Source of the DNA: Rhizophagus irregularis
Lineage: Eukaryota; Glomeromycota; Glomeromycetes; Glomerales; Glomeraceae
Reading direction: 5' to 3'
DNA length: 64,000 nt
Assembly: GCF_026210795.1 (NCBI RefSeq)
Contig: NC_089433.1
Coordinates: 3,187,001 to 3,251,000, forward strand
Shown piece after piece: positions 1 to 64,000 of this stretch. The notes under the pieces are model-generated. The model ran no database searches and was not told the origin of the DNA. It saw only the letters and a program-made list of their open reading frames with translations. The translations under genes and the position numbers were made by a program. How positions within the stretch are numbered: the first letter of the stretch is position 1; every line of letters begins with the position of its first letter.

Positions 1-1700
1 AATTTGTAAAAATTTTTCTTAATACTGCTTAATTTTTAAATTAAAGCCTTAATACTAAATTAGCTAAATTAGAATTAAGAAAAATTTGTGAGAATTTTCT
101 TTGATACTGCTTAATTTTTAAATTAAAGCCTTAATATTAAATTAGTTAAATTAGAATTAAGCAGTATTAAGAAAAATTCGCAAGAATTTTCCTTGATACT
201 GCTTAATTTTTAAATTAAAGTCTTAATACTACTAAATTAGTTAAATTAGAATTAACATATGGGCTGATTTATGGAATTAAGTTTTCATATTCAAAAAACT
301 AACTTTATTAAGAAAATGCAAATACAAGTTACATGAAAATGATAGATTCACACAACTGATATAAATAAAATTGATTTGATTATATTATTTTTTGATTTTT
401 TTTAATAATATCATTAAAATTAAAAAATTTAAATATAATTGTCATGACAAAATATTGAATAACTTAACGTGTATGTGTGCTAGACGAATGAATTTATATT
501 CATTAGAAAGAAGTAATCAAGAGCTATATTGGATCACAAGTTGCCGAATAATTACGTTCAATATATTTATTTTAACCTTTGACTTTGATCGTTAATATCT
601 TCACATCTAGTAATTCAATTTGAATAATCTTTTTTCGTTCAGGTAGAGTAGATTCTGGGCTTTCATATGAATATAAATATATGTGTTTAGCATACATGTA
701 CGCCGAGATATTAACGATTTTGTTAATTGAATAAAACTCTGACACAAAAATTTTTAAAATTATAATTCTTACCAAAAGATGATCTTTACAGGTATTATTG
801 GGCTCTTTTTACTTTACTTAACAAGTTTTTATTTGCCATTTCTGTTTTAAATTGAATAAATTAATAAAATCAATTTTAAAAAGTAAATAACAAGTAGAAT
901 AAAATTAGTATAGTAAAAAACAAAAAAAACATCTCAAAAACTCTAAATCATAACTCACATTTTTATTTTGTATATATTTTTACTAAAAAAAAGAAGGAAC
1001 TAAGGTTAAAAATAAATGAAAAAAGATTTTTCTTATTAATAAAAATTATTAATATTTGTTTTCTTACTTACTGATTAAAAAAAACCTGCTATATATGCCT
1101 ATAAACTTTTCTAAGTCACCTAACAAAAATCTGATTGAAAAGTGATTGAAAAGTGATTGAAAAAGAAAGTAGTTGCCATTGTTATTTTTGAATAAACGTT
1201 AAAAATTTTTTTTTATTTTTTGATAGATTTAGATCATCTGATTATGTAACACATACAATTTAAGCTTGTGAAACATAATTCTTGTTAAAATGTGCAAATC
1301 TTTATGTTTGGCTAATTTCACGAATTGGAAGATATAAGCAGTATTAAGAAAAATTCGCAAGAATTTTCCTTGATACTGCTTAATTTTTAAATTAAAGCCT
1401 TAATACTACTAAATTAGTTAAATTAGAATTAAGCAGTATTAAGAAAAATTCTCAAGAATTTTTCTTGATAATACTTAATTTTTAAATTAAAGCCTTAATA
1501 CTAAATTAGTTAAATTAGAATTAAGCAGTATTAAGAAAAATTCGCAAGAATTTTCCTTGATACTGCTTAATTTTTAAATTAATAAAACCTTAATACTAAA
1601 TTAGTTAAATTAGAATTAAGTAGTATTAAGAAAAATTCATGAGAATTTTCCTTGATATTGCTTAATTTTTAAATTATAATTTATAAAAATGATTTATAAT
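1..1700. repeat. Two blocks of palindromic ~95-bp tandem repeat, with gene-free spacer
   Basis: Two blocks (about 1-255 and 1335-1690) are built from a unit of roughly 90-95 bp. Each unit carries an inverted repeat: an arm AAGCAGTATTAAGAAAAATTC faces GAATTTTCCTTGATACTGCTT across a GCAA-like centre, so a unit could fold into a hairpin. Neighbouring text (TTTTTAAATTAAAGCCTTAATACTAAATTAG) repeats in phase. Between the blocks (256-1334) I see only AT-rich DNA with no convincing exon; the short open frames at 392-775 lack splice context and similarity. The pattern resembles the subterminal region of a DNA transposon or a satellite, but no partner end is visible. Confidence 0.6.
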
Positions 1701-1859
1701 TGAGTTTTTGAATTTAGTATTATCAATCGGACTTTGAACTTAAAAATTAAACAGTATTAACAAAAATTCTTGCGAATTTTTAAATAAGTGATTTTACATC
1801 AGTGAGTTTTTGAGTAGTACATATTAGCGGATACTAGTATTGTTTGATGATTTAAAGTG

Positions 1860-2110
1860 TAGAAAAACTTACCCTATCACACATCAAATAAATAAAAATT
1901 GGCAAAAAAATCAGATAGCCAATTTTTGGCTATATTTGTCTGATTTGTAGCATTTTGTAGCCGATTTTTTAGCATGAATTGACAAAAATTGGATATGCCA
2001 ATTTTTAAATTGCATATTCAAATCAGACTGCTGATTTTAGCTATATTTGTCCGATTTGTGACTTTTTACAGCTGTATTACTAATTCTTAACCACATTTTT
2101 CAGTTTTTTC
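1860..2110. repeat. Short repeated motif block (ATTGGCAAAAAATCAGATAGCC family), MITE-like
   Basis: The block repeats motifs such as AAATTGGCAAAAAAATCAG, GCTATATTTGTCTGATTTG and their near-complements several times within 250 bp. It begins with CACATCAAATAAATAAAAATTGGC, which closely matches the complement of text at about 16096-16126 and, less well, at 30003-30030 (TTTGACCTGTG). This suggests a dispersed short element family with ends reading CACAGGTCAAAT. No coding content. Confidence 0.35.
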
Positions 2111-2305
2111 ACTATACAAAAAAATTGTATATACATTATGAAATATATATTTTTATAAAAAATTATATTGTAATATTGAATTAAATTTTAAAAAATATTT
2201 TATTAAGCAATATTAAATAAAAAACTAATCTTAAATAATTAAATTTTAAACAAAATACATTAAGAATATAAATTTACTTCATCAGGAAATTATATAGTGC
2301 GAAAA

Positions 2306-2760
2306 GTTGCGCAAGTTTACACATCATAATATTTCGTAAGCTTCCAGACCCGCCGCAAGTTTGCGTAAGCGTAATATTTTGTAACTTTTTAAAATATTTC
2401 GAAATATTACGATATGCAAAGCTTCGTAATTTTACGATTTGTAATATTCCGTAATTTTGCGGTTCGCAATATTTCGTAATTTTACATAATATTTCGTAAG
2501 TTTTCAGACCCGCCGCAAGTTTGCGTAAGCGTAATATTTTGTAACTTTTTAAAATATTTTGAAATATTACTGTATGCAAGGCTTCGTAATTTTACGATTC
2601 GTAATATTCCGTAATTTTACTGCGTAATACTTCGCAACTTTTTAAAATATTTCGAAATTCTATGATGCGTAATGTTCCATAATTTGACGATTCGTAATAT
2701 TCTGTGATTTTACACAACTTAATATTTCGTAATATTTCAAAATATTTCGATAAATAATAC
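2306..2760. repeat. Left subterminal repeat array of the outer transposon
   Basis: A near-exact duplication with a period of about 160 bp (AGACCCGCCGC recurs at 2346 and 2506) is embedded in many copies of CGTAATATT, TTTCGTAA and GCGTAA. Its motif vocabulary matches the right array at 13806-14400 in inverted arrangement. The open frame at 2274-2579 on the minus strand simply reads through these repeats. Confidence 0.65.
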
Positions 2761-2829
2761 TTCATTTTCTGTACTATAAGTTTATATAATGTATGTTTTA
2801 TTAGATATAATCATAAAAAATTACAAGTA

Positions 2830-3520
2830 TTTATTAATATATACAGAATACATAAAAGTAAAAAAGAAAGAGTAGAGTAACAATATTATTAGACGTAAAA
2901 AGAAGAGAAACAGCTATAGTAACGTTAGTATTAGATATAAAGATAAAAGAAATATTGTTATTATTGTTAGTATTAAGGTAAAAAGAGTTAAAGAAACAGT
3001 AAAAGGAGTAAAAGAAACATGGATATTATCGTTAGTATTAAAGTACAAGTAAAAAGAAATAAAGGAAACGTAGATAGTATTGTTAGTATTACGACATAAA
3101 GTAACAAAGAGGTAAAAAAAACGCGTTAATATTAAAATAATTAGTATTAATAAATAAATATTTCTATACCTGCAAAGTAATTGAACAAAAGAATAAAGAA
3201 ATAAAGAGAAAGGAAAAAATAAACATGTTGTTAGTATTGTTAGTATCGTTAGTATTAAAGTACAAGTAAAAAGGAATAAAGGAAACATGGATATTATTGT
3301 TAGTATTACGATACAAAATAACAAAGAGGTAAAAAAAAATGAAAATAATTAGTATTAATAAACAAATATTTCTATACCTGCAAAGCAATAAATTATGAAA
3401 TATATGTAAATATATTGTATATAATTAAAGAAATATAAATAGAAAGAAGAGACAAAAAAATTAAAAATATTGAACAAAAGAATAAAGAAATAAGAAACAA
3501 AAATAAATAAGACAAAAACG
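2830..3520. repeat. ~205-bp tandem duplication, purine-rich
   Basis: A unit containing GTTAGTATTAAAGTACAAGTAAAAAG, a CATGGATATTATTGTTAG-like part, AACAAAGAGGTAAAAAAAA and TATTTCTATACCTGCAAAG occurs about two to three times (roughly 3010-3200 and 3220-3400, with a degenerate copy upstream). The minus-strand open frames here consist of leucine/isoleucine-rich low-complexity translation and are not genes. Confidence 0.55.
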
Positions 3521-3645
3521 CGTGCGTGATTAAATGATTAAATGATTAAATCGCATGCAAGGATCAGCCTAATTTTGATTGGCCAGAAAATACGATATCG
3601 TAAAATTACGGAAATCCGCATTTTAAAAAATCACAGAAATTGTAT

Positions 3646-3837
3646 ATGCACAATTACTAAATATTATCCCCTCGTGATAAATTAAAAATTATCAACACAA
3701 ATTCAACACAAATTTAACAAATTTAACGAAATTTGGCCAAAATTAACAAATTTTTACCAGAATTATCAACACAAATTGAACACAAATTGAACACAAATTT
3801 CAGCCACGATTTATTTATGTCACACCCGTGTTGTTAA
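3646..3837 (+). repeat. Left long inverted-repeat arm
   Basis: Left arm of the ~200-bp inverted repeat that encloses the Plavaka-like two-gene unit. It contains the recurring string CAACACAAATT(GAA) and the landmark CCCCTCGTGATAAAT. It pairs with 12044-12245. Confidence 0.75.
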
Positions 3838-4376
3838 GAATTAATAACCATTTTATTTATTAAAACTATATTAATTATGGTAAAAAAAATGCTATTACGT
3901 GTGATATATATAAAAAATAATATTTATTTTTTATCACACATAATTCTCTAATAAACTATTTACATACCGACCTTCCTCCTAGTGTTATAAGAGTCAGTAT
4001 AAAGTATATCATCGTATCTATGCCATCATTGGCCGCACCATCGTTCGTTAGCACCTGTCGTTGGCCGCAATCGTTGGCCGCATCATCGTTGCCGCCATCG
4101 TTCATTGAGGCTACCGTCGTTAGTCGCGCCATTATCGGCCGCACCTGCTTCATCGTCAGGCTCTTTCCCCTATCACCACCATCGTCTACATCATTACCAT
4201 CATGAGAATCATCGTCCAAATGTGTAAATTTATCCCTATTTTCCAACTTTTGCTAAAAATCAATAAATAAATAAATAAACTGTAATTCAAATAATTCACA
4301 TTTTGCAAATTGTAAATTAAAAACTTATTAAGTTGTTGATTATCTTCGACTTCATTATACTTTCGCTCATTTGAAT
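3838..4376. other. Spacer with GC-richer GTTGGCCGCA(CC)ATC minisatellite
   Basis: Bases about 4018-4200 form a degenerate minisatellite of TTGGCCGC/CCATCGTT units, much more GC-rich than its surroundings. Both strands stay open (minus frame 3956-4246 is rich in D, N, G and A; plus frame 4020-4205 is rich in S, P and A), which is what a triplet-like repeat produces by chance. No splice context or homologue was recognised, so I do not call a gene. The last bases before 4377 would have encoded the original C-terminus of the minus-strand partner gene before the hAT insertion. Confidence 0.4.
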
Positions 4377-4384
4377 GTTTTGAT
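4377..4384. repeat. 8-bp target-site duplication, left copy
   Basis: GTTTTGAT lies directly before the left hAT terminus and recurs at 6858-6865 directly after the right terminus. Eight base pairs is the standard hAT duplication length. Confidence 0.93.
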
Positions 4385-4394
4385 TAGAGATGTG

Positions 4395-4455
4395 CCATGC
4401 GCATTATGTGTTGCTATTATGCATTGCGCATAATGCGCATTATGCGCATGATAAA
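4395..4455. promoter_or_regulatory. hAT left subterminal ATGCGCAT cluster
   Basis: Repeated ATGCGCAT/TGCGCATTATGCGCAT palindromes lie just inside the left hAT terminus, mirrored at 6779-6823. Subterminal short repeats of this kind bind hAT transposases in known elements; binding here is inferred. Confidence 0.5.
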
Positions 4456-4610
4456 TTTTGTAATAAATTATAAGTTGTAATTCTGGTAAACTTTACACCC
4501 TAACTCCGGCCAAAATTATAAATTAACAAAAATGGAATTTATAATAAATTTGTATTACATTAGATCTTTCACAAAAAAAAAATTTTTTTCTTCGTTCAAT
4601 CAGTTCAAAA

Positions 4611-6689
4611 ATGCCTCCAACTAGCCCTATTTGGGCTCACTTTAATAAACTTGGACATGTGGCTGGTTTTCGGCAAGCCCGTGCACAATGCAAATACTGT
4701 AATCATGAACTAAATGCTGCTGCTAACAAATGTATTGCACATTTAAAAACCTGTTCAAGTGCAAGTATAACAGTTCTCCAAGGATTTTTTGGGCCAGATT
4801 TTAAACTTAGTGCAAAACAACGTATTAATTCCCATTTACCAACAGAGCAAAATAATATTGTTACTATTAAGAAACAACCGCAAAAATCAATAAATAATTT
4901 TGTTGACAAAATAACTTCAGCAGAACAAAATGAAGCTGAACTATTATTTGCACAAGCAGTTTACCGATGTGGATTATTCTTATCATTATCTGAACTAGAA
5001 CCAATTAAAATTCTTTTTCAAAAACTTCGTCCTTGTTTTAAATTGCCCTCACGAAAAGCTTTATCACCAACATTACTTGACACGGTATATGAGGATACAA
5101 AAGATGAAATAAATAATTTGATTAAATCAACTGATTATATTTGTTTGATTTCTGATGGATGGTAGGTGATATATTTTTTTTAACTATTATTTATATATTC
5201 ATTATAAATATCTTGTATAAATATTTTTAGGTCAAATATGTTGCAAGAACATTGGACAAATTATTTAATTACCACGCCAAGACCAGTATTTTTCTCTGCT
5301 CATCAAACTGGTGAAATCAAACAAACAGGAGAAAATATTGCAGCCGACATTGATAAAGTTATATCACAGATTGATCATTCCAAACTTTCAGCAATTATTA
5401 CTGATAACGCATCTTCAATGAAGAAAGCATGGAAACTTTTGGCTATTAAATATCCAAACATAGTTTTCCTTGGCTGTGTAGCTCATTCCTTAAATCTTCT
5501 AATTGGTGATATTATGAAACTCCCTTGGGCGGATAGTACTATAAAAAATGGAAAGAAAATCGTTAAATATTTCAAATCACATCAAATTCCAGCTGCAGTT
5601 CTGAAACGATATCAAAGATCCAGTTATGATAAGCAAATTTCACTTAAATTACCTGTAAAAACACGTTGGGGATCATCAGCTATTTGCCTTAATTCACTTC
5701 AAGTAAATCAGCTTGCTATTGAATTAACGGTAACAGAATTATCACGTAATCAAACTGTTAGAATTGATGATGATATGAGAAGTATTGTATTAAATGATGG
5801 GTTTTGGAAAGATGTTGATAATTTACTCAAAGTTCTCAACGAACTTGTTATTGGAATTTCTATGTTTGAATCGGATACACCTTTTTTATCTAAAGTATTA
5901 GATTGGTATTACAATCAATTAGAATCATCAGGTAAAATATCATTTTTTTCTTTGGTAAATATAATCTAAATTATTACTAATCAAATTTAATTTCTCAAGT
6001 TTATGTTTTTGATATAAACGGAAATAATACGAGTATTAAAAATATTATCAAAAAAAGGTGGGAAAGTATTTACCACCCTGTTATGGAAGTTGCGCATCTG
6101 CTTGATCCATCATTCCATGGTTGCCATCTTACTTCTAATTCAATGGATAGAATTTCGCAGTTTATCCAAAAATATTATTCGGATAATGCAGTAATTATTT
6201 GGACACAAATCTTGAATTATAGGAGAAAAACTGGAGTTTTTGCGAATAAACTTGCTTGGGAAACTTCTGATAATGTTGATCCTATAACTTGGTGGAGTGG
6301 AAATTTTAGTGATTCTGCACCTGAAGCTTACTCAAGTAGCAAAAAAGGTTTTATCTATTCCAACATCATCTGCTGCGTCTGAAAGAAATTGGTCAGCATT
6401 TGCATACATTCATGATAAAAAACGAAACCGGTTGAGAGCTGATCGTGTCTTTAAATTAGTGTATATTTATAGCAATTATAGATTACAAATGCCACGAGAA
6501 ACGCCAGAATGGAAAGGGTTTACAAACGGGTTTGATAAAAATACTTCGTTAGACGGGGGAGTTGTAGATGACGAAATTCAAAGTTCAGGCGAAAATGAAG
6601 AAAGTGATTATGATGATGTAAATAGTAGTAGTGAAAACGAAGAGAGTTTTAATGATAATGAAGCTGATGACTCTGATGTATCTTGTTAA
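4611..6689 (+). CDS. BED-finger hAT transposase, frameshifted
   Basis: Cut-and-paste transposase of the hAT superfamily, nuclear. Proposed exons are 4611-5161, 5231-5931 and 6000-6689. The N-terminus has a BED-type zinc finger (W..F then CKYC and HLKTC, about residues 8-47). The catalytic core follows with the hAT signature SDGW|SN, split by intron 1 and perfectly rejoined by splicing, and CVAHSLNLL. The C-terminus carries the dimerisation signature LSIPTSSAASERNWS and an acidic tail (EENEESD type). The frame changes near 6322-6328: SDSAPE reads in one frame and LTQVAKKVLSIP continues in the next, consistent with one extra base. Apart from this the protein looks full length (about 650 residues). 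Either a defective copy or a sequencing/assembly error. Its position between hAT TIRs with a TSD makes the family call firm. Confidence 0.9.
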
Positions 6690-6778
6690 TAATTCAGTAA
6701 AATAAATAATAAAAAATTTTATTTTTTTGTAAAGAAATCGTATTTTTTTTTTTTCTGTATAACAGTACTATGTGTATC

Positions 6779-6823
6779 ATGTGCATGATGCGCATGATGC
6801 GCATTATGCGCATCATGCGCGTG
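6779..6823. promoter_or_regulatory. hAT right subterminal ATGCGCAT cluster
   Basis: Run of GATGCGCATGATGCGCATTATGCGCATCATGCGCG just inside the right terminus, the mirror of the cluster at 4395-4455. Probable transposase-binding repeats. Confidence 0.5.
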
Positions 6824-6854
6824 ATAAAATGAAATTTCCGCATTTTGCCCATCC

Positions 6855-7846
6855 CTAGTTTTGATTATTAGGATTTAAGTACGTTTCACATATGCTAATC
6901 GCATACGCTATTTGTGTTTTTGAGGGATTTTTATTTTCTTTTCGCAACTTATCAATTATCAGCGACATATATGTCGTAGGTTGCCCATCTTTAACCTTTT
7001 TAAATAGGTTGTTGTAACATCTTTTCACCTCCGCCTTACTCTTCCATTCCTGAATCTTTGACGGACTAGCCTGAGTGTTAATAGACGGTAATTTATGCCC
7101 AGTCGCTTCGAAAACAGAATACATAACGTCTTTAACTCTAGACGTGAACGTCCCTCGTATGCTTCTATGTTGTTGTACTAACTATTAAAAAAAAATGTTA
7201 GTATGAAATTTAATAAAATTCATAATTGCTTTAACTTACAGTCGGGGCAATTTTTTTTTCGAAAAAAATAATCCATTGATTTTTTTTGAACTGGCGCATA
7301 AATTCCGGATTTTCGTCTTTTAAATATTTTTCGGTAGCGAGTTTGTACTCGTCTTGCGAAGGATAAACAAAATTTTCAAATAAAATTTTCGACACCTTCT
7401 TAACGAGCTCCTAATCAAACGAGGTTAGCATTTCAGGTTTACATTAAATAATATTCATCTTTATTACCTTTACATACTCCGGATCTATTGTATTATTATT
7501 ATTTTTGTTATTATCGTTGAGCTTTTTTTCTATGCTCGAGAGACGGGTTTTGAGAATTTTTTTGTCCGGTGATAAGAACTTCAAGCTTAGAAATTATCTG
7601 CGAATTGGTTCTTAATAGTTTTTCTATTGTTTTTTTATTAACTTTAACAATAAAATATAATTTAACTATATATTATATAATTTCTTTTATAAAGAATATG
7701 ATACATATTATGTCGTATATACCATCAACACTATCATCGGATATTCTCACTCGCTTCTCGGCTTCCGCTACACCCTCAGTACTACGTTTTGAAAATCTTT
7801 CATTATCGTCAATTCTTCGTTTCTTTCGCCACGCTTTGTAGCCATT
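6855..7846 (-). pseudogene. Transposon partner gene, copy 1 (unknown family), truncated by hAT
   Basis: Function not known. Readable exons on the minus strand are about 7690-7846 (basic KAWRKKRRIDD then RRSTEG-like text), 7468-7606 (coiled-coil SQIISKLEVLITG, then KILKTRLSSIEKKLNDN in the next frame), 7240-7410 (ELVKKVSKILFENF ... WIIFFEKKIAPT) and 6855-7181 (LVQQHRSIRGTF ... CETYLNPNNQN). Splice motifs and phases fit at 7181/7240. The last part clearly resembles the gene at 58971-61111 (shared RS....(R/K)KDxxYxxF, KL, SPxxI.xWK pattern). A frame change occurs in an A-run near 7560, and the first ATG is out of frame. The stop TAG (6855-6857) is the first three bases of the hAT end; without the insertion the frame would run 19 more codons. 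Divergent to the Plavaka-like transposase, suggesting joint function. Confidence 0.6.
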
Positions 7847-7863
7847 ATGATAATAAATTTGAA

Positions 7864-7955
7864 ACGAAAATATGAGAAAAAAGGAGGAAATATATGAGAA
7901 AAAAGAGGAAATATATGAGAAAAAAGAGGAAATATATGAGAAAAAGGTGAACTAG
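7864..7955. repeat. ~19-bp tandem repeat (GAGGAAATATATGAGAAAAAA)
   Basis: Four to five head-to-tail copies lie just upstream of the minus-strand partner gene, in the divergent spacer between it and the transposase. The copies are nearly identical, indicating recent slippage. Confidence 0.75.
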
Positions 7956-8482
7956 AAAATTCGAAAAGGATGAGGAAAAAGGGGGAAATACATGAATCAG
8001 AAATTCAGAAAAAGGAGGCAAGCTGTCATAAGGTAATTTCCGCCATTCTATACTTAAAAAAGAAAAAAAACTTGCGAAATATTGCGAAAAATGGATGAAC
8101 TAATGCGAAATATTACGAAAAATGAATGTACTAATGCAAAAATTTTGCATCGTGATATTACGAAAAAATATTGTAACACTTTTATAAGAGAACTTTAAAA
8201 AAAAACTCTCGTAAAAGCACATACATAGTACAATCGAAATATTAATCAAATCCAATTTATAAAAAAATAACATGTTACACATGTTGGGGCTTTTATGCAT
8301 GGAAAAAAAAGTTGCAGCCAGTGAACTCATTTGGCTGATCAGATTGATAGCGCTTATAACCTGATTATCGCATAAATTTGTGGCTGATCATCCGTCCATT
8401 ATTGTAAAAGTGATTTGCCGTGTTAAGCCAATAAATTTGCGGCTGATTATCAGATGATTAGCCGGCCATCCGAATTCTTACA

Positions 8483-8712
8483 GCCCGTTACAGCAAATTC
8501 AAAATATGCGAAACACTCAGCACTTTTGCTGTCAGATTCACTTGGCAGGTTGCCGGCAAATTGAAATAGTAAATAAAATAATAAACAATATTTATATGGT
8601 ACATCATAGACTTGTTACATTTATTTTTAGATTTGCCAACCCACGAACTCGGCAAGTTCCCGACAGCAAAATTGCTGAGTGTTTCGCATATTTTAAATTT
8701 TGCTATAATGCG
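8483..8712. repeat. ~75-bp inverted repeat (hairpin/MITE-like) in the divergent spacer
   Basis: AAATATGCGAAACACTCAGCA followed by TTTTGCTGTC at about 8500-8531 is repeated in inverted form as GACAGCAAAATTGCTGAGTGTTTCGCATATTTT at 8672-8704. The pairing extends to TGCCGGCAAAT / ATTTGCCAACCC nearer the centre. A loop of about 55-60 bp separates the arms. It sits between the partner gene and the transposase start, so it may be part of the shared control region, or a small fold-back element. Confidence 0.7.
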
Positions 8713-8953
8713 TAAAATTGCGAATGATTCCGCGATATTAGCCACCAGATTCTTACAGCCAGTTCCATTCATTAATGCGTAAATTTGCGTAGTCGTGTCT
8801 ATTCAAATAACTCAATCAATTGTAATCCATTCAATTAATTCATTAAATTTTTACAATGAATTTGCAATATAATTTTATTAGCACACATAATCTCATATAA
8901 ATTAAATAGTGAATTGATACTTTTCATCAAATTTGACGCGTTAATTTAGTAAC

Positions 8954-11934
8954 ATGAGTTTCAAATGCCCCCTTTGTATGCGAATATTCAGTCAACGCTT
9001 TGCATATACTCAACACGCCCAAAAATGCTTAAAAAATGTAGAAGTAGAAGTAGAAGATGATGATGATAATAATGATAGTGAAAAATATAGCAGTGAAATG
9101 GATACAAGAAGTAATCTAAGTAGTGAATATGAAAATGATAAAGTTGAGGTAATTATGTTATTCCAGATTATTCTTTTTAAAGAAAAAGCTCAAATTATAC
9201 TAACTCATTTTGGTTTATAATTTTAGGTGGATGATGATAATAATGTACAAAATATGTCATTTGACAGTATTGGAAGTGCAATATCAGAGATGAGCCTTGA
9301 AGATAGTAACTTTGAAAATATATTAGATTCATCTGAAGAGCCTGAAATTTTTGAAGAACCCAAAAATCTCAATACCAAAACTTGCACAGAATTTCCTAAT
9401 GATGCTTATAAAGATCTAATGTTATTAGTAACAAAATATAAAATAAACAATAAAGGTGGTAATGAAATAATACGTTTTTTTAATAAACATTCAAATCTTA
9501 CAGAATCACCATTACCAAAAAATATTGAACAGGGACGAGCATTTATGAATAATATGAAGTTTTCTAATTTAGAATTTAGTAAAGTTCTTATAACAAAACA
9601 TAAGGATAAAGATTATTTTCTTTATTATCAAAACTTAATACAGTGCATCAAAAATATCTTAACTGTTCCTGACATAACACAAAATTTTGCGCTATCTTAC
9701 GAAAACTATGAGGTAAATAGTAAATATTAGTTAATTCAATAATTTAAATAATATTTATTTTAATTTATTTATATTATTTTATAGTATAATAGAGAAAGTA
9801 TTTACAGTGAACAAAACACTGGAAAATGGTGGAAAACTACGCAAGAATCCTTACCTACTGGTTCCAAATTATTATCAATTATTTTATATTCAGATGCAAC
9901 AACTACAGATACATTAGGAAAAAGTCAATTGCATCCAATATATATTTCATTAGGCAATATTCCAATATGGCGTCGTAATAAACAGGATGCAAAGCAACTT
10001 TTGGGATATTTACCAATTTTAGAAGCTGCAAATAAAGATCTGGTTCGTGATACCTTTCATAAATCTTTACGTCATTTACTAGAACCAATTATTTTATTAA
10101 AAGATGGTATAGACCTTTTTATAAATAATGAAAATACCTGGTTTTATCCTAGAGTTTCAACTATTATTGCAGATTGGCCAGAAGCCGCAAGTTTTTGTTT
10201 AGTTTATAAATCCTCCAATTCAAGCCTTCCATGTCACTCCTGTTTAATTAAAAGGGACAATCTTGCAAATATAAACTTATCGGTTAACGATGTAATACTA
10301 AGAACTCATGATGAAATGCGTAAATATTTTGAAAATGATACACAAAAATCTGTTTGCATAGAATCTGTACCTAATTTTTTTTGGGATTTGCCGTAAGTAT
10401 GCAAAAGTAGAAATAATTATAATAACATATATATATATTAATTATAAATATTTATATTATCAAGGAATATAAATATCTACTTGGCTACTGTTCCTGACAG
10501 AATGCATCATTTAGATTTGGGTTTATTTCGTTATCAAATTATCTTCACGTGCGATATCTTAAAATTGCAACATGTTAATGGTAATAAATTAGTTGAAGAA
10601 GTAGATCGCCGTCTAGCAGCAATTCCACGTTTTCCCGCCATTAAAATTTTTTCCAATGGACTGCAGTCAATTGCAAGATTAACTGCTAATGAATATCGAA
10701 GTTTGATGAAAGTCATGATATTTGTTATTGATAATTTATATGATGAAAATAATAACGAAGTAGATAATTTTGTAAATAATGATGATCTTGTGAAATTGTA
10801 CGAATATTGGAATGAAATGTATATTTTAAGTAGATATGAAGAATTTAGTGAAAGTGACTTGGAGAAATTTAATGTATGTATTAAAATTTTAGTAAAATCG
10901 AAAATTTAAATTAAATAAATTAAATTAACATTTAAATTTTAGGATGCAATACATAGATGGGCGCGGATGTTTGTCAAGGCTTTTAAATTTGTTTCTCCTT
11001 CCAATTTGAAGTTGCCTAAATTGCATTCATGGGTTTATCACATTATTGACTCAATACGATCTTATGGCGCAATAAATGGCTATACCACAGAAACTTACGA
11101 AAGTCTCCACAAATATTTCGTTAAAATACCCTACCGAATTAGCAATAAAAAAGATGTCGAACCTCAGCTTTTACGAACTGTAAGTATTTGGAAATTTATT
11201 TATTGTATATATTTATTATATAACTTAAGATGGAAATTAAATTAATAGATAAAACGTCAAGCAATATCTATTAGAATGTCTCAACATTCAGTGAATCCGG
11301 CAAAAACACCTCGCACTTGTAAATTTTCTGCAAGACTCTTTGATTTCTCTTTACAAGATGCAAATACATTTTTTAATGAAAAAAAAGATTCCGTAGACAA
11401 TAAAATGCAGACCGGTTTTGCTAGATTTATAAGTTGTACGGATTCATATCTAGATTTACTTGATGGGTTCGCAATTATTGGTGAAACCCGAATAAACATA
11501 TACGGATCGGTAACACTGGAAAATGGTGCCATAATGCGTGCCACAAACAGGTATCATAATAAAGTATGGTTTAGCGACATAGCTATTTCAATGGATTCTG
11601 AAGAATCAAATGATTATATATCAGACAAAGGACTTTGTTATGGACAGGTATTTTTCCAATTTATGTAATAATTTATTATAAAGTATTAATAAATATTTAT
11701 TATTTATAGGCCTTATTGTTAGCAGAAGTATTAACAGACCCACCGCTAAATCTCGCATTAATTCAATGGTACGATTTTAAATCTAAAAGGAACCCATATT
11801 TATATGGATGTCCTCACTTAAAATTGATAGAATTATATAACTTTGTAGCTATAGAGTCTATACATGGTGTCGTTCACATAGTACCCCGATTTGATAAACA
11901 AAATGAATATTTCGTAAATAAATATATTTTTTAG
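8954..11934 (+). CDS. Plavaka-like DDE transposase, intact copy
   Basis: Probable nuclear transposase of the Plavaka type (CACTA/KDZ-related group). Seven exons with matching phases are proposed: 8954-9148, 9227-9712, 9785-10392, 10465-10873, 10943-11179, 11249-11647 and 11710-11934. They give an open frame of about 852 residues without a stop. An N-terminal zinc finger (CPLCMRIF...HAQKC, residues 5-25) is followed by an acidic D/N-rich linker. The core has ILYSDA (candidate first Asp), YISLGNIP(I)WRRNKQDAKQLLGYLP, CHSC, then DRMHHLDLGLF (candidate second Asp) and TYESLHKYFVKIPYR (candidate Glu). The start is the first ATG, directly before the finger. Catalytic residues are inferred by analogy with CACTA-like families, not proven. 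It faces away from the partner gene at 6855-7846 and lies inside the inverted repeats, so the element may still be active. Confidence 0.88.
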
Positions 11935-12043
11935 TCACTTGATATAGGAGTTTTGATTTTATTTTAATAAAATTATATCCTTAAAGAATTTATGGTCACG
12001 TTTCCCATATCATAAATAAAATGCAGATTTATTTATTTAATTA

Positions 12044-12245
12044 TTAACAATACGGGTGTGACATAAATAAATCGTGACTGAAATTTGTGTTCAATTTGTG
12101 TTCAATTTGTGTTGATAATTCTGGTAAAAAATTATTAATTTTGGCCAAATTTCGTTAAATTTGTTAAATTTGTGTTGAGTTTGTGTTGAATTTGTGTTGC
12201 GTAATTTTTTATTTATCACGAGGGGATGATATTTAGTAATTGCAT
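12044..12245 (-). repeat. Right long inverted-repeat arm
   Basis: Complement of 3646-3837, with shared landmarks CGGGTGTGACATAAATAAATCGTG and TTTATCACGAGGGGATGATATTTAGTAAT. It lies 110 bp after the transposase stop codon, so the arm probably forms the end of that element. Confidence 0.75.
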
Positions 12246-12808
12246 GTACGACGTACAAGATTTTTTTTATGATTTTTTTAAGAAATGTACGCAAAATATT
12301 TAATCAGAATATAATTGTTTTATTTTTAAATATGATATATTGATGATTTTTTTTAAAAAAAAAATTGATTTTTTTAAAATTCAATAGAATGTGCTAATAA
12401 TAAATTGGTTTATTTTTAAATATAATATATTGATATTTATATTTAAATAACCAAAACATGTACATGATTTTTAATTATTTTTAATTGAAATCATGTACAT
12501 GATTTTTAATTATTTTTAATTGAAATCAAACTAAGATTTTTTTTTAAAAAAAAATTAAAATAAATTAAGTGATTTATATTTATATTTAGAATCATGATAT
12601 TTATATTTAGATAATCCATATCCGCATGAGATTTAATTAATATGTTTAATGATGAAAAGTCTAATAAATTAAATTTTAATTGAAACGAGAAATAAAATCA
12701 AACCAAAGAGGTATTGTTCAAATTTTATTTAAAGTGACATTTTACGACTTTCTTTCAAATTTTTACTCATCCCAAAATCAAATTATAAAAATCAAATCAA
12801 ATCTAATA
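12246..12808. other. AT-rich spacer upstream of the Myb/SANT-like gene
   Basis: Contains a 41-bp direct duplication (ACATGTACATGATTTTTAATTATTTTTAATTGAAATC at about 12455-12530) and T/A homopolymers. No coding exon seen. The last 100 bp are presumably the promoter and leader of the gene at 12809. Confidence 0.4.
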
Positions 12809-13430
12809 ATGCCTCGCCAAACACGTCGTCGTTCCTATAACGTCCATTGGAACTGGGCTATGATGGACGAACTTGTCGACATACGCCGCGACAGAAACCG
12901 TGCCTACCATAATATTAATGGTAGAAGCCGCCAAGATTTTTGGGACTCTGTTGCCAATAGGTTCATATGACTAATATCTATAATTTCTTTAAGAAAGAAT
13001 TTAAATTCAAATTAACCAATCCATTTAATTGAATCAGAATAAATAGAATATTTCGAACGAGGGTTTCCGGGCAACAGTGCAGCCAAAAGTGGAGGAACCT
13101 CGTCAGGGATTACCATGTAAGTAAATAAATAACATTACATTCATATAAATTAAATGTATTTACCGAATATTCAAACTGATTTTGATATTTAGAACTATGT
13201 CCTTTATCGTAATGGTAACCCTGGGCGGCGGCTGTGGACGCGTACCGGCGCAAGATATTATCGCGAATTTAGAACGAGATTTTGGGAGAGGCTGGGTAAT
13301 TATACTATAATAAAATTTATAATTAATATTTACGTTCATGTTTTAAATTTGATAAATTTGATCAATTTTAGTTACGCGTGACGATCGTAGGGCAAGGAGA
13401 AACTTACCTACGTATCGTAGAAGAAGATAA
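12809..13430 (+). CDS. Small Myb/SANT-like (MADF/trihelix type) DNA-binding protein
   Basis: Likely a nuclear DNA-binding protein of about 127 residues. Four exons join in phase: 12809-12960, 13047-13116, 13193-13295 and 13372-13430. The basic N-terminus (PRQTRRRSYN) leads to a helix set typical of the Myb/SANT-like fold: WNWAMMDELVDIRRDRNRAYH, FWDSVANRI, then SGQQCSQKWRNLVRDYHNY, where the W, QC.KW and L..Y positions fit the family. The C-terminus is Arg-rich (RRARRNLP...YRRRR), probably a nuclear localisation signal. It lies outside the nested Plavaka-like element but inside the outer 41-bp TIRs, close to the right subterminal array. Small Myb-like proteins accompany transposases in Harbinger-type elements, so it may be a terminal-repeat-binding accessory. 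It could instead be a captured host gene. Confidence 0.72.
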
Positions 13431-13800
13431 TTATTTTTATTTTTTTATTATTTATTAAGTGAGTAGCTAGGCCCAGTCCGTACCAAATATCGGCTGGAGA
13501 CTCACGTTTTTTTTGGGCTGTGACTGATACTGACGTCCATGCCGTACAGCCTGGGTACTATTTTATAAAATAGTAGCGAACAAGTATCAAATGTGTATTT
13601 TTTTTATTAAGTTATAATAAAAATTAGAATTTACTTTAATTTTTAACATAAAAATTGTAAATAATAAAAAATTCGTAAATAAAAATAAATTTGCTTTCCC
13701 AAACTTAAAAAAAAAAGGTGTTTATATAAAAGAAAAGGTGTTTATATTATTTTTGATTATTCAATAGTATCACATGCCCCTTGTATACGTTCTACTGCAT
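13431..13800. other. Non-coding spacer
   Basis: AT-rich DNA following the Myb/SANT-like gene. Near 13480-13560 is a slightly GC-richer piece (GCCCAGTCCGTACCAAATATCGGCTGGAGACTC) that does not translate convincingly. A duplicated AGGTGTTTATAT string occurs at about 13717-13745. Nothing else recognised. Confidence 0.4.
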
Positions 13801-13805
13801 ATGCA

Positions 13806-14256
13806 GTTTACAATCTCGTAAATTTTCGAAATATTTCAACCGTAATATTACGCAGGTTTACGGTTTCGTAAATTTTCGAAATATTTCAACCGTAATATTA
13901 CGCAGGTTTACAGTTTCGTAAATTTGCAGAATATTTTGACCGTAATATTACGCAGGTTTACAGTTTCGTAAATTTTCGAAATATTTTAACCGTAATATTA
14001 CGCAGGTTTACAGTTTCGTAAATTTTCGAAATATTTCAACCGTAATATTACGCAGGTTTACAGTTTCGTAAATTTTCGAAATATTTTAACCGTAATATTA
14101 CGCAGGTTTACAGTTTCGTAAATTTTCGAAATATTTCAACCGTAATATTACGCAGGTTTACAGTTTCGTAAATTTTCGAAATATTTCAACCGTAATATTA
14201 CGCAGGTTTACAGTTTCGTAAATTTGCAGAATATTTTGACCGTAATATTGCGTAAA
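13806..14256. repeat. 50-bp tandem satellite, about nine copies (right subterminal array)
   Basis: The unit CGTAATATTACGCAGGTTTACAGTTTCGTAAATTTTCGAAATATTTCAAC repeats with an exact 50-bp period and few substitutions, then decays toward 14400. It contains the palindromes CGTAATATTACG and TTTCGAAA. The motif is shared, inverted, with the left array at 2306-2760, so both likely belong to the outer transposon's ends. Confidence 0.92.
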
Positions 14257-14465
14257 TCTTACGATATTGAAAACTTACGTAATATTTTAACCGTAATATC
14301 ACATAAATCTTACGAAATTGTAAACTTACGTAATATTTTGAAATTTTTCGAAATATTATGCCATAAACTTTCGTAAACTTACAAAATCGTAAACTTACGC
14401 AATTTTTCGCACTATAAAATTTCCTGATGTTGTAATTCAATGTAATACGCACAATTATAAAAAAT

Positions 14466-15545
14466 TAATAACTCCACAAATATTAACTGTGTCTTCATTA
14501 AAATAAATATTCAAGTAGATTCTAAGCTGCTGAACAATTTTTAATTAATAAAAGAAGTCAATTTACTTTGGCTAAAGTGCTCAAAATACGCTCTGAAGTA
14601 ACAAAATAGAAAAAATAAAATTCGTAAATGAGTACCATTGTGAAAATCGTGAATAACTCATCAAGTAATAACTGTACCTTCATAAAAATTAATATCCAAG
14701 TAGATTGCGACCTGCTGAACAACTTTCAATTAATAAAAGAAGTCGATTTAATTTGACTAAAGTGCTCAAAATACGCTCTGATGTGACAAAACGAAAAAAA
14801 TAAAATTCGTAAATGAGTACCATTGTGAAAATCGTGAATAACTCATCAAGTATTAACTGTACCTTCGTGAAAATTAATATCCAAGTAGATTGTGACCTGC
14901 TGAACAACTTTCAATTAATAAAAGAAGTCGATTTGCTTTGACTAAAGTGCTCAAAATACGCTCTGATGTGACAAAACGGAAAAAAATAAAATTCGTAAAT
15001 AAGTACCATTGTGAAAATTGTGAATAATTCATTAAGTATTAACTGTACCATCGTGAAAATTAATATTCAAGTAGATTTTGACATGCTAAACAACTTTCAA
15101 TTAATAAAAGAAGTCGATTTACTTTGATTAAAGTGCTCAAAATACACTCTGAAGTGACAAAACGGGAAAAAATAAAATTCGTAAATGAGTACTATTGTGA
15201 AAATCGTAAGTAACTCATCAAGTATTAACTGTACCTTTGTGAAAATTAATATTCAAGTAGATTTTGACATGCTAAACAACTTTCAATTAATATAAGAAGT
15301 TGGTTTACTTTGGATAAAGTGCTCATAATACGCTCTGAAGTGACAAAATGAAAAAAATAAAATTCGTGAATGAGTACTGTTGTGAAAATTGTGAATAACT
15401 CATCAAGTATTAACTGTACCTTCGTGAAAATTAATATCCAAGTAGATTTTAACTTGCCGAACAACTTACAATTAATATAAGAAGTTGATTTACTTTGGCT
15501 AAAGATCTCAAAATACGCTCTGAAGGTAAAAAAATTTGTAACTTA
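14466..15545. repeat. ~185-bp tandem repeat, about six copies
   Basis: The landmark CAAGTAGATT(T/G)NGACNTGC recurs near 14514, 14700, 14885, 15069, 15254 and 15440, giving a period of about 185 bp. Units share GAAGTCGATTTACTTTGNCTAAAGTGCTCAAAATACGCTCTGA and GTGAATAACTCATCAAGTATTAACTGTACC. Divergence increases at the right edge. Minus-strand frames at 14689-14907 and 15246-15464 are translations of the same repeat unit and not independent genes. Confidence 0.9.
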
Positions 15546-16110
15546 ATACTACTGTATTATATAAAAAATGTAAATAATTCCAAAAATATTAACTATACTT
15601 TTATGTTCTTAACAGTTTTAAACTTACTAAACTACTTTTAATTAAAAGAATAAGATTTACTTCAGCCAAAATGCTCAAACCATACTTTGAAATATATGTA
15701 AAAAAAATATAATATTTTGTTTATATTTTAAATTATGAATTACTTAATTTAAATGTATTTATATTTAAGAAAAAAAATATTTTAATTCTATTTTATAAAG
15801 TATTTAAAAAGTATTTTAGTAAAGTTTTTGAGGCAAAAAAATAATTATAACTGAAATAAAAAAAAAAATCTAAGTTAATAAATAAATATTAAACCATAAT
15901 ACATAATCACATGTTATATATTAAAATCAGAAATTTTATATTAAAATCGAAAAATCCTATTACAAATAACAAAAATCGGCAATTTCATGTTAAAAATCAG
16001 AAATATTATATTAAAATTAGAAATATTTATTAAAATTGGAAATATTATATTAAAATTGCCAAAAAATCAGACAGCCATATTAAAAAGGGCAAAAATCTGA
16101 TTTTTATTTA
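15546..16110. other. AT-rich spacer with short degenerate repeats
   Basis: About 15924-16060 contains repeated (A)GAAATATTATATTAAAAT(C/T) units, ending in a piece like the ATTGGCAAAAATCAG family seen at 1860-2110. No coding signal. Confidence 0.4.
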
Positions 16111-16430
16111 TTTGACCTGTGTATATCTGTAGAAAATACGTTATAAACGTATGAATTTTAATATACTGTAGAATAATACATATACCGTATCCTTTATTTA
16201 CAATATTTTTGTGAACCGTATACAAAATACTGATATACAGTAGAAATGATATATGTTATAGACGTATGAATTTAATATAACCGTATCACACAGTATGTTT
16301 ACCATATACTTTATTGTATTTTTTACTAAACACATTTTGCGAACAGTATACATTATACTGATATGCCGTATGTAAAAATGCGAACTGTATCAAAAATACG
16401 TATATACAGTATAAAAACCGTATACATATT
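16110..16430. repeat. Array of CTGTATAC/GTATACGGTAT palindromic repeats
   Basis: Many short inverted motifs occur in 320 bp: CTGTAGA, GTATACCGTATCC, AACCGTATAC, GATATACAGTA, CAGTATACATTATACTG, CGTATATACAGTATA, CCGTATACAT. Their density and mixed orientation are typical of subterminal transposase-binding repeats. They immediately precede the RG-rich gene and the BAH-type transposase fragment, and weakly similar CTGTAT/GTATATTTAC motifs occur after the other half of that gene (44.67-44.85 kb). I read this as the left end of that element. Confidence 0.5.
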
Positions 16431-16432
16431 TT

Positions 16433-17007
16433 TTATAGGGCATGTATTGTTGTTACTTCATCGTCAAGAATAGTAATGACATTAGGAGTTGATTCAAAAG
16501 ATTTTGTTTCGGTATAATCAGCTTCAACTTCATCTTCTTGACTCGGAGTGCATGTTTCAATTGGCTCCTTTTCCTTACCCTGACCACGGTCGTCTAGTTA
16601 TTAAAATAAATCATAGTACAAAGGAAAATTAGGAAAATATAATGAATTTTAAAAACCAGTAATTAATAAAAATATTTAAAATTATACCTGTTTTAGCTTT
16701 TTTCTTTTTGATAGTATTTACAGAAGGTTTGACTGAGCCAACTGGCTGATTCGTTCTACCACGACCATGACCACGATCACGACCACGGCTATTACCACGA
16801 CCTCGCCTACCACTATTTTTTTCACGATCTTACAATTAAAATAAAAAAATTAAAAAGTAAATAAAAATTTTGCGACAACATTGTAATTGTATATTAAAAA
16901 AAAATAAAATTTGCATTAATATTGCAATTTTATATAAAATAATTACTTGCGGTTTCTGTTATTTCATTTGATGCTGTAACTTTTCGCACTTTTTGTACTC
17001 TTGTCAT
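16433..17007 (-). CDS. Small RG-rich protein with a SUMO-interaction-like motif
   Basis: Function unknown; composition suggests nucleic-acid binding. Three exons join in phase on the minus strand: 16947-17007, 16688-16828 and 16433-16593, giving about 120 residues with no stop. The N-terminus is basic (MTRVQKVRKVTASNE). The middle is an RG/RGG-like tract (GRRGRGNSRGRDRGHGRGR) followed by a Lys cluster (KKKKAKT), a likely nuclear localisation signal. The C-terminus is acidic and ends NVITILDDEVTTIHAL, where VITIL followed by DDE fits the known SUMO-interacting motif pattern. It is divergent from the BAH-type transposase fragment (start 17830) across 820 bp. It could be that transposon's accessory protein or an unrelated fungal gene; only intact open frames support it. 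Confidence 0.6.
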
Positions 17008-17829
17008 TATAAATAACTATTACTGTAGACACGAAATTTGAAATAAATTATTTTTTGTTACTAATTTTATTATTGTGTATGGTAGGTATGGTAGGTAAGA
17101 AACAAAGTTTATCGTTATATAAGGGAAAGTTTAAAAGACTATTTAATATTTATTTAAGCTTAATATAAGAAAAGTCTATATCTATTTAGGAAATAATTTA
17201 AACTTTAAACTATATGTCAATAAATAAGCTTCTATATATATTTCAATAAATAAACTTTATACATCAATGTCGATAAATAAAATTTTATATTGAAAATAAA
17301 AATAAATTTTATGTTAAAAATAAAAATATTGTCTAAGAAAAAGAGTTTTTTACAATTTTTATTTTTGAATTTTTTTTTTTGAATTTTTCACTAGTAATAA
17401 CAATATCAACTCATTGATTAAAAAGCCTTCGCCCTTAAGCAATTATTCATACTGTTGTCCTTAAACAATTGTAATAATCATACTATTTCATTGTTTCACT
17501 GATTGATTAAATAACGCCTTCGCCCTTAAACTACTGTTTCACTGATAACGCCTTAATTATAATAAGTCCTTCTCTTACTGTAATACTGATTTAAAACAAA
17601 GTCTTGCTCCTATTGTAACACTGATTAAAATAAATCCTTTGTTCTTACATTCCTACCTTAACACTGATCGATTAAAAATAAAACCTTCGTCCTTACACAA
17701 TTTTGAATTTAAAATATCATCAAAAATAACAGAAGTTTTTTTACAACATATATATTATAAAAATAGTTTAAAACTATAAAGTTGTATATACTAGTGAAAC
17801 TTTATAAAATAAACTTTGTAAACTTGAAA
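17008..17829. other. Divergent spacer with repeated TTCGCCCTTA motifs
   Basis: Between the RG-rich gene and the BAH-type transposase fragment. About 17400-17700 has degenerate repeats of ACTGATT(A)AAA(T)AA-GCCTTCGCCCTTA(A/C)AC (at least five). No coding exon. This is a plausible bidirectional promoter region. Confidence 0.4.
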
Positions 17830-20055
17830 ATGCGAAAAAGCCGTCTTTCGTTAACTAGACCATTCTCTTTGCGAGAAGGTACAAAATTTTCTGGACGTAA
17901 TATTCTTCCAAGGCATAAGAAGTTAAGTTCGTGTAAGTAAAAATAAATTGGTATAAAAATAGACTTGAGCAACTATTATGTCTAAATTATATGTTTCCAA
18001 GTCCATCCGGATTTTTTATTATTCTTTAAAGTCAATATTCAAACAATATATATTAAAATTAAATGATTTTTTAACTGTTTAAAACTTTTGGTAGTACTTA
18101 CTAGTGTAGATAATAATGAAGGTAATGAAATGGAATTACAAGATGAAATGAACGATAACGTCGATAATAGTGAAGAAAATGAAGAAAATGTCAATAACTA
18201 CGATGAAGAAACTGATTATAACTCTCACGACGGAAATGAAGAAGAAAATAACTATGAAGAAGAAACTGATTATAACCATCATGACGGAAATAAAGAAGAA
18301 AATGATGATAACTACAGAGAAGAAACTGATTATAACTACCATGAAGAAAGTAACTACAGTGAAGAAAATGTTTATTATGATGATAGTAGCAATGTAGAAG
18401 ACAAGGACGAACTGGAAGATGATTATAATATGGAAGAGGATAATGTTATTGATGAAAGTGATAATGTAACTTTTAATTTATTTGTTTACTCCAAAATAAA
18501 CTAGATTTAAAGTTGCAGTCACGATCAGACTAGTTCTTACGATCTGAATCAGAATTGATCAATGAACCCATCCCTAATGCCGATGGCATATTTTTTTAAT
18601 GACAATTTTTCCATTTTAAAAGCATGAAGACACTATAGTTGATTCGTCAATAGGTTGTAACCATATGTTGAATATAGATGGAAGATTTGCACCTTACTTT
18701 GAAAATTCGACCTTTGCATTATTATTTTGTTGGATACAGAAACACAACATATGTAAGTCTAATTTTGCTATAATGAACCTATTTGACAATTTATTTAAAA
18801 GATTTACACTGATATATAGCAACGCATGCATATAACGACTTGGTAGAAGTACTACACCATCAAAATTTTAAAGTTAAAGATGTTGTAAAGAATATACGAA
18901 GGCTCCGACAATGGAGAGATCAGTTACCATTGATGCCAATACGGACGCACCCTGTTAGAATAAATCCAAAAAAGACGCCATCTACGTCTAAAGGAACAAA
19001 GTCTTGTTATTATTTGTCAATTTGTGATATTATTCAGAATATATTAAATAATCCGTCACTCTACAATACATTATACTTCGGACCGGGAATAAAATCTGAA
19101 GAAAAAAAGGAATATTAGCATGGGGATCTTTGGGCTGAATCACCATTGTTTGGCCAAGAAAAAATAGCCATCAATAGAGGTACTTTCGATTTATTATTAT
19201 TGTAAATGTATGTAACTTATCTTATACTTTTTTGGTATTTAGAAATTTATCGACCAAGTGAATTTGTTTTATATATAAAAAATGGTAATCGAAGATTTGG
19301 ATGAATACAATCAATAATATTGGTCAATGATGAACTTCAGGTAAAAATACAACGTATTTATACTTATAACGAATTACAAAATAATTTTCACTCTAATTCT
19401 CGATCAATTACGAAGGAATCGCAATTGTGGATGGTAGATCAATATTTAAAAGAAGGTAGTATTATTGCAAATACTTATGAGATCATTAGAAAAGTTAATA
19501 TTATGATTATTCGTGAAACAAATACTACTGACGGAATTTTTATTAAAGAAATTTTATACAAAAGTAATGGTTATTGGAAAATGCGAAATGTGACGCTAGA
19601 TTACAAGCATCCAGGCGAATATTTTATTCTAAGTTTACCACCACTACAATATAGGAATCTACGAGTTTTGAAGATATTTATTGATATTTACTATGATGAC
19701 TTCAGTACCTATCGAAATGTTTACCATTCCTTAGGCGGAGTTTATGTTCAATTGGGAAATATGCCATTCGATATAAGAAAACTTGTTCGCAACCATTTTG
19801 TCTTAGGTTTTATTCCCTTCGGTGGTTGTTTTGAGGATTTCATTCGTCCTTTCATTAAAGATATGAAGAGGTTGGAAAAAGGAACATTGATGAACATCTA
19901 AGGAATAGATTGCTGGATCATAGCTAGCCTTGGATGCGTTATTGCAGACCTATCCCAAGGAAACGATTTAGCAGGTGTAAAACGCCATGGTGCGATAAGA
20001 GGGTGTAGAACATGTCTGGTTACTAACTTTGCTGAAACTCCTAATTTTAAAAAAT
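17830..20055 (+). pseudogene. BAH-type CACTA/Plavaka-related transposase, 5' part (copy i)
   Basis: N-terminal two thirds of a large transposase, homologous to copy iii (30388-34061). It starts MRKSRLSLTRPFSLREG. An acidic exon (18088-18504) contains tandem EETDYN.HDGN repeats. HPVRINPKKTPS, the DIIQNILNNPSLYN exon, a basic/BAH-like stretch and the core (KIFIDIYYDDFSTYRNVYHSLGG, LGNMPF, FIPFGG, LSQGNDLAGV, CRTC) follow. At least three nonsense codons interrupt it: TAG at 19116-19118 and TGA at 19302-19304, both where the homologue or context expects Trp, and TAA at 19899-19901 where Gln is expected. Homology stops at ...AETPNFKK, at the 12-bp string ATTTTAAAAAAT (20044-20055), exactly where copy ii (42745 onward) takes up the protein in the same frame. 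Dead copy. Confidence 0.82.
18173..18350 (+). repeat. Codon-phase minisatellite coding acidic EETDYN repeats
   Basis: Within the acidic exon of copy i, a unit of about 54-63 bp (GAAGAAACTGATTATAAC..) occurs three times in frame, coding EETDYN(S/H/Y)HDGN(E/K)EEN. The homologous exon of copy iii has an analogous but differently sequenced array, NNYVDSDDE. Length is thus free to vary while acidity is kept. Confidence 0.8.
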
Positions 20056-22184
20056 ATTTTTACGATACAGTTATGTAATAGTATGATATAATAATAATAA
20101 ATAAACTATAAAAATATGATAATTTAAAAAATACTATTTAAATAAAATAAAAAGATGATAGGAAAACAATATAATAACCATAATATGAAAAATAAGAGAA
20201 ATAATTTTTTTTATTATACTCAAATTACGATATTAATACAATATTTTTATAATATTTTAATATAATAACATCGCAGAAATATTATTAAGGGTAGAGTGTA
20301 TCACGTGATACTTCATATAGATCGACTTGTCAAATTCCTTATTACATAGTAGCACTATTTTCTGTACAATATAAACTTTTGTAATACTTAACATAAATGG
20401 ATAAAATTTATATCGTTAGAAAGCCACAATTTTGAACTTTTATTTTTTTAATTAAAAAAACTTCTTTTATAAAAAAAATCTTTAAAAAACACCTAATGAA
20501 GTTGCGACTAGGCATATATGTTTTTGCGACTAGGCAATCTTGAATTTTATTGGTTGTTAATATCAGTTGTATATTTAAAATGTAAACAAATGATCAGCAA
20601 ATCTATAGTAAAATAATTTGCCACCCGCTACATATAAAAAATGATCGATATATACTCTACCCTTAAAATATCACTATTTTTTAATTTTGGCCAATCATTA
20701 CCAAAAAAAAATTGGCAAAAACATTTATAAGCAATTTAAGAAAAATACTTTCAAACTGCTGTACTAATCATGGGTTTGTTTCAGTTTTTCAGAGTTGAAG
20801 CCAGATTTCCTGTAAATTAAAAAAAAAGTTAAATCATTTTTAATATAAAAAAGTTTACAATAATTTTTGAAATTCACTAAGGACCTCGATATCGAAGCTG
20901 GAACTAGGAGTACCAAATTTTTTTTAAAAGGGTTGAAAATTTTTTTGAACTTGCCTAGGATTCTAGTAATTCCAAGTCGGAGTTAGTTTTTGCAAAAAAA
21001 AAAATAAAAAAGAAATTTCATACTTTATTCGTAGTAAACCCAATAGAAAAGAAAAATCCCAAAGAGCCGCCAAATCTAAAATGTACCAAAAACCAAGAGA
21101 AAGAAGACGATGATTAGTAATGAAATCAAAAAGGAAAACAAAAACTACCCTTGTTCTGAAAGGTAGAAAAGAAAAAAAAATAAGAATGAACCTAATCTTA
21201 ATTTCCAGGAAAAACCGTCAAAATCTGAAAGAAGAGTCATTGAGACCTAAAAAAAGACGATGAATTCAGTAAGAAACTGAATAAAACCAACCTAAGATTA
21301 AAAGAAAAAATTGCCATAAATAAACCAACTGTCACTCCGAAAGTATACTCACAAAGCCCTAAAGAAAAGAAAACCGATATTAGTCAACTAATCAGAAAGA
21401 ACCAAAGATGAAAATTAGATTATAAAATGGATGAAAAAAAATTACCTTTACCTTTCAATAGCACACTCGACAACTAACACCTAAAGAAACAAAAAATCAG
21501 TTAGTACGAACAAAGACAAGAAATGATCAGAGGCGAAAAAAGCTCACCTTTACCTTTCTGGAAGAATCAAAGGAACAATAAACAAAAAAAGGGTAGTATG
21601 AAATAGAGACTAGAAACTAAAAGACGAAAAATAGCTTAGTACTCTTTCTCTTTCCAAAAGAGCCACCAGACAAAGACATACGAAATAGCACTAAACAAAA
21701 ATGGAATGCAATAATGTAATAAGGTAAAAAAATGAAACTTATTAACCTTACGAAAAAGTAAGAATTCGATTAAATTATCGACTTGTAAAGTTAAGCTTTA
21801 ATAAAAAAGCTTAATTAAATTGAAAATCAAGTATCAATATTTTATTTTTATTTAATTTCCATGTGAACAAAGGGACAAACTATTCGTAAGCCTAAAGTAA
21901 TTCTAAACTACCAAACCGCCAAATTTGACAGCGCCACCTTGGTGTCAAAAAACAAACCTGTGGAAGGACGCATCTGAACACGTCCCGCCCACTACGCATG
22001 AGAGTAAAAGGCTAAGGAAAGAAAAAACCAAAGAAAGAAGAGCGAACAGAAGCATTAAAAAAAAGGAAGTTCAAACATATTCCATCTCTCGTATTATTCT
22101 TTCGTCTATTGACGCCACACGTAAATACTGTCAGGTGTGGAATGATGCATTATGTATCAGTCCGATATTGTTTCTGTCTTAATG
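20056..22184. other. Gene-free stretch, purine-rich in its second half
   Basis: About 20056-20900 is AT-rich and unstructured. About 21000-21780 is strikingly purine-rich on the plus strand (runs such as AGAAAAGAAAAATCCC, AAAAAGACGATGA) with periodic TTACCTTTACCTTTC-like pyrimidine interruptions at about 21445, 21548 and 21640, like a decayed tandem repeat of roughly 90-100 bp. An open frame at 21925-22182 has no splice or homology support. No gene called. Confidence 0.4.
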
Positions 22185-22348
22185 TTAATCATGGGCTGGA
22201 GTGGGTACAGTATCTACCGATTCCGTATGAACGATCACTGATGGTGGTGTTGGATTCATAGTCTGGTGATAGTGTACGTCGTAAGAAGACGGACGGGTTG
22301 TTGATGATGTTCCGATCTTTGTCTGAAATGACGAAAGTAATGCCACTG
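22185..22348 (-). CDS. Candidate terminal exon of an unknown P/S/T-rich protein
   Basis: Low-confidence exon. The minus strand is open for 54 codons from an AG acceptor preceded by a weak pyrimidine tract at 22349-22350 to a TAA stop at 22185-22187. The protein text is rich in S, T and P (FQTKIGTSSTTRPSSYD ... TPPSVIVHTESVDTVPTPAHD). GC content is higher than in the flanks, which favours coding. I could not find the upstream exon with certainty in 22.35-23.4 kb, and no family is recognised. Confidence 0.25.
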
Positions 22349-22351
22349 CTT

Positions 22352-23400
22352 AAAAATCAAGTATCAATTTTAGTAAATAAACTGACCAAATAAGTATTTA
22401 ACGAAACACGTAACTGCCGAAAGAGTGCATGATCTCTAACAATAACTGATGGAGAAGATATAATAGCTGTGTACTCATCTTTCAGGTTTCACTTCATATG
22501 ATTGTCTTATTTTCCATAATTGTATGTTGCAACCTTACTTTCCCTTAACCAATTTTAATCTCAAATGACAGTATCATTTTGATCTTGATCAAAGGATTTG
22601 ATTATTGCATAATTATTCTTGTTTGTAGTTGGCTTCTTTACTAACAAAAGAACAAGACGAAAAAAAGTGGTGATATGTGTATATGCTTGTGTATAATGAA
22701 TTAAATAAATAAGAATAGAAACCATTGCACTACTTATGAATCCACCTTAGAAAAGGGCGAACCCTAAACTTCAGCTTCAACAACTAACTTAGATGCTATT
22801 AGTACTCAAGCATGGCAACCGGTTTATAGGTAAACTGTGGCAATAAACCCAAACACTACAAAATCAAAGGTTAGTAGAAAAGGGTTAGGGAAAATAATAT
22901 ACATGAGCACTGGTCGCATTTCAGTGTAGTTTTGACTACAAACTTCCGTAGCTCGTCATAGCTCGTCGTAGCTTATCGTAGTTTGTAAAAATGATAAGAT
23001 CAATTTTTATTTTAATCTCAGTTTATATAAACTGATTATCAATTGGCGTAATTGTATGGTATGTATACTAAATTTGTCTACAGTACACGTATACAATGTC
23101 TGATTTCGCTTTGGCTTGCCATATCTCATAGATGATAGATCTATATTTTAGATCTTAATCCAAATACCTAAAAATGCGAACAAAAAATAAAATTCCGCGC
23201 AGCAGATCTAGTGCAGGACGATGATTTATGGCATTTCACATAATATCATACAAGTCACAAAATTTTTTGATAAACTATATCGCTACATATTTTTGTTGTA
23301 CCTCAGATCGATTCTCAGATTGAAATCGTCATGTGAAGTGTGTGATGTGGATCATTGATAATCTGAGGTACTCAGTTTTTTAATCTAAGGCAAATAAATT
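22352..23400. other. Stretch with no assignable gene
   Basis: Mixed-composition DNA with a small CGTAGCTCGTC/TAGCTCGTCATAG repeat near 22950-22985. Some of it may hold upstream exons of the candidate at 22185-22348, but no frame joins convincingly. Confidence 0.3.
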
Positions 23401-24715
23401 TTTTTAAAAAAAAATATCTACTATTTTATTAATCTGAAAATAGTGTTATGTAACTACATAAAAATTATTTTGATTATTATGCTTTAATAGGAATGGTTCT
23501 TCACGCTAATTAGCTTCTTTGAGGTAAGTTTCAGAAGCTTTTATTTTTATTTTTATTTTTTTCTTTTTTGGAACGGTACTAACCATTTTTTTTTCTTTTT
23601 TTTTTAGCATTTCGGCCTGGACTCTCTCCCGGTAAATAGGTGTGCTATGATGTCTATTATGGTGTTAGTTTCTTTCTCTTAGAACGATACTAACTGTTCT
23701 TTTGTCTTTTTTTTAGCATTTTGGCCGGGACTCTCTCCTGGTAAATAGGTGGTGCTATGGTATCTATAGTATTAGTTTTTTCTTCTAGATACTAACCATT
23801 CCCTTTTCTTTTTTTAATAGGAATAGATTAATGGTTTTTAGAATAGGTAAATATTTAAGTAAGAAAACATAGGAATATTAGAAAAATGAAAATTCATAAT
23901 AAGAGGAACGAAAAGTTTAATGTAAAATCTGATATTAAATAATATAAAAATTATGTATAATCCATTAACAAATAAAATCAATGAATTAAGCATATATGAA
24001 ATTACTTTAAATTCAATTTCTTAATTATTTTTTTCATATAATACATCAGTAATAATGCATTTCTTGACTAATTTATTTTACATATAAGTATCATTTATTT
24101 TTGCCACGAACGTCCACTATAACATCTACTGCTACAGTCTCCACCCGCCTTCTTACAGCGACATTTATTACTATTGCATTCACCTTTACAATTACATATA
24201 CCCCCTGATACTAAACCAGCATTCTGAAGGCATGCAGCTTCTCTAATTGATATTTTGTTAGAGGGAATGACTTCTAATTCAGGAAAAGTTTCTGCTAAAA
24301 AAAAAAGACAAAAGAACAGTCAGTACTGTTCTAGGAGAAAGAAACCAACACCATAGACACCACCTATTACCGAGAGAGAGTCCAGGCCGAAATGCTAAAA
24401 AAAAAAGGCAAAAGAACAGTCAGTACCGTTCTAGGAGAAAGAAACTAACACCATAGTAGACATCATAGCACACTTATTTACCGGGAGAGAATCCAGGCCG
24501 AAATGCTAAAAAAAAAGAAAAAAAAACGGTTAGTACCGTTTCGAAAAGAAAAAAATAAAAATAATAATAAAAGCTTCCAAAACTTATCTCAAAGAAGCTA
24601 ATTAGCCGTGAAGAACTGTTCCTATTTAAAGCATAATAATTAAAATAATTTTTAGTGTAGTTACTAATGGGTTAAACTAGCACTATTTTTTCAGATTAAG
24701 ATATTTTTTTTTTTT
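23400..24715. mobile_element. Fold-back element with ~400-bp inverted arms
   Basis: Arms at about 23400-23820 and 24295-24715 are inverted copies of each other. Both contain TTCTTCACG(G)CTAATTAGCTTCTTTGAG, the pyrimidine tract TTTTATTTTTTTCTTTT, and two or more tandem sub-units of GCATTTCGGCCTGGACTCTCTCCCGGTAAATAGGTG plus a TTAGTTTCTTTCTCNTAGAAC tail. The outer parts pair as TTAATCTGAAAATAGTG / TAATCTGAAAAAATAGTG. The central 470 bp hold a small Cys-rich coding remnant. This is a Foldback/Galileo-like structure or a pair of element ends around a fragment of their gene. Confidence 0.8.
24097..24300 (-). pseudogene. Cys-rich C-terminal module, fragment
   Basis: The minus strand encodes about 67 codons: ETFPELEVIPSNKISIREAA then a knuckle CNCKGECNSNKCRCKKAGG followed by CSSRCYSG and a stop. 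This C.CKG.C...KC.C.K.G..C...C pattern resembles the Cys-rich tail at the C-terminus of many integrase-bearing transposon proteins of the KRBA2/Ginger-like type in invertebrates and early-diverging fungi. That link is from memory of the family, not a search. The rest of the gene (integrase core) is missing; the fragment sits in the centre of the fold-back element. Confidence 0.5.
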
Positions 24716-24732
24716 AAGAAAAAAAGCGAAGC

Positions 24733-24910
24733 ACAAGATTTTGAGAATTAAGAAAAGTTCGAACGAACTTTTCTTTCTTATCCTTGAAGATCTTTAATCA
24801 CAAGACTTTGAGAATTAAGAAAAGTTCGAATGAACTTTTCTTCCTTATTCTTGAAAATCTTTAATCACAAGATTTTGAGAATTAAGAAAAGTTCGAATGA
24901 ACTTTTCTTT
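24733..24910. repeat. 65-bp tandem repeat, three copies, each with a 20-bp palindrome
   Basis: The unit GATTTTGAGAATTAAGAAAAGTTCGAA(C/T)GAACTTTTCTT...CTTGAAGATCTTTAATCACAA occurs at about 24738, 24803 and 24868. AAAAGTTCGAACGAACTTTT is a near-perfect palindrome. The array abuts the outer edge of the right fold-back arm. Confidence 0.85.
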
Positions 24911-25671
24911 TCGTATATCACATTGTTTCACCTAGTTGCGATCTGACGATCTGAGGCACAACATATATATGACATATTCGCAAAATTTTCTGCAGTATAA
25001 ATTTTAAGGGGGGCAAGTCATTATCCTATATCGAAAAATCAGTGCAATAAAAGTTCATACACGAGTTAAAGATTATGTATTTCGTGCTGATAATGGATTA
25101 CTTTTCTGTATGTGATCTCAATAGAATGGAAACATAAATTAACAAAAAGCATGCTTCCCAAAAAATTATTTTTGAAACAAAGGAAAAAGCCAAAAGTCAG
25201 CAAATAATACAAACTACTTGCTATAGCATCAAAAAAAGAAGTGATAAAGGATTCGATAGAAGCATTTTCTAATGCAGATATTCCTTTACGAAAGTTAATA
25301 GTTTACTTCTGTTTTTTTTAAAAACACCTCAAAGAAGGAGGCGCAATTCCTCAAGCAACAACTTTACGTCAGAATTTTCCCAAATTTTCACATTAAAAAC
25401 TTTTTTGGCTAAAGTAAAGATTCTTTAATCAAGTCTCTTAAGTCTCTTGCTTGAAAATCTCGATACATAACTCTTTATATATGAACGGCATTAGATCACT
25501 GTGTAAAATTCTGTTACCGAATAAAACTTGATGGAACATTACTTATAGCACAAAAACACCAAATTTAATATTTGGAAATATTTTTATTTTTAACAATTAC
25601 ATCTATTTTGTTGTGAAAAAAAATTACCTAAGCAATTTTTTGAGATCTAAAGTGTTTACAATATCATGCTT
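24911..25671. other. Gene-free spacer downstream of the 25.7-kb gene
   Basis: AT-rich; a few short open stretches but no conserved text. No feature recognised. Confidence 0.3.
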
Positions 25672-27235
25672 TTATACAGAATGAACTTTAATTCCTAAGG
25701 TAATATGATCTAAAGTTTTTTTGATTTTATCCCCAGGAAGATCAACGTCTGCGCCATCTTTATCTAGTAGTTCATAATCAAGAACGATTTTAAATGATTC
25801 TATTACAAATTTTTTAAGTTGTTCTTGATCATCTTTTGACGATTCAAATTCATCTTTTTGAATAGCACGAAGATGCATAGATAAAATGTTTCTCCACGAA
25901 TCGCCAATGTATTCTTCAACCGTAACCTTTCTATAAATTTGGTTAATATTTTTATTTAATAATAATACAATAATCAATAGTAATTTATTTTGATTCTTAC
26001 TCTTCATCTTTTATATAAGTATTCACCATTTCTGATATTTTTTTCACATATTTGTGCCTATAGTCTGCCATTTTTAATACGCATTCGTGATGAATATTCT
26101 TTGCTGTCTCCTGATGAAGTTTATCCCTCAAATCTGGATAAATTGCACAAATAATCGCATTAAAAACATGCGAATTCGGTTTTCGACACTTTAGAAATAG
26201 GAGCTTGAGTTCTTCGATCAAAAGTTTATTATTTATACCCTTTTCTTTCTAAATAATGATAGACTTTTAATTCAAAATAAATTTACATTAAAATGAATTA
26301 TAAATATTTACTATACCTGAAGAGAAAGAGCTGGCAATTTACAATTTCTAGAATTTCCAGCCGTTACGCTTTTAGATTCCTTAAGAACACTAGCCAGCTT
26401 CAATATTGGTGGATGATCCGCAACAAAATCGGCAATTTCAAATTCTGTGTATGATTCTAAATTGTTTCTCCTTTAAAAAAACAAGAGGTATATTCTAATT
26501 AGTAAGGGCATTAAAGGTATAAGTGTAACGTAAGATGTGATAAATGTGTCCCAAACAGTAGTTTACTTACATGTTTGGACGATCTGGAATTAATATAGGA
26601 ATATCATTCGTTATTTTATCGAAATCGAATAAACTTAAATTTTCTTTTCATTTGAAAACACGTTAGTTTTTCATTCTAAATATTCATAGCAAATAGTTTT
26701 GTTCTTTTGACAAACCTTGCCCTTGTTGTTCAGGTCCTTCGACTGTCTCTAAATCTATTATGTCAGGTGGAATCTCTTGTATAGATTTTTTTTTCTTAAA
26801 TCTTGATTCAACGGTATTAGGTAGACTTCTTTTTTTCGGAGCATTCTTTTCTTGTTGAGATTCTTCTATAACAGCAGTTTTTATTTCTGGAGGAATTACC
26901 ATGACGAATATGTCTTTTTTAGATCTTGCTTCAGGTAAACTTCTGTTTGTTATAGCTAATGCTTGTTCATTTTCTTCTGCGACAGTTTCTAAGTCTGAGG
27001 ATATTTCCTCTATAGATTTATTTTTCTTAGTTCTTGCTTCATTTGTATTAAATGAACTTCTATTTTTTGTTATAGGTTGTTTTGATCCTTCTGCAACTGT
27101 ACCACCTAATCCTATAATAAAAGAAAAGAATATTAAGTTATAGTTTATAATTTATTTGAGATATTATTTATTAAGAAATTTATTTAGCTACATACTTTTT
27201 GATGTAGCATTTTTAGATTTTTTTTTGGGGGCCAT
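25672..27235 (-). CDS. Unknown fungal protein, family shared with 39462-40309 (G1)
   Basis: Function unknown. The start at 27235 reads MAPKKKSKNATSK, a basic nuclear-type N-terminus. Exons then give a low-complexity region with two related repeats (SFNTNEARTKKNKSIEEI and SLPNTVESRFKKKKSIQEI), short exons around DFDKITNDIPILIPDRPNM and EIADFVADHPPIL, and a C-terminal helical domain: LLIEELKLLFLKCRKP, LRDKLHQET, KMADYRHKYVKKISEM, then after an intron (about 25936-26002, phases match) EEYIGDSWRNILSMHLRAIQKDEFESS ... KKTLDHITLGIKV and stop at 25672. The C-terminal domain is clearly homologous to 39462-40309. Exon edges in the middle are uncertain. No enzyme motif seen. Confidence 0.6.
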
Positions 27236-28780
27236 TTTTATTTAGAATATTTAGAAAGAGTGTGGAAATCAGCTTACATTTATATTAATGCAGTAACCGC
27301 GTTAACTACGTGAAGAATCTTCTGATCACAAATGAATCAGAATAAAGTACACGCTTGAAATACGAAAAAAAGTTCAAATTCTTTGTCAAAAACTATTTTA
27401 TGAGGCAATTTTCATCAAATAAAGCAGTGTTCGATCTGACATAATAAATCACACGAGTTTATATTTGTCATTACGAAACAAACTTTACCCCTGACATTTT
27501 CAGCGATTGTTATTTATCTAGCTTTTTTTGTTCATGGTAAAGGTCTTGTGGATTGTTAAAAAATTTATTAAGTACGTCACATCTCCACATTTTAACGAAT
27601 TATTGAATTATTATTATTACTACTATTTTATAATTTACATTTTTATCATTTATATGATTTAGCGAAAAAAAATTAAATTGAACCTGGCAGTAAATTTAAT
27701 TTCTTACAAATGTAGAGATTGTTAAGTATTTGTTTACGAACTTAACAATTTATTTTAATTTGTCAGTGATCTTATGTTGCTATTTTGTAAATCACATTTA
27801 AATTGGAATAAAGAAATGAGCAAAAGTTTGTAACCGGTAACTTACATAATGGTAATGTATTGCAATGACAACCAATCTTTAGTATTCTGAGACAATATTC
27901 TGGTCAATCATGAACGCGGATCTGTCAGTGAGATATCTCAATTATACTAAAATTTATTGTGTGTGAAAGTTTTTCTCTCCCTTTACTGATTTCATCATAA
28001 CACTAAATTGAATGTAGCTTCGATAAAAGTCATGGAGAATTTAAATTCAACACAATGCCTTCATCGGATTGAATATTATGGTAATAGCCCGATGAAAACA
28101 TTTTTTTGCCATGACATAATGTATTTTCTTATATGAAAATTTAGCCAATAAAAACCATCTCCTCTCATCAATTTTGATAAAAAAAATTATTTTATAGCGA
28201 AAAAAAATCTTTCAAAATACTTTAAAAATTTTTTTTTTTAAAAAAAAGGAGCTAATAATATTACATATTACACAAGAAAACTTAATTCTTTTAGAAATGA
28301 TAACCCAAACAAAAAAATATTTTTTTTGTCGTATTACAAACAAAAAATGATACACAAAATAGAAAAATGTATAAGACATGCGTTCCTATCCAATAAAAAT
28401 GGAATGGGAATCCTAATCTATATCTGCCAGTTGGGAAATCCAGATCTTCAACATGTAAAATAAGGAGCAATCAGAAATTTACTTATTGTTGCCAAACCGA
28501 CAATTATGCCAATTAGACTTTATTTGTTAATGTGATATATTAAAATGGTATATAGAAAATTCACTGGTTGAGATTAGGGGTACAGACTTTTTCTTTTTTT
28601 AGCAGTGACGTTACGGCAGTTACGTCGGTAAAGTTTGTTGACAATTTTTGCATGTGAATTGTCAAAGCAAAATAAATCAATCGGTAGATCAGACTAGCCA
28701 ATTATGGTTTGTGCCGAAAGATAATCTTTTTAGCGTTAATAAACTTAAAAAAAAATTTTTCCTTTAAAAAAATTACTCTT
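27236..28780. other. Gene-free spacer
   Basis: AT-rich intergenic DNA. I see no coding exon, tRNA or clear repeat. The first 100-200 bp presumably include the promoter of the minus-strand gene starting at 27235. Confidence 0.35.
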
Positions 28781-29680
28781 ATGGCTTCATTTTTTAGGTA
28801 TGTATCAGCTTAGATTTTTGCGCTTTGGATCGGTAAGTTAGCTTCGAAACTTAACTTTTTTAGTAAATTTTTCTTTTGAAAAAACTTTTTAATTTTTATT
28901 CATAGATATCGGTTTCAAGGGGGGGAAGTATTTTTAAAAAAATCGTTTTAAACTTTCATTTCCTTTTTTAGATACCGGCTTATTTGGATCAGATCTTGGA
29001 TTTAGTAAGTTTCGGTTCAGAACTTACAATTTTATTTTAATTTTTTCTTTTTTTTAAATTCCTCTTTTTTTTGTAGGTATCGGTTTCTTCAGCTTTGGGG
29101 TATGGCAAGTTTTGATTTGATACTTCGAAACTTACATATTTTCTTTAATTTTTTATTAGTTTTTCACCTTTCTTTTTTTCTGTAGGTACTGGATCTTTTG
29201 GCATTGGACTTCAGACGTTGACTTCTTGGACTTCTTTGGTTGGATTTCTCAACATTGAACAGCACTTGGACTTTTTTTTCTGTAGGTCAGCGTCTTGGAG
29301 TATTTTCTCTTGGAACGATAAGTATCTTTGGTGGGTATGGTGATGTTAGCATTATTAAATTATACCAACGCCATTTTTCTTATCTAAAAATTTTTTTATT
29401 ATAGGACCTTCAGAACCAAAGGAACCCCCTGAGAGGTAATTATTAAAAGTAGGAGGGGAGTTTTTTTAAATTGAGAACGCTAGTAAGCTTTATTAACGTT
29501 TCACTTTCTTTTTTTTATTGTAGGGCCTACCAGGTACTTTGAAACTAATAAAACGGCCCATAGAAAAGAAGGGGAGATGTTTTAAATTGGAAATATTAGT
29601 AAATAATACTAATGTATTCTTTTCTTTTGTATGTTTTGGCAGGTTCATTGGATAGATAGTATATGTAGGATTTATCAAAT
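28780..29680. repeat. T-rich degenerate repeats punctuated by splice-like TTTTTAGGTATCGG motifs
   Basis: A loose unit of roughly 110-180 bp recurs four to five times: (T)nAGGTANCGG(N)TT..TTGG(N)..GGNAAGTTT(N)nTTCGAAACTTA, at about 28793, 28905, 28972, 29075 and 29182. Each unit juxtaposes a polypyrimidine-AG (acceptor-like) and GTAAG (donor-like) string. A continuous protein could not be built across units. Bases 29240-29680 are T-rich with no consistent frame. Confidence 0.45.
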
Positions 29681-30387
29681 TAGCTTATTGATAGATTGTA
29701 TTTTAAATTATTGTATTAGAATAATAATAAATATAATATTTGCAATCAATTCAAATCAGCACATTTCTATTAAACAATTAATTACAATCGAAAGATTCTA
29801 TTAGCAATCAGAAGATACTGGTTATATTTAATTTGACAAATTAAATAGTGGTCAAATTAAATAGTGCCAGGTGTGATTTATTTTTATTATGTAATATTAT
29901 AATTGGCACATCCGGTTATATTCTGATTTGCACCATTAATTGACCGCCTAACCGGCATCTGATCACCAAATAAGGATGACTATTGGCATCCAATTGGATG
30001 CCGATTTGTCAGCATTTGACCTGTGTATATATTTTGATAATCTTAATTCGAAAATTTAGTAAGCATTTCCTTTCTTCAAAATAAATACTAGCAAGATGTT
30101 GAAACCTAAAATTAAAATAAAAAACATATTTATATGATAAATTTTGAAGTTAAATACCTTGAAATGCTGCAATCCACATCAGCCAAGATGATATCTACAA
30201 AAAAAGGTTTGAATTTCGTTACTTAAAAGAAAAAAAATGTGTTGATCTGCTAAAATTGAGAATATTCAATAAAATTTGAATTTTGTAAGTTTAGGAAAAT
30301 TATTTTAAATATTGAAATAATAATTAAAAATATTTAATTTTACTACTTAATATTAATAATTTATAGAAATTAACTCTGAACTTTATT
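29681..30387. other. Spacer with possible short-element end
   Basis: Bases 29850-30030 contain a GGCATCCAATTGGATGCC palindrome and end in CAGCATTTGACCTGTGTATAT, matching text at 16112-16126. This looks like an end of a small dispersed element. The remainder (30040-30387) is the 3' flank of transposase copy iii. Confidence 0.35.
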
Positions 30388-33300
30388 TTATATTGCATTA
30401 TAAAAAAATTCATTTAGTAAGTAAGGTTGTGATAGATTATGATTTCTTACTGAACAGTCATTAACACATTGATGAACAAAATGGACTTTAGGTATAGAAG
30501 TTACAAAAGAAATAGGAAAAACATTGTGCCATTTTTTCCTTTCTGTACATATTTTGTATTTTTGACACATCATTAGAGAATCAATACCATTTCTTCCTTC
30601 AATTTTTTCAAACCATTTTAAAAAATAAAAAGGGTATGTTTTAGCATTATTATAAGTATGTAAAAAAATGGCTTGTACTATTGCATATGAATTCCCTTCT
30701 AATTTCTCTTCAAGTTCTACTACATTTCCAACACTTATTCGTATTATTGATGATTCACCATCTTGGTTTAATACCTTATATGAAATATAATTAAAATAAA
30801 TAATTTTGGTATTATGAAGATATTCTGTAAAGTTAAAGTATTCTTTATAAGCTGTTTTAAGACCATAGTAAATATCACCATTAATTGATATATTTGTTTC
30901 AAAATTATTTTGCAAAATCTTATATTGTTTCCATTTAGCTTGTAGCTGAATTTCATAAATAGAATTATCTGGGGATTCAACTGCTTCATTAATTGCTATA
31001 TAATAAAATTTTTTAATAAGTGAAAATTAAAATTAAAATCAGTTAAATAAATTAATAATAAAACATACCTATTTTTTCAGTATTAGAAATAGTTGCTGAT
31101 GTAGCAAACCAAGAAGAAAGCAATAATCTAAAAATATTGTCTTGAAAATAACCATTTCCCAAAAAATTATTATAATGAGAATCCAAAGTACTATCTATGA
31201 TATTACGTAATACCTGTAAAGTATTATATCTTTTTATTAGATCCTTTTCTATCATTTTTCCATTTGTATGTGAAACAGTATTTTTAAATATTTTATGAAC
31301 CATTTCTTTAACTCCAATAGCACTATTTACTAATGTAGCAAATGTTTTAGCATGATGTTGTAAATGACCATTAATATGTAAATTAGGAAGATTAGTAAAA
31401 TCTTGAGGAAAAATCTATAAAATTAATAAAATAATACTCTAATTAATATTATATAATAATTAATAATATTATTTAATTTTAATTAATACCTTTGTAAGTA
31501 AAATTGCTTCTTGGTTTAATAAATCATTCAAAATTTTATATGATTCATTATTAAAAAATAAACTAAAATAAAGTTTAGCACATTTTGCTACTACTACCCA
31601 ACATTGAATTAATTTATCTATAATTCTATTTGTATTAACAGATAGATTTTCTTGTAATTCAATAAGTGAATTGTTTTTTAAATGTTTAATTTGTAAATAT
31701 TGTCAAAGAATATGTGGTAAAACCATAGCTAAATGCAATCTATCTGACATCATAAAACTTTGTCTATGTGTAATTGGATTTGGTAATTTATGCCATTGTA
31801 TAGGCATTTCAAATAACTTCCAATTTTTAATAAATTCATTATTTCCATTTGAATTAAACATATTAAATGTACAATCCATTAATTTTAATATTTTACCAGC
31901 AATAGCGTGATAGATATCTTGGGGTGATTGAAGAAGTCGATCACGTATTAAATTATCTAATATTGGTTTCTGATTTCTTAACCCAAATTTTGAACATAAA
32001 TTCCTTTGAATTGTTAATGAATCTGAATTTAATATAAGGTCAAATTCATCATCCATTAAATGATGATATCGCAATTCTTTAGATATATCATCAAAAGATT
32101 TTAAAGAATTATGATTTTCAATTTTACAAGAATGACAGCCTCTTTTAGCATTATGTCTCATAACTCCTACTAAATCATTTCCCTGTAGAAGGTCTGCAGT
32201 AACAATACCAAGACCTGCTATTACCAATATATTTTTACCTTGAATATTAAAAACTTTTCCTTTTTCTAATTCTTTTAATTCTTGTAAAAATGGACTAATA
32301 AATTCTTTAAAGTTTCCACCAAAAGGAACAAATCCTATAATAAAATGATTTTTTAAAAGTTTTCTCATTGAAAATGGCATATTGCCAATTTGTATGTAAA
32401 TACCACCTAATGAATGATATATATTTCGAAAAGTGCCAAAATCATCATAATAAAGATCTATAAATATTTTCCACATTGGTAAATTATGTGGATTTTGAGG
32501 AAAAGGACAATATTCTGATGGATAATAAAAGTATATTATATCTTCCTACAGTGCATACCCATTTGTTTTGATAGTGTAATATTCGATGGATGTCTAAATC
32601 TATAACATATATTTCTGATTTTCCATTTGTTTTGATAATTATATAAAATTTCAGCAACAATATATGTATAATAATTAGGCTCTTCTTGATCTTGTAACCA
32701 TACTGATGTTTTACCAACTATAACTTCAGGTTCAACTATTATAGGTTTATCTTCTAATAACCATCTTTTATTACTACTATTAGAATAACGATCAGCTGTT
32801 TGATATTGAGCTGGAAGTTCATCAAAAGTTAAAAATCTCTGCAATTTTAACTTTAATCTACTGTTATGTAGAATTATAGACGTTATTCTTATACAATTTA
32901 ATTGATTTGATGCCATAATATGAACAAAGTCTCCTGTAAAATATTCAACTAAATAAACAAATAATAATATATTTTAGTTAAATAATATTAATATAATTTA
33001 TAATTAATGAATACCAAATATTTAAAAAAATACCTGAATTTATCGTAATATTATGTTCACCAAATAATGGAGATTGCTGCCATAGTTCACCATGCCAAAA
33101 TTCACTTTTATTCTCTACTTCAATTCCTGGACCATTATACATTTTAGAAATTAAAAGTGGGTTAGATAAAGTTTTTTTTATGATATCAAATAATGATATT
33201 GCATATGCCTCTCTAAAAGGCTGAGAAGTAGATTGTGTTTTCATGTTAGATATGGGTATAGTGTATTTCTTGACTGTTAACAATGGTAATCTAGCTCGAC

Positions 33301-34061
33301 TATTTTTTTAAAGTATCTAATATTCGTAGGAACTTCTTTGACATCAAAATTTGGGTGGTTTAAAATTTTAACCAAGTCTTCATACGCATTTGTTGCTAAC
33401 AATAAAACGTTTTAAAATATTAAATAATATCTTAGACAAAATATTAATTTATTAATTAATTTTACTTACTTATCATATGTTTAGTAATCCAAGCAAATAT
33501 TGAGGCAGAAGTACTTAATGAAAAATAAGGTCCAAATTCACCATCAAAAGGAGAATTTGGTAATGTATTATTTTCAAGTATATTTTCAGAACCTTCAAAA
33601 TTTTTGTGTTCAACTTCATTATCACTAACAACATCATTATTTTCATCATCACTATCAACATAATCATTTTCATCATCACTTTCGTCATCATCACTTTCGA
33701 TATAATTATTTTCATCATCACTATCATCACTTTCATTGTCGCTATCAACATAATTATTTTCATCATCACTATCAACATAATTATTTTCGTTCTCACTATC
33801 AACATAATCAGTTTCATTATATTCAGTGTAATGTTCAAATCCACTCTCATTTGCATCGTCATTATTATCTGAACATTTAAAGAAAGTTATTTTTAATTCA
33901 AGATATAATATTTTAAATTATTTAAATTCGTTACCTTTTAATTCAGTAGCTACATCATTAATTGTATTGTCTATATTAGTTACATTATTACGAACTTGTT
34001 CTTTTCGTTGTCGTAAATTTAAGCTTCTATTCTTGCTTTTACTGCTTCTTCTTAAAGGCAT
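30388..34061 (-). pseudogene. BAH-type CACTA/Plavaka-related transposase, longest copy (iii)
   Basis: Large transposase read from 34061 (MPLRRSSKSKNRSLNLRQRK) to 30388. Order: basic N-terminus; acidic exon with NNYVDSDDE repeats; FREAYAISLFDIIKKTLSNP; WHGELWQQSPLFGE; BAH-like block 1 (GDFVHIMASNQLNCIRI); core FIDLYYDDFGTFRNIYHSLGG, IGNMPF, FVPFGG, NDLVGVMRHNAKRGCHSC; SPQDIYHAIAGK, FMMSDRLHLAM; NLHINGHLQHHAKTF..VKEMVH; C-terminal BAH-like block 2 ending HQCVNDCS...LLNEFFYNAI. Damage: TGA at 31703-31705 after MVLPHIL, a frame change in an A-run near 33305-33310, and another at about 32510-32560 linked to a ~65-bp imperfect duplication. Transposase role is inferred from similarity to Plavaka/CACTA layouts; the BAH-like label is from pattern only. 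Confidence 0.75.
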
Positions 34062-34257
34062 ACTAAATTTAAAAATAAAGGTAATTTTTTTTTATCAATT
34101 TAAAAATAAAAGTAAAATTTTTTTTTATCGTAAAAAAAAAGATCGATAAAAGCCATTGATTGGCCAGCAAAAATATCGATCTCACTCATGAAGACGATCT
34201 TTTATATTTCTGTATTTATGACATACGCAAAAAAATCACGAAAGTTTTTAACCACTA

Positions 34258-35022
34258 TCCCTTAAATGGTTTTGCCGGCAAATTTGCCTGCAATTTTTCA
34301 AAATAAATTTATATCCAAATATAAAGTTTGTCAATATGATTTGGATTATCCTATAATTCCGCAGCTATATCTACATTTTTAGCATCAATTGTATGGTTTT
34401 GATATGTGGTTAATGACTGCTAATCACCGAAATTAGTCACAAATCAACCTCAAAAAAATAACATCGGAATTTTTATATAATAAATTAATTTTCTTTACCA
34501 TAATATTCTGCTTCATTACAAAGCATTTTAATGTATTTTTTTATTTTTATTATGAAACTTCACACTCTAATGAACAAAATAGAGATGATAAAATTTAACT
34601 TTATGCATTTTTTACAAGTTCACAAAAATAATTCTTTTTTTAGGGTTCTATGTAAAGTCAAAATGCCACTTCTAAACATTAAAAATCATCATAACAAAAG
34701 TTGTTCATCATAGAAATTTCTACATATTCAATTAAGCTTTAATATAGCTGCAATCAAATCCCAATGAGATCGTCAAAGTTAAATGCAAAATTTTTCGAAA
34801 TTTTTTGTCATTTAAAAAATATAACTTTTGACCAATGGTCAATCTTCAATCTTATAATATGTAATTAATAAATAATGATTATTGTCACATAAATTATGAT
34901 TTAAGCTCTTTGCGAAAAAAAATTTTATTAGAATAACTTCATTTTTCATAAAATTAGATGAGAACTGAATTTTCGGTAAAATTGCAGGCAAATTTGCCTG
35001 CAATGTTTTACCGTTTAAGGGA
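34258..35022. mobile_element. MITE (~765 bp) with TA target duplication, abutting TERT
   Basis: Left end TCCCTTAAATGGTTTTGCC-GGCAAATTTGCCTGCAATTTT and the complement of the right end TCCCTTAAACGGTAAAACATTGCAGGCAAATTTGCCTGCAATTTT form imperfect terminal inverted repeats of about 45 bp. TA flanks both sides (34256-34257, 35023-35024), as in Tc1/mariner-derived MITEs. No coding content. The right end is only 15 bp before the proposed TERT start codon (35038), so the element occupies the promoter and leader position. Confidence 0.8.
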
Positions 35023-35037
35023 TAATAAAATATTCTA

Positions 35038-38000
35038 ATGAATAATACAATTGCTAACGCTACACTAAAGACTAATTATTCAAATCTTACACTTTTGTAT
35101 GATTTACTTCAATCATCTGCTCATGATATTGATTTAATTAAAAAAGACGATGAAGAGGAGTATAAGCACCTTCTCCGAACGACTATTGTAAGCTCTAATA
35201 CCTGTAAAGACTTCTCACTGATTACAAAGGAAAAGCAAGAGATTGTGGGAAATATACGAAAAGAACAAATAGGTTTAGATACGGTGAGAATTTATATTGA
35301 TTTATTTCTTTGAGTGAACGTTTACTAATGAACGATATTAATTTGTAAACAATAGATATGTCCATTCATTTTTTAGTAAATAGACATGAACCAATAATCA
35401 ACATAGGCAGATTTGGGTTTACTAAGTCTAATAAATCTATAATTGAAAATCCGAAAGGATATCGAATCTGTGCATTAAATACTACAACTGATTTGATGAA
35501 GAAATCATACGCTTGGTTGAAACTTTATACGAGGTTGGCTTTTGCAAAATTTATATTTAATTAATGTATAAAAAGCATAACTAATTATTATTTTTCAAAA
35601 TAAATAGAATCGGTCAAGAAGCCCTGTGTTTTTTGTTGACAAACTATTCTATTTTTCTTGAGCTCAAAAATGGATGCTATATACAAATTATGGGTCCATC
35701 CATCAGTAGAAAATGTCCCATTGAAGATTTGAATAAATCTTTCAAAGCCGCTATCTTAAATGATCGTAAAATTATAAAAGTATCCAACACGAATTCCATA
35801 TCGAACTTGTTCTTTTCTCGTTCAATTATGTTTTTTAGGCCCTAATATATAATAAAAATGGTGAATTGTGGCACGGGCTGCCAAAAAATCGTAAGTACCA
35901 AAAAAATTCTTACTGTTTTTTTTGTAATAACTAATAAATAAATAATGATTTCATTAGATATCCTTAATGTTGTTAAGTTTTCATATCATAACGTTAATAT
36001 GTCGAATACCGTGATAAGTTATATATTTCCGAAACAATTCAACTTGAAAAACGTATTTACCTGTAGAGAAGTTTCTCATGCATTATATTATACTTATATG
36101 GATAGGAGAAAGGAAATAGATGTAAGTATATATATTTATTAGAATACTTATTAATTGGGTATTATTGTAAAATGATCAATCTATAGCTTATTTTAAAAAA
36201 TAGAATTTACATTGTAAAATTCCGGATTATTTAAAACATCTACTTCCGTATATTGATCACATAATTAAACGTCATAATATATGCCAGTATAGACATTTGC
36301 TTAATACTTACTGCCCGATCCAGGTAATTTTTTTGTGTTTATTTTAATCAAATATTGAATTATTATTTTTTCTTATAATCTGTATTAAATATAAAGGAAA
36401 CAAGTTTAGTTGAGTGCAATACCTATCAGGTAATATTTTAAATATTTTAAAATTATCTTAAATTATTATTAATTTCTAAAAAAAAAATTACTTAATAATT
36501 TAAACAGGTTAAGAAGTTTGTTGTCGGAGTTTTAGATTTTATATTTCCACCCGAATTTTTTGGTGACAAAAATAACAAAACAGTTATTTATAATATGATA
36601 AGTGTTTTTATTGAAAAACGTCACTCTGAAGTAGTATCTTTACATGAAGTCGTGCAAAATTTTAAGGTTATTGTTTAATTTTATTCTATGTATTAAAATG
36701 GTATTTGATTTATTAACGAAATATATATATTTCTAATATTTAGATTAAAAAATGCCAATGGCTTAAAGGCAATAATAATTTGGAAATATTGAAATGTACT
36801 GAAATGTTGTACGAATTAATTTGGTGGATTTTTGAATGTTTAGTAATTCCACTTCTCAAAGTAAATAGATATTTTAAATGATTTTATTTTTTATTTTATT
36901 TATAGTCATTAACAATTTCTATATTAATATTTATAGCTGAATTTTTATATAACAAATCATGCTAAACAAGGAAATAGGTTATCCTATTATCGAAGAGAGA
37001 TTTGGTTTAAAATGGTTGAACAAAATCTTAAATCCCTAACGAGTTCTGTATATGAAAAAATACCGTCAAAGAATGAAGAAACAATTTTCAAAAACAGGAA
37101 ACTGGGTTACTCCGAATTAAAATTCCTCCCTAAAGATAACAAAGGAAATCTGAGACCTATTGTTAACATGAAACGCCCGATGCGTACTTCCAATAATATA
37201 AAGTGACCAAAATCAATCAATTTCATATTAAATACGACGTTTCAGATCCTTAAATACGAAAAAGTAAGTTTATTAAATAATTTGAATTGAATGTTATTGT
37301 AAATATTTAAATATTAATTATTCTTTTTTTTTTATTTGGTAGGAAAAAAATCCTTCATTACTAACTGGGTCTATATTCAATTATAACGAAGTTCATGCTT
37401 GTTTAAAAGAATATAAAAAACACTTATCTAATGATGATAATCCACGACTTTATTTTGCTAAAGTTGATATTAAATGTTGTTTCGAAACAATTGATCAAAA
37501 TATTCTTATGGAAATAATCGAAAAAGAAGTTCTTACTGAAGTTTGTACAATAATAATTTCTTGTTTGCATAATATAATATCTTTTTTTAATTTACTAATG
37601 ATGATTTTTTTAGTACCAATACTCAGTGAATAAATTTGAAGCTATTTATCTAAAAGGTGGAACTATTTATAGAAAACGTGATAACTTTGTTCATGATTCA
37701 AGTAAAAGTTTTTCAACACATTATTTATTGTACTTTAATTTAATTATTTTATTTTTTAAATTTATTTTGTTTTTATCATATATATATATTTAGGTGAATT
37801 TTTATCTTTTCCGAAATACAGCGCCAAATTAACTCAAAATTATAAAAATGCAATTCTTATTGATAATGTGTATGAATCTTATATGGAAGTAGAGGATGTT
37901 CTTGAATTGTTGAAAGAACATATTCAACAAAATATTATAAAGGTAATAAATACAAGTGAATATTATTTAAATGATTTATTTAATTATTTTAACTGATTAA

Positions 38001-39300
38001 ATTTATTAATATAGGTTAATGAAGAATATTATAAACAAAAAGTCAGCATTCCACAAGGATTGGTACTATCATCCTTATTATGTAGTATATATTATGGAGT
38101 TATGGAGCGAGAAGAATTTAAATATATCATTAATGACACGAATGGGGTAAGTATTTTTAAATATTATACTTCAATGTACTTACTGATATATTTAATATTT
38201 AATTAATATTATAATATTATTTAAATATTATTAGTTACTATTGCATTTCCTTGATGATTTTTTGTATATAAGTACAAACAAAAATAATGTTATAAAATTT
38301 ATCACAACAATGCACCAAGATGATTTAAAGTATAAAATCGTTGTAAATGATAAAAAAAGTATGGTAAACTTTGATTTAACTGTTAATAATAATAAAATAA
38401 ATAAAGTTGATGGTTATGGTACGTATTTGCTATTTTATTTTATTTTATTGATTATTTGTTTTATTAATTGTATTGTAAAATATTAACTGAATTTTAATAA
38501 GAGTTCCTGTGGTGTGGAATATTAATTGATACTCGTAATTTGGATGTCAAAGTGGATTATTCAAGATACAGCGATTTATCCCGTTAGTATTCTATAATTA
38601 ATTCAAAAACTATTTATTAATTTACTTATTATTATTTATATTAAATTAGATATTGCTAACATTTTAACTATAAAATCGATAAAGACCCCTGGTACATGTT
38701 TAAAGAAAAAAATGATTGAGTAAGCACTATGATTAATATTATGCAAATTATTAATTTTGAATTAATATAAATAATTATTTATTCAGAATTTTGTTAGCAA
38801 AAAGCCATAAAATTTTTTATGATACTTCGCTAAATACAAGAGAAACTACCCTATTAAATATATACCAAAATTTTTTAATGGCTGGAATGAAATTCCACCA
38901 CTGTATAAAAGGAATGCCTAGACAAAAATCCCAAAGAAATAAAGATTTCGAATTTGGTAAATTTTGATTAAATTTTAATAAATTTAATTATTATTTTTTA
39001 CTATCGCAATTTTTTTGTTATTATTACAGAAGTATTACATAATGCTATTGATCATTTATATTTAGTATTATGTAAAACTGATGCATCAAGTAGATATTCC
39101 TTTAATATAAATAAAAAAGAATTTATGTGGTTAGTGTTGTTATAATTTAAATTTATTTTTATCATAAATATTAACTTCATATTTTTTATTATTTAACAAT
39201 AAGGCTCGGTGCTAATGCTTTTTATTACATTTTAAACAAAAAACAAAGCTATCATAAGTACTTTCACATTTTAAAAAATTTCTTGAAAACTCCCAGTTAG
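35038..39300 (+). CDS. TERT: Telomerase reverse transcriptase, 19 exons, apparently interrupted
   Basis: Catalytic subunit of telomerase; adds telomere repeats using its RNA template. Proposed exons: 35038-35270, 35356-35533, 35608-35890, 35958-36121, 36204-36323, 36397-36429, 36507-36666, 36744-36860, 36937-37263, 37343-37540, 37614-37701, 37794-37942, 38015-38146, 38235-38418, 38502-38582, 38650-38719, 38787-38956, 39030-39129, 39204-39300 (about 960 codons). Seen in order: TEN-like NTTTDLMKK..W..LYTRIGQEALCFLL; GLPKNHILN; IFPKQFNLKNVFT; CQYRHLLNTYCP; QFP block FIFPPEFFG; T motif FYIT..; motif 1/2 LKFLPKDN, LRPIVNM; A FAKVDIKCCFETI (Asp near 37465); insertion domain; B' SIPQGLVLSSLLCSIYYG; C HFLDDFLYIS; E WCGILIDTRNLDV; C-terminal WLGANAFYY. 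Problems: in-frame TGA at 37204-37206, and a frame change near 35840 unless a 59-nt intron (35780-35838) is real. Confidence 0.92.
37204..37206 (+). other. In-frame TGA in TERT between motif 2 and motif A
   Basis: After RPIVNMKRPMRTSNNIK the frame meets TGA, then continues open as PKSINFILNTTFQILKYEK into the next exon, matching the helical segment that follows motif 2 in other TERTs. An 84-nt intron (37162-37245, GT..AG, in phase) would skip it, but would delete the VNM of motif 2, so I judge the stop to be real sequence. CGA to TGA is the simplest origin. Confidence 0.75.
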
Positions 39301-39461
39301 ATAATTTAAATCATATAGTAGATTGTAAGTTATCATTAATTTTTAATAAAATAACATTTTAAGTTTTGGTATTGTTTAATATTATTTCTTTTTTATTTAT
39401 TTAAATGAAATAATCTTATGATATTAATTAATTAGTAATACAATAGTGAAATTATAAAAAA

Positions 39462-40309
39462 TTATAAATCCATATTATATACAATATTAGTATGATATCT
39501 TGATTGTAATTTAATAGAACTAGTACAATTATCCATTTTTTTAAGTTCACCTTTTACATCAATTGGAATAAAAAAAGATTTTATACCAATCAATAAACTT
39601 TTTTTAACAAAATCAAAAAGTTTATTTAAAGAAACTTTGTCATTTTCAAAGGATTCTTTATGAACACAAGAAATATGTGTTGCAAGAATTTGTCTACAAT
39701 AATCTTCAGTAATAATTTTATCTAATAGGTTTTCAAATTCTTCTAATCCGATACTTCTAAAAAAGATTGTTAAATAATAATTTACTAAAACAAAATAAAC
39801 TAATATAAAAACTTCAAAACCGCATACCTAAAATGAATTTCAAGGTCCTGAGCTTTCTTTACTATAATACTCTTGTAATTATATCTAAAATCTGAAAATT
39901 TTCCTCTGCAAATATTGATATAATCTTTAAGTTGATCAGGATTAATTGTAGGATCTATTGTTTTTAGTAATACTTCTAATAAATTATCCGAAGGGTTCCT
40001 GACTCTAAGAAAAAGTAATTTTAGCTCATCTATCAGAATCTTGCTAAATTCTCCCTTTATTAGAAAATTATTAAAAAGTCAATTACAAAAAGTTTAAAAA
40101 TATTAAAATTTGCAAATTTCTTTCTTTACCTTGTCCATCTTTATATAAAAAGTACGATCATACAATGTATAACAAAGATGTGTGATATGAATTTTTATTC
40201 ACGGGCTGAGACTTTGGTAGTACAAAAGTTTTTTTAGATTTTTTGGGACAGATGAAATTGGTAATTCGTCCAACCTATTTTCTTTTTTATTTTTAACAAG
40301 ACGCTTCAT
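39462..40309 (-). CDS. Unknown fungal protein, paralogue of the 25.7-kb gene (G2)
   Basis: Function unknown. The two 3' exons are solid: 39828 to about 40045 (GEFSKILIDELKLLFLRVRNPSDNLLEVLL ... DFRYNYKSIIVKKAQD) and 39462-39756 (GLEEFENLLDKIITEDYCRQIL, THISCVHKESFENDK ... IDVKGELKKM ... VYNMDL). The splice phase joins as R|S. They match G1 at DELKLLFL, DFRY.Y/DYRHKY, and the EEF...QIL.TH block. A likely first exon begins at 40309 (MKRLVKNKKENRLDEL). The middle is unclear, and this copy is shorter than G1. It is convergent with TERT, with only 161 bp between the two stop codons, so overlapping 3' transcripts are likely. Confidence 0.55.
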
Positions 40310-41920
40310 TGTTCATTGTTGTATTGTATTTTGTTAGGATCTGGGCTTATTTTGAAATATTTTGGTTTCAAAAAGTATTACTTCAAAAAAATTATTTTTT
40401 CGTTTTCTTTAATGAAATAATATCCATTTGTTGAAATTGACCGATATAAATTCAAACAACATAAAATTATGTGCATAAAAATTTTGTTTAAAGTCTACCC
40501 GCTAAAAGTGTTTATTTACAATTCATAAATAAAAATTTAAATTATTCCAATTATCGTATGCTTTTCAAAGTCAAAATCTTCTATATCAGGACCATTGATA
40601 AAATTTCTGTGCAAAGCTTATTTCGAAGCTTTGTGAACGATATGTAAGAAATATGTGATATATCAAAATGATATACAATTATCATTGGTTGATCCATGAT
40701 TGTGTAATCTGTATAACCAGCGTGTAACCTATAAGATCTTTTTAGTTTGTTTTTTTCCTCACATTCTTTATAGGCGTATTCTCTCTTTATTAAGAACTTT
40801 TAGGCGAAAACTTGTAAGTTTAAAACTTATCTCGTTTCTTAATTCTACAAAGTTTAGATCGAGTTTAATTTTTTCTCTTTCTTAGATAGTTTTTCACTTT
40901 CTTGTAAGTCAATTAACGCGTTTATTATTCTTATTTTTTTATTTTTTAAACATGTTTTATTACTCTTATTTCCTAACTAAACCACGTTGATTTATTGCAG
41001 GCGGGTTCTAACTTCCCATTTTCTCCTCCCTTTCTTTGCTTTCTTATTTCATTCTTAGGTGTAATAACGTTATTGTTGTTATTTTTCACTTTCTTGTAGA
41101 CGGGTCCTAACTTTACATTTCCTCTTTGTAAGTCAATTAACGTGTTTTATTATTTTTTTAACATGAATTTTGTTACTCTTATTTCACTAAACCACATTCA
41201 ATTTTGCACTTTCTAACTTTCCATTCTTTTTTTTGCTTTTTTAGGCGACTTTCCTTCATGCCTTTCCCTTTCTCTTAATACCCATTCTTCTTACTTTCAC
41301 CTTCCTTACTTTATGTTTCAAAAGGAAATTAAAGACGTTAGAAACAAAACGGGTAGATTTGCAAGGTTTCCTTGCGAAATTTTTTTTTTTTTCAATTAGA
41401 ACGAATTTCTTTAAGCAAGTTCTTTTAGGCGATATCATAAGATTCCTTTCAAACGAAGAATCTGTAATAATGGTAAATTTTATTAATATATTTGGGTTTT
41501 TTTTTATGGAGAGCAATTTTCTTTAGGTTTTCATTCTTAGATGTAATAACGTTATTGTTGATATTTTTCACTTTCTAGTAGACGGGTCCTAACTTACATT
41601 TCCTCCTTGTAAGTCAATTAACGCGTTTTATTATTTTTTTAACATGAGTTGTTACTCTTATTTCATTAAACCACATTCAGTTTTGCACTTTCTTCTAACT
41701 TTCCATTCTTTCTTTGCTTTCTTAGGGGACTTTCCAATTTCTTTAAGCAAGTTCTTTTAGGCGATATCATAAGATTCCTTTCAAACGAAGAATCTGTAAT
41801 AATGGTAAATTTTATTTGTATATTTGGGCTTTTTTTATGGAGAGCAATTTTCTTTAGGTTTTCATTCTTAGGTGCAATAATGTTATTGTTGATAGAATTG
41901 ATATTTTTTACTTCTTAGTT
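40310..41920. repeat. T-rich degenerate repeat region with duplicated ~330-bp segment
   Basis: Segments GCGATATCATAAGATTCCTTTCAAACGAAGAATC ... GGAGAGCAATTTTCTTTAGG occur at about 41428-41525 and 41759-41858. CTTTCTTGTAGACGGGTCCTAAC occurs with CTTGTAAGTCAATTAACGCG several times (40900, 41090, 41575). As at 28.8-29.7 kb, acceptor-like (TTTTTTAGGCG) and donor-like (TTGTAAGT) strings alternate. The minus-strand frame at 41256-41516 is the complement of this repeat. Bases 40310-40700 show nothing. Confidence 0.5.
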
Positions 41921-41979
41921 TTTTTTAGATGAAATGGGATTTTGTTTAATTATTTTAATTATGTATATTAATATAATTA

Positions 41980-42744
41980 TGAACAAATAAAAATAACAAG
42001 TACATTATTTCAATAAATTAGTTTTGATTTTTATATCATATATATAGTATATAGTATTGTATACATATAAGTAAATATAAAATTATAATATAATTAGTAT
42101 ATTATTTAAATACATTTATAATATTTAAAATATATTCATACGAGTTTCAATTTATATGATATATATATTGTTTATATATAATTACTATATTATATATCAC
42201 ATTAAAAATATATATTAATTATGTATTAATTATATATATATTATATTATTTTAAATATAACAAATATATTGTATCAATATTGTTAATATAATATTTATAA
42301 TATTTAAAATATATTCTTAAGAGTCTCAATTTTATATTATTTATTTATTATTCATATATAATTATTATATAACAAATATATATATAATATATTAATAAAT
42401 ATATTTTAAATATATATATACTAAACATTAAATATATATATACTATATATTTAATATATGTTAAATATATTATATATATATTATAAATATATTATATATA
42501 TATATTGAATATACAAATACTATATCCTAAATATATATATATAATATATTAATTATATAGTATTTATATATTTAATATTAAGTATTTATATATTAAATAT
42601 ATTATTTCAAATATAACAAATATATTGTATTAATATTGTTAATATATATTTATATATTTAAAATATATTCTTATGAGTCTCAATTTCATATTATTTATTT
42701 ATTAAATATATATAATTATAATATTATAAAAATATTGTAAAAAT
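41980..42744. repeat. Extreme AT tract (TATATA-rich), right edge of the 22.7-kb block
   Basis: More than 90 percent A+T with many TATATA runs and a long imperfect duplication (AAATATATTCTTANGAGTCTCAATTT recurs near 42305 and 42660, with a related copy near 42125). No coding content. It ends at the direct repeat ATTTTAAAAAAT, where the transposase gene resumes. Confidence 0.6.
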
Positions 42745-44521
42745 ATTTTAAAAAATCAGAGATTTCAGCAAAGAAGGAAAACTCGACAGATCTTATATTA
42801 GATATTGCCAGTATATCTCGTTATCACCATATTACTGACTCCCAATTCAAAAAGATCTTCACAGCTTCAACTCTTAGGCAACAAAACAATATTGCAAAGG
42901 AATATGGTTTACAAACTAGATTGCCAATTCTTGATCAACTTCAACGTGAATGATACTTGCAGTCACCACAAGATATTTATCACATAATAGCCGGGCAAAC
43001 ATTAAAACTACTAAAAGTAACAATTTCCATGTTATCTCCAGAAGTTGAAAGAAATTTTATTAGTGTCTGGAAATCATTTGAATACCCTCGTCAATGGTCA
43101 AAGCTTCCAAATCCTATTAGTCATATCGAAACTTTTATGATGTCTGATCGACTTCGATTGGGAATGGTAAAGCCATTTATTTTAAATAGATCGCTGACCA
43201 TTAATTGTTTAAAGCCACAAGAAATAGAAAAACTACAAGAGCGAACAAACATGAATCGCAATCAAGTAATTTCTAATATTATTAAGTGCTGGGCAACTGT
43301 AGCTAAATATTCCCAGTTGGCATTTAAGATTTCGTTAACAAAGGATGACTATATAGAGCTTGAAAATTATTTGAATAAAGAACGAAAAGCATTGATTGAG
43401 GTAAAATTTATAGTTGTTACAAAAAAAAAAATATTATAAATTTCAATTTTATTAGGCCTTTGAAACCAAAAAAGAATAAATTCCTTACATTTGGGTAATT
43501 TGGATTCAGTTCTACTAACTATGACTATGTTATACTTATTTATACTTATTACAGTTATCCGATGAATTCGTGGATCTCCCTAACCTTCACGCTAATTACC
43601 ATTTATTGCGACATGCAAGAATATTCAGTACTCTTACAAATACGGCAGTCAGAATAAAAGAAATGGTCCATCATATCTTTAAAAACATAGTTCCACATAC
43701 AAATTTCAAGAATATTGAATTAGACTTATTAAAACGGTATACAACTAAACCTTACAATCTATTCGGTATTTTGTAGATGGTGGAATTGATCCTTAAAATT
43801 TACGATCTAGTGTTGAATTTATGAATTTATCTCAAAATTCTGATAGCTTATTCAAAGATTGGTTTATTATGGAAAATTCAGAAATGAATAACGAAAAACT
43901 AGAAGGTAATATTAATTTCTTTATATAGTTAAAGTATATACATTCTAACATTTTTTATTAGTATGTTTACAATCTAGTGAGTTTCGGAATATAGTATTAA
44001 GAAAGCCAGCATCAATTCGCAACACGAATATTGGAATTAATACAATTTCGTTTCATTCTGATTTGGCTCTTGCATATAAAAGTTTTGGATATCACGCATC
44101 ATTGATTAATAAGGCTTGTAATTTTTACGAATATGTATCTTACATCCAAGTTGTGCAAAATGTCGAAATCCAATGTCATTTGAATAAGGGCGATATAGTG
44201 ACGATTAAAGAGGTTGATTATGGGGAAAGTTATGCGGTTATCAAAGGTATTTTTAAACACCAGAACAATGATGGATATTATTATCCATTTATTTATGTCG
44301 ATTGGTTTGAAGATACCTATAAGAAACACAACAAATTGGATTGTCCAATCTTCGTCCTTCGTCACGATGATTATTATTGCAAGATATTTCCATTGACGGT
44401 CATAGATAAAGTTCAGAAGGCGTATTTTGTACATGATTGTAACGCAAGATGCAAGGAATCTGATCATTTTCTGGAAAATAATCATTATTTAAAAAACGAA
44501 TTTTTTTTCGCAGCTGTTTAA
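42745..44521 (+). pseudogene. BAH-type transposase, 3' part (copy ii)
   Basis: C-terminal half of the transposase, starting KKSEISAKKENSTDLILDIASISRYHH, i.e. from just after the point where copy i stops. It contains QSPQDIYHIIAGQ, LPNPISHIETFMMSDRLRLGM, NLHANYHLLRHARIF, VKEMVHH-like text, and a final exon (about 43960-44521) with the BAH-like block GDIVTIKEVDYGESYAVIKG ... PFIYVDWFED ... YFVHDC. Damage: TGA at 42951-42953 (before LQSPQ) and further stops/frame change around 43745-43805. It is longer in the variable loop than copy iii. Together with copy i it would make one complete gene. Confidence 0.8.
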
Positions 44522-45701
44522 TTAATACAGGTAATAGTATAATAATAAATAATGAGATTATTTTTTGTTTATTTCGTACCATGATCAAATTAACACTTAA
44601 GTTCGTTCATTTTTTATATTTTAAATTTGTTATACTTTCGGAGAACATTAATTATTTAATATTACTTATAGAATATATATTTACAATGCGAAGAATACAT
44701 GAATTTACTTTACATTTAACGTATATTTACTACAACTTTATTACATAGCACCTTTGTATTATCTATATGTTTACTTTAAATTAGCAATACTGTATATTTA
44801 CTTTTACATTTCCTATATAGTTGCTTCATAACTACTGTATCACTTCTATACATTTGTCTATATTAAATATTTAATATCGCGTTGAAAATAACATAAAGTA
44901 GCCGTACGCCTACTATGTAAGTGGTGGCAATATGGATACTACAAAGCCCCGATTTCATGGGTTTCAGTAAAGAATTTAACTAATTTTAATAAGTCACGTG
45001 GGGTGCGCACATGCGCACAAATTTTAAACCCATAATAATAATAATAATAATAATAATATATAATATATAATATATAATATATATGAATGAATATGAATAT
45101 GAATTATGATATGGTTGGCATTCGCAAAGTGAAATCATGATAGACCTGGCGCAGATGCATTATGCATTGCACAATTTAAAATTATCAGTTATTTATACGG
45201 GCTAATCTAAACGTCTCGAATTTTTGAAGAGAGATACTGTATAAAGCCAAATGTAATTAGACTAATTCGATAGAAAAAGAAGAAACAGTCCATGTGTTTA
45301 TTGACAATACAAATAATTAGATATTGAAAACAGTTTGAAGAACTATTATTCTGGTTTATGCTAATCATATAGTTTCTATACCAAGTTTGTAAGTCTTTAT
45401 TAAAGACAATAAAGAAATAAAATAAAATAAAAATTCCGTGTATATTAAATTGCATTAAATTAACTGCGCCTCAAAATTCTCCATGAACAAATTATAAAAG
45501 TTAAAATCAGTTAAGCAAGCTTGTTACATATAGAATAAGCATAAACATGAATAAAGATATACTATAGATGCAGAATAAATGATGTATAGATGCGGAATAA
45601 ATGATATATAGATGCAGAATAAAAAATATACAGATGCGGAATAAAAATATATAGATAGTTACAGAATGAAAAAATTAAAATTAACATAAATAATATTTAA
45701 T
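44522..45701. other. Spacer: subterminal-like motifs, (TAA)n microsatellite and 22-bp tandem repeat
   Basis: About 44670-44850 has repeated GTATATTTAC/ACTGTAT motifs, weakly like the array at 16110-16430. Bases about 45029-45085 are a (TAA)n/(TATAA)n microsatellite. Bases 45555-45660 are about five copies of a 22-bp unit (ATAGATGCGGAATAAATGATAT). No gene found; the minus frame at 45207-45455 lacks support. Confidence 0.5.
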
Positions 45702-47569
45702 TCATTTAGCCCTCTTCTCGAAAATGATTCCATTATTACTTGGGAGTGCTACAGGACCTAACCTGAATTTATCCTCAATTTTACCACTTTCTGTACGGAT
45801 ATTATAATTTAAAATAGCATTATGCATAAAAAATTTAATTTCATTTATAGCAAGAAATCTTCCAGGGCACCTAAATAATTTATGATATTTAATTAGATTG
45901 ATATTTTATATTTGTTTCAAAAATAATTAAGTTGAATATTATTCTTACATATGTTTACCACCTCCAAATGTCAGGAAATTTCTACCAACTTTTGATGCTG
46001 GAACGTTATGTCTATGTGGTTCAAATGATGTTGGATTTGGACCTTGTAGTGATTCATCATGATAAGTATCGTAAGAATAAATATCAACTACATGACCTTT
46101 TGGTACTTGCAATCCATTAGAAAATGTGTGATCTTTTAATACCCAATGTGGAAGTGCAGCTACATCTCCGGTAAATCTTAATGATTCTCTAATAAAACTA
46201 TCTAAATTTTTCATTTCTTTAAGTGATTCAAATGGAAGTATACCATTTTCATCAGTCTTTTTATGAATTTCCAATTGTTCTTCATACAATTCTTGCATAT
46301 ACTCAGGTCGAGATGCTAAATCCACAACAACATTTGCACAAGCTCTTGATGTTGAATGAATTGAAGCAAAAATAAATATGCTTAAATTACTTGCCAATGC
46401 AGTATAATTAATATTATTGGGGTCAAAACTTTTTTGTTCCATAAAATCTTGAAGTAAATCAGTAGGTCGCTTCCATGAATCACCATATTTTTGTTTCTCT
46501 CTTAAACGCTTATCAACTTGATGTTTAACATGTTTAATAAGCGTATTTACATGTCTAGTTACCGGATTATACAACCCTAATCTTATTGGAATACGTTTAA
46601 CAAAATCTTGAAGACCCGGAAAAATTAAATCAAAAATTGGAGGAATTAAAAAAAATACTGCTATATCTTTTGTAAATTCCGCGAAAGTGCTTATAACATC
46701 ATCATATTCTGATTCCTCCTAAGAAATAAAAAATCAGAAAGAAAATTTTAAAATTTTAACATATTTTTTTAAACAAAATCTCACAATATTACTTACTTCA
46801 CCAATAAAAACATTTGCGATAGAAGCTGAAATAATTTTTGTTATCGCAGAATAAATATTATAAATTACTTTTTGATCATTACAATCACCAATGTGTTTTT
46901 GAGTGGCCAAATAAAGTGATTTTTGTATGCGTTCAGTATATAAATTCAATTTATTTGAAATAGATGATCCTCTAATCATTTTTCCATAAGATCTTAGATC
47001 GCCAAAATTATCAATACTCGTATACATGACATCACCAGGTATCATTTTTCTAAACAGTACCCCAAAATCAAACACGTCACTTCTTGAGAGTACTTCATGC
47101 GTATATTCTTTTCCTATAAGTATGGTATAATATTAATTCCGCATCACTGAAATGTTAAATCAAAAAATACGGATAACTACTTTACCAACAAACGTAATTG
47201 TTCGACCCCATATATATAAACTAAACATTTCACCATACTAATACAGTAATTTAAAAAAAAGTTTATATTAATGAAGTAAATAAATTTAATGCGCTATTTT
47301 ACCAACCTCTTTTCTGCATTGACCAAGGAATTTTTCACAATTAAACGTATATCTAAACGTATGTCCAATAATTGGAATTTTATAACGAACGAGTGGTGGC
47401 ATATTCTAATGAAAAGAAAATTTTTTTAAGAAAAGGAGCGTTTCCAGTAAAATTTTATTTATAGTAATATTAGTATTAGTTAATATATTACCAATTTTGG
47501 ATCACGCGGATGCTTTAAAATATAGAGCGTTGTCAATAAAATAAATCCTAAAACAATGGTTTGAAACAT
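45702..47569 (-). CDS. Cytochrome P450 (monooxygenase) no. 1, intact
   Basis: Heme-thiolate monooxygenase; membrane-anchored in the ER. Six exons with matching phases on the minus strand: 47492-47569, 47307-47405, 47186-47237, 46797-47113, 45949-46718 and 45702-45870; 494 residues, the usual P450 length. N-terminal anchor (MFQTIVLGFILLTTLYILK), Pro-rich hinge NMPPLVRYKIPIIGH, I-helix ASIHST (in place of AGxDT), K-helix ExxR in FIRESLR, and heme loop FGGGKHM|CPGRFLA with the Cys codon just after the last intron. The start ATG was chosen to match the paralogue at 55121. The heme loop style recalls fungal ent-kaurene-oxidase-like P450s; the substrate is unknown. Divergent from P450 no. 2. Confidence 0.93.
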
Positions 47570-50261
47570 TTGAAAAAAAGATTGATTAAAAGCTTGTTTT
47601 AAAAAAAAACAAAGGGTAAAAAAGCCAAAATTTAAATTTATAATTTTTGGATACTTTCCATGATATATATTGTATAAAGATCGATGCAATATGATTTCAA
47701 TTTTGCAGTCTATCATTCGGCACAATTAGGCCTTGCCAATTTAAAAGTTCGTTTAACATGATCCCCCAAATTTTATGAATTATTAAATTGATGGAAATAT
47801 TATATTCCGGATACGGAATATTTCATGGTGCAGCCGTGAAAATCATGATATTGCATGTGAATAATCATAGTAATTTATTTGAATTATTTAAACGGGACCG
47901 AACATGGGTTTAAAAGTAAAGATCATATATTTAATATTGTACTGAGAAAAAAATTAATATTTTAATACATTCACATATGTATTTAGTTAAATAAGAAAAA
48001 AAAAGAATTTTCGTTAAGTGTTATGGCAAGTAGTGCTTCGATTCGTTTACGGATTGATCCCGGATTGTCAGATTTCGGATAACTTAAAATATATCCGAAA
48101 CCAGTGATCGGAATTTAACAATTAAAGGCTTGTTCCGATAGTAGCATTGCGCATATAATGGTAGGACCGAAATGATTTTCATTAAATAATAATTTTGAAG
48201 CACTAATGAAACATGAAACATTCCTAATTTGCCGATCATTGCCGATCATTAAATTTATACGCGGTAAATAATAAATTTTAATAAATAGATATATGAAATT
48301 TATTAAAACAAATTAAAATAAAAGTAAAAATATTAAATCCAAAAAGATTTTTACAGAAAATGTGTTAAAATATAAATAACGTGTAAAAAAATACAAAATG
48401 AATTAAAATAAACCCACTATGACGTATCACTAAATCTTGACGCGTCCATCTCTAAATTATCACCTCCTTGATTTTGTTGTTTTATTTCTATTGTCAGGCA
48501 CCGTCTACTAAATTGAACCATATAAAACTGTAAATAAACATTTTATGTTAAAATTTTGTATGTTAATAAATACAGTAGATAAATTTAATACGTACAATCA
48601 CATTTTCTTAATTTTTTGAAATTTTTACATGCATATCTTTTTGATGCGTTATGAAGAAATTCAAAATTACATTAATTTCCTTATCACCAACCACGAAAAG
48701 AGCTGGGAAGGGCGGAAGATTTTTAAAGAAATATGAGCTTAAGTAATTAGTTAAATCTGTTACGGGTGTCTTTTATCAAGTGTTTTACATATTTAAACAG
48801 ATGATTATTTACTATTTATTTATGTATAAGTTTTCAAAATTTATATAATTTTGAAAACAAAATGAAAATGTAATAATATTTTTTAATAAATTGAAATAAC
48901 TCCTTGAATATTATTACTTTTTAGTTAATTGTTTTGATAACTCAAGCGATAAAAATGATGATACTATACATTTTGTCCCAATGGAAAAATAAATCATTTC
49001 GGAATCTCCGTATTGAGAGGATCATTCTGATACGATGATTATCTCCTTGATATTTAAAACACATCAAATAATTCGATAGATTTTTTTGTGCCGAAATGAT
49101 GATCATATCCTGGAATGCATTAGATCATTAACAATCAAAATTTGTACGTTTTTATGGGTTAGTTAGTGCATTTTTATGGTTTAGATTTTGCATTTTAATC
49201 TAACCATAATCCAAATTGGGAAAAAAAGGTCTCAGATAATTTTATATATATGTTAAAAAGTATAGCAAAACTAGGAACCCATTAATAAAAATAAAAGTAT
49301 AGCAAAACTAACGTTTTTTAGATTTTTTTTTGATTGAAAAGGAAATAATTTCCCATTTTTGATTTACCCTTTTCTCTTTTCGTAAAAATCTTTTATTTTT
49401 TTGTTAAAAAAAAAATCAACAAAAATTTATAAAAATAAAAAAGGAAATGGTTTTCCTTTTTTGATTGATCTTTTTTCTCTTTTTATAAAAAAAACACTTT
49501 TTTTCGTTGAAAAAAATTCAAAAAAATAATTTATAAAAATAAAAAAGGAAATGGCCTTCCTTTTTTGATTTATCTTTTTCTCTTTTTTTTCATAAAAAAC
49601 GCTTTTTTCGTTGAAAAAAAACCAATAAAAAATAATTTATAAAAATAAAAAAGGAAATGGCCTTCCTTTTTTGATTGATCTTTTTCTCTTTTCATAAAAA
49701 AAACATTTTTTTCGTTGAAAAAATAAAAAAAATAAAATATTTATAAAAATAAAAAAGGAAATGGACTTCCTTTTTTGATTTATTTTTTCTCTTTTCTAAA
49801 AATTTTGAAATAAAAATTCAAAAAAGTATTTATGATTTATTTAATCGTCCTTATTGTTTTATAATGCAATGAAATAAATCAAATAGCAGCTCCCCTGCTA
49901 ATAAATCAATTTCTTGATTTAATATACTAATAAAATTCCTGTCGATCGGTAACGTTTAGTTTACCCCGTATAAATAATTTTTGAATGGATAATTAGATCG
50001 GACAATTTGATCGGCAGATTTTAAAAATTAGATTTTCAATTAAATTTTCTTTTAAAAAATTAAAAAATTTATATGATGCATTTCTTTTTCCGGTTTTTAT
50101 TTTTTGAAACGTGTGTAATACCGTATTAAGTGATGTACCACGCATGAGTTGCATATGCTATATCATTATATCATTACAAATTTATACTGATATCCCCCGA
50201 TTTTTTAATATAAATAGCTCTGGTTCTCATATGAATCACGAATTAACTATAAGAACAAAAA
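47570..50261. other. Intergenic region between P450 no. 1 and no. 2
   Basis: It includes a GGTGCAGCCGTGAAAATCATGATAT motif (47829) that recurs at 54150, GCCGATCATT direct repeats near 48235, and the 105-bp array described separately (49320-49800). No exon recognised in 47.8-49.3 or 49.8-50.26 kb. It should contain the divergent promoters of the two P450 genes. Confidence 0.4.
49320..49800. repeat. ~105-bp tandem repeat, five copies
   Basis: The unit ATAAAAATAAAAAAGGAAATGGCCTTCCTTTTTTGATTGATCTTTTTCTCTTTT(C)ATAAAAAAAACNTTTTTTTCGTTGAAAAAAA recurs with AAGGAAAT at about 49338, 49441, 49548, 49652 and 49757. AAGGAAATGGCCTTCCTT is a near-palindrome in the centre. Confidence 0.88.
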
Positions 50262-52500
50262 ATGTTTGCTTTAATATTTTTCGCTATTACATTTGGTTTT
50301 ATTATTAATTTCATTCGTAAATTTAATAAAAAAACCTGAAGGTCTTGAGAATATTCCATATATTTCATTTATTTCTTTATTAAAAATATTGTGGGCTTAT
50401 TTCCAACAAAAAAATTACGATGAAGTTGAAGATTTAGTTCAAGAACTTATAGGAGGTCATCATGATATTTATTTGGTAATGTCACATGATACGCTAATTT
50501 TTCTCTTATTTACAATTATATAATTATATTTACTTTTATTAGAGTCAGTTCGGCATTGTTCTCAACAATCCTGAATACGCTAAAATTTTATTAACTGAAT
50601 CAGGTGATTTGTTTTTTTTAATGTTGAAACATAACAAAAACTTTCCTTTAAATAATTAAATTACTTTTTAGAGGATGTTGCTATCAAGTACTATTCAAAA
50701 ACTGATAATGTTTTTTTTGATAAATTTTTCGGATGTGGTTTATCATTAACTAATGGAGACGTGCGTAATCTCGACTTCGATTTTTATAACTTAATTTTGT
50801 TGATTCCTAAGTAAAATCGTTAATACTTAAGTAAAATTAACAGAAATGGAGATCTACTAGAAAATTAGCGGATTCTGCATTAAATCTTGCTTCACATCAA
50901 TATCCAGAGGTTGTTGGTGAAATTACAATGGATCTTTTTACTTTCATGAACCCAAATTTAAATCGACCAATTAATATAATCGAACCTATGCGACGTATTT
51001 CAATTGAAGCATTGGGAAAATTTGCCTTTGGATATAAGTTTGGGGTAAGGGTTGGAAAATATTTTTGTATATTTTTTTTATAATTATTATTTAACTTATT
51101 AAAAAAAATTATTTTAGTGTTTAGAGTCTCAAGAAGTTCCTCGTCTCATAAGTGTTTATGAATATATTGTTTCAGTTCTTGGATCTCCTTTCCGTCGTGT
51201 ATTTCCATGGATAAGTGAATTACCTTTAGAATCTAACAAAAAATACTTGGATGCTATTAAAGAATTTGATGGATTCATTAATGATATTATAGAGACGAAA
51301 AGAAATGAGATGAAGAAAGATTCTTATAATGGTCATGATTTATTAACGAGCATGATAAAACAAGGAGAAATTAATATTGATAAACATCAATTGAGAGATG
51401 AGATAGCGACCTTTTTTACTGCAGGACATGACAGTAAGTAATTTAAAACTGCGCGTTATCTGTTATAGTGCGTATTAGGACATAAAGTTTTTCGGGAACA
51501 GAAAATTATATCCATGAATTACGAAGATCTTTATTTAAAACTTTTTAAAAAATTTTTTTAGCCACTACAACGGCATTGAGTGTTTCGCTTTATTTTCTTG
51601 CAAAATATCCAGTAAGTAGTAGAATTTGCGGTTGATTTTTCAAAATTTACATCTTTTTATTAATCTTTTTGTAATTCAAAATGAATAGGAAATGCAAGAA
51701 AAAGCACGAGCAGAAGTAATCCGTATTCTTGGTAACGAACCAATTATACCAAGTTTAGATCAATTAAAGGTACTATTAAATCATTACAATCATTTATTTG
51801 TTCCCACATTTCACGATTTTATTGTATTTCATCCAAAATCATATATATTAATTATATACTGTATGTCTGTATATAACTATATATATATTAGGAATTGAAA
51901 TATGTCAATGCAATTATTAAAGAAACTTTACGAACCCATCCACCGACACCAATATTAACTGTTAGAAGATTAAAGAAGCCAATTAAGGTTGGCTCCTACA
52001 TTTTACCAATAAACTCTACATGTATGATAAATACTTGGAAAATTCATCGTGATCCAAAATATTGGGAAAATCCTAATCAATACAACCCTGAAAGATTCTT
52101 ATCAAGTGACGAAAAAAGAGACAAATTTGCTTGGATTCCTTTTTCTGCTGGTCCAAGAAATTGGTATATATAGCAAATACTTTTTTTTTTACAAATATAA
52201 AATAATTTTATCATATTTTAAATTTTAAATTTTTCTTAAAACATTTTTATAGTGTCGGACAAAATCTCACTTTATTACAACAAAGAGTTGTTCTTTCAAT
52301 GTTCCGTAAGTAAAGTATATTTGTATTGTTTTATTTTGTTCATAGTTAAGTTATTTAATATCATTTCTATTAAAGTGCTCAGATATAAATGGGTCCTTCC
52401 TGAAAATAACGTTAACAAGGACAAAATATTATTAAGGTCTCATTTTTTACTAACTCCCATTGATATAAAACTTGTGTTTACTGAAAGAATTAATGAATAA
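50262..52500 (+). CDS. Cytochrome P450 no. 2, different family, N-terminal frame break
   Basis: Heme-thiolate monooxygenase, about 486 residues. Ten exons: 50262-50475, 50543-50603, 50672-50760, 50844-51044, 51118-51433, 51562-51611, 51689-51769, 51892-52163, 52253-52305 and 52376-52500. Membrane anchor MFALIFFAITFGFIINFI, C-helix WRSTRK, I-helix FFTAGHD|TTTTALS (canonical AGxDT), ExxR in IIKETLRTHPP, PERF at NPERFL, and heme loop FSAGPRN|CVGQN split by an intron. The anchor frame and the next segment (KKPEGLENIPYIS) are joined only if one A is removed from the A7 run at 50328-50334, so either a frameshift or a homopolymer error. Intron layout and sequence differ from the other two P450s; closer to CYP4/CYP102-like families by eye. 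Substrate unknown. Confidence 0.9.
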
Positions 52501-55120
52501 GTTATTAGGATTATTCTCAGAGATGATAATTATGTATAATTTTGTAAAAATGAATCTAGTTATCCACTTGCCTCAACATACACAATTATCTTTGTTGAAC
52601 CTTGATGCAATAACAATACTACTTTAAAGAGTCGAATTTGAAGAGCAATAATTTCATTTATTATTTATTTATTTTATTTATTTTAAATTTTCTTGTAATA
52701 CTATCTATATTCGATTTACATAAATTTTATTATTATAATTGACTCTTTAAGAGTGAAAGGTCATTTTAACTTGAGTCTTCTATAAAAACTTAATTATAAG
52801 ACAAATTTTGGGCAGTAGTTTACATTATGGCTTTGTTTACCTGAAGGCCAATTGAAATTAATTTAGTAGGACGTCTTTGACCCTTGAAACAATGTAAAAA
52901 TTATTAAAATTATTAAAATAAATTTGGCTCAATTCTTCTTTTCAATAATCAAGGCCAATACTAATCGAAAAAAAATATGATAAGCCTTTTCGGTCATTAA
53001 ACCATACATATTCTATTAATTTTTAGATATCTGATAAATGTTCCTTTGCTGAAAAAATGTCATTTTTAATGAATTACAACAATATTGGAAACAGTAATTA
53101 ATATGTATTTTTATTAAGTCAACAAAAATTTATCTTCAATTTTCTCGAATTTTCTAAAGTATTATAATAATCGTGTTGTAACGGGCTTTAATTTTCTCAA
53201 AAAGTGGAGAATTTTTTTTGATTAGCGGGTTAGGTATTAGAGTCTAAAAAAAAGATCTGCAAATATCCAATCATGTGATTAATGAAATTTAATTATTGTA
53301 CAGTACAGGGAGGCGATGTATTCAATCCGATGGATAATCTGATCAATCCGTAATCCGCATTTTTACGGATATACACAGTATGATCTCATTTATCTTTTAT
53401 GTCTACTTTTTTCCTACATCCATTTTGGTCAAATGTCCTCACCAGGTTTCACGGCTTCCTACAAAATCAAGTTTCGTGAAATTTCCAGAAAAACGAAATA
53501 TAACTAACACTTTGCAAGTTCATAGTAGGATTTAGCGGAAATGTAACTCGAAACGTATTCCATACACGGGCGAACGTATTAAATTAAATTATTATTATAG
53601 ATTTACATGGTGCTTTTGTAGACCATACAGTTGGATTAACAGCAGAAAAAATATTTGATATGTAGACCAAATCAAACCATATCCCATTGGCCTAAATTAG
53701 ATGTTCATCGTTGATATGATAGCCTTAAGGCATTATTAGAATGGGTCGATAATTTAGATGATTTGGAACATGGTAGAGTTTGGTCTACAACAGTTGCAAT
53801 TTCTTCGATTTTAATATGAAATAAAGATATAATGTGAAAATTACGCACAATCCTAATGAGCATGTAATAATATCCCATGTTTACTAATGGGCGCCCGTGA
53901 TTTTTCATAGAAATATCAGGTGTATTTCATTTTACAAAAGATCACTTACTCTAATGAAAACAGATATCATAATGTGCTTTTGAGACATTTTATAACTTTT
54001 AGTTACTGAAAAATCTGTTTTAAACTTGGATAAAGGAAAAATAATAAGACATAAGAAAAAATAGTAATAATTAAAATAACTATAAAATAGTCTACTTTTT
54101 TATCACGGGCGTTAGTTCAAAACGTGTCGCATGAATATCATGATTTTTACGGCGCAGCCGTGAAAATCATTGATAATCCACGATTGACTATGATAAATTA
54201 TAATTAACAAAATGGAGACAAATTTAGATTGTAACACTAAAAATTTTAGCAAAATACCAAATCTATTTATTTTATAATATGACGAATTTAGAATGTCATC
54301 AATAAATAATAAATTTATGATAAACTATCTCTATTATATCTCCGATAAATTAAAATTACAATAATAATCAAATGGAGACAAATTTAGTTTGTAACACTAA
54401 AAATTTTACAAATCTATTTATTTTATAATATGACGATAATCTCTATTATATCTCCGATAAATTAAAATTACAATAATAATCAAATGGAGACAAATTTAGT
54501 TTGTAACACTAAAAATTTTACAAATCTATTTATTTTATAATATGACGATAAACTATCTCTATTATATCTCCGATAAATTATAATTAACAAAATGGAGACA
54601 AATTTAGTTTGTAACACTAAAAATTTTAGCAAAATACCAAATCTATTTATTTCATAATATGACGAATTTAGAATGTCATCAATAAATAATAAATTTATGA
54701 TAAACTAGCTGTAGCCCGTCGCGCTGCGCCGGACGGATGAATAAGCCAATCAGCATTTAGATTTTGAGGAGTTGACATCTTTGTTCTCTCAGTGCTGCAG
54801 CGAAGGCGTGTTTTAGGTTTTTAATTTCTTTTTTACTATTTATTTTATTTTATTTCTATTTCATCTTTTTGCTTTACCTTCAACTTTGTAATTCTGGCCG
54901 GAATTATGTGATCGTTGGAAAATATTCCCTCTACTGTGTATCAACTAGCTCTAGATAATTTAATATAAATGAGATCATACTGTGTATCAACTAGCTCTAG
55001 ATAATTTAATTTAAATGATGAAAATCTCTATCTATAAAAAGATAAAAAGTCAACAGCAATTAAAATAACCACAATTCTTAAACTTTGAATATACGAAATT
55101 GTTTTTTTTTTCTCTTAAAA
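52501..55120. other. Intergenic region between P450 no. 2 and no. 3
   Basis: No convincing gene. It contains a TAAAATTATTAAAAT-type short repeat near 52900, a CGGATATACACAGTATGATCTCATTTA string, the array at 54190-54710, and a duplicated sentence (GTGTATCAACTAGCTCTAGATAATTTAATNTAAATGA at 54937 and 54979). Bases 53600-53900 have broken coding-like text on the plus strand (DHTVGLTAEKIFDM then stops) that may be a dead gene fragment of unknown kind. Confidence 0.4.
54190..54710. repeat. Tandem repeat of ~110-160-bp units, four to five copies
   Basis: Each unit contains CAAATGGAGACAAATTTAGNTTGTAACACTAAAAATTTTA(GC), CAAATCTATTTATTTTATAATATGACGA and CTCTATTATATCTCCGATAAATTA. Copies differ by internal deletions. 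It begins just after a GGCGCAGCCGTGAAAATCAT palindrome-bearing piece shared with 47829. Confidence 0.85.
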
Positions 55121-56985
55121 ATGTATCAAGCGATCATTTTGGGATCCCTTCTGTTTATAACGCTTTACATTTTAAAGCGTAAGCGTGAACCAGAATTGGT
55201 AAGATAATTGATTTAAACAGAATTTTATCGCTTTTTCTCCTTTTTCTCAATTTTATTTTATTTTATTTTCTTAGACCATGCCGCCACTTGTTTCTTACAA
55301 ATTCCCAATTATTGGCCATACTTTTGATTTTTTTTTAAATCCCGAAAAATTTCTTAAACAATGTAGAGAAGAAGTTCGTATATCAACGAATTTTTTTTTT
55401 TTTTTGGCGTAAAAATTCAATTAACGTTAATTATTAATTATATATAATAGTATGGTGATATCTTTTGTCTATATATATGGGGTCAAGTGAGAGTATTTGT
55501 TGGTATAGAGATTGCTCGTATTTTTTTTTGCATAAATATAAAATATTTTATATATTCTAATTTATAAATTCTTTTTAATTACTGCACAAACTTGTAGGAA
55601 AAGAACATTTTGGTGAAGTATATTCAAGAGATGATGTGTTTGATGTTTTAAAAGCATTCAACAAACGATTTCCGATAGATGTATTATGTCCAGATTTGCT
55701 GAAAGTTTCACCAGTTGCACCAAAAACACTTAAAGACACGATCTTTAGCAAATTAAAACTTTATTCTGATCGTATGCAAAAAAGGGTTTATTTATCAACT
55801 CAAAAACATTTTGGAGATTGTGATGAATCAAAAATTTTTTATAATCTATTTGAAATTGTAACAAAAATTATTTCTGATCCTATTGCAAATATTATTATTG
55901 GTGAAGTAAGTATAGATACTTTTTTTTTTATGATACTAGTTAATTTTGAAAGAAAAAAGTTTTAAAAGAAAATTACTTCTTTTATAGGAGGAATCACAAC
56001 ATGAAGAAGTTTTAAATTCATTTGCAAACTTTATAATAGATAGCATGATATTTTTAACTATTCCACCATTTCTTGATATAATTTATCCAGGACTTCAAGA
56101 ATATGTTAATCGTATTCAGATAAGATTAGGATTATATAATCCAGCAGTTAAACATCGAAAACCACTCCTTAAACATATAGAAAAGCAAGTATGTAAACGT
56201 TTACAAGAGAAAGAAAAATATGGTGACTCTTGGAAACGTCCTGATGATCATCTTCAAGATCTAATGGAAGAACATGATCCTAATAATATTAGTTGTCCGT
56301 ATCTTTTAGACAGAATATATCTAATCATTTTTGCATCAATTCATACAACGGCAATAGCCATTACAAATGTTATTTTAAGTTTAGCATCAAGACCCGAGTA
56401 CATGCAAGAATTATATGAAGAACAATTAAAAGTTCATAAAGAAACGAATGTAAATGGTATAATTCCATTTGAAGCTCTTAGTGATATGAAAAAATTAGAT
56501 AGTTTTATTAGAGAAACATTAAGATTAAGTGTAAATGTTGCGGGAATTGACCATCTCGTAAAGAAAGATTATACGTTCTCTAATGGATTGCAAATACCAA
56601 AAAATTGTATAACTAGTATTTATATTGATGATGTTTATCGAGATGAACCAAAATCATTTGAACCATTCAGACATTTAGATATAAATGTAGCATCAAAAGT
56701 CACTAAAAATTTTTTGACATTTGGAAATGGTAAACACACGTGAGTATATTTATGTATATATGTATTGTAGTACAGTAAGTCAACAACTCAGTTATTATTA
56801 AATTATTTAGATGCCCTGGAAGACAACTTGCTGTAAATAATATTAAATTTTTTATGCATAACGTTATCTTAAAATATAATTTTCGTACAGTAAGTAGTAA
56901 AATTGAAGAAAGCAGAGGAACGGGTTTTACGGCATTACCAGTTGAAACAAGTACTGCTGGTGTGATTTTTGAAAAGAGGGTTTAA
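55121..56985 (+). CDS. Cytochrome P450 no. 3, intact paralogue of no. 1
   Basis: Heme-thiolate monooxygenase of 487 residues, ER-anchored. Six exons: 55121-55198, 55275-55373, 55451-55502, 55598-55905, 55988-56739 and 56811-56985. Exons 1-3 have exactly the same lengths (78, 99, 52 nt) and all introns the same phases as P450 no. 1. Anchor MYQAIILGSLLFITLYILKRK, hinge TMPPLVSYKFPIIGH, I-helix ASIHTT, ExxR FIRETLR, heme loop FGNGKHT|CPGRQLA. Compared with no. 1 it has FGNGKHT for FGGGKHM and a shorter segment before the heme loop (RDEPKSFEP). It arose by duplication (now inverted relative to no. 1). Substrate unknown; the kaurene-oxidase-like resemblance is only by motif style. Confidence 0.93.
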
Positions 56986-57950
56986 GTTAAATTTTATGCA
57001 AACTAAAATCCATTTTATTTTGCAAATTCTACTATGATACTTAACAAATTATCAATAATTTTTATTTATATATAAATTAATATATAAACTTCTTAATAAA
57101 TTTTTAAAATTTTAGTTTTATGCACCAGAAAATTTCTGTAAAGCTCAAAATATTGCTTAATTTGAGATAAACTAAAATCCATTTTATTTTGCAAAATCTT
57201 CTATTATACTCAACAATAATTTTGTAAATAACAGATAATATTACTTGAGATTTATGTTATCACGTGATCATAAATGATCGACAAATTTATTATTTTCAGT
57301 TTTACTATCTACATGAAACTCTAGTTTAGATACCCTATATGTTAATTATGACTTTAGTTAAAACTTGTTGTATTTATATTCTTAATCAATGATTATTTTT
57401 ATTTTTTTGTGATTTGATTTTTTCTATTTTTTTCTTAAAGGTTGATTTTGAGTTTTGGACGAAACTTCAAGCCATTCCAATGAATCTTGATGATCTTTAT
57501 AACAACTTTTGCAAAGCTTATGATTGTGCTTGTTTTTACTTTTACAACCATAAATGTTGCAATATGAATTATAATCCAAAAAAGTGCAAGTAACGTGTTC
57601 ACATCAGAATACAATCCGAATTTAAATAGCAATTACTACTTCAATTAATGCTTAGTACTTTAAGTTGCTTTGGAAGTATTGTATATGTGATATAAATAGC
57701 GACTTTAATAAGAATATATCAATATCTTATATGGAAATCTCTTTTATTTGCATCAATAATATTTTAAACAAAATAAAATTATTTGCATTTTGTAAAAAAT
57801 ATTGTATTATAAGTATTATTAAATAGTAATTAATAAGTCAATACTATTAAATAATCTGATGCTCTCTTAAAATTTATTTATTGATACGTATTACTATTGC
57901 GATGCTTTATAATAAGTATCAAGTGTTTTAATTATTAATATCTTATTTGT
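56986..57950. other. Spacer with a possible small Cys-rich exon
   Basis: Mostly AT-rich 3' flank of P450 no. 3, with a duplicated ACTAAAATCCATTTTATTTTGCAAA (57001, 57168). On the plus strand 57441-57592, after an AAG acceptor, is an open run VDFEFWTKLQAIPMN ... FCKAYDCACFYFYNHKCCNMNYNPKKCK and stop. It is Cys-rich, but no upstream exon was found, so I do not call it a gene. Confidence 0.3.
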
Positions 57951-58367
57951 CTAATTTATAAATTCATTATTATTGTTCAAGCGTTTATTTCTTTTTTTTG
58001 AGACGCGGATAAGTAAATGGTAATGATCTTTTATCGAATTTGTTGATGTAATCATTTAATTTCAAAAAATTTTTATGATTAACGAGAAATTCATTTTCTA
58101 ATTTCAAGTATTCATTTTTTAAATCTGGCTTACTTTTAGGTCAAGTTTGCTAAAACTAATTGTAGTTTTCAGATTATTAAAAAATCTTTCTAAAGATTTA
58201 ATGGCGTTATAGAATTCAAATCTAAAATCGGATTCCATATAAAGTTCACAATTTTTGTCAATAATGTGTTTCTCAAGATTATCTTTATCAATTGATAATT
58301 TGTCATAACAAAATATACAAAAGTCATGAAAGTGTTGTGGGTATCGGCATATAATTAACCGCAACCC
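57951..58367 (-). pseudogene. Zinc-finger-like remnant of an unknown protein
   Basis: The minus strand encodes CRYPQHFHDFCIFCYDKL ... NLEKHIIDKNC (C-x2-C ... H-x5-C, a degenerate zinc-finger-like pattern) and YNAIKSLERFFNNLKT. After a one-base frame change in an A-run near 58132-58140 follows PDLKNEYLKLENEFLVNHKN ... YPRLKKRNKRLN, ending at TAG 57951-57953. No ATG in frame at the start. It may be a truncated gene belonging to the mobile element to its right, or a host relic. Function unknown. Confidence 0.35.
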
Positions 58368-58970
58368 ATGATCATAACTATAATAAATCCAGTAAAATTG
58401 ATTTTATATCTGTGATTTTTAGCTATGTGATATGACAAATAAATATGTATAAAGTCTAATTACTATTTACTAGTAAGAAGTGAATTTATTAATTAATATG
58501 GTTTTTAACAGATTATGATGCTATTAATTGTTCAAAGAGACTAATGTTGATGATCAAATTTCGAAAATTCAAGAAGGATTTTGATAAAAGCGGCAATTTT
58601 ATTAATAACAAAATAATTAATATATTAATAGTGAAAGCAAGCATAATAATCATCGCGATTTTAAATAATTGCTGATCAATGTATTGATTAACGTTTTTAT
58701 TAATTAGGCGTTGATTAATGCAAAATAGAGTTGTTCAACTAACGCTACATGAATCAATGTAATCAACATTAACCTGGATCAACGTAATCATGTGACTAGA
58801 ACAATGACTGGATTAACGTGATAAGATTAGTATAGTTTTATGTCTTGCGATAATAAATCTTCGTTTTATTGATCATAAACAATACATATTTTGCATACAA
58901 TACAAACTATTATTACATAAATATTTTCGCTATAATACTTTTACTTTATACAAATAATGAAATGTAATTA
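58368..58970. repeat. Spacer with clustered ATTAACGT/CAACGTAATCA motifs
   Basis: Bases about 58640-58830 contain many related short motifs in both orientations (GATTAACGTT, GTTGATTAATG, AATGTAATCAACATTAACC, GGATCAACGTAATCATG, GGATTAACGTGAT). This looks like a subterminal repeat array, and would then mark the left end region of the second two-gene element. No coding exon. Confidence 0.4.
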
Positions 58971-61111
58971 TTATTCACTACCCTTATCGCTATCAGTATT
59001 CTCAATATTGTCATTTTCTTCTAAATAATACCTCATTTCATCTTCATTATTGTAATTTTCATTTTCAACATCATTTAAATCAATCTCCTGATCGTTAAAA
59101 AATTCTATATCACGTTCATCATTATCAGCACAATTAATTGTATTATTTTCCGAAGGTTCTTTACCTTCAAGCTAATTTAATATATATGTATAATTATTAT
59201 TAAATTTAAAAGTATCAAATTGAATAAAAAAAATTACCCATTTCTGTACAATTGGATTAGAATCCCATTGGTTCATTCGCTCCTGTACTTTTGAGGATAA
59301 AATTTCAATTGATCGTAAGTTAGATCTAAAAACATTAATGCTACTATAACACCAAATTTAACATTATTTTCGTTTTGTAACTCTTCTTTATTAAAAGCTC
59401 TTTGTAAGATAACTTCAATAATACATGGTGATTTTTGATCGCTATCGTCTATCTTCTTCCAAAGATCGTGCCTTGCTTTTATAATTCTTTCAGACTTTTT
59501 CCACTGTACAATCTCTGTAGGGCTAGCAAACTGATCAAGCTTGTAAGAAAACAAATTAAAGATGTTATAAATAGCATCTTTTATTTTTCGAACATAAAAA
59601 CTCCTATGGTTTCGAAAATATTCTAACATCTAGTATATATAGATAAATAAATTCAAAAGGTCAGATACTCTTATATTATTATATAATAAATGAAATAAAA
59701 CTAATAGACGAAATAAAAAACATACAATTGAATGCATAGCCTTCCACAAATTATTCCATTCATTTGAATTGACAAGCTCCTGCATCTTCTGAGGGAAATC
59801 CGCTTGAACTTGTAATTTAAAAGCCTGTTCAACTTCTGTATCTGATGGGTTCTTGTTTACTTGAAACAATTTATGGCAAGCTGTTGTCATCGGAGCCTAT
59901 CAATGTAGATGAGTTAAATTATTAAAGGTTAACGTTAACAAAAAATTTCAATTGAAAGTCCATTTCGATACTAACATCCCACCACATGTGCTTCGTATCT
60001 CTTCTTTTCAAATATTGTTTTGTTTGTTGAGTCATCATAGTTGGTCCTGATGTTAAGGTTGTAAGAATATTTTGCAAAAGTTTTTAATTCTCAAGAACTT
60101 CACGTTTTAATTCCTCATTACTCTTTTGCAAATTATCAATTGTTATACGTTGCGCCAGCTGCTCTTCAAGTACCTTTTCAAGAGTAGATTGAATGCTTGA
60201 ATTAAGTTTGAAATCTAATTAGTAATACAAGAAGAAAAAAAAATTAATATTATAATTTTAACGTCATAATTTGCATACGATAATAATTGCTAAAAAAACT
60301 TACGTTTTGTTAATAAATTGTTCTGTCCTGATTCTTCTGGTTTCTTACGCTTGATACCTTTATTTCAAATTATTCATCATGTTAGAAAATTAGAAAATTT
60401 TATAAAATAAAATAATAAAATTAGAAAAATAGAAATTAAAGGTGATATTTACTTGATATTCCTGATTTGATAGCTTCGGATGTAGATGATGGCAATAGGG
60501 AATTAGAAATGCCTTTTACTGATTCTGATAAAACAAATCTCGTAGATTGATGTTGAGATTTGTCTGATACTGATCGGCTTTCTGTTATTCTTGCAGATGG
60601 TTTGGCTGAACTAACGTGAGTACTACCTGTATTAAATTCAATTGGATTATGTAATTCCAATTGTTCATTTGACCTTTGAATCTGTTATTAAATAATATTT
60701 TAGTAATAAATAATAAGGTAAATAAACTAGCAAAAAACATACTGGTTTTTTAGTGTTAGTTAAATTAACTTCAACATCTGGTAGTTGTATATATGGAAGT
60801 GGCAAATTTTGTGGTATCGTATTCTGCGATGTGGATGTTTGTGTAGATACAACACCATCCTTCTGTTTTTTAGTGATAACATTAGAGTTCCTAGTCTGTA
60901 ATTTAAAGATAAACAATATTAAATAAATATATAATTTATCACAAATAATTTTAATAAAGTTTACCGTAGATAGGCGAGATGATTTTTTAGTTGAAGACTT
61001 GTTAAACATGTCTCTAAGAGATAAAGGTGATTCAGAAGTAGGTTTATCCACTATACTGGTAGTATTATCAGTTTTTTTCTTTCTACCGCGTCGTAAATTT
61101 GGAGATGTCAT
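58971..61111 (-). pseudogene. Transposon partner gene, copy 2 (full layout, one stop)
   Basis: Unknown function, homologous to 6855-7846. From 61111: basic N-terminus MTSPNLRRGRKKKTDN; several Ser/Thr-rich exons (SSTKKSSRLSTV, HVSSAKPSARITESRSVS); GIKRKKPEESGQ; a coiled coil (IQSTLEKVLEEQLAQR...LQKSNEELKREVLEN); TMMTQQTKQYLKRRDTKHMWW; the shared domain (NPSDTEVEQAFKLQ, DFPQKMQELVNSNEWN, then YFRNHRSFYVRKIKDAIYNIF, SPTEIVQWKKSERI, FNKEELQNENNVKFG); and an acidic tail ending TDSDKGSE with the stop at 58971. An in-frame TAA (60084-60086) follows the coiled coil where Gln would fit. The start is 406 bp from the divergent transposase at 61518. A basic head, coiled coil and acidic tail suggest a chromatin or DNA-bound partner. 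Confidence 0.62.
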
Positions 61112-61517
61112 TATAAAGTTTCTATTAATTATTAAATTATTAAAAATATTGTTACTTTTCTTTTTTTTTTACTTTAAATTGAAAAAAGAAAAAGAAAAAA
61201 AAATGTAAGACGTGTAAAATATTTAAGTATTTATACAATTGATCATCAGTTCATCAATAAATTAATAATTATAATTTTCTGACAAATTTAGAAAATAAAA
61301 CAATTACAACAATCATTACGTACATTTTGTTATATTCAATAAAACTTAAAGTGTATTGTTACATTTTACCTTTTACACCATAGTGTATTGTCGCAATTTA
61401 CTATTTACTCCACGGTATACTGTCACATTTTACTTTTTACACCCATTAATAGTTTTCTGCTTCTAATTAATAATTATAATCAATATTGTAGTTCGAAAAT
61501 TTTTAACTTAATAGAAA

Positions 61518-64000
61518 ATGTTTACTTGCCCATTTCAACAATGTCAAAGAACCTTTTCACGTCGACCTGCACTTCGTGAACATACAAAAACACATCAAGG
61601 TCAGGCCTATTGGGAAATATTAAACAGAATTACGGAAAATTCTCATAATATTGTGGAAGATATAAGAGTTGATTATTCTGACGAAAATATAACATTTGAG
61701 ATGGTATTTTTTTAAAAATTTTTTATTTGTGATGTATTTTTTTTTTTTTGATATGATCACAAATGTAATGTAACTTATATTAATTATTTGTACAACGATT
61801 TAATATTATAAAAGGAAGATGAACATGAAGATAATTTTACCGTAAACGAAATTTATGCCATAGATGAACATGATGTAGATGAATATGATGTAGATGAACG
61901 TGATGTAGATAATACTAACGAAATATTAGAATTTGAAGTTGAAGAAGAACCCAATTTTGAACATATCAACAATTATATCTTACGGATTCCTGAAATAACC
62001 TATCAAATAACTTCAATTGATACAAGATCCGTTTCAGATCATAGTGTTCCTCAATTTCCTGATACTGCTTATGCTGAATTTATGAAACTTGTATCAACAC
62101 ATCACTTTTCTAATTCAGCTGGAAACGATATATTAAAGTGGTTTCGAAGACATTATCTCTGAGAAAATGTAATTTTACCAGCAAATACTACACAAGGACG
62201 TGAGTTTGTTAATTCTATGAATATAGAACATTTATTATATCTCAAAACAAAAATATTAGAATATGAAAATGAAGAGTATTATCTTCATCATCGTCCCATT
62301 TTTGATGCTGTTAAAGAACTTTTATCCAATGCTGATATTCTGAAACACTGTCAATGGGATTTTTTACCAGAATATATTGTTAATAATGATGATGGTCATC
62401 ATGAACGTGTATATGGAGAACAATGGTCTGGGATGTGGTGGGAACGTATCCAAAATTTACTTGGAACGAGTGTGAAAAAGGTTTTATCCATAATTTTATA
62501 TTCTGATGCCATCACACTGGACCATCTTGGTAAAAGTTCAGAACATCCTGTTTATTTATCATTGGAAAATATTCCCAATTGGCGTAGAAATAAATGTGAT
62601 GCAAAAGCTTTGCTGGGTTTTTTACCTAAATTAAAACAAATTCACAATCGCAAAGATAATAAAAAAAGTTTTGCATCTGCTAAAAGAATGTTATATCAAC
62701 ATTGTTTTGATATCATGACAAAACCAATCTATGAAAAGTTAGAAAGTGGCTTGGACATCGTAACTGATAATCAAATAATTTGGGCTTTTCCGTTCCTTTC
62801 TGAATTCATAGGTGATCTACCTGAAGATGCTGCATTGACTTTAACTTACAATTCTTCTATATGCAAGCGTCCATGTCATATTTGCACTATCACAATTGAT
62901 GAGTTGAATAAACCTGATTTATCACATTCTCAAATAGAATTGCGAACACCCAATAATATGCAATTTATTCTGGATGCTAATATTTGTCATGAATATTCTA
63001 TTCATCCAACAAAAAATATTTTCTGGAAGTTTCGGTAAGCAATGATGCATTTGATTAATTAATATAAATAAATAAACTAAGTTTTTTTTTTTTGATAGTG
63101 AATTAAACATTTATAGTGCTGCGGTACCAGATCGCATGCACCATTGCGATCTGGGTTTATTTAATTATCAAGTTAATTTTACTCTCAAATATATTCAATT
63201 GCATTGTGGTGAAGAAGGAATTGATGAATTTAATAGACGTTTAGCAGAAATACCACATTTTTCCGGACTCAAATCCTTTAAACATGGTCTTGGTAATATT
63301 GCACGTTTCACAGCAGCAGAATTTCGAAATATGATGAAGCAATTAATTTTCGTTATTGACGGCTTAATTATTGCAAAATATAAGTCAAATTTAAACCAAA
63401 ATCAAGTGAAACAATGTGATAAAAAACTTGTTGATTTATTTTTATCATGGAATAAGATGTATATTTTTAGTCGTAAAGATACCTTTACAGACTCAGAACT
63501 TAATAATTTTCAGGTAAATTTATAATTTTTTAAAGTAATTTTTGAACATGAATATATTATATATGTCTAACTTTAATTTATTATAGGAAATGATTACTGA
63601 CTGGGCAAAAAAATTTCTTGCCTTATTTGCACCAATTGTAGATACTGAAATGAGATATCCAAAATTACACAATTGGTGTTACCATATTGTTACTTCTGTA
63701 CGAGAATATGGAGCAATAAATGGTTTCTCAACTGATACTTATGAATCTTTGCACAAATATTGTGTCAAAATTCCTTACAGAATGAGTAATCGTCGGGATG
63801 CAATTTCACAAATAGTCAAAATGGTATAGTTAATTTTTTAATAGTACATTATGAATTATTATAAATTATTATTATTAATAATTATTTTAAATAATATTAG
63901 GTACGACATGATAGTATTCTTAAATATCTTCAAAGGATAACATCACCTTCACCTTTTATTAAACATCGTCATCGTAGTAGTTCTGTATTAGGAGGATTTG
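61518..64000 (+). CDS. Plavaka-like DDE transposase, second copy, runs off the window
   Basis: Exons 61518-61703, 61815-63034, 63099-63513, 63587-63823 and 63901 to beyond the window. N-terminal C2H2 finger CPFQQCQRTFSRRPALREHTKTH, acidic linker with four-fold (V)DE(H/Y/R)DV repeats near 61860-61915, then the same core as 8954-11934: ILYSDA, YLSLENIPNWRRNKCDAKALLGFLP, CHIC, DRMHHCDLGLFNYQ, TYESLHKYCVKIPYRMSNRRD. Candidate catalytic Asp, Asp and Glu are conserved. An in-frame TGA at 62160-62162 (after FRRHYL) interrupts it, so the copy is probably dead unless read through or mis-sequenced. The C-terminus lies outside the window. Divergent partner gene at 58971-61111. Confidence 0.85.

Follow-up and report, generated by a model that had tools for sequence, protein, structure and literature searches.

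Why a telomerase reverse transcriptase (TERT) gene of Rhizophagus irregularis should contain a stop codon within its reading frame is the question raised by this locus. In the window, by which we mean the whole 64,000-nucleotide stretch of contig C5 analysed here, TERT occupies 35038-39300 in 19 exons, and its introns are GT..AG except for the intron-1 acceptor, which reads AA.

35038..39362, + strand: decayed TERT cargo gene; its own frame ends at 39300, that of the C17 and C27 copies at 39360-39362
35347..35348, + strand: intron-1 splice acceptor changed from AG to AA; AG in C17, C27 and C15
35839..35840, + strand: 1-nt deletion, exon 3 frameshift
37204..37206, + strand: in-frame TGA; CGA, CAA or CGG in other copies
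39256..39257, + strand: 4-nt deletion, C-terminal frameshift

A telomerase gene with several lesions

That the gene is a TERT, with its diagnostic blocks in order across 19 exons, was proposed in an earlier note on this DNA, and is borne out by the exon model, by a Telomerase_RBD match (PF12009) over the curated cut-off (E=3.1e-15 at C5:3223505-3224035), and by similarity to solved TERTs. The 452-amino acid RT-half of a majority protein built from three copies matches the latter with a best E of 3.2e-60, and each of the 15 solved-structure hits (E up to 0.01) bears the name TERT. In both the three-copy majority and the TERT on contig C9, motifs A (KVD), B' (QGS) and C (LDD) occur in order, with the IFD between A and B'. 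The element TERT resembles fungal TERTs in its RNA-binding domain, in motifs T, 1, 2, A, IFD, B', C and E, and in the C-terminal extension, all in the same order; it differs in that the window gene lies within a transposon, and in that all four element copies are broken. As the same note had claimed, the TGA does lie in the reading frame, with motif 2 before it and motif A after it. The window copy additionally has missense changes in motif B' (KVSIPQGL where KVGIPQGS is expected) and in FPWCG.

For the TGA, the earlier note had offered a second, dead TERT copy, an assembly error, or a recoded stop; the first of these stands and the other two are unlikely. A search of the genome for another TERT returned an apparently intact one at C9:4942077-4936538, with 21 exons, 1,319 amino acids and no in-frame stop, which together with the several independent lesions of the window copy supports the first option. 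Three frame breaks initially reported in the C9 gene by a spliced aligner disappeared once exon ends were corrected and a GC-AG intron was admitted. The codon aligned to the TGA is CGA in C17, C27 and C16, CAA in C15 and CGG in C9, such that the TGA is absent from all five of these TERT copies. The window TERT has 28 private substitutions, of which 27 are C>T or G>A (14 of the 27 at CpG). An assembly error at 37204 would appear to have only a very slim chance of being correct, as 26 further private changes across the gene region are of the mutation class to which the TGA belongs, and the window copy also has splice, indel and missense lesions. Recoding of the TGA in a working TERT, whether by selenocysteine, suppression or programmed readthrough, can practically be dismissed: reading frame and homology do continue past the codon, but readthrough would be pointless given the splice and frame lesions upstream, the other five copies have CGA, CAA or CGG instead, the C9 gene manages without an in-frame stop, and in C17 and C15 a TAG sits elsewhere. 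No tRNA gene was predicted by ARAGORN within the window, although this is little guide to the whole genome. Judged from its sequence, the window copy is dead, an arginine codon (CGA) having become TGA at a CpG as one nonsense mutation among several lesions. The remaining lesions, and the transposon setting described below, had been missed in the earlier note.

TERT as cargo of a DNA transposon

The surroundings of the gene have the structure of a DNA transposon.

20027..42773, no strand: TIR DNA transposon carrying TERT, 22,747 bp including nested insertions, from TIRs, TSD AA and two empty sites
20027..20037, + strand: left TIR; the left 262 bp also occur at the C17, C27 and C15 element ends
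25582..27384, - strand: gene Y, a conserved block with open frames, 81% to C15; strand judged from the frames
30376..34061, - strand: element transposase gene, Plavaka-like by profile similarity, apparent start codon at 34061
34062..35037, no strand: divergent intergenic region from the apparent transposase start to the TERT start; its length is 213 bp once the 763-bp insertion is discounted
34259..35021, no strand: 763-bp inverted-repeat insertion with ends CCCTTAAA, absent from C17 and C27
39459..40147, - strand: gene X, common to the four elements with TERT and the two relatives that lack it
42763..42773, - strand: right TIR, with an AT-rich repetitive subterminal region upstream

In the window copy the TIRs are perfect over 11 bp (CTTTGCTGAAA/TTTCAGCAAAG) and are flanked by a TSD of AA, and TERT lies head-to-head with the transposase. 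TIRs with a 2-bp TSD recur at four loci (C5 AA, C17 TA, C27 TA, C15 AA), with one mismatch in the left TIR of C17, and with the left 262 bp of C27 in two pieces, split by an insertion. TERT is present in four independent insertions, among which the transposase, TERT and gene X are collinear. Two sites without the element were located at C5:2975.6 kb and C5:5689.2 kb, these being paralogous repeat copies and not alleles. In two TERT-less relatives (C18:585.8-595.6 kb and C27:2905-2915 kb), nothing TERT-like was found between transposase and gene X, as sampled. Left of the transposase, the C5 and C15 elements align only in the terminal 262 bp, a template-bearing block discussed below, and gene Y, two frames of which had no Pfam match at E 0.01.

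Simple segmental duplication of a transposon-rich host TERT locus might also yield long copies (over 17 kb) on different contigs, such as those observed. We regard it as highly improbable, given that at each of four sites the copies stop at TIRs flanked by 2-bp TSDs, that empty sites exist, and that the 19.5 kb surrounding the C9 TERT contained neither the transposase nor gene X. Our best explanation, which we favour with high confidence, is that the window contains a dead TERT copy, carried as cargo by a TIR DNA transposon whose transposase is Plavaka-like.

Relationship to known elements

The element resembles the fungal Plavaka/CACTA (EnSpm) transposons in its TIRs, 2-bp TSD and repetitive subterminal ends and, tentatively, in the profile similarity of its transposase. 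When compared with Plavaka transposases of the same window using hhalign, the transposase scored a probability of 86 (E 5.2e-6 over 142 columns), from thin alignments. It departs from that group in missing the Pfam Plavaka model (PF18759): the C27 relative's transposase, with its exons joined, did not match it up to E=5, whereas two other window proteins did so at 1.2e-24 and 7.3e-35. More generally, the window transposase exons had no Pfam match at E 0.01, and nothing in Pfam exceeded curated cut-offs for the transposase. TIRs of CACTA/EnSpm elements characteristically begin CACTA or CACTG, whereas that of the element is CTTTGCTGAAA. It further differs in its size of 22.7 kb, and in carrying TERT and a candidate telomerase RNA. 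Plavaka is reported to be prevalent in several R. irregularis strains (PMC11075540). Pack-CACTA, enlarged En/Spm elements and Terminons likewise carry extra genes as cargo, and enlarged En/Spm families of 16-20 kb are cited in the review PMC6431247; here the cargo is telomerase itself. The single mention of telomerase found in that review deals with its kinship to Penelope-like RTs and describes no captured TERT.

Selection and decay of the mobile TERT

Between the majority sequence of three copies and C15, TERT has a dN/dS of 0.204; codon positions 1, 2 and 3 differ by 13.4, 10.1 and 24.6%, respectively, and four-fold sites by 32.5%. Polarised synonymous to non-synonymous changes number 88:92 and 87:93, where about 1:4 is expected from sites. 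The majority sequence, which masks stops arisen in single copies, has no stop and C15 has one, compared with about 10 per lineage in a neutral simulation. Together these results show purifying selection on TERT between the C15 and C5/C17/C27 lineages, as read from codon comparisons; by the intron yardstick selection is much weaker, because intron divergence over ungapped columns is just 13.4% (216 columns have gaps). Such selection between lineages argues that TERT was probably functional while mobile. Relative to C15, dS is 0.55 for TERT, 0.37 for the transposase and 0.25 for gene X, an inequality which is not predicted by a single co-inheritance without gene conversion or rate differences.

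It might instead be proposed that TERT was a neutral passenger, never functional on the element, and that the constraint predates capture, which would accord with low intron divergence and with the broken state of every present element copy. This is unlikely, because C15 and the majority split after a shared capture, having the same neighbours, the short linker and no motif-2 intron, and still they have a codon-position bias and a far smaller number of stops than the neutral simulation. The shortened linker and missing motif-2 intron are common to C15 and the majority sequence; compared with the C9 TERT, the element genes lack the long linker and two introns.

Subsequent decay is apparent in all copies. 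C>T or G>A changes make up 116/144 private substitutions in C5, 94/143 in C27 and 73/86 in C17, and favour CpG in each (odds ratio 4.9-5.5, p<5e-11 each). The C17 and C15 TERTs each have a TAG. As predicted from their reading frames, all four element TERTs are now broken, and present function on the element is unsupported. RIP was considered as the cause but set aside, since the CpG bias of the mutations (odds ratio about 5) is better matched by methyl-CpG decay.

A candidate telomerase RNA

The template-bearing block left of the transposase is a candidate for the RNA partner of the enzyme.

22530..22995, - strand: candidate telomerase RNA gene, a conserved non-coding block in all four TERT elements
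22777..22935, - strand: domain in which a long helix is predicted to enclose the template (RNAalifold, MFE, pair counts)
22881..22890, - strand: template-like CCCTAACCCT (TAACCCTAACCCT in C15), from telomere complementarity

The block, of about 470 nt, is 98% identical to C17 and C27 and 81-83% to C15, and a DNA search of the genome found no locus beyond the four TERT elements. The template-like sequence is at the same place in each block, as CCCTAACCC in C5, C17 and C27 and as TAACCCTAACCC in C15. The telomere repeat TTAGGG was seen at one of five contig ends examined, the sole end showing any, and the expected template length of about 1.5 repeats is matched by CCCTAACCC(T) in three copies and TAACCCTAACCCT in C15.

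The template domain folds more stably than most shuffles (MFE z -2.53; 5/200 as good), and the opposite strand of the template core folds nearly as well (z -2.00; 7/200), while the whole 466-nt fold is not unusual (z -0.71; 19/100). In the template-enclosing helix, 28 pairs are predicted, of which three are lost in C15 and one has a double change, from thin data that amount effectively to two sequences. A 70-pair structure, including helices picked by eye, has four double changes, where shuffling gives 1.0 on average (2/500 as high; 0-1 when slid). In the 108-pair structure from RNAalifold there is only one double change, and the covariation term, at +0.56, lends no support. Rfam gave no match to the block at gathering score, and at E up to 10 returned five unrelated sub-threshold matches and no telomerase RNA family. 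Neither a pseudoknot nor a three-way junction was recognised with confidence in the block alignment, judged by eye.

Searches for the host's own telomerase RNA covered the genome with several queries. The 20-mer, at up to 3 mismatches, had 42 sites (four in the elements; 25 for the reversed control), from which four near-matches were taken further, and the 22-mer at the same tolerance found the four elements only. A DNA search with the C15 block (E up to 10) recovered the four elements and a 42-bp self-match. DTAACCCTAACCCTB had 8 sites against 1 for its control, three of which were taken further, and DCTAACCCTAACD had 53 against 49 for its reversed control, no clear excess. In 40 regions from the latter, the best RNA-model E was 0.12; over the other three plus four regions, one match (L044, - strand) reached E 0.0013 and 20.9 bits, the rest being 0.14 or worse. 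The L044 match, in which the template aligned to a deletion, is read as probable chance. On 12 further sources (144,711 bases), the model at E up to 1 matched the window block and one sequence at E 0.77. A literature search for telomerase RNA in Rhizophagus surfaced only a review of fungal nuclear organisation (PMC10246852).

We therefore weigh an extension of our best explanation, in which the element carried TERT and its own telomerase RNA (22530-22995, - strand), jointly helping element or host. In its favour are the template-complementary sequence at one place in a non-coding block of all four TERT elements and nowhere else by DNA search, retention of that block among the few parts left of the transposase that align between C5 and C15, and the position of the template within a predicted long helix, along with double changes in the 70-pair structure above those of shuffles. 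Against it, the comparison effectively rests on two sequences, the 466-nt fold is ordinary and the opposite strand similar, no Rfam family, pseudoknot or three-way junction was recognised, no host telomerase RNA was found for comparison, and degenerate CCCTAA-like repeats are common in the genome. Given that the RNAalifold covariation term gives no support, we judge the extension only slightly more likely than not. Should the candidate RNA be confirmed, the element would once have carried a complete telomerase.

Origin and implications

We infer that an ancestral element took up an intron-bearing TERT once, as DNA and not cDNA, beside its transposase; because capture would have placed the two genes next to one another, they may share a divergent promoter. 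TERT would then have been kept under purifying selection while mobile, probably with a telomerase RNA on the same element. The copies of the latest burst (C5, C17, C27) would afterwards have decayed by deamination at CpG, by indels and by additional insertions. The TGA is one nonsense mutation of that decay (CGA to TGA).

We propose only tentatively, and with some doubt, that the transposon gained both telomerase protein and RNA and was selected for them, as a mobile self-contained telomerase spread by transposition. If so, it might, for example, heal chromosome ends broken by element excision, or make hosts tolerate the element. Marek's disease virus is similar in being a mobile genome with a telomerase RNA (vTR; PMC2929889), its carrier being a virus and the present one a transposon. 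The virus is not known to carry a TERT.

The host TERT on C9 could use the element-borne RNA, as suggested by the limited searches that found no other telomerase RNA, and the template-bearing block provides a lead to telomerase RNA in the Rhizophagus lineage. Telomerase is usually described as a retroelement-related reverse transcriptase kept by the cell. Here the traffic appears reversed, with a cut-and-paste element that carries telomerase and seems to have kept TERT under selection; this element may serve as a natural TERT gene-dosage experiment, and as a possible route for telomerase between genomes.

Short matches to the TERT region (about 50-90 bp) were also observed on C6, C8 and C13 (two), and at C16:92.6 kb and C9:4960.9 kb.

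Lesions and decay of the TERT copy in the window

The telomerase reverse transcriptase (TERT) gene that the earlier note had read at window 35038-39300 stands, with exons and introns that fit 19 exons, as does the in-frame TGA reported within it (37204-37206). A family search placed PF12009 at the locus (E=3.1e-15), and a 452-aa stretch taken from the majority protein (the consensus of the three close copies on contigs C5, C17 and C27, of which C5 carries the window) matched solved sequences with a best E of 3.2e-60, all 15 distinct sequences matched at E up to 0.01 being named telomerase reverse transcriptase. Several further lesions are absent from the earlier note: intron 1 has AA as its acceptor, where C17, C27 and C15 have AG, exon 3 carries a 1-nt deletion and the last exon a 4-nt deletion, and conserved residues are altered in VGIPQGS (G to S and S to L) and FPWCG (P to L). 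The frame ends at window 39360-39362 when read as in the other copies, versus 39300 in the window copy's own frame.

Compared with the three-copy majority, 28 substitutions are private to the TERT region of the window; 27 of the 28 are C>T or G>A changes, and 14 of these 27 fall at CpG. The window TGA, a CGA to TGA change, belongs to this set. Counted as private changes over 16.6 kb of aligned element, C>T/G>A make up 116/144 in C5, 94/143 in C27 and 73/86 in C17; the odds ratio for CpG is 4.9-5.5 (p = 7e-15, 1.2e-11 and 4.2e-11, respectively). In R. irregularis, transposons as a rule reportedly carry heavy CG methylation (PMC8647823), which would explain this CpG-biased decay.

Six TERT loci and a likely host gene

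The search for a second TERT proposed in the earlier note yielded several: by family, DNA and protein, the genome holds six TERT loci, namely the window copy (C5), C17, C27, C15, C9 and a fragment on C16, and the DNA search with the window TERT returned six additional short matches of about 50-90 bp. DNA identity to the window copy is 97-99% for C17 and C27, 80-81% for C15, 66-70% for C9 and 66-69% for C16, and the codon aligned to the TGA is CGA in C17, C27 and C16, CAA in C15 and CGG in C9. The C27 copy has exon 3 split by a 3.7-kb insertion and lacks one motif C codon; in C17 the start codon reads ATA, exon 5 is interrupted by a 1.2-kb insertion, and a TAG is present; C15 also contains a TAG, and its QGS reads QES; and the fragmentary C16 copy has 3 stops and 10 frame breaks.

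TERT loci on contigs C9 and C16
C9:4942077-4936538, intact-looking TERT, 21 exons, 1,319 aa, unbroken from ATG to stop
C16:4858062-4860276 (within the fetched stretch L007), TERT of a third lineage, very diverged and broken

One of the six loci looks intact, that on C9, and it is likely the working host gene. Its introns are GT-AG plus one GC-AG, and a linker of ~300 residues follows the N-terminal domain. Reading frames of ordinary appearance surround it, and element transposase, gene X (an element gene at window 39459-40147, minus strand) and TIR were all not found in 7.5 kb + 6 kb on each side; around the C16 copy, neither transposase nor TIR was found in the fetched 8.5 kb.

Structure of the TERT-bearing element

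The window TERT gene lies within a DNA transposon (20027-42773) that has left end CTTTGCTGAAA and right end TTTCAGCAAAG, with AA flanking both sides. At two other places on C5 the flanks are joined without the element, as ...ACTAAGGAAAAC or ...ACTAAAGAAAAC, with flanks overlapping by 2 bp; these element-free sites are paralogous repeats, not alleles.

Other TERT units, with flanking dinucleotides
C17, 1759735-1733241, TA/TA, same ends, left TIR with one mismatch
C27, 2768030-2730876, TA/TA, same ends
C15, 2209438-2169139, AA/AA, same ends

Order and orientation of transposase, TERT and gene X are constant in all four units, and their length differences appear to come mainly from nested insertions. 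The transposase lies on the minus strand, with an apparent start codon at window 34061, and appears similar by profile to the Plavaka transposases encoded at other places in the window, with an hhalign probability of 86 (E 5.2e-6). As the Pfam Plavaka model was not matched and the TIR, unlike that of CACTA elements, does not begin with CACTA, we call the element Plavaka-like only, and assign it to neither Plavaka nor CACTA. The start codons of transposase and TERT lie 976 bp apart, or 213 bp without one insertion, and the two genes may therefore be served by a common divergent promoter.

Window 34259-35021, 763-bp inverted-repeat insertion with ends CCCTTAAA, splitting the transposase-TERT intergenic region; absent in C17 and C27

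Further end-like sequences occur in and beyond the window. Seven loci resemble the left end (73-84% similar: C28:3252929, C22:1484740, C30:141093, C18:557669, C23:1170338, C32:2370678 and C1:7462393); these relatives could hold other cargo. A right end of a related element, with TIR, lies at C1:2841224-2843031 (94-98% to pieces of window 40634-42774), without a TERT match among the matches listed for the fetched 6 kb. C11:1910803-1911163 (stretch L063) carries CTAACCCTAAC 38 nt before a TTTCAGCAAAG identical to the element's right TIR, and is possibly another element end. Window 53044-53054 is a further exact copy of the left TIR, for which no exact partner to the right was found within the window, and a ~380-bp repeat nested near the left end (20285-20666) has several copies on other contigs at 90-99% identity.

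Probable gain of TERT and likely selection on the mobile gene

Both the transposase (78-82% DNA identity) and gene X (75%) of the TERT elements recur in two relatives, one on C18 and one at C27:2905-2915 kb. In the inner 14.9 and 13.9 kb fetched, tblastn at E 0.01 found no TERT between transposase and gene X, and spliced TERT alignment scored 48 and 54 versus 2,510 for C9. TERT is therefore best read as an acquisition of the TERT-bearing lineage, taken up as genomic DNA together with its introns.

Over 966 codons, majority TERT and C15 differ with dN 0.113 and dS 0.553 (ratio 0.204), at 13.4, 10.1 and 24.6% of codon positions 1, 2 and 3, and at 32.5% of 4-fold sites. Polarised by C9, synonymous to nonsynonymous changes number 88:92 and 87:93 on the two branches, versus about 1:4 expected by sites. 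Under the observed spectrum, a neutral simulation predicts some 10 stops in each lineage; the majority sequence has 0, although the way it is built hides stops private to a single copy, and C15 has 1. Against selection count the introns, in which only 13.4% of ungapped columns differ (216 gap columns), so that the signal would be much weaker by this yardstick, and the unequal dS across genes in the comparison with C15 (TERT 0.55, transposase 0.37, gene X 0.25). Purifying selection on TERT while mobile is thus likely, but not proven. The dN/dS of the three close copies to the majority (0.37, 0.51 and 1.05) suggests relaxed constraint since the last burst.

A candidate telomerase RNA

On the left side of the transposase, alignment of the C5 element with that on C15 is confined to three stretches: the terminal 262 bp, the block of gene Y (window 25582-27384, minus strand) and one other block. 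To the right of gene X, certain subterminal pieces can also be aligned, at 71-81%.

Window 22530-22995, minus strand, candidate telomerase RNA block, 81-83% to C15 and 98% to C17/C27

A DNA search of the genome gave no match to this block outside the four element loci, and indels of 1 and 2 nt, together with a longest frame of at most 61 aa, argue against coding. The block carries CCCTAACCCT in C5, C17 and C27 and TAACCCTAACCCT in C15, both complementary to the TTAGGG telomere; of five contig ends inspected, one shows this repeat. The bounded 13-nt template form occurs 8 times genome-wide, C15 site and arrays included, so its chance presence in a given 470-nt block would be rare; many degenerate CCCTAA/CCTAAT-type repeats dispersed genome-wide (e.g. 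stretches L050, L061, L064 and L085) qualify this rarity. RNAalifold predicts that 28 pairs (columns 61-97 with 185-221) close a domain around the template, but of the 108 pairs in its whole structure just one shows a double change, and the covariation term (+0.56) lends no support. Minimum free energy gives z -2.53 for the 164-nt core, -2.00 for its opposite strand and -0.71 for the full block. A 70-pair structure, partly chosen by eye, has double changes in 4 pairs versus 1.0 in shuffles (2/500 as high), and 0-1 when slid. No fit to an Rfam family was found. On balance, we lean slightly towards the block being, or having been, a telomerase RNA gene. An RNA model match in L044 (C8:3778400-3779400, positions 273-128, minus strand; E 0.0013) lacks the template and is read as chance.

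We propose that the element captured TERT, probably retained its expression beside the transposase and perhaps came to carry a matching RNA; telomerase could then, speculatively, mend ends that transposition has broken, or shield linear intermediates. Since the present copies are decaying, the system is being lost from this genome, or persists elsewhere in the population. Among the papers listed by literature searches, titles and abstract starts describe neither TERT as cargo of a DNA transposon nor a study of TERT or telomerase RNA in Rhizophagus, which is weak evidence, as the literature searched contains few subscription papers and bioRxiv preprints.

Other genes in the window

The remainder of the window holds two Plavaka transposase genes (9785-10396, Pfam E 1.2e-24; 62163-63038, Pfam E 7.3e-35), hAT-like transposase frames at 4548-6689 with a DUF659 match in 5208-5969, and two cytochrome-P450-like genes in opposite orientation (45945-47132 and 55579-56743), called by Pfam for 45945-46718 and by similar reading frames for the remainder.
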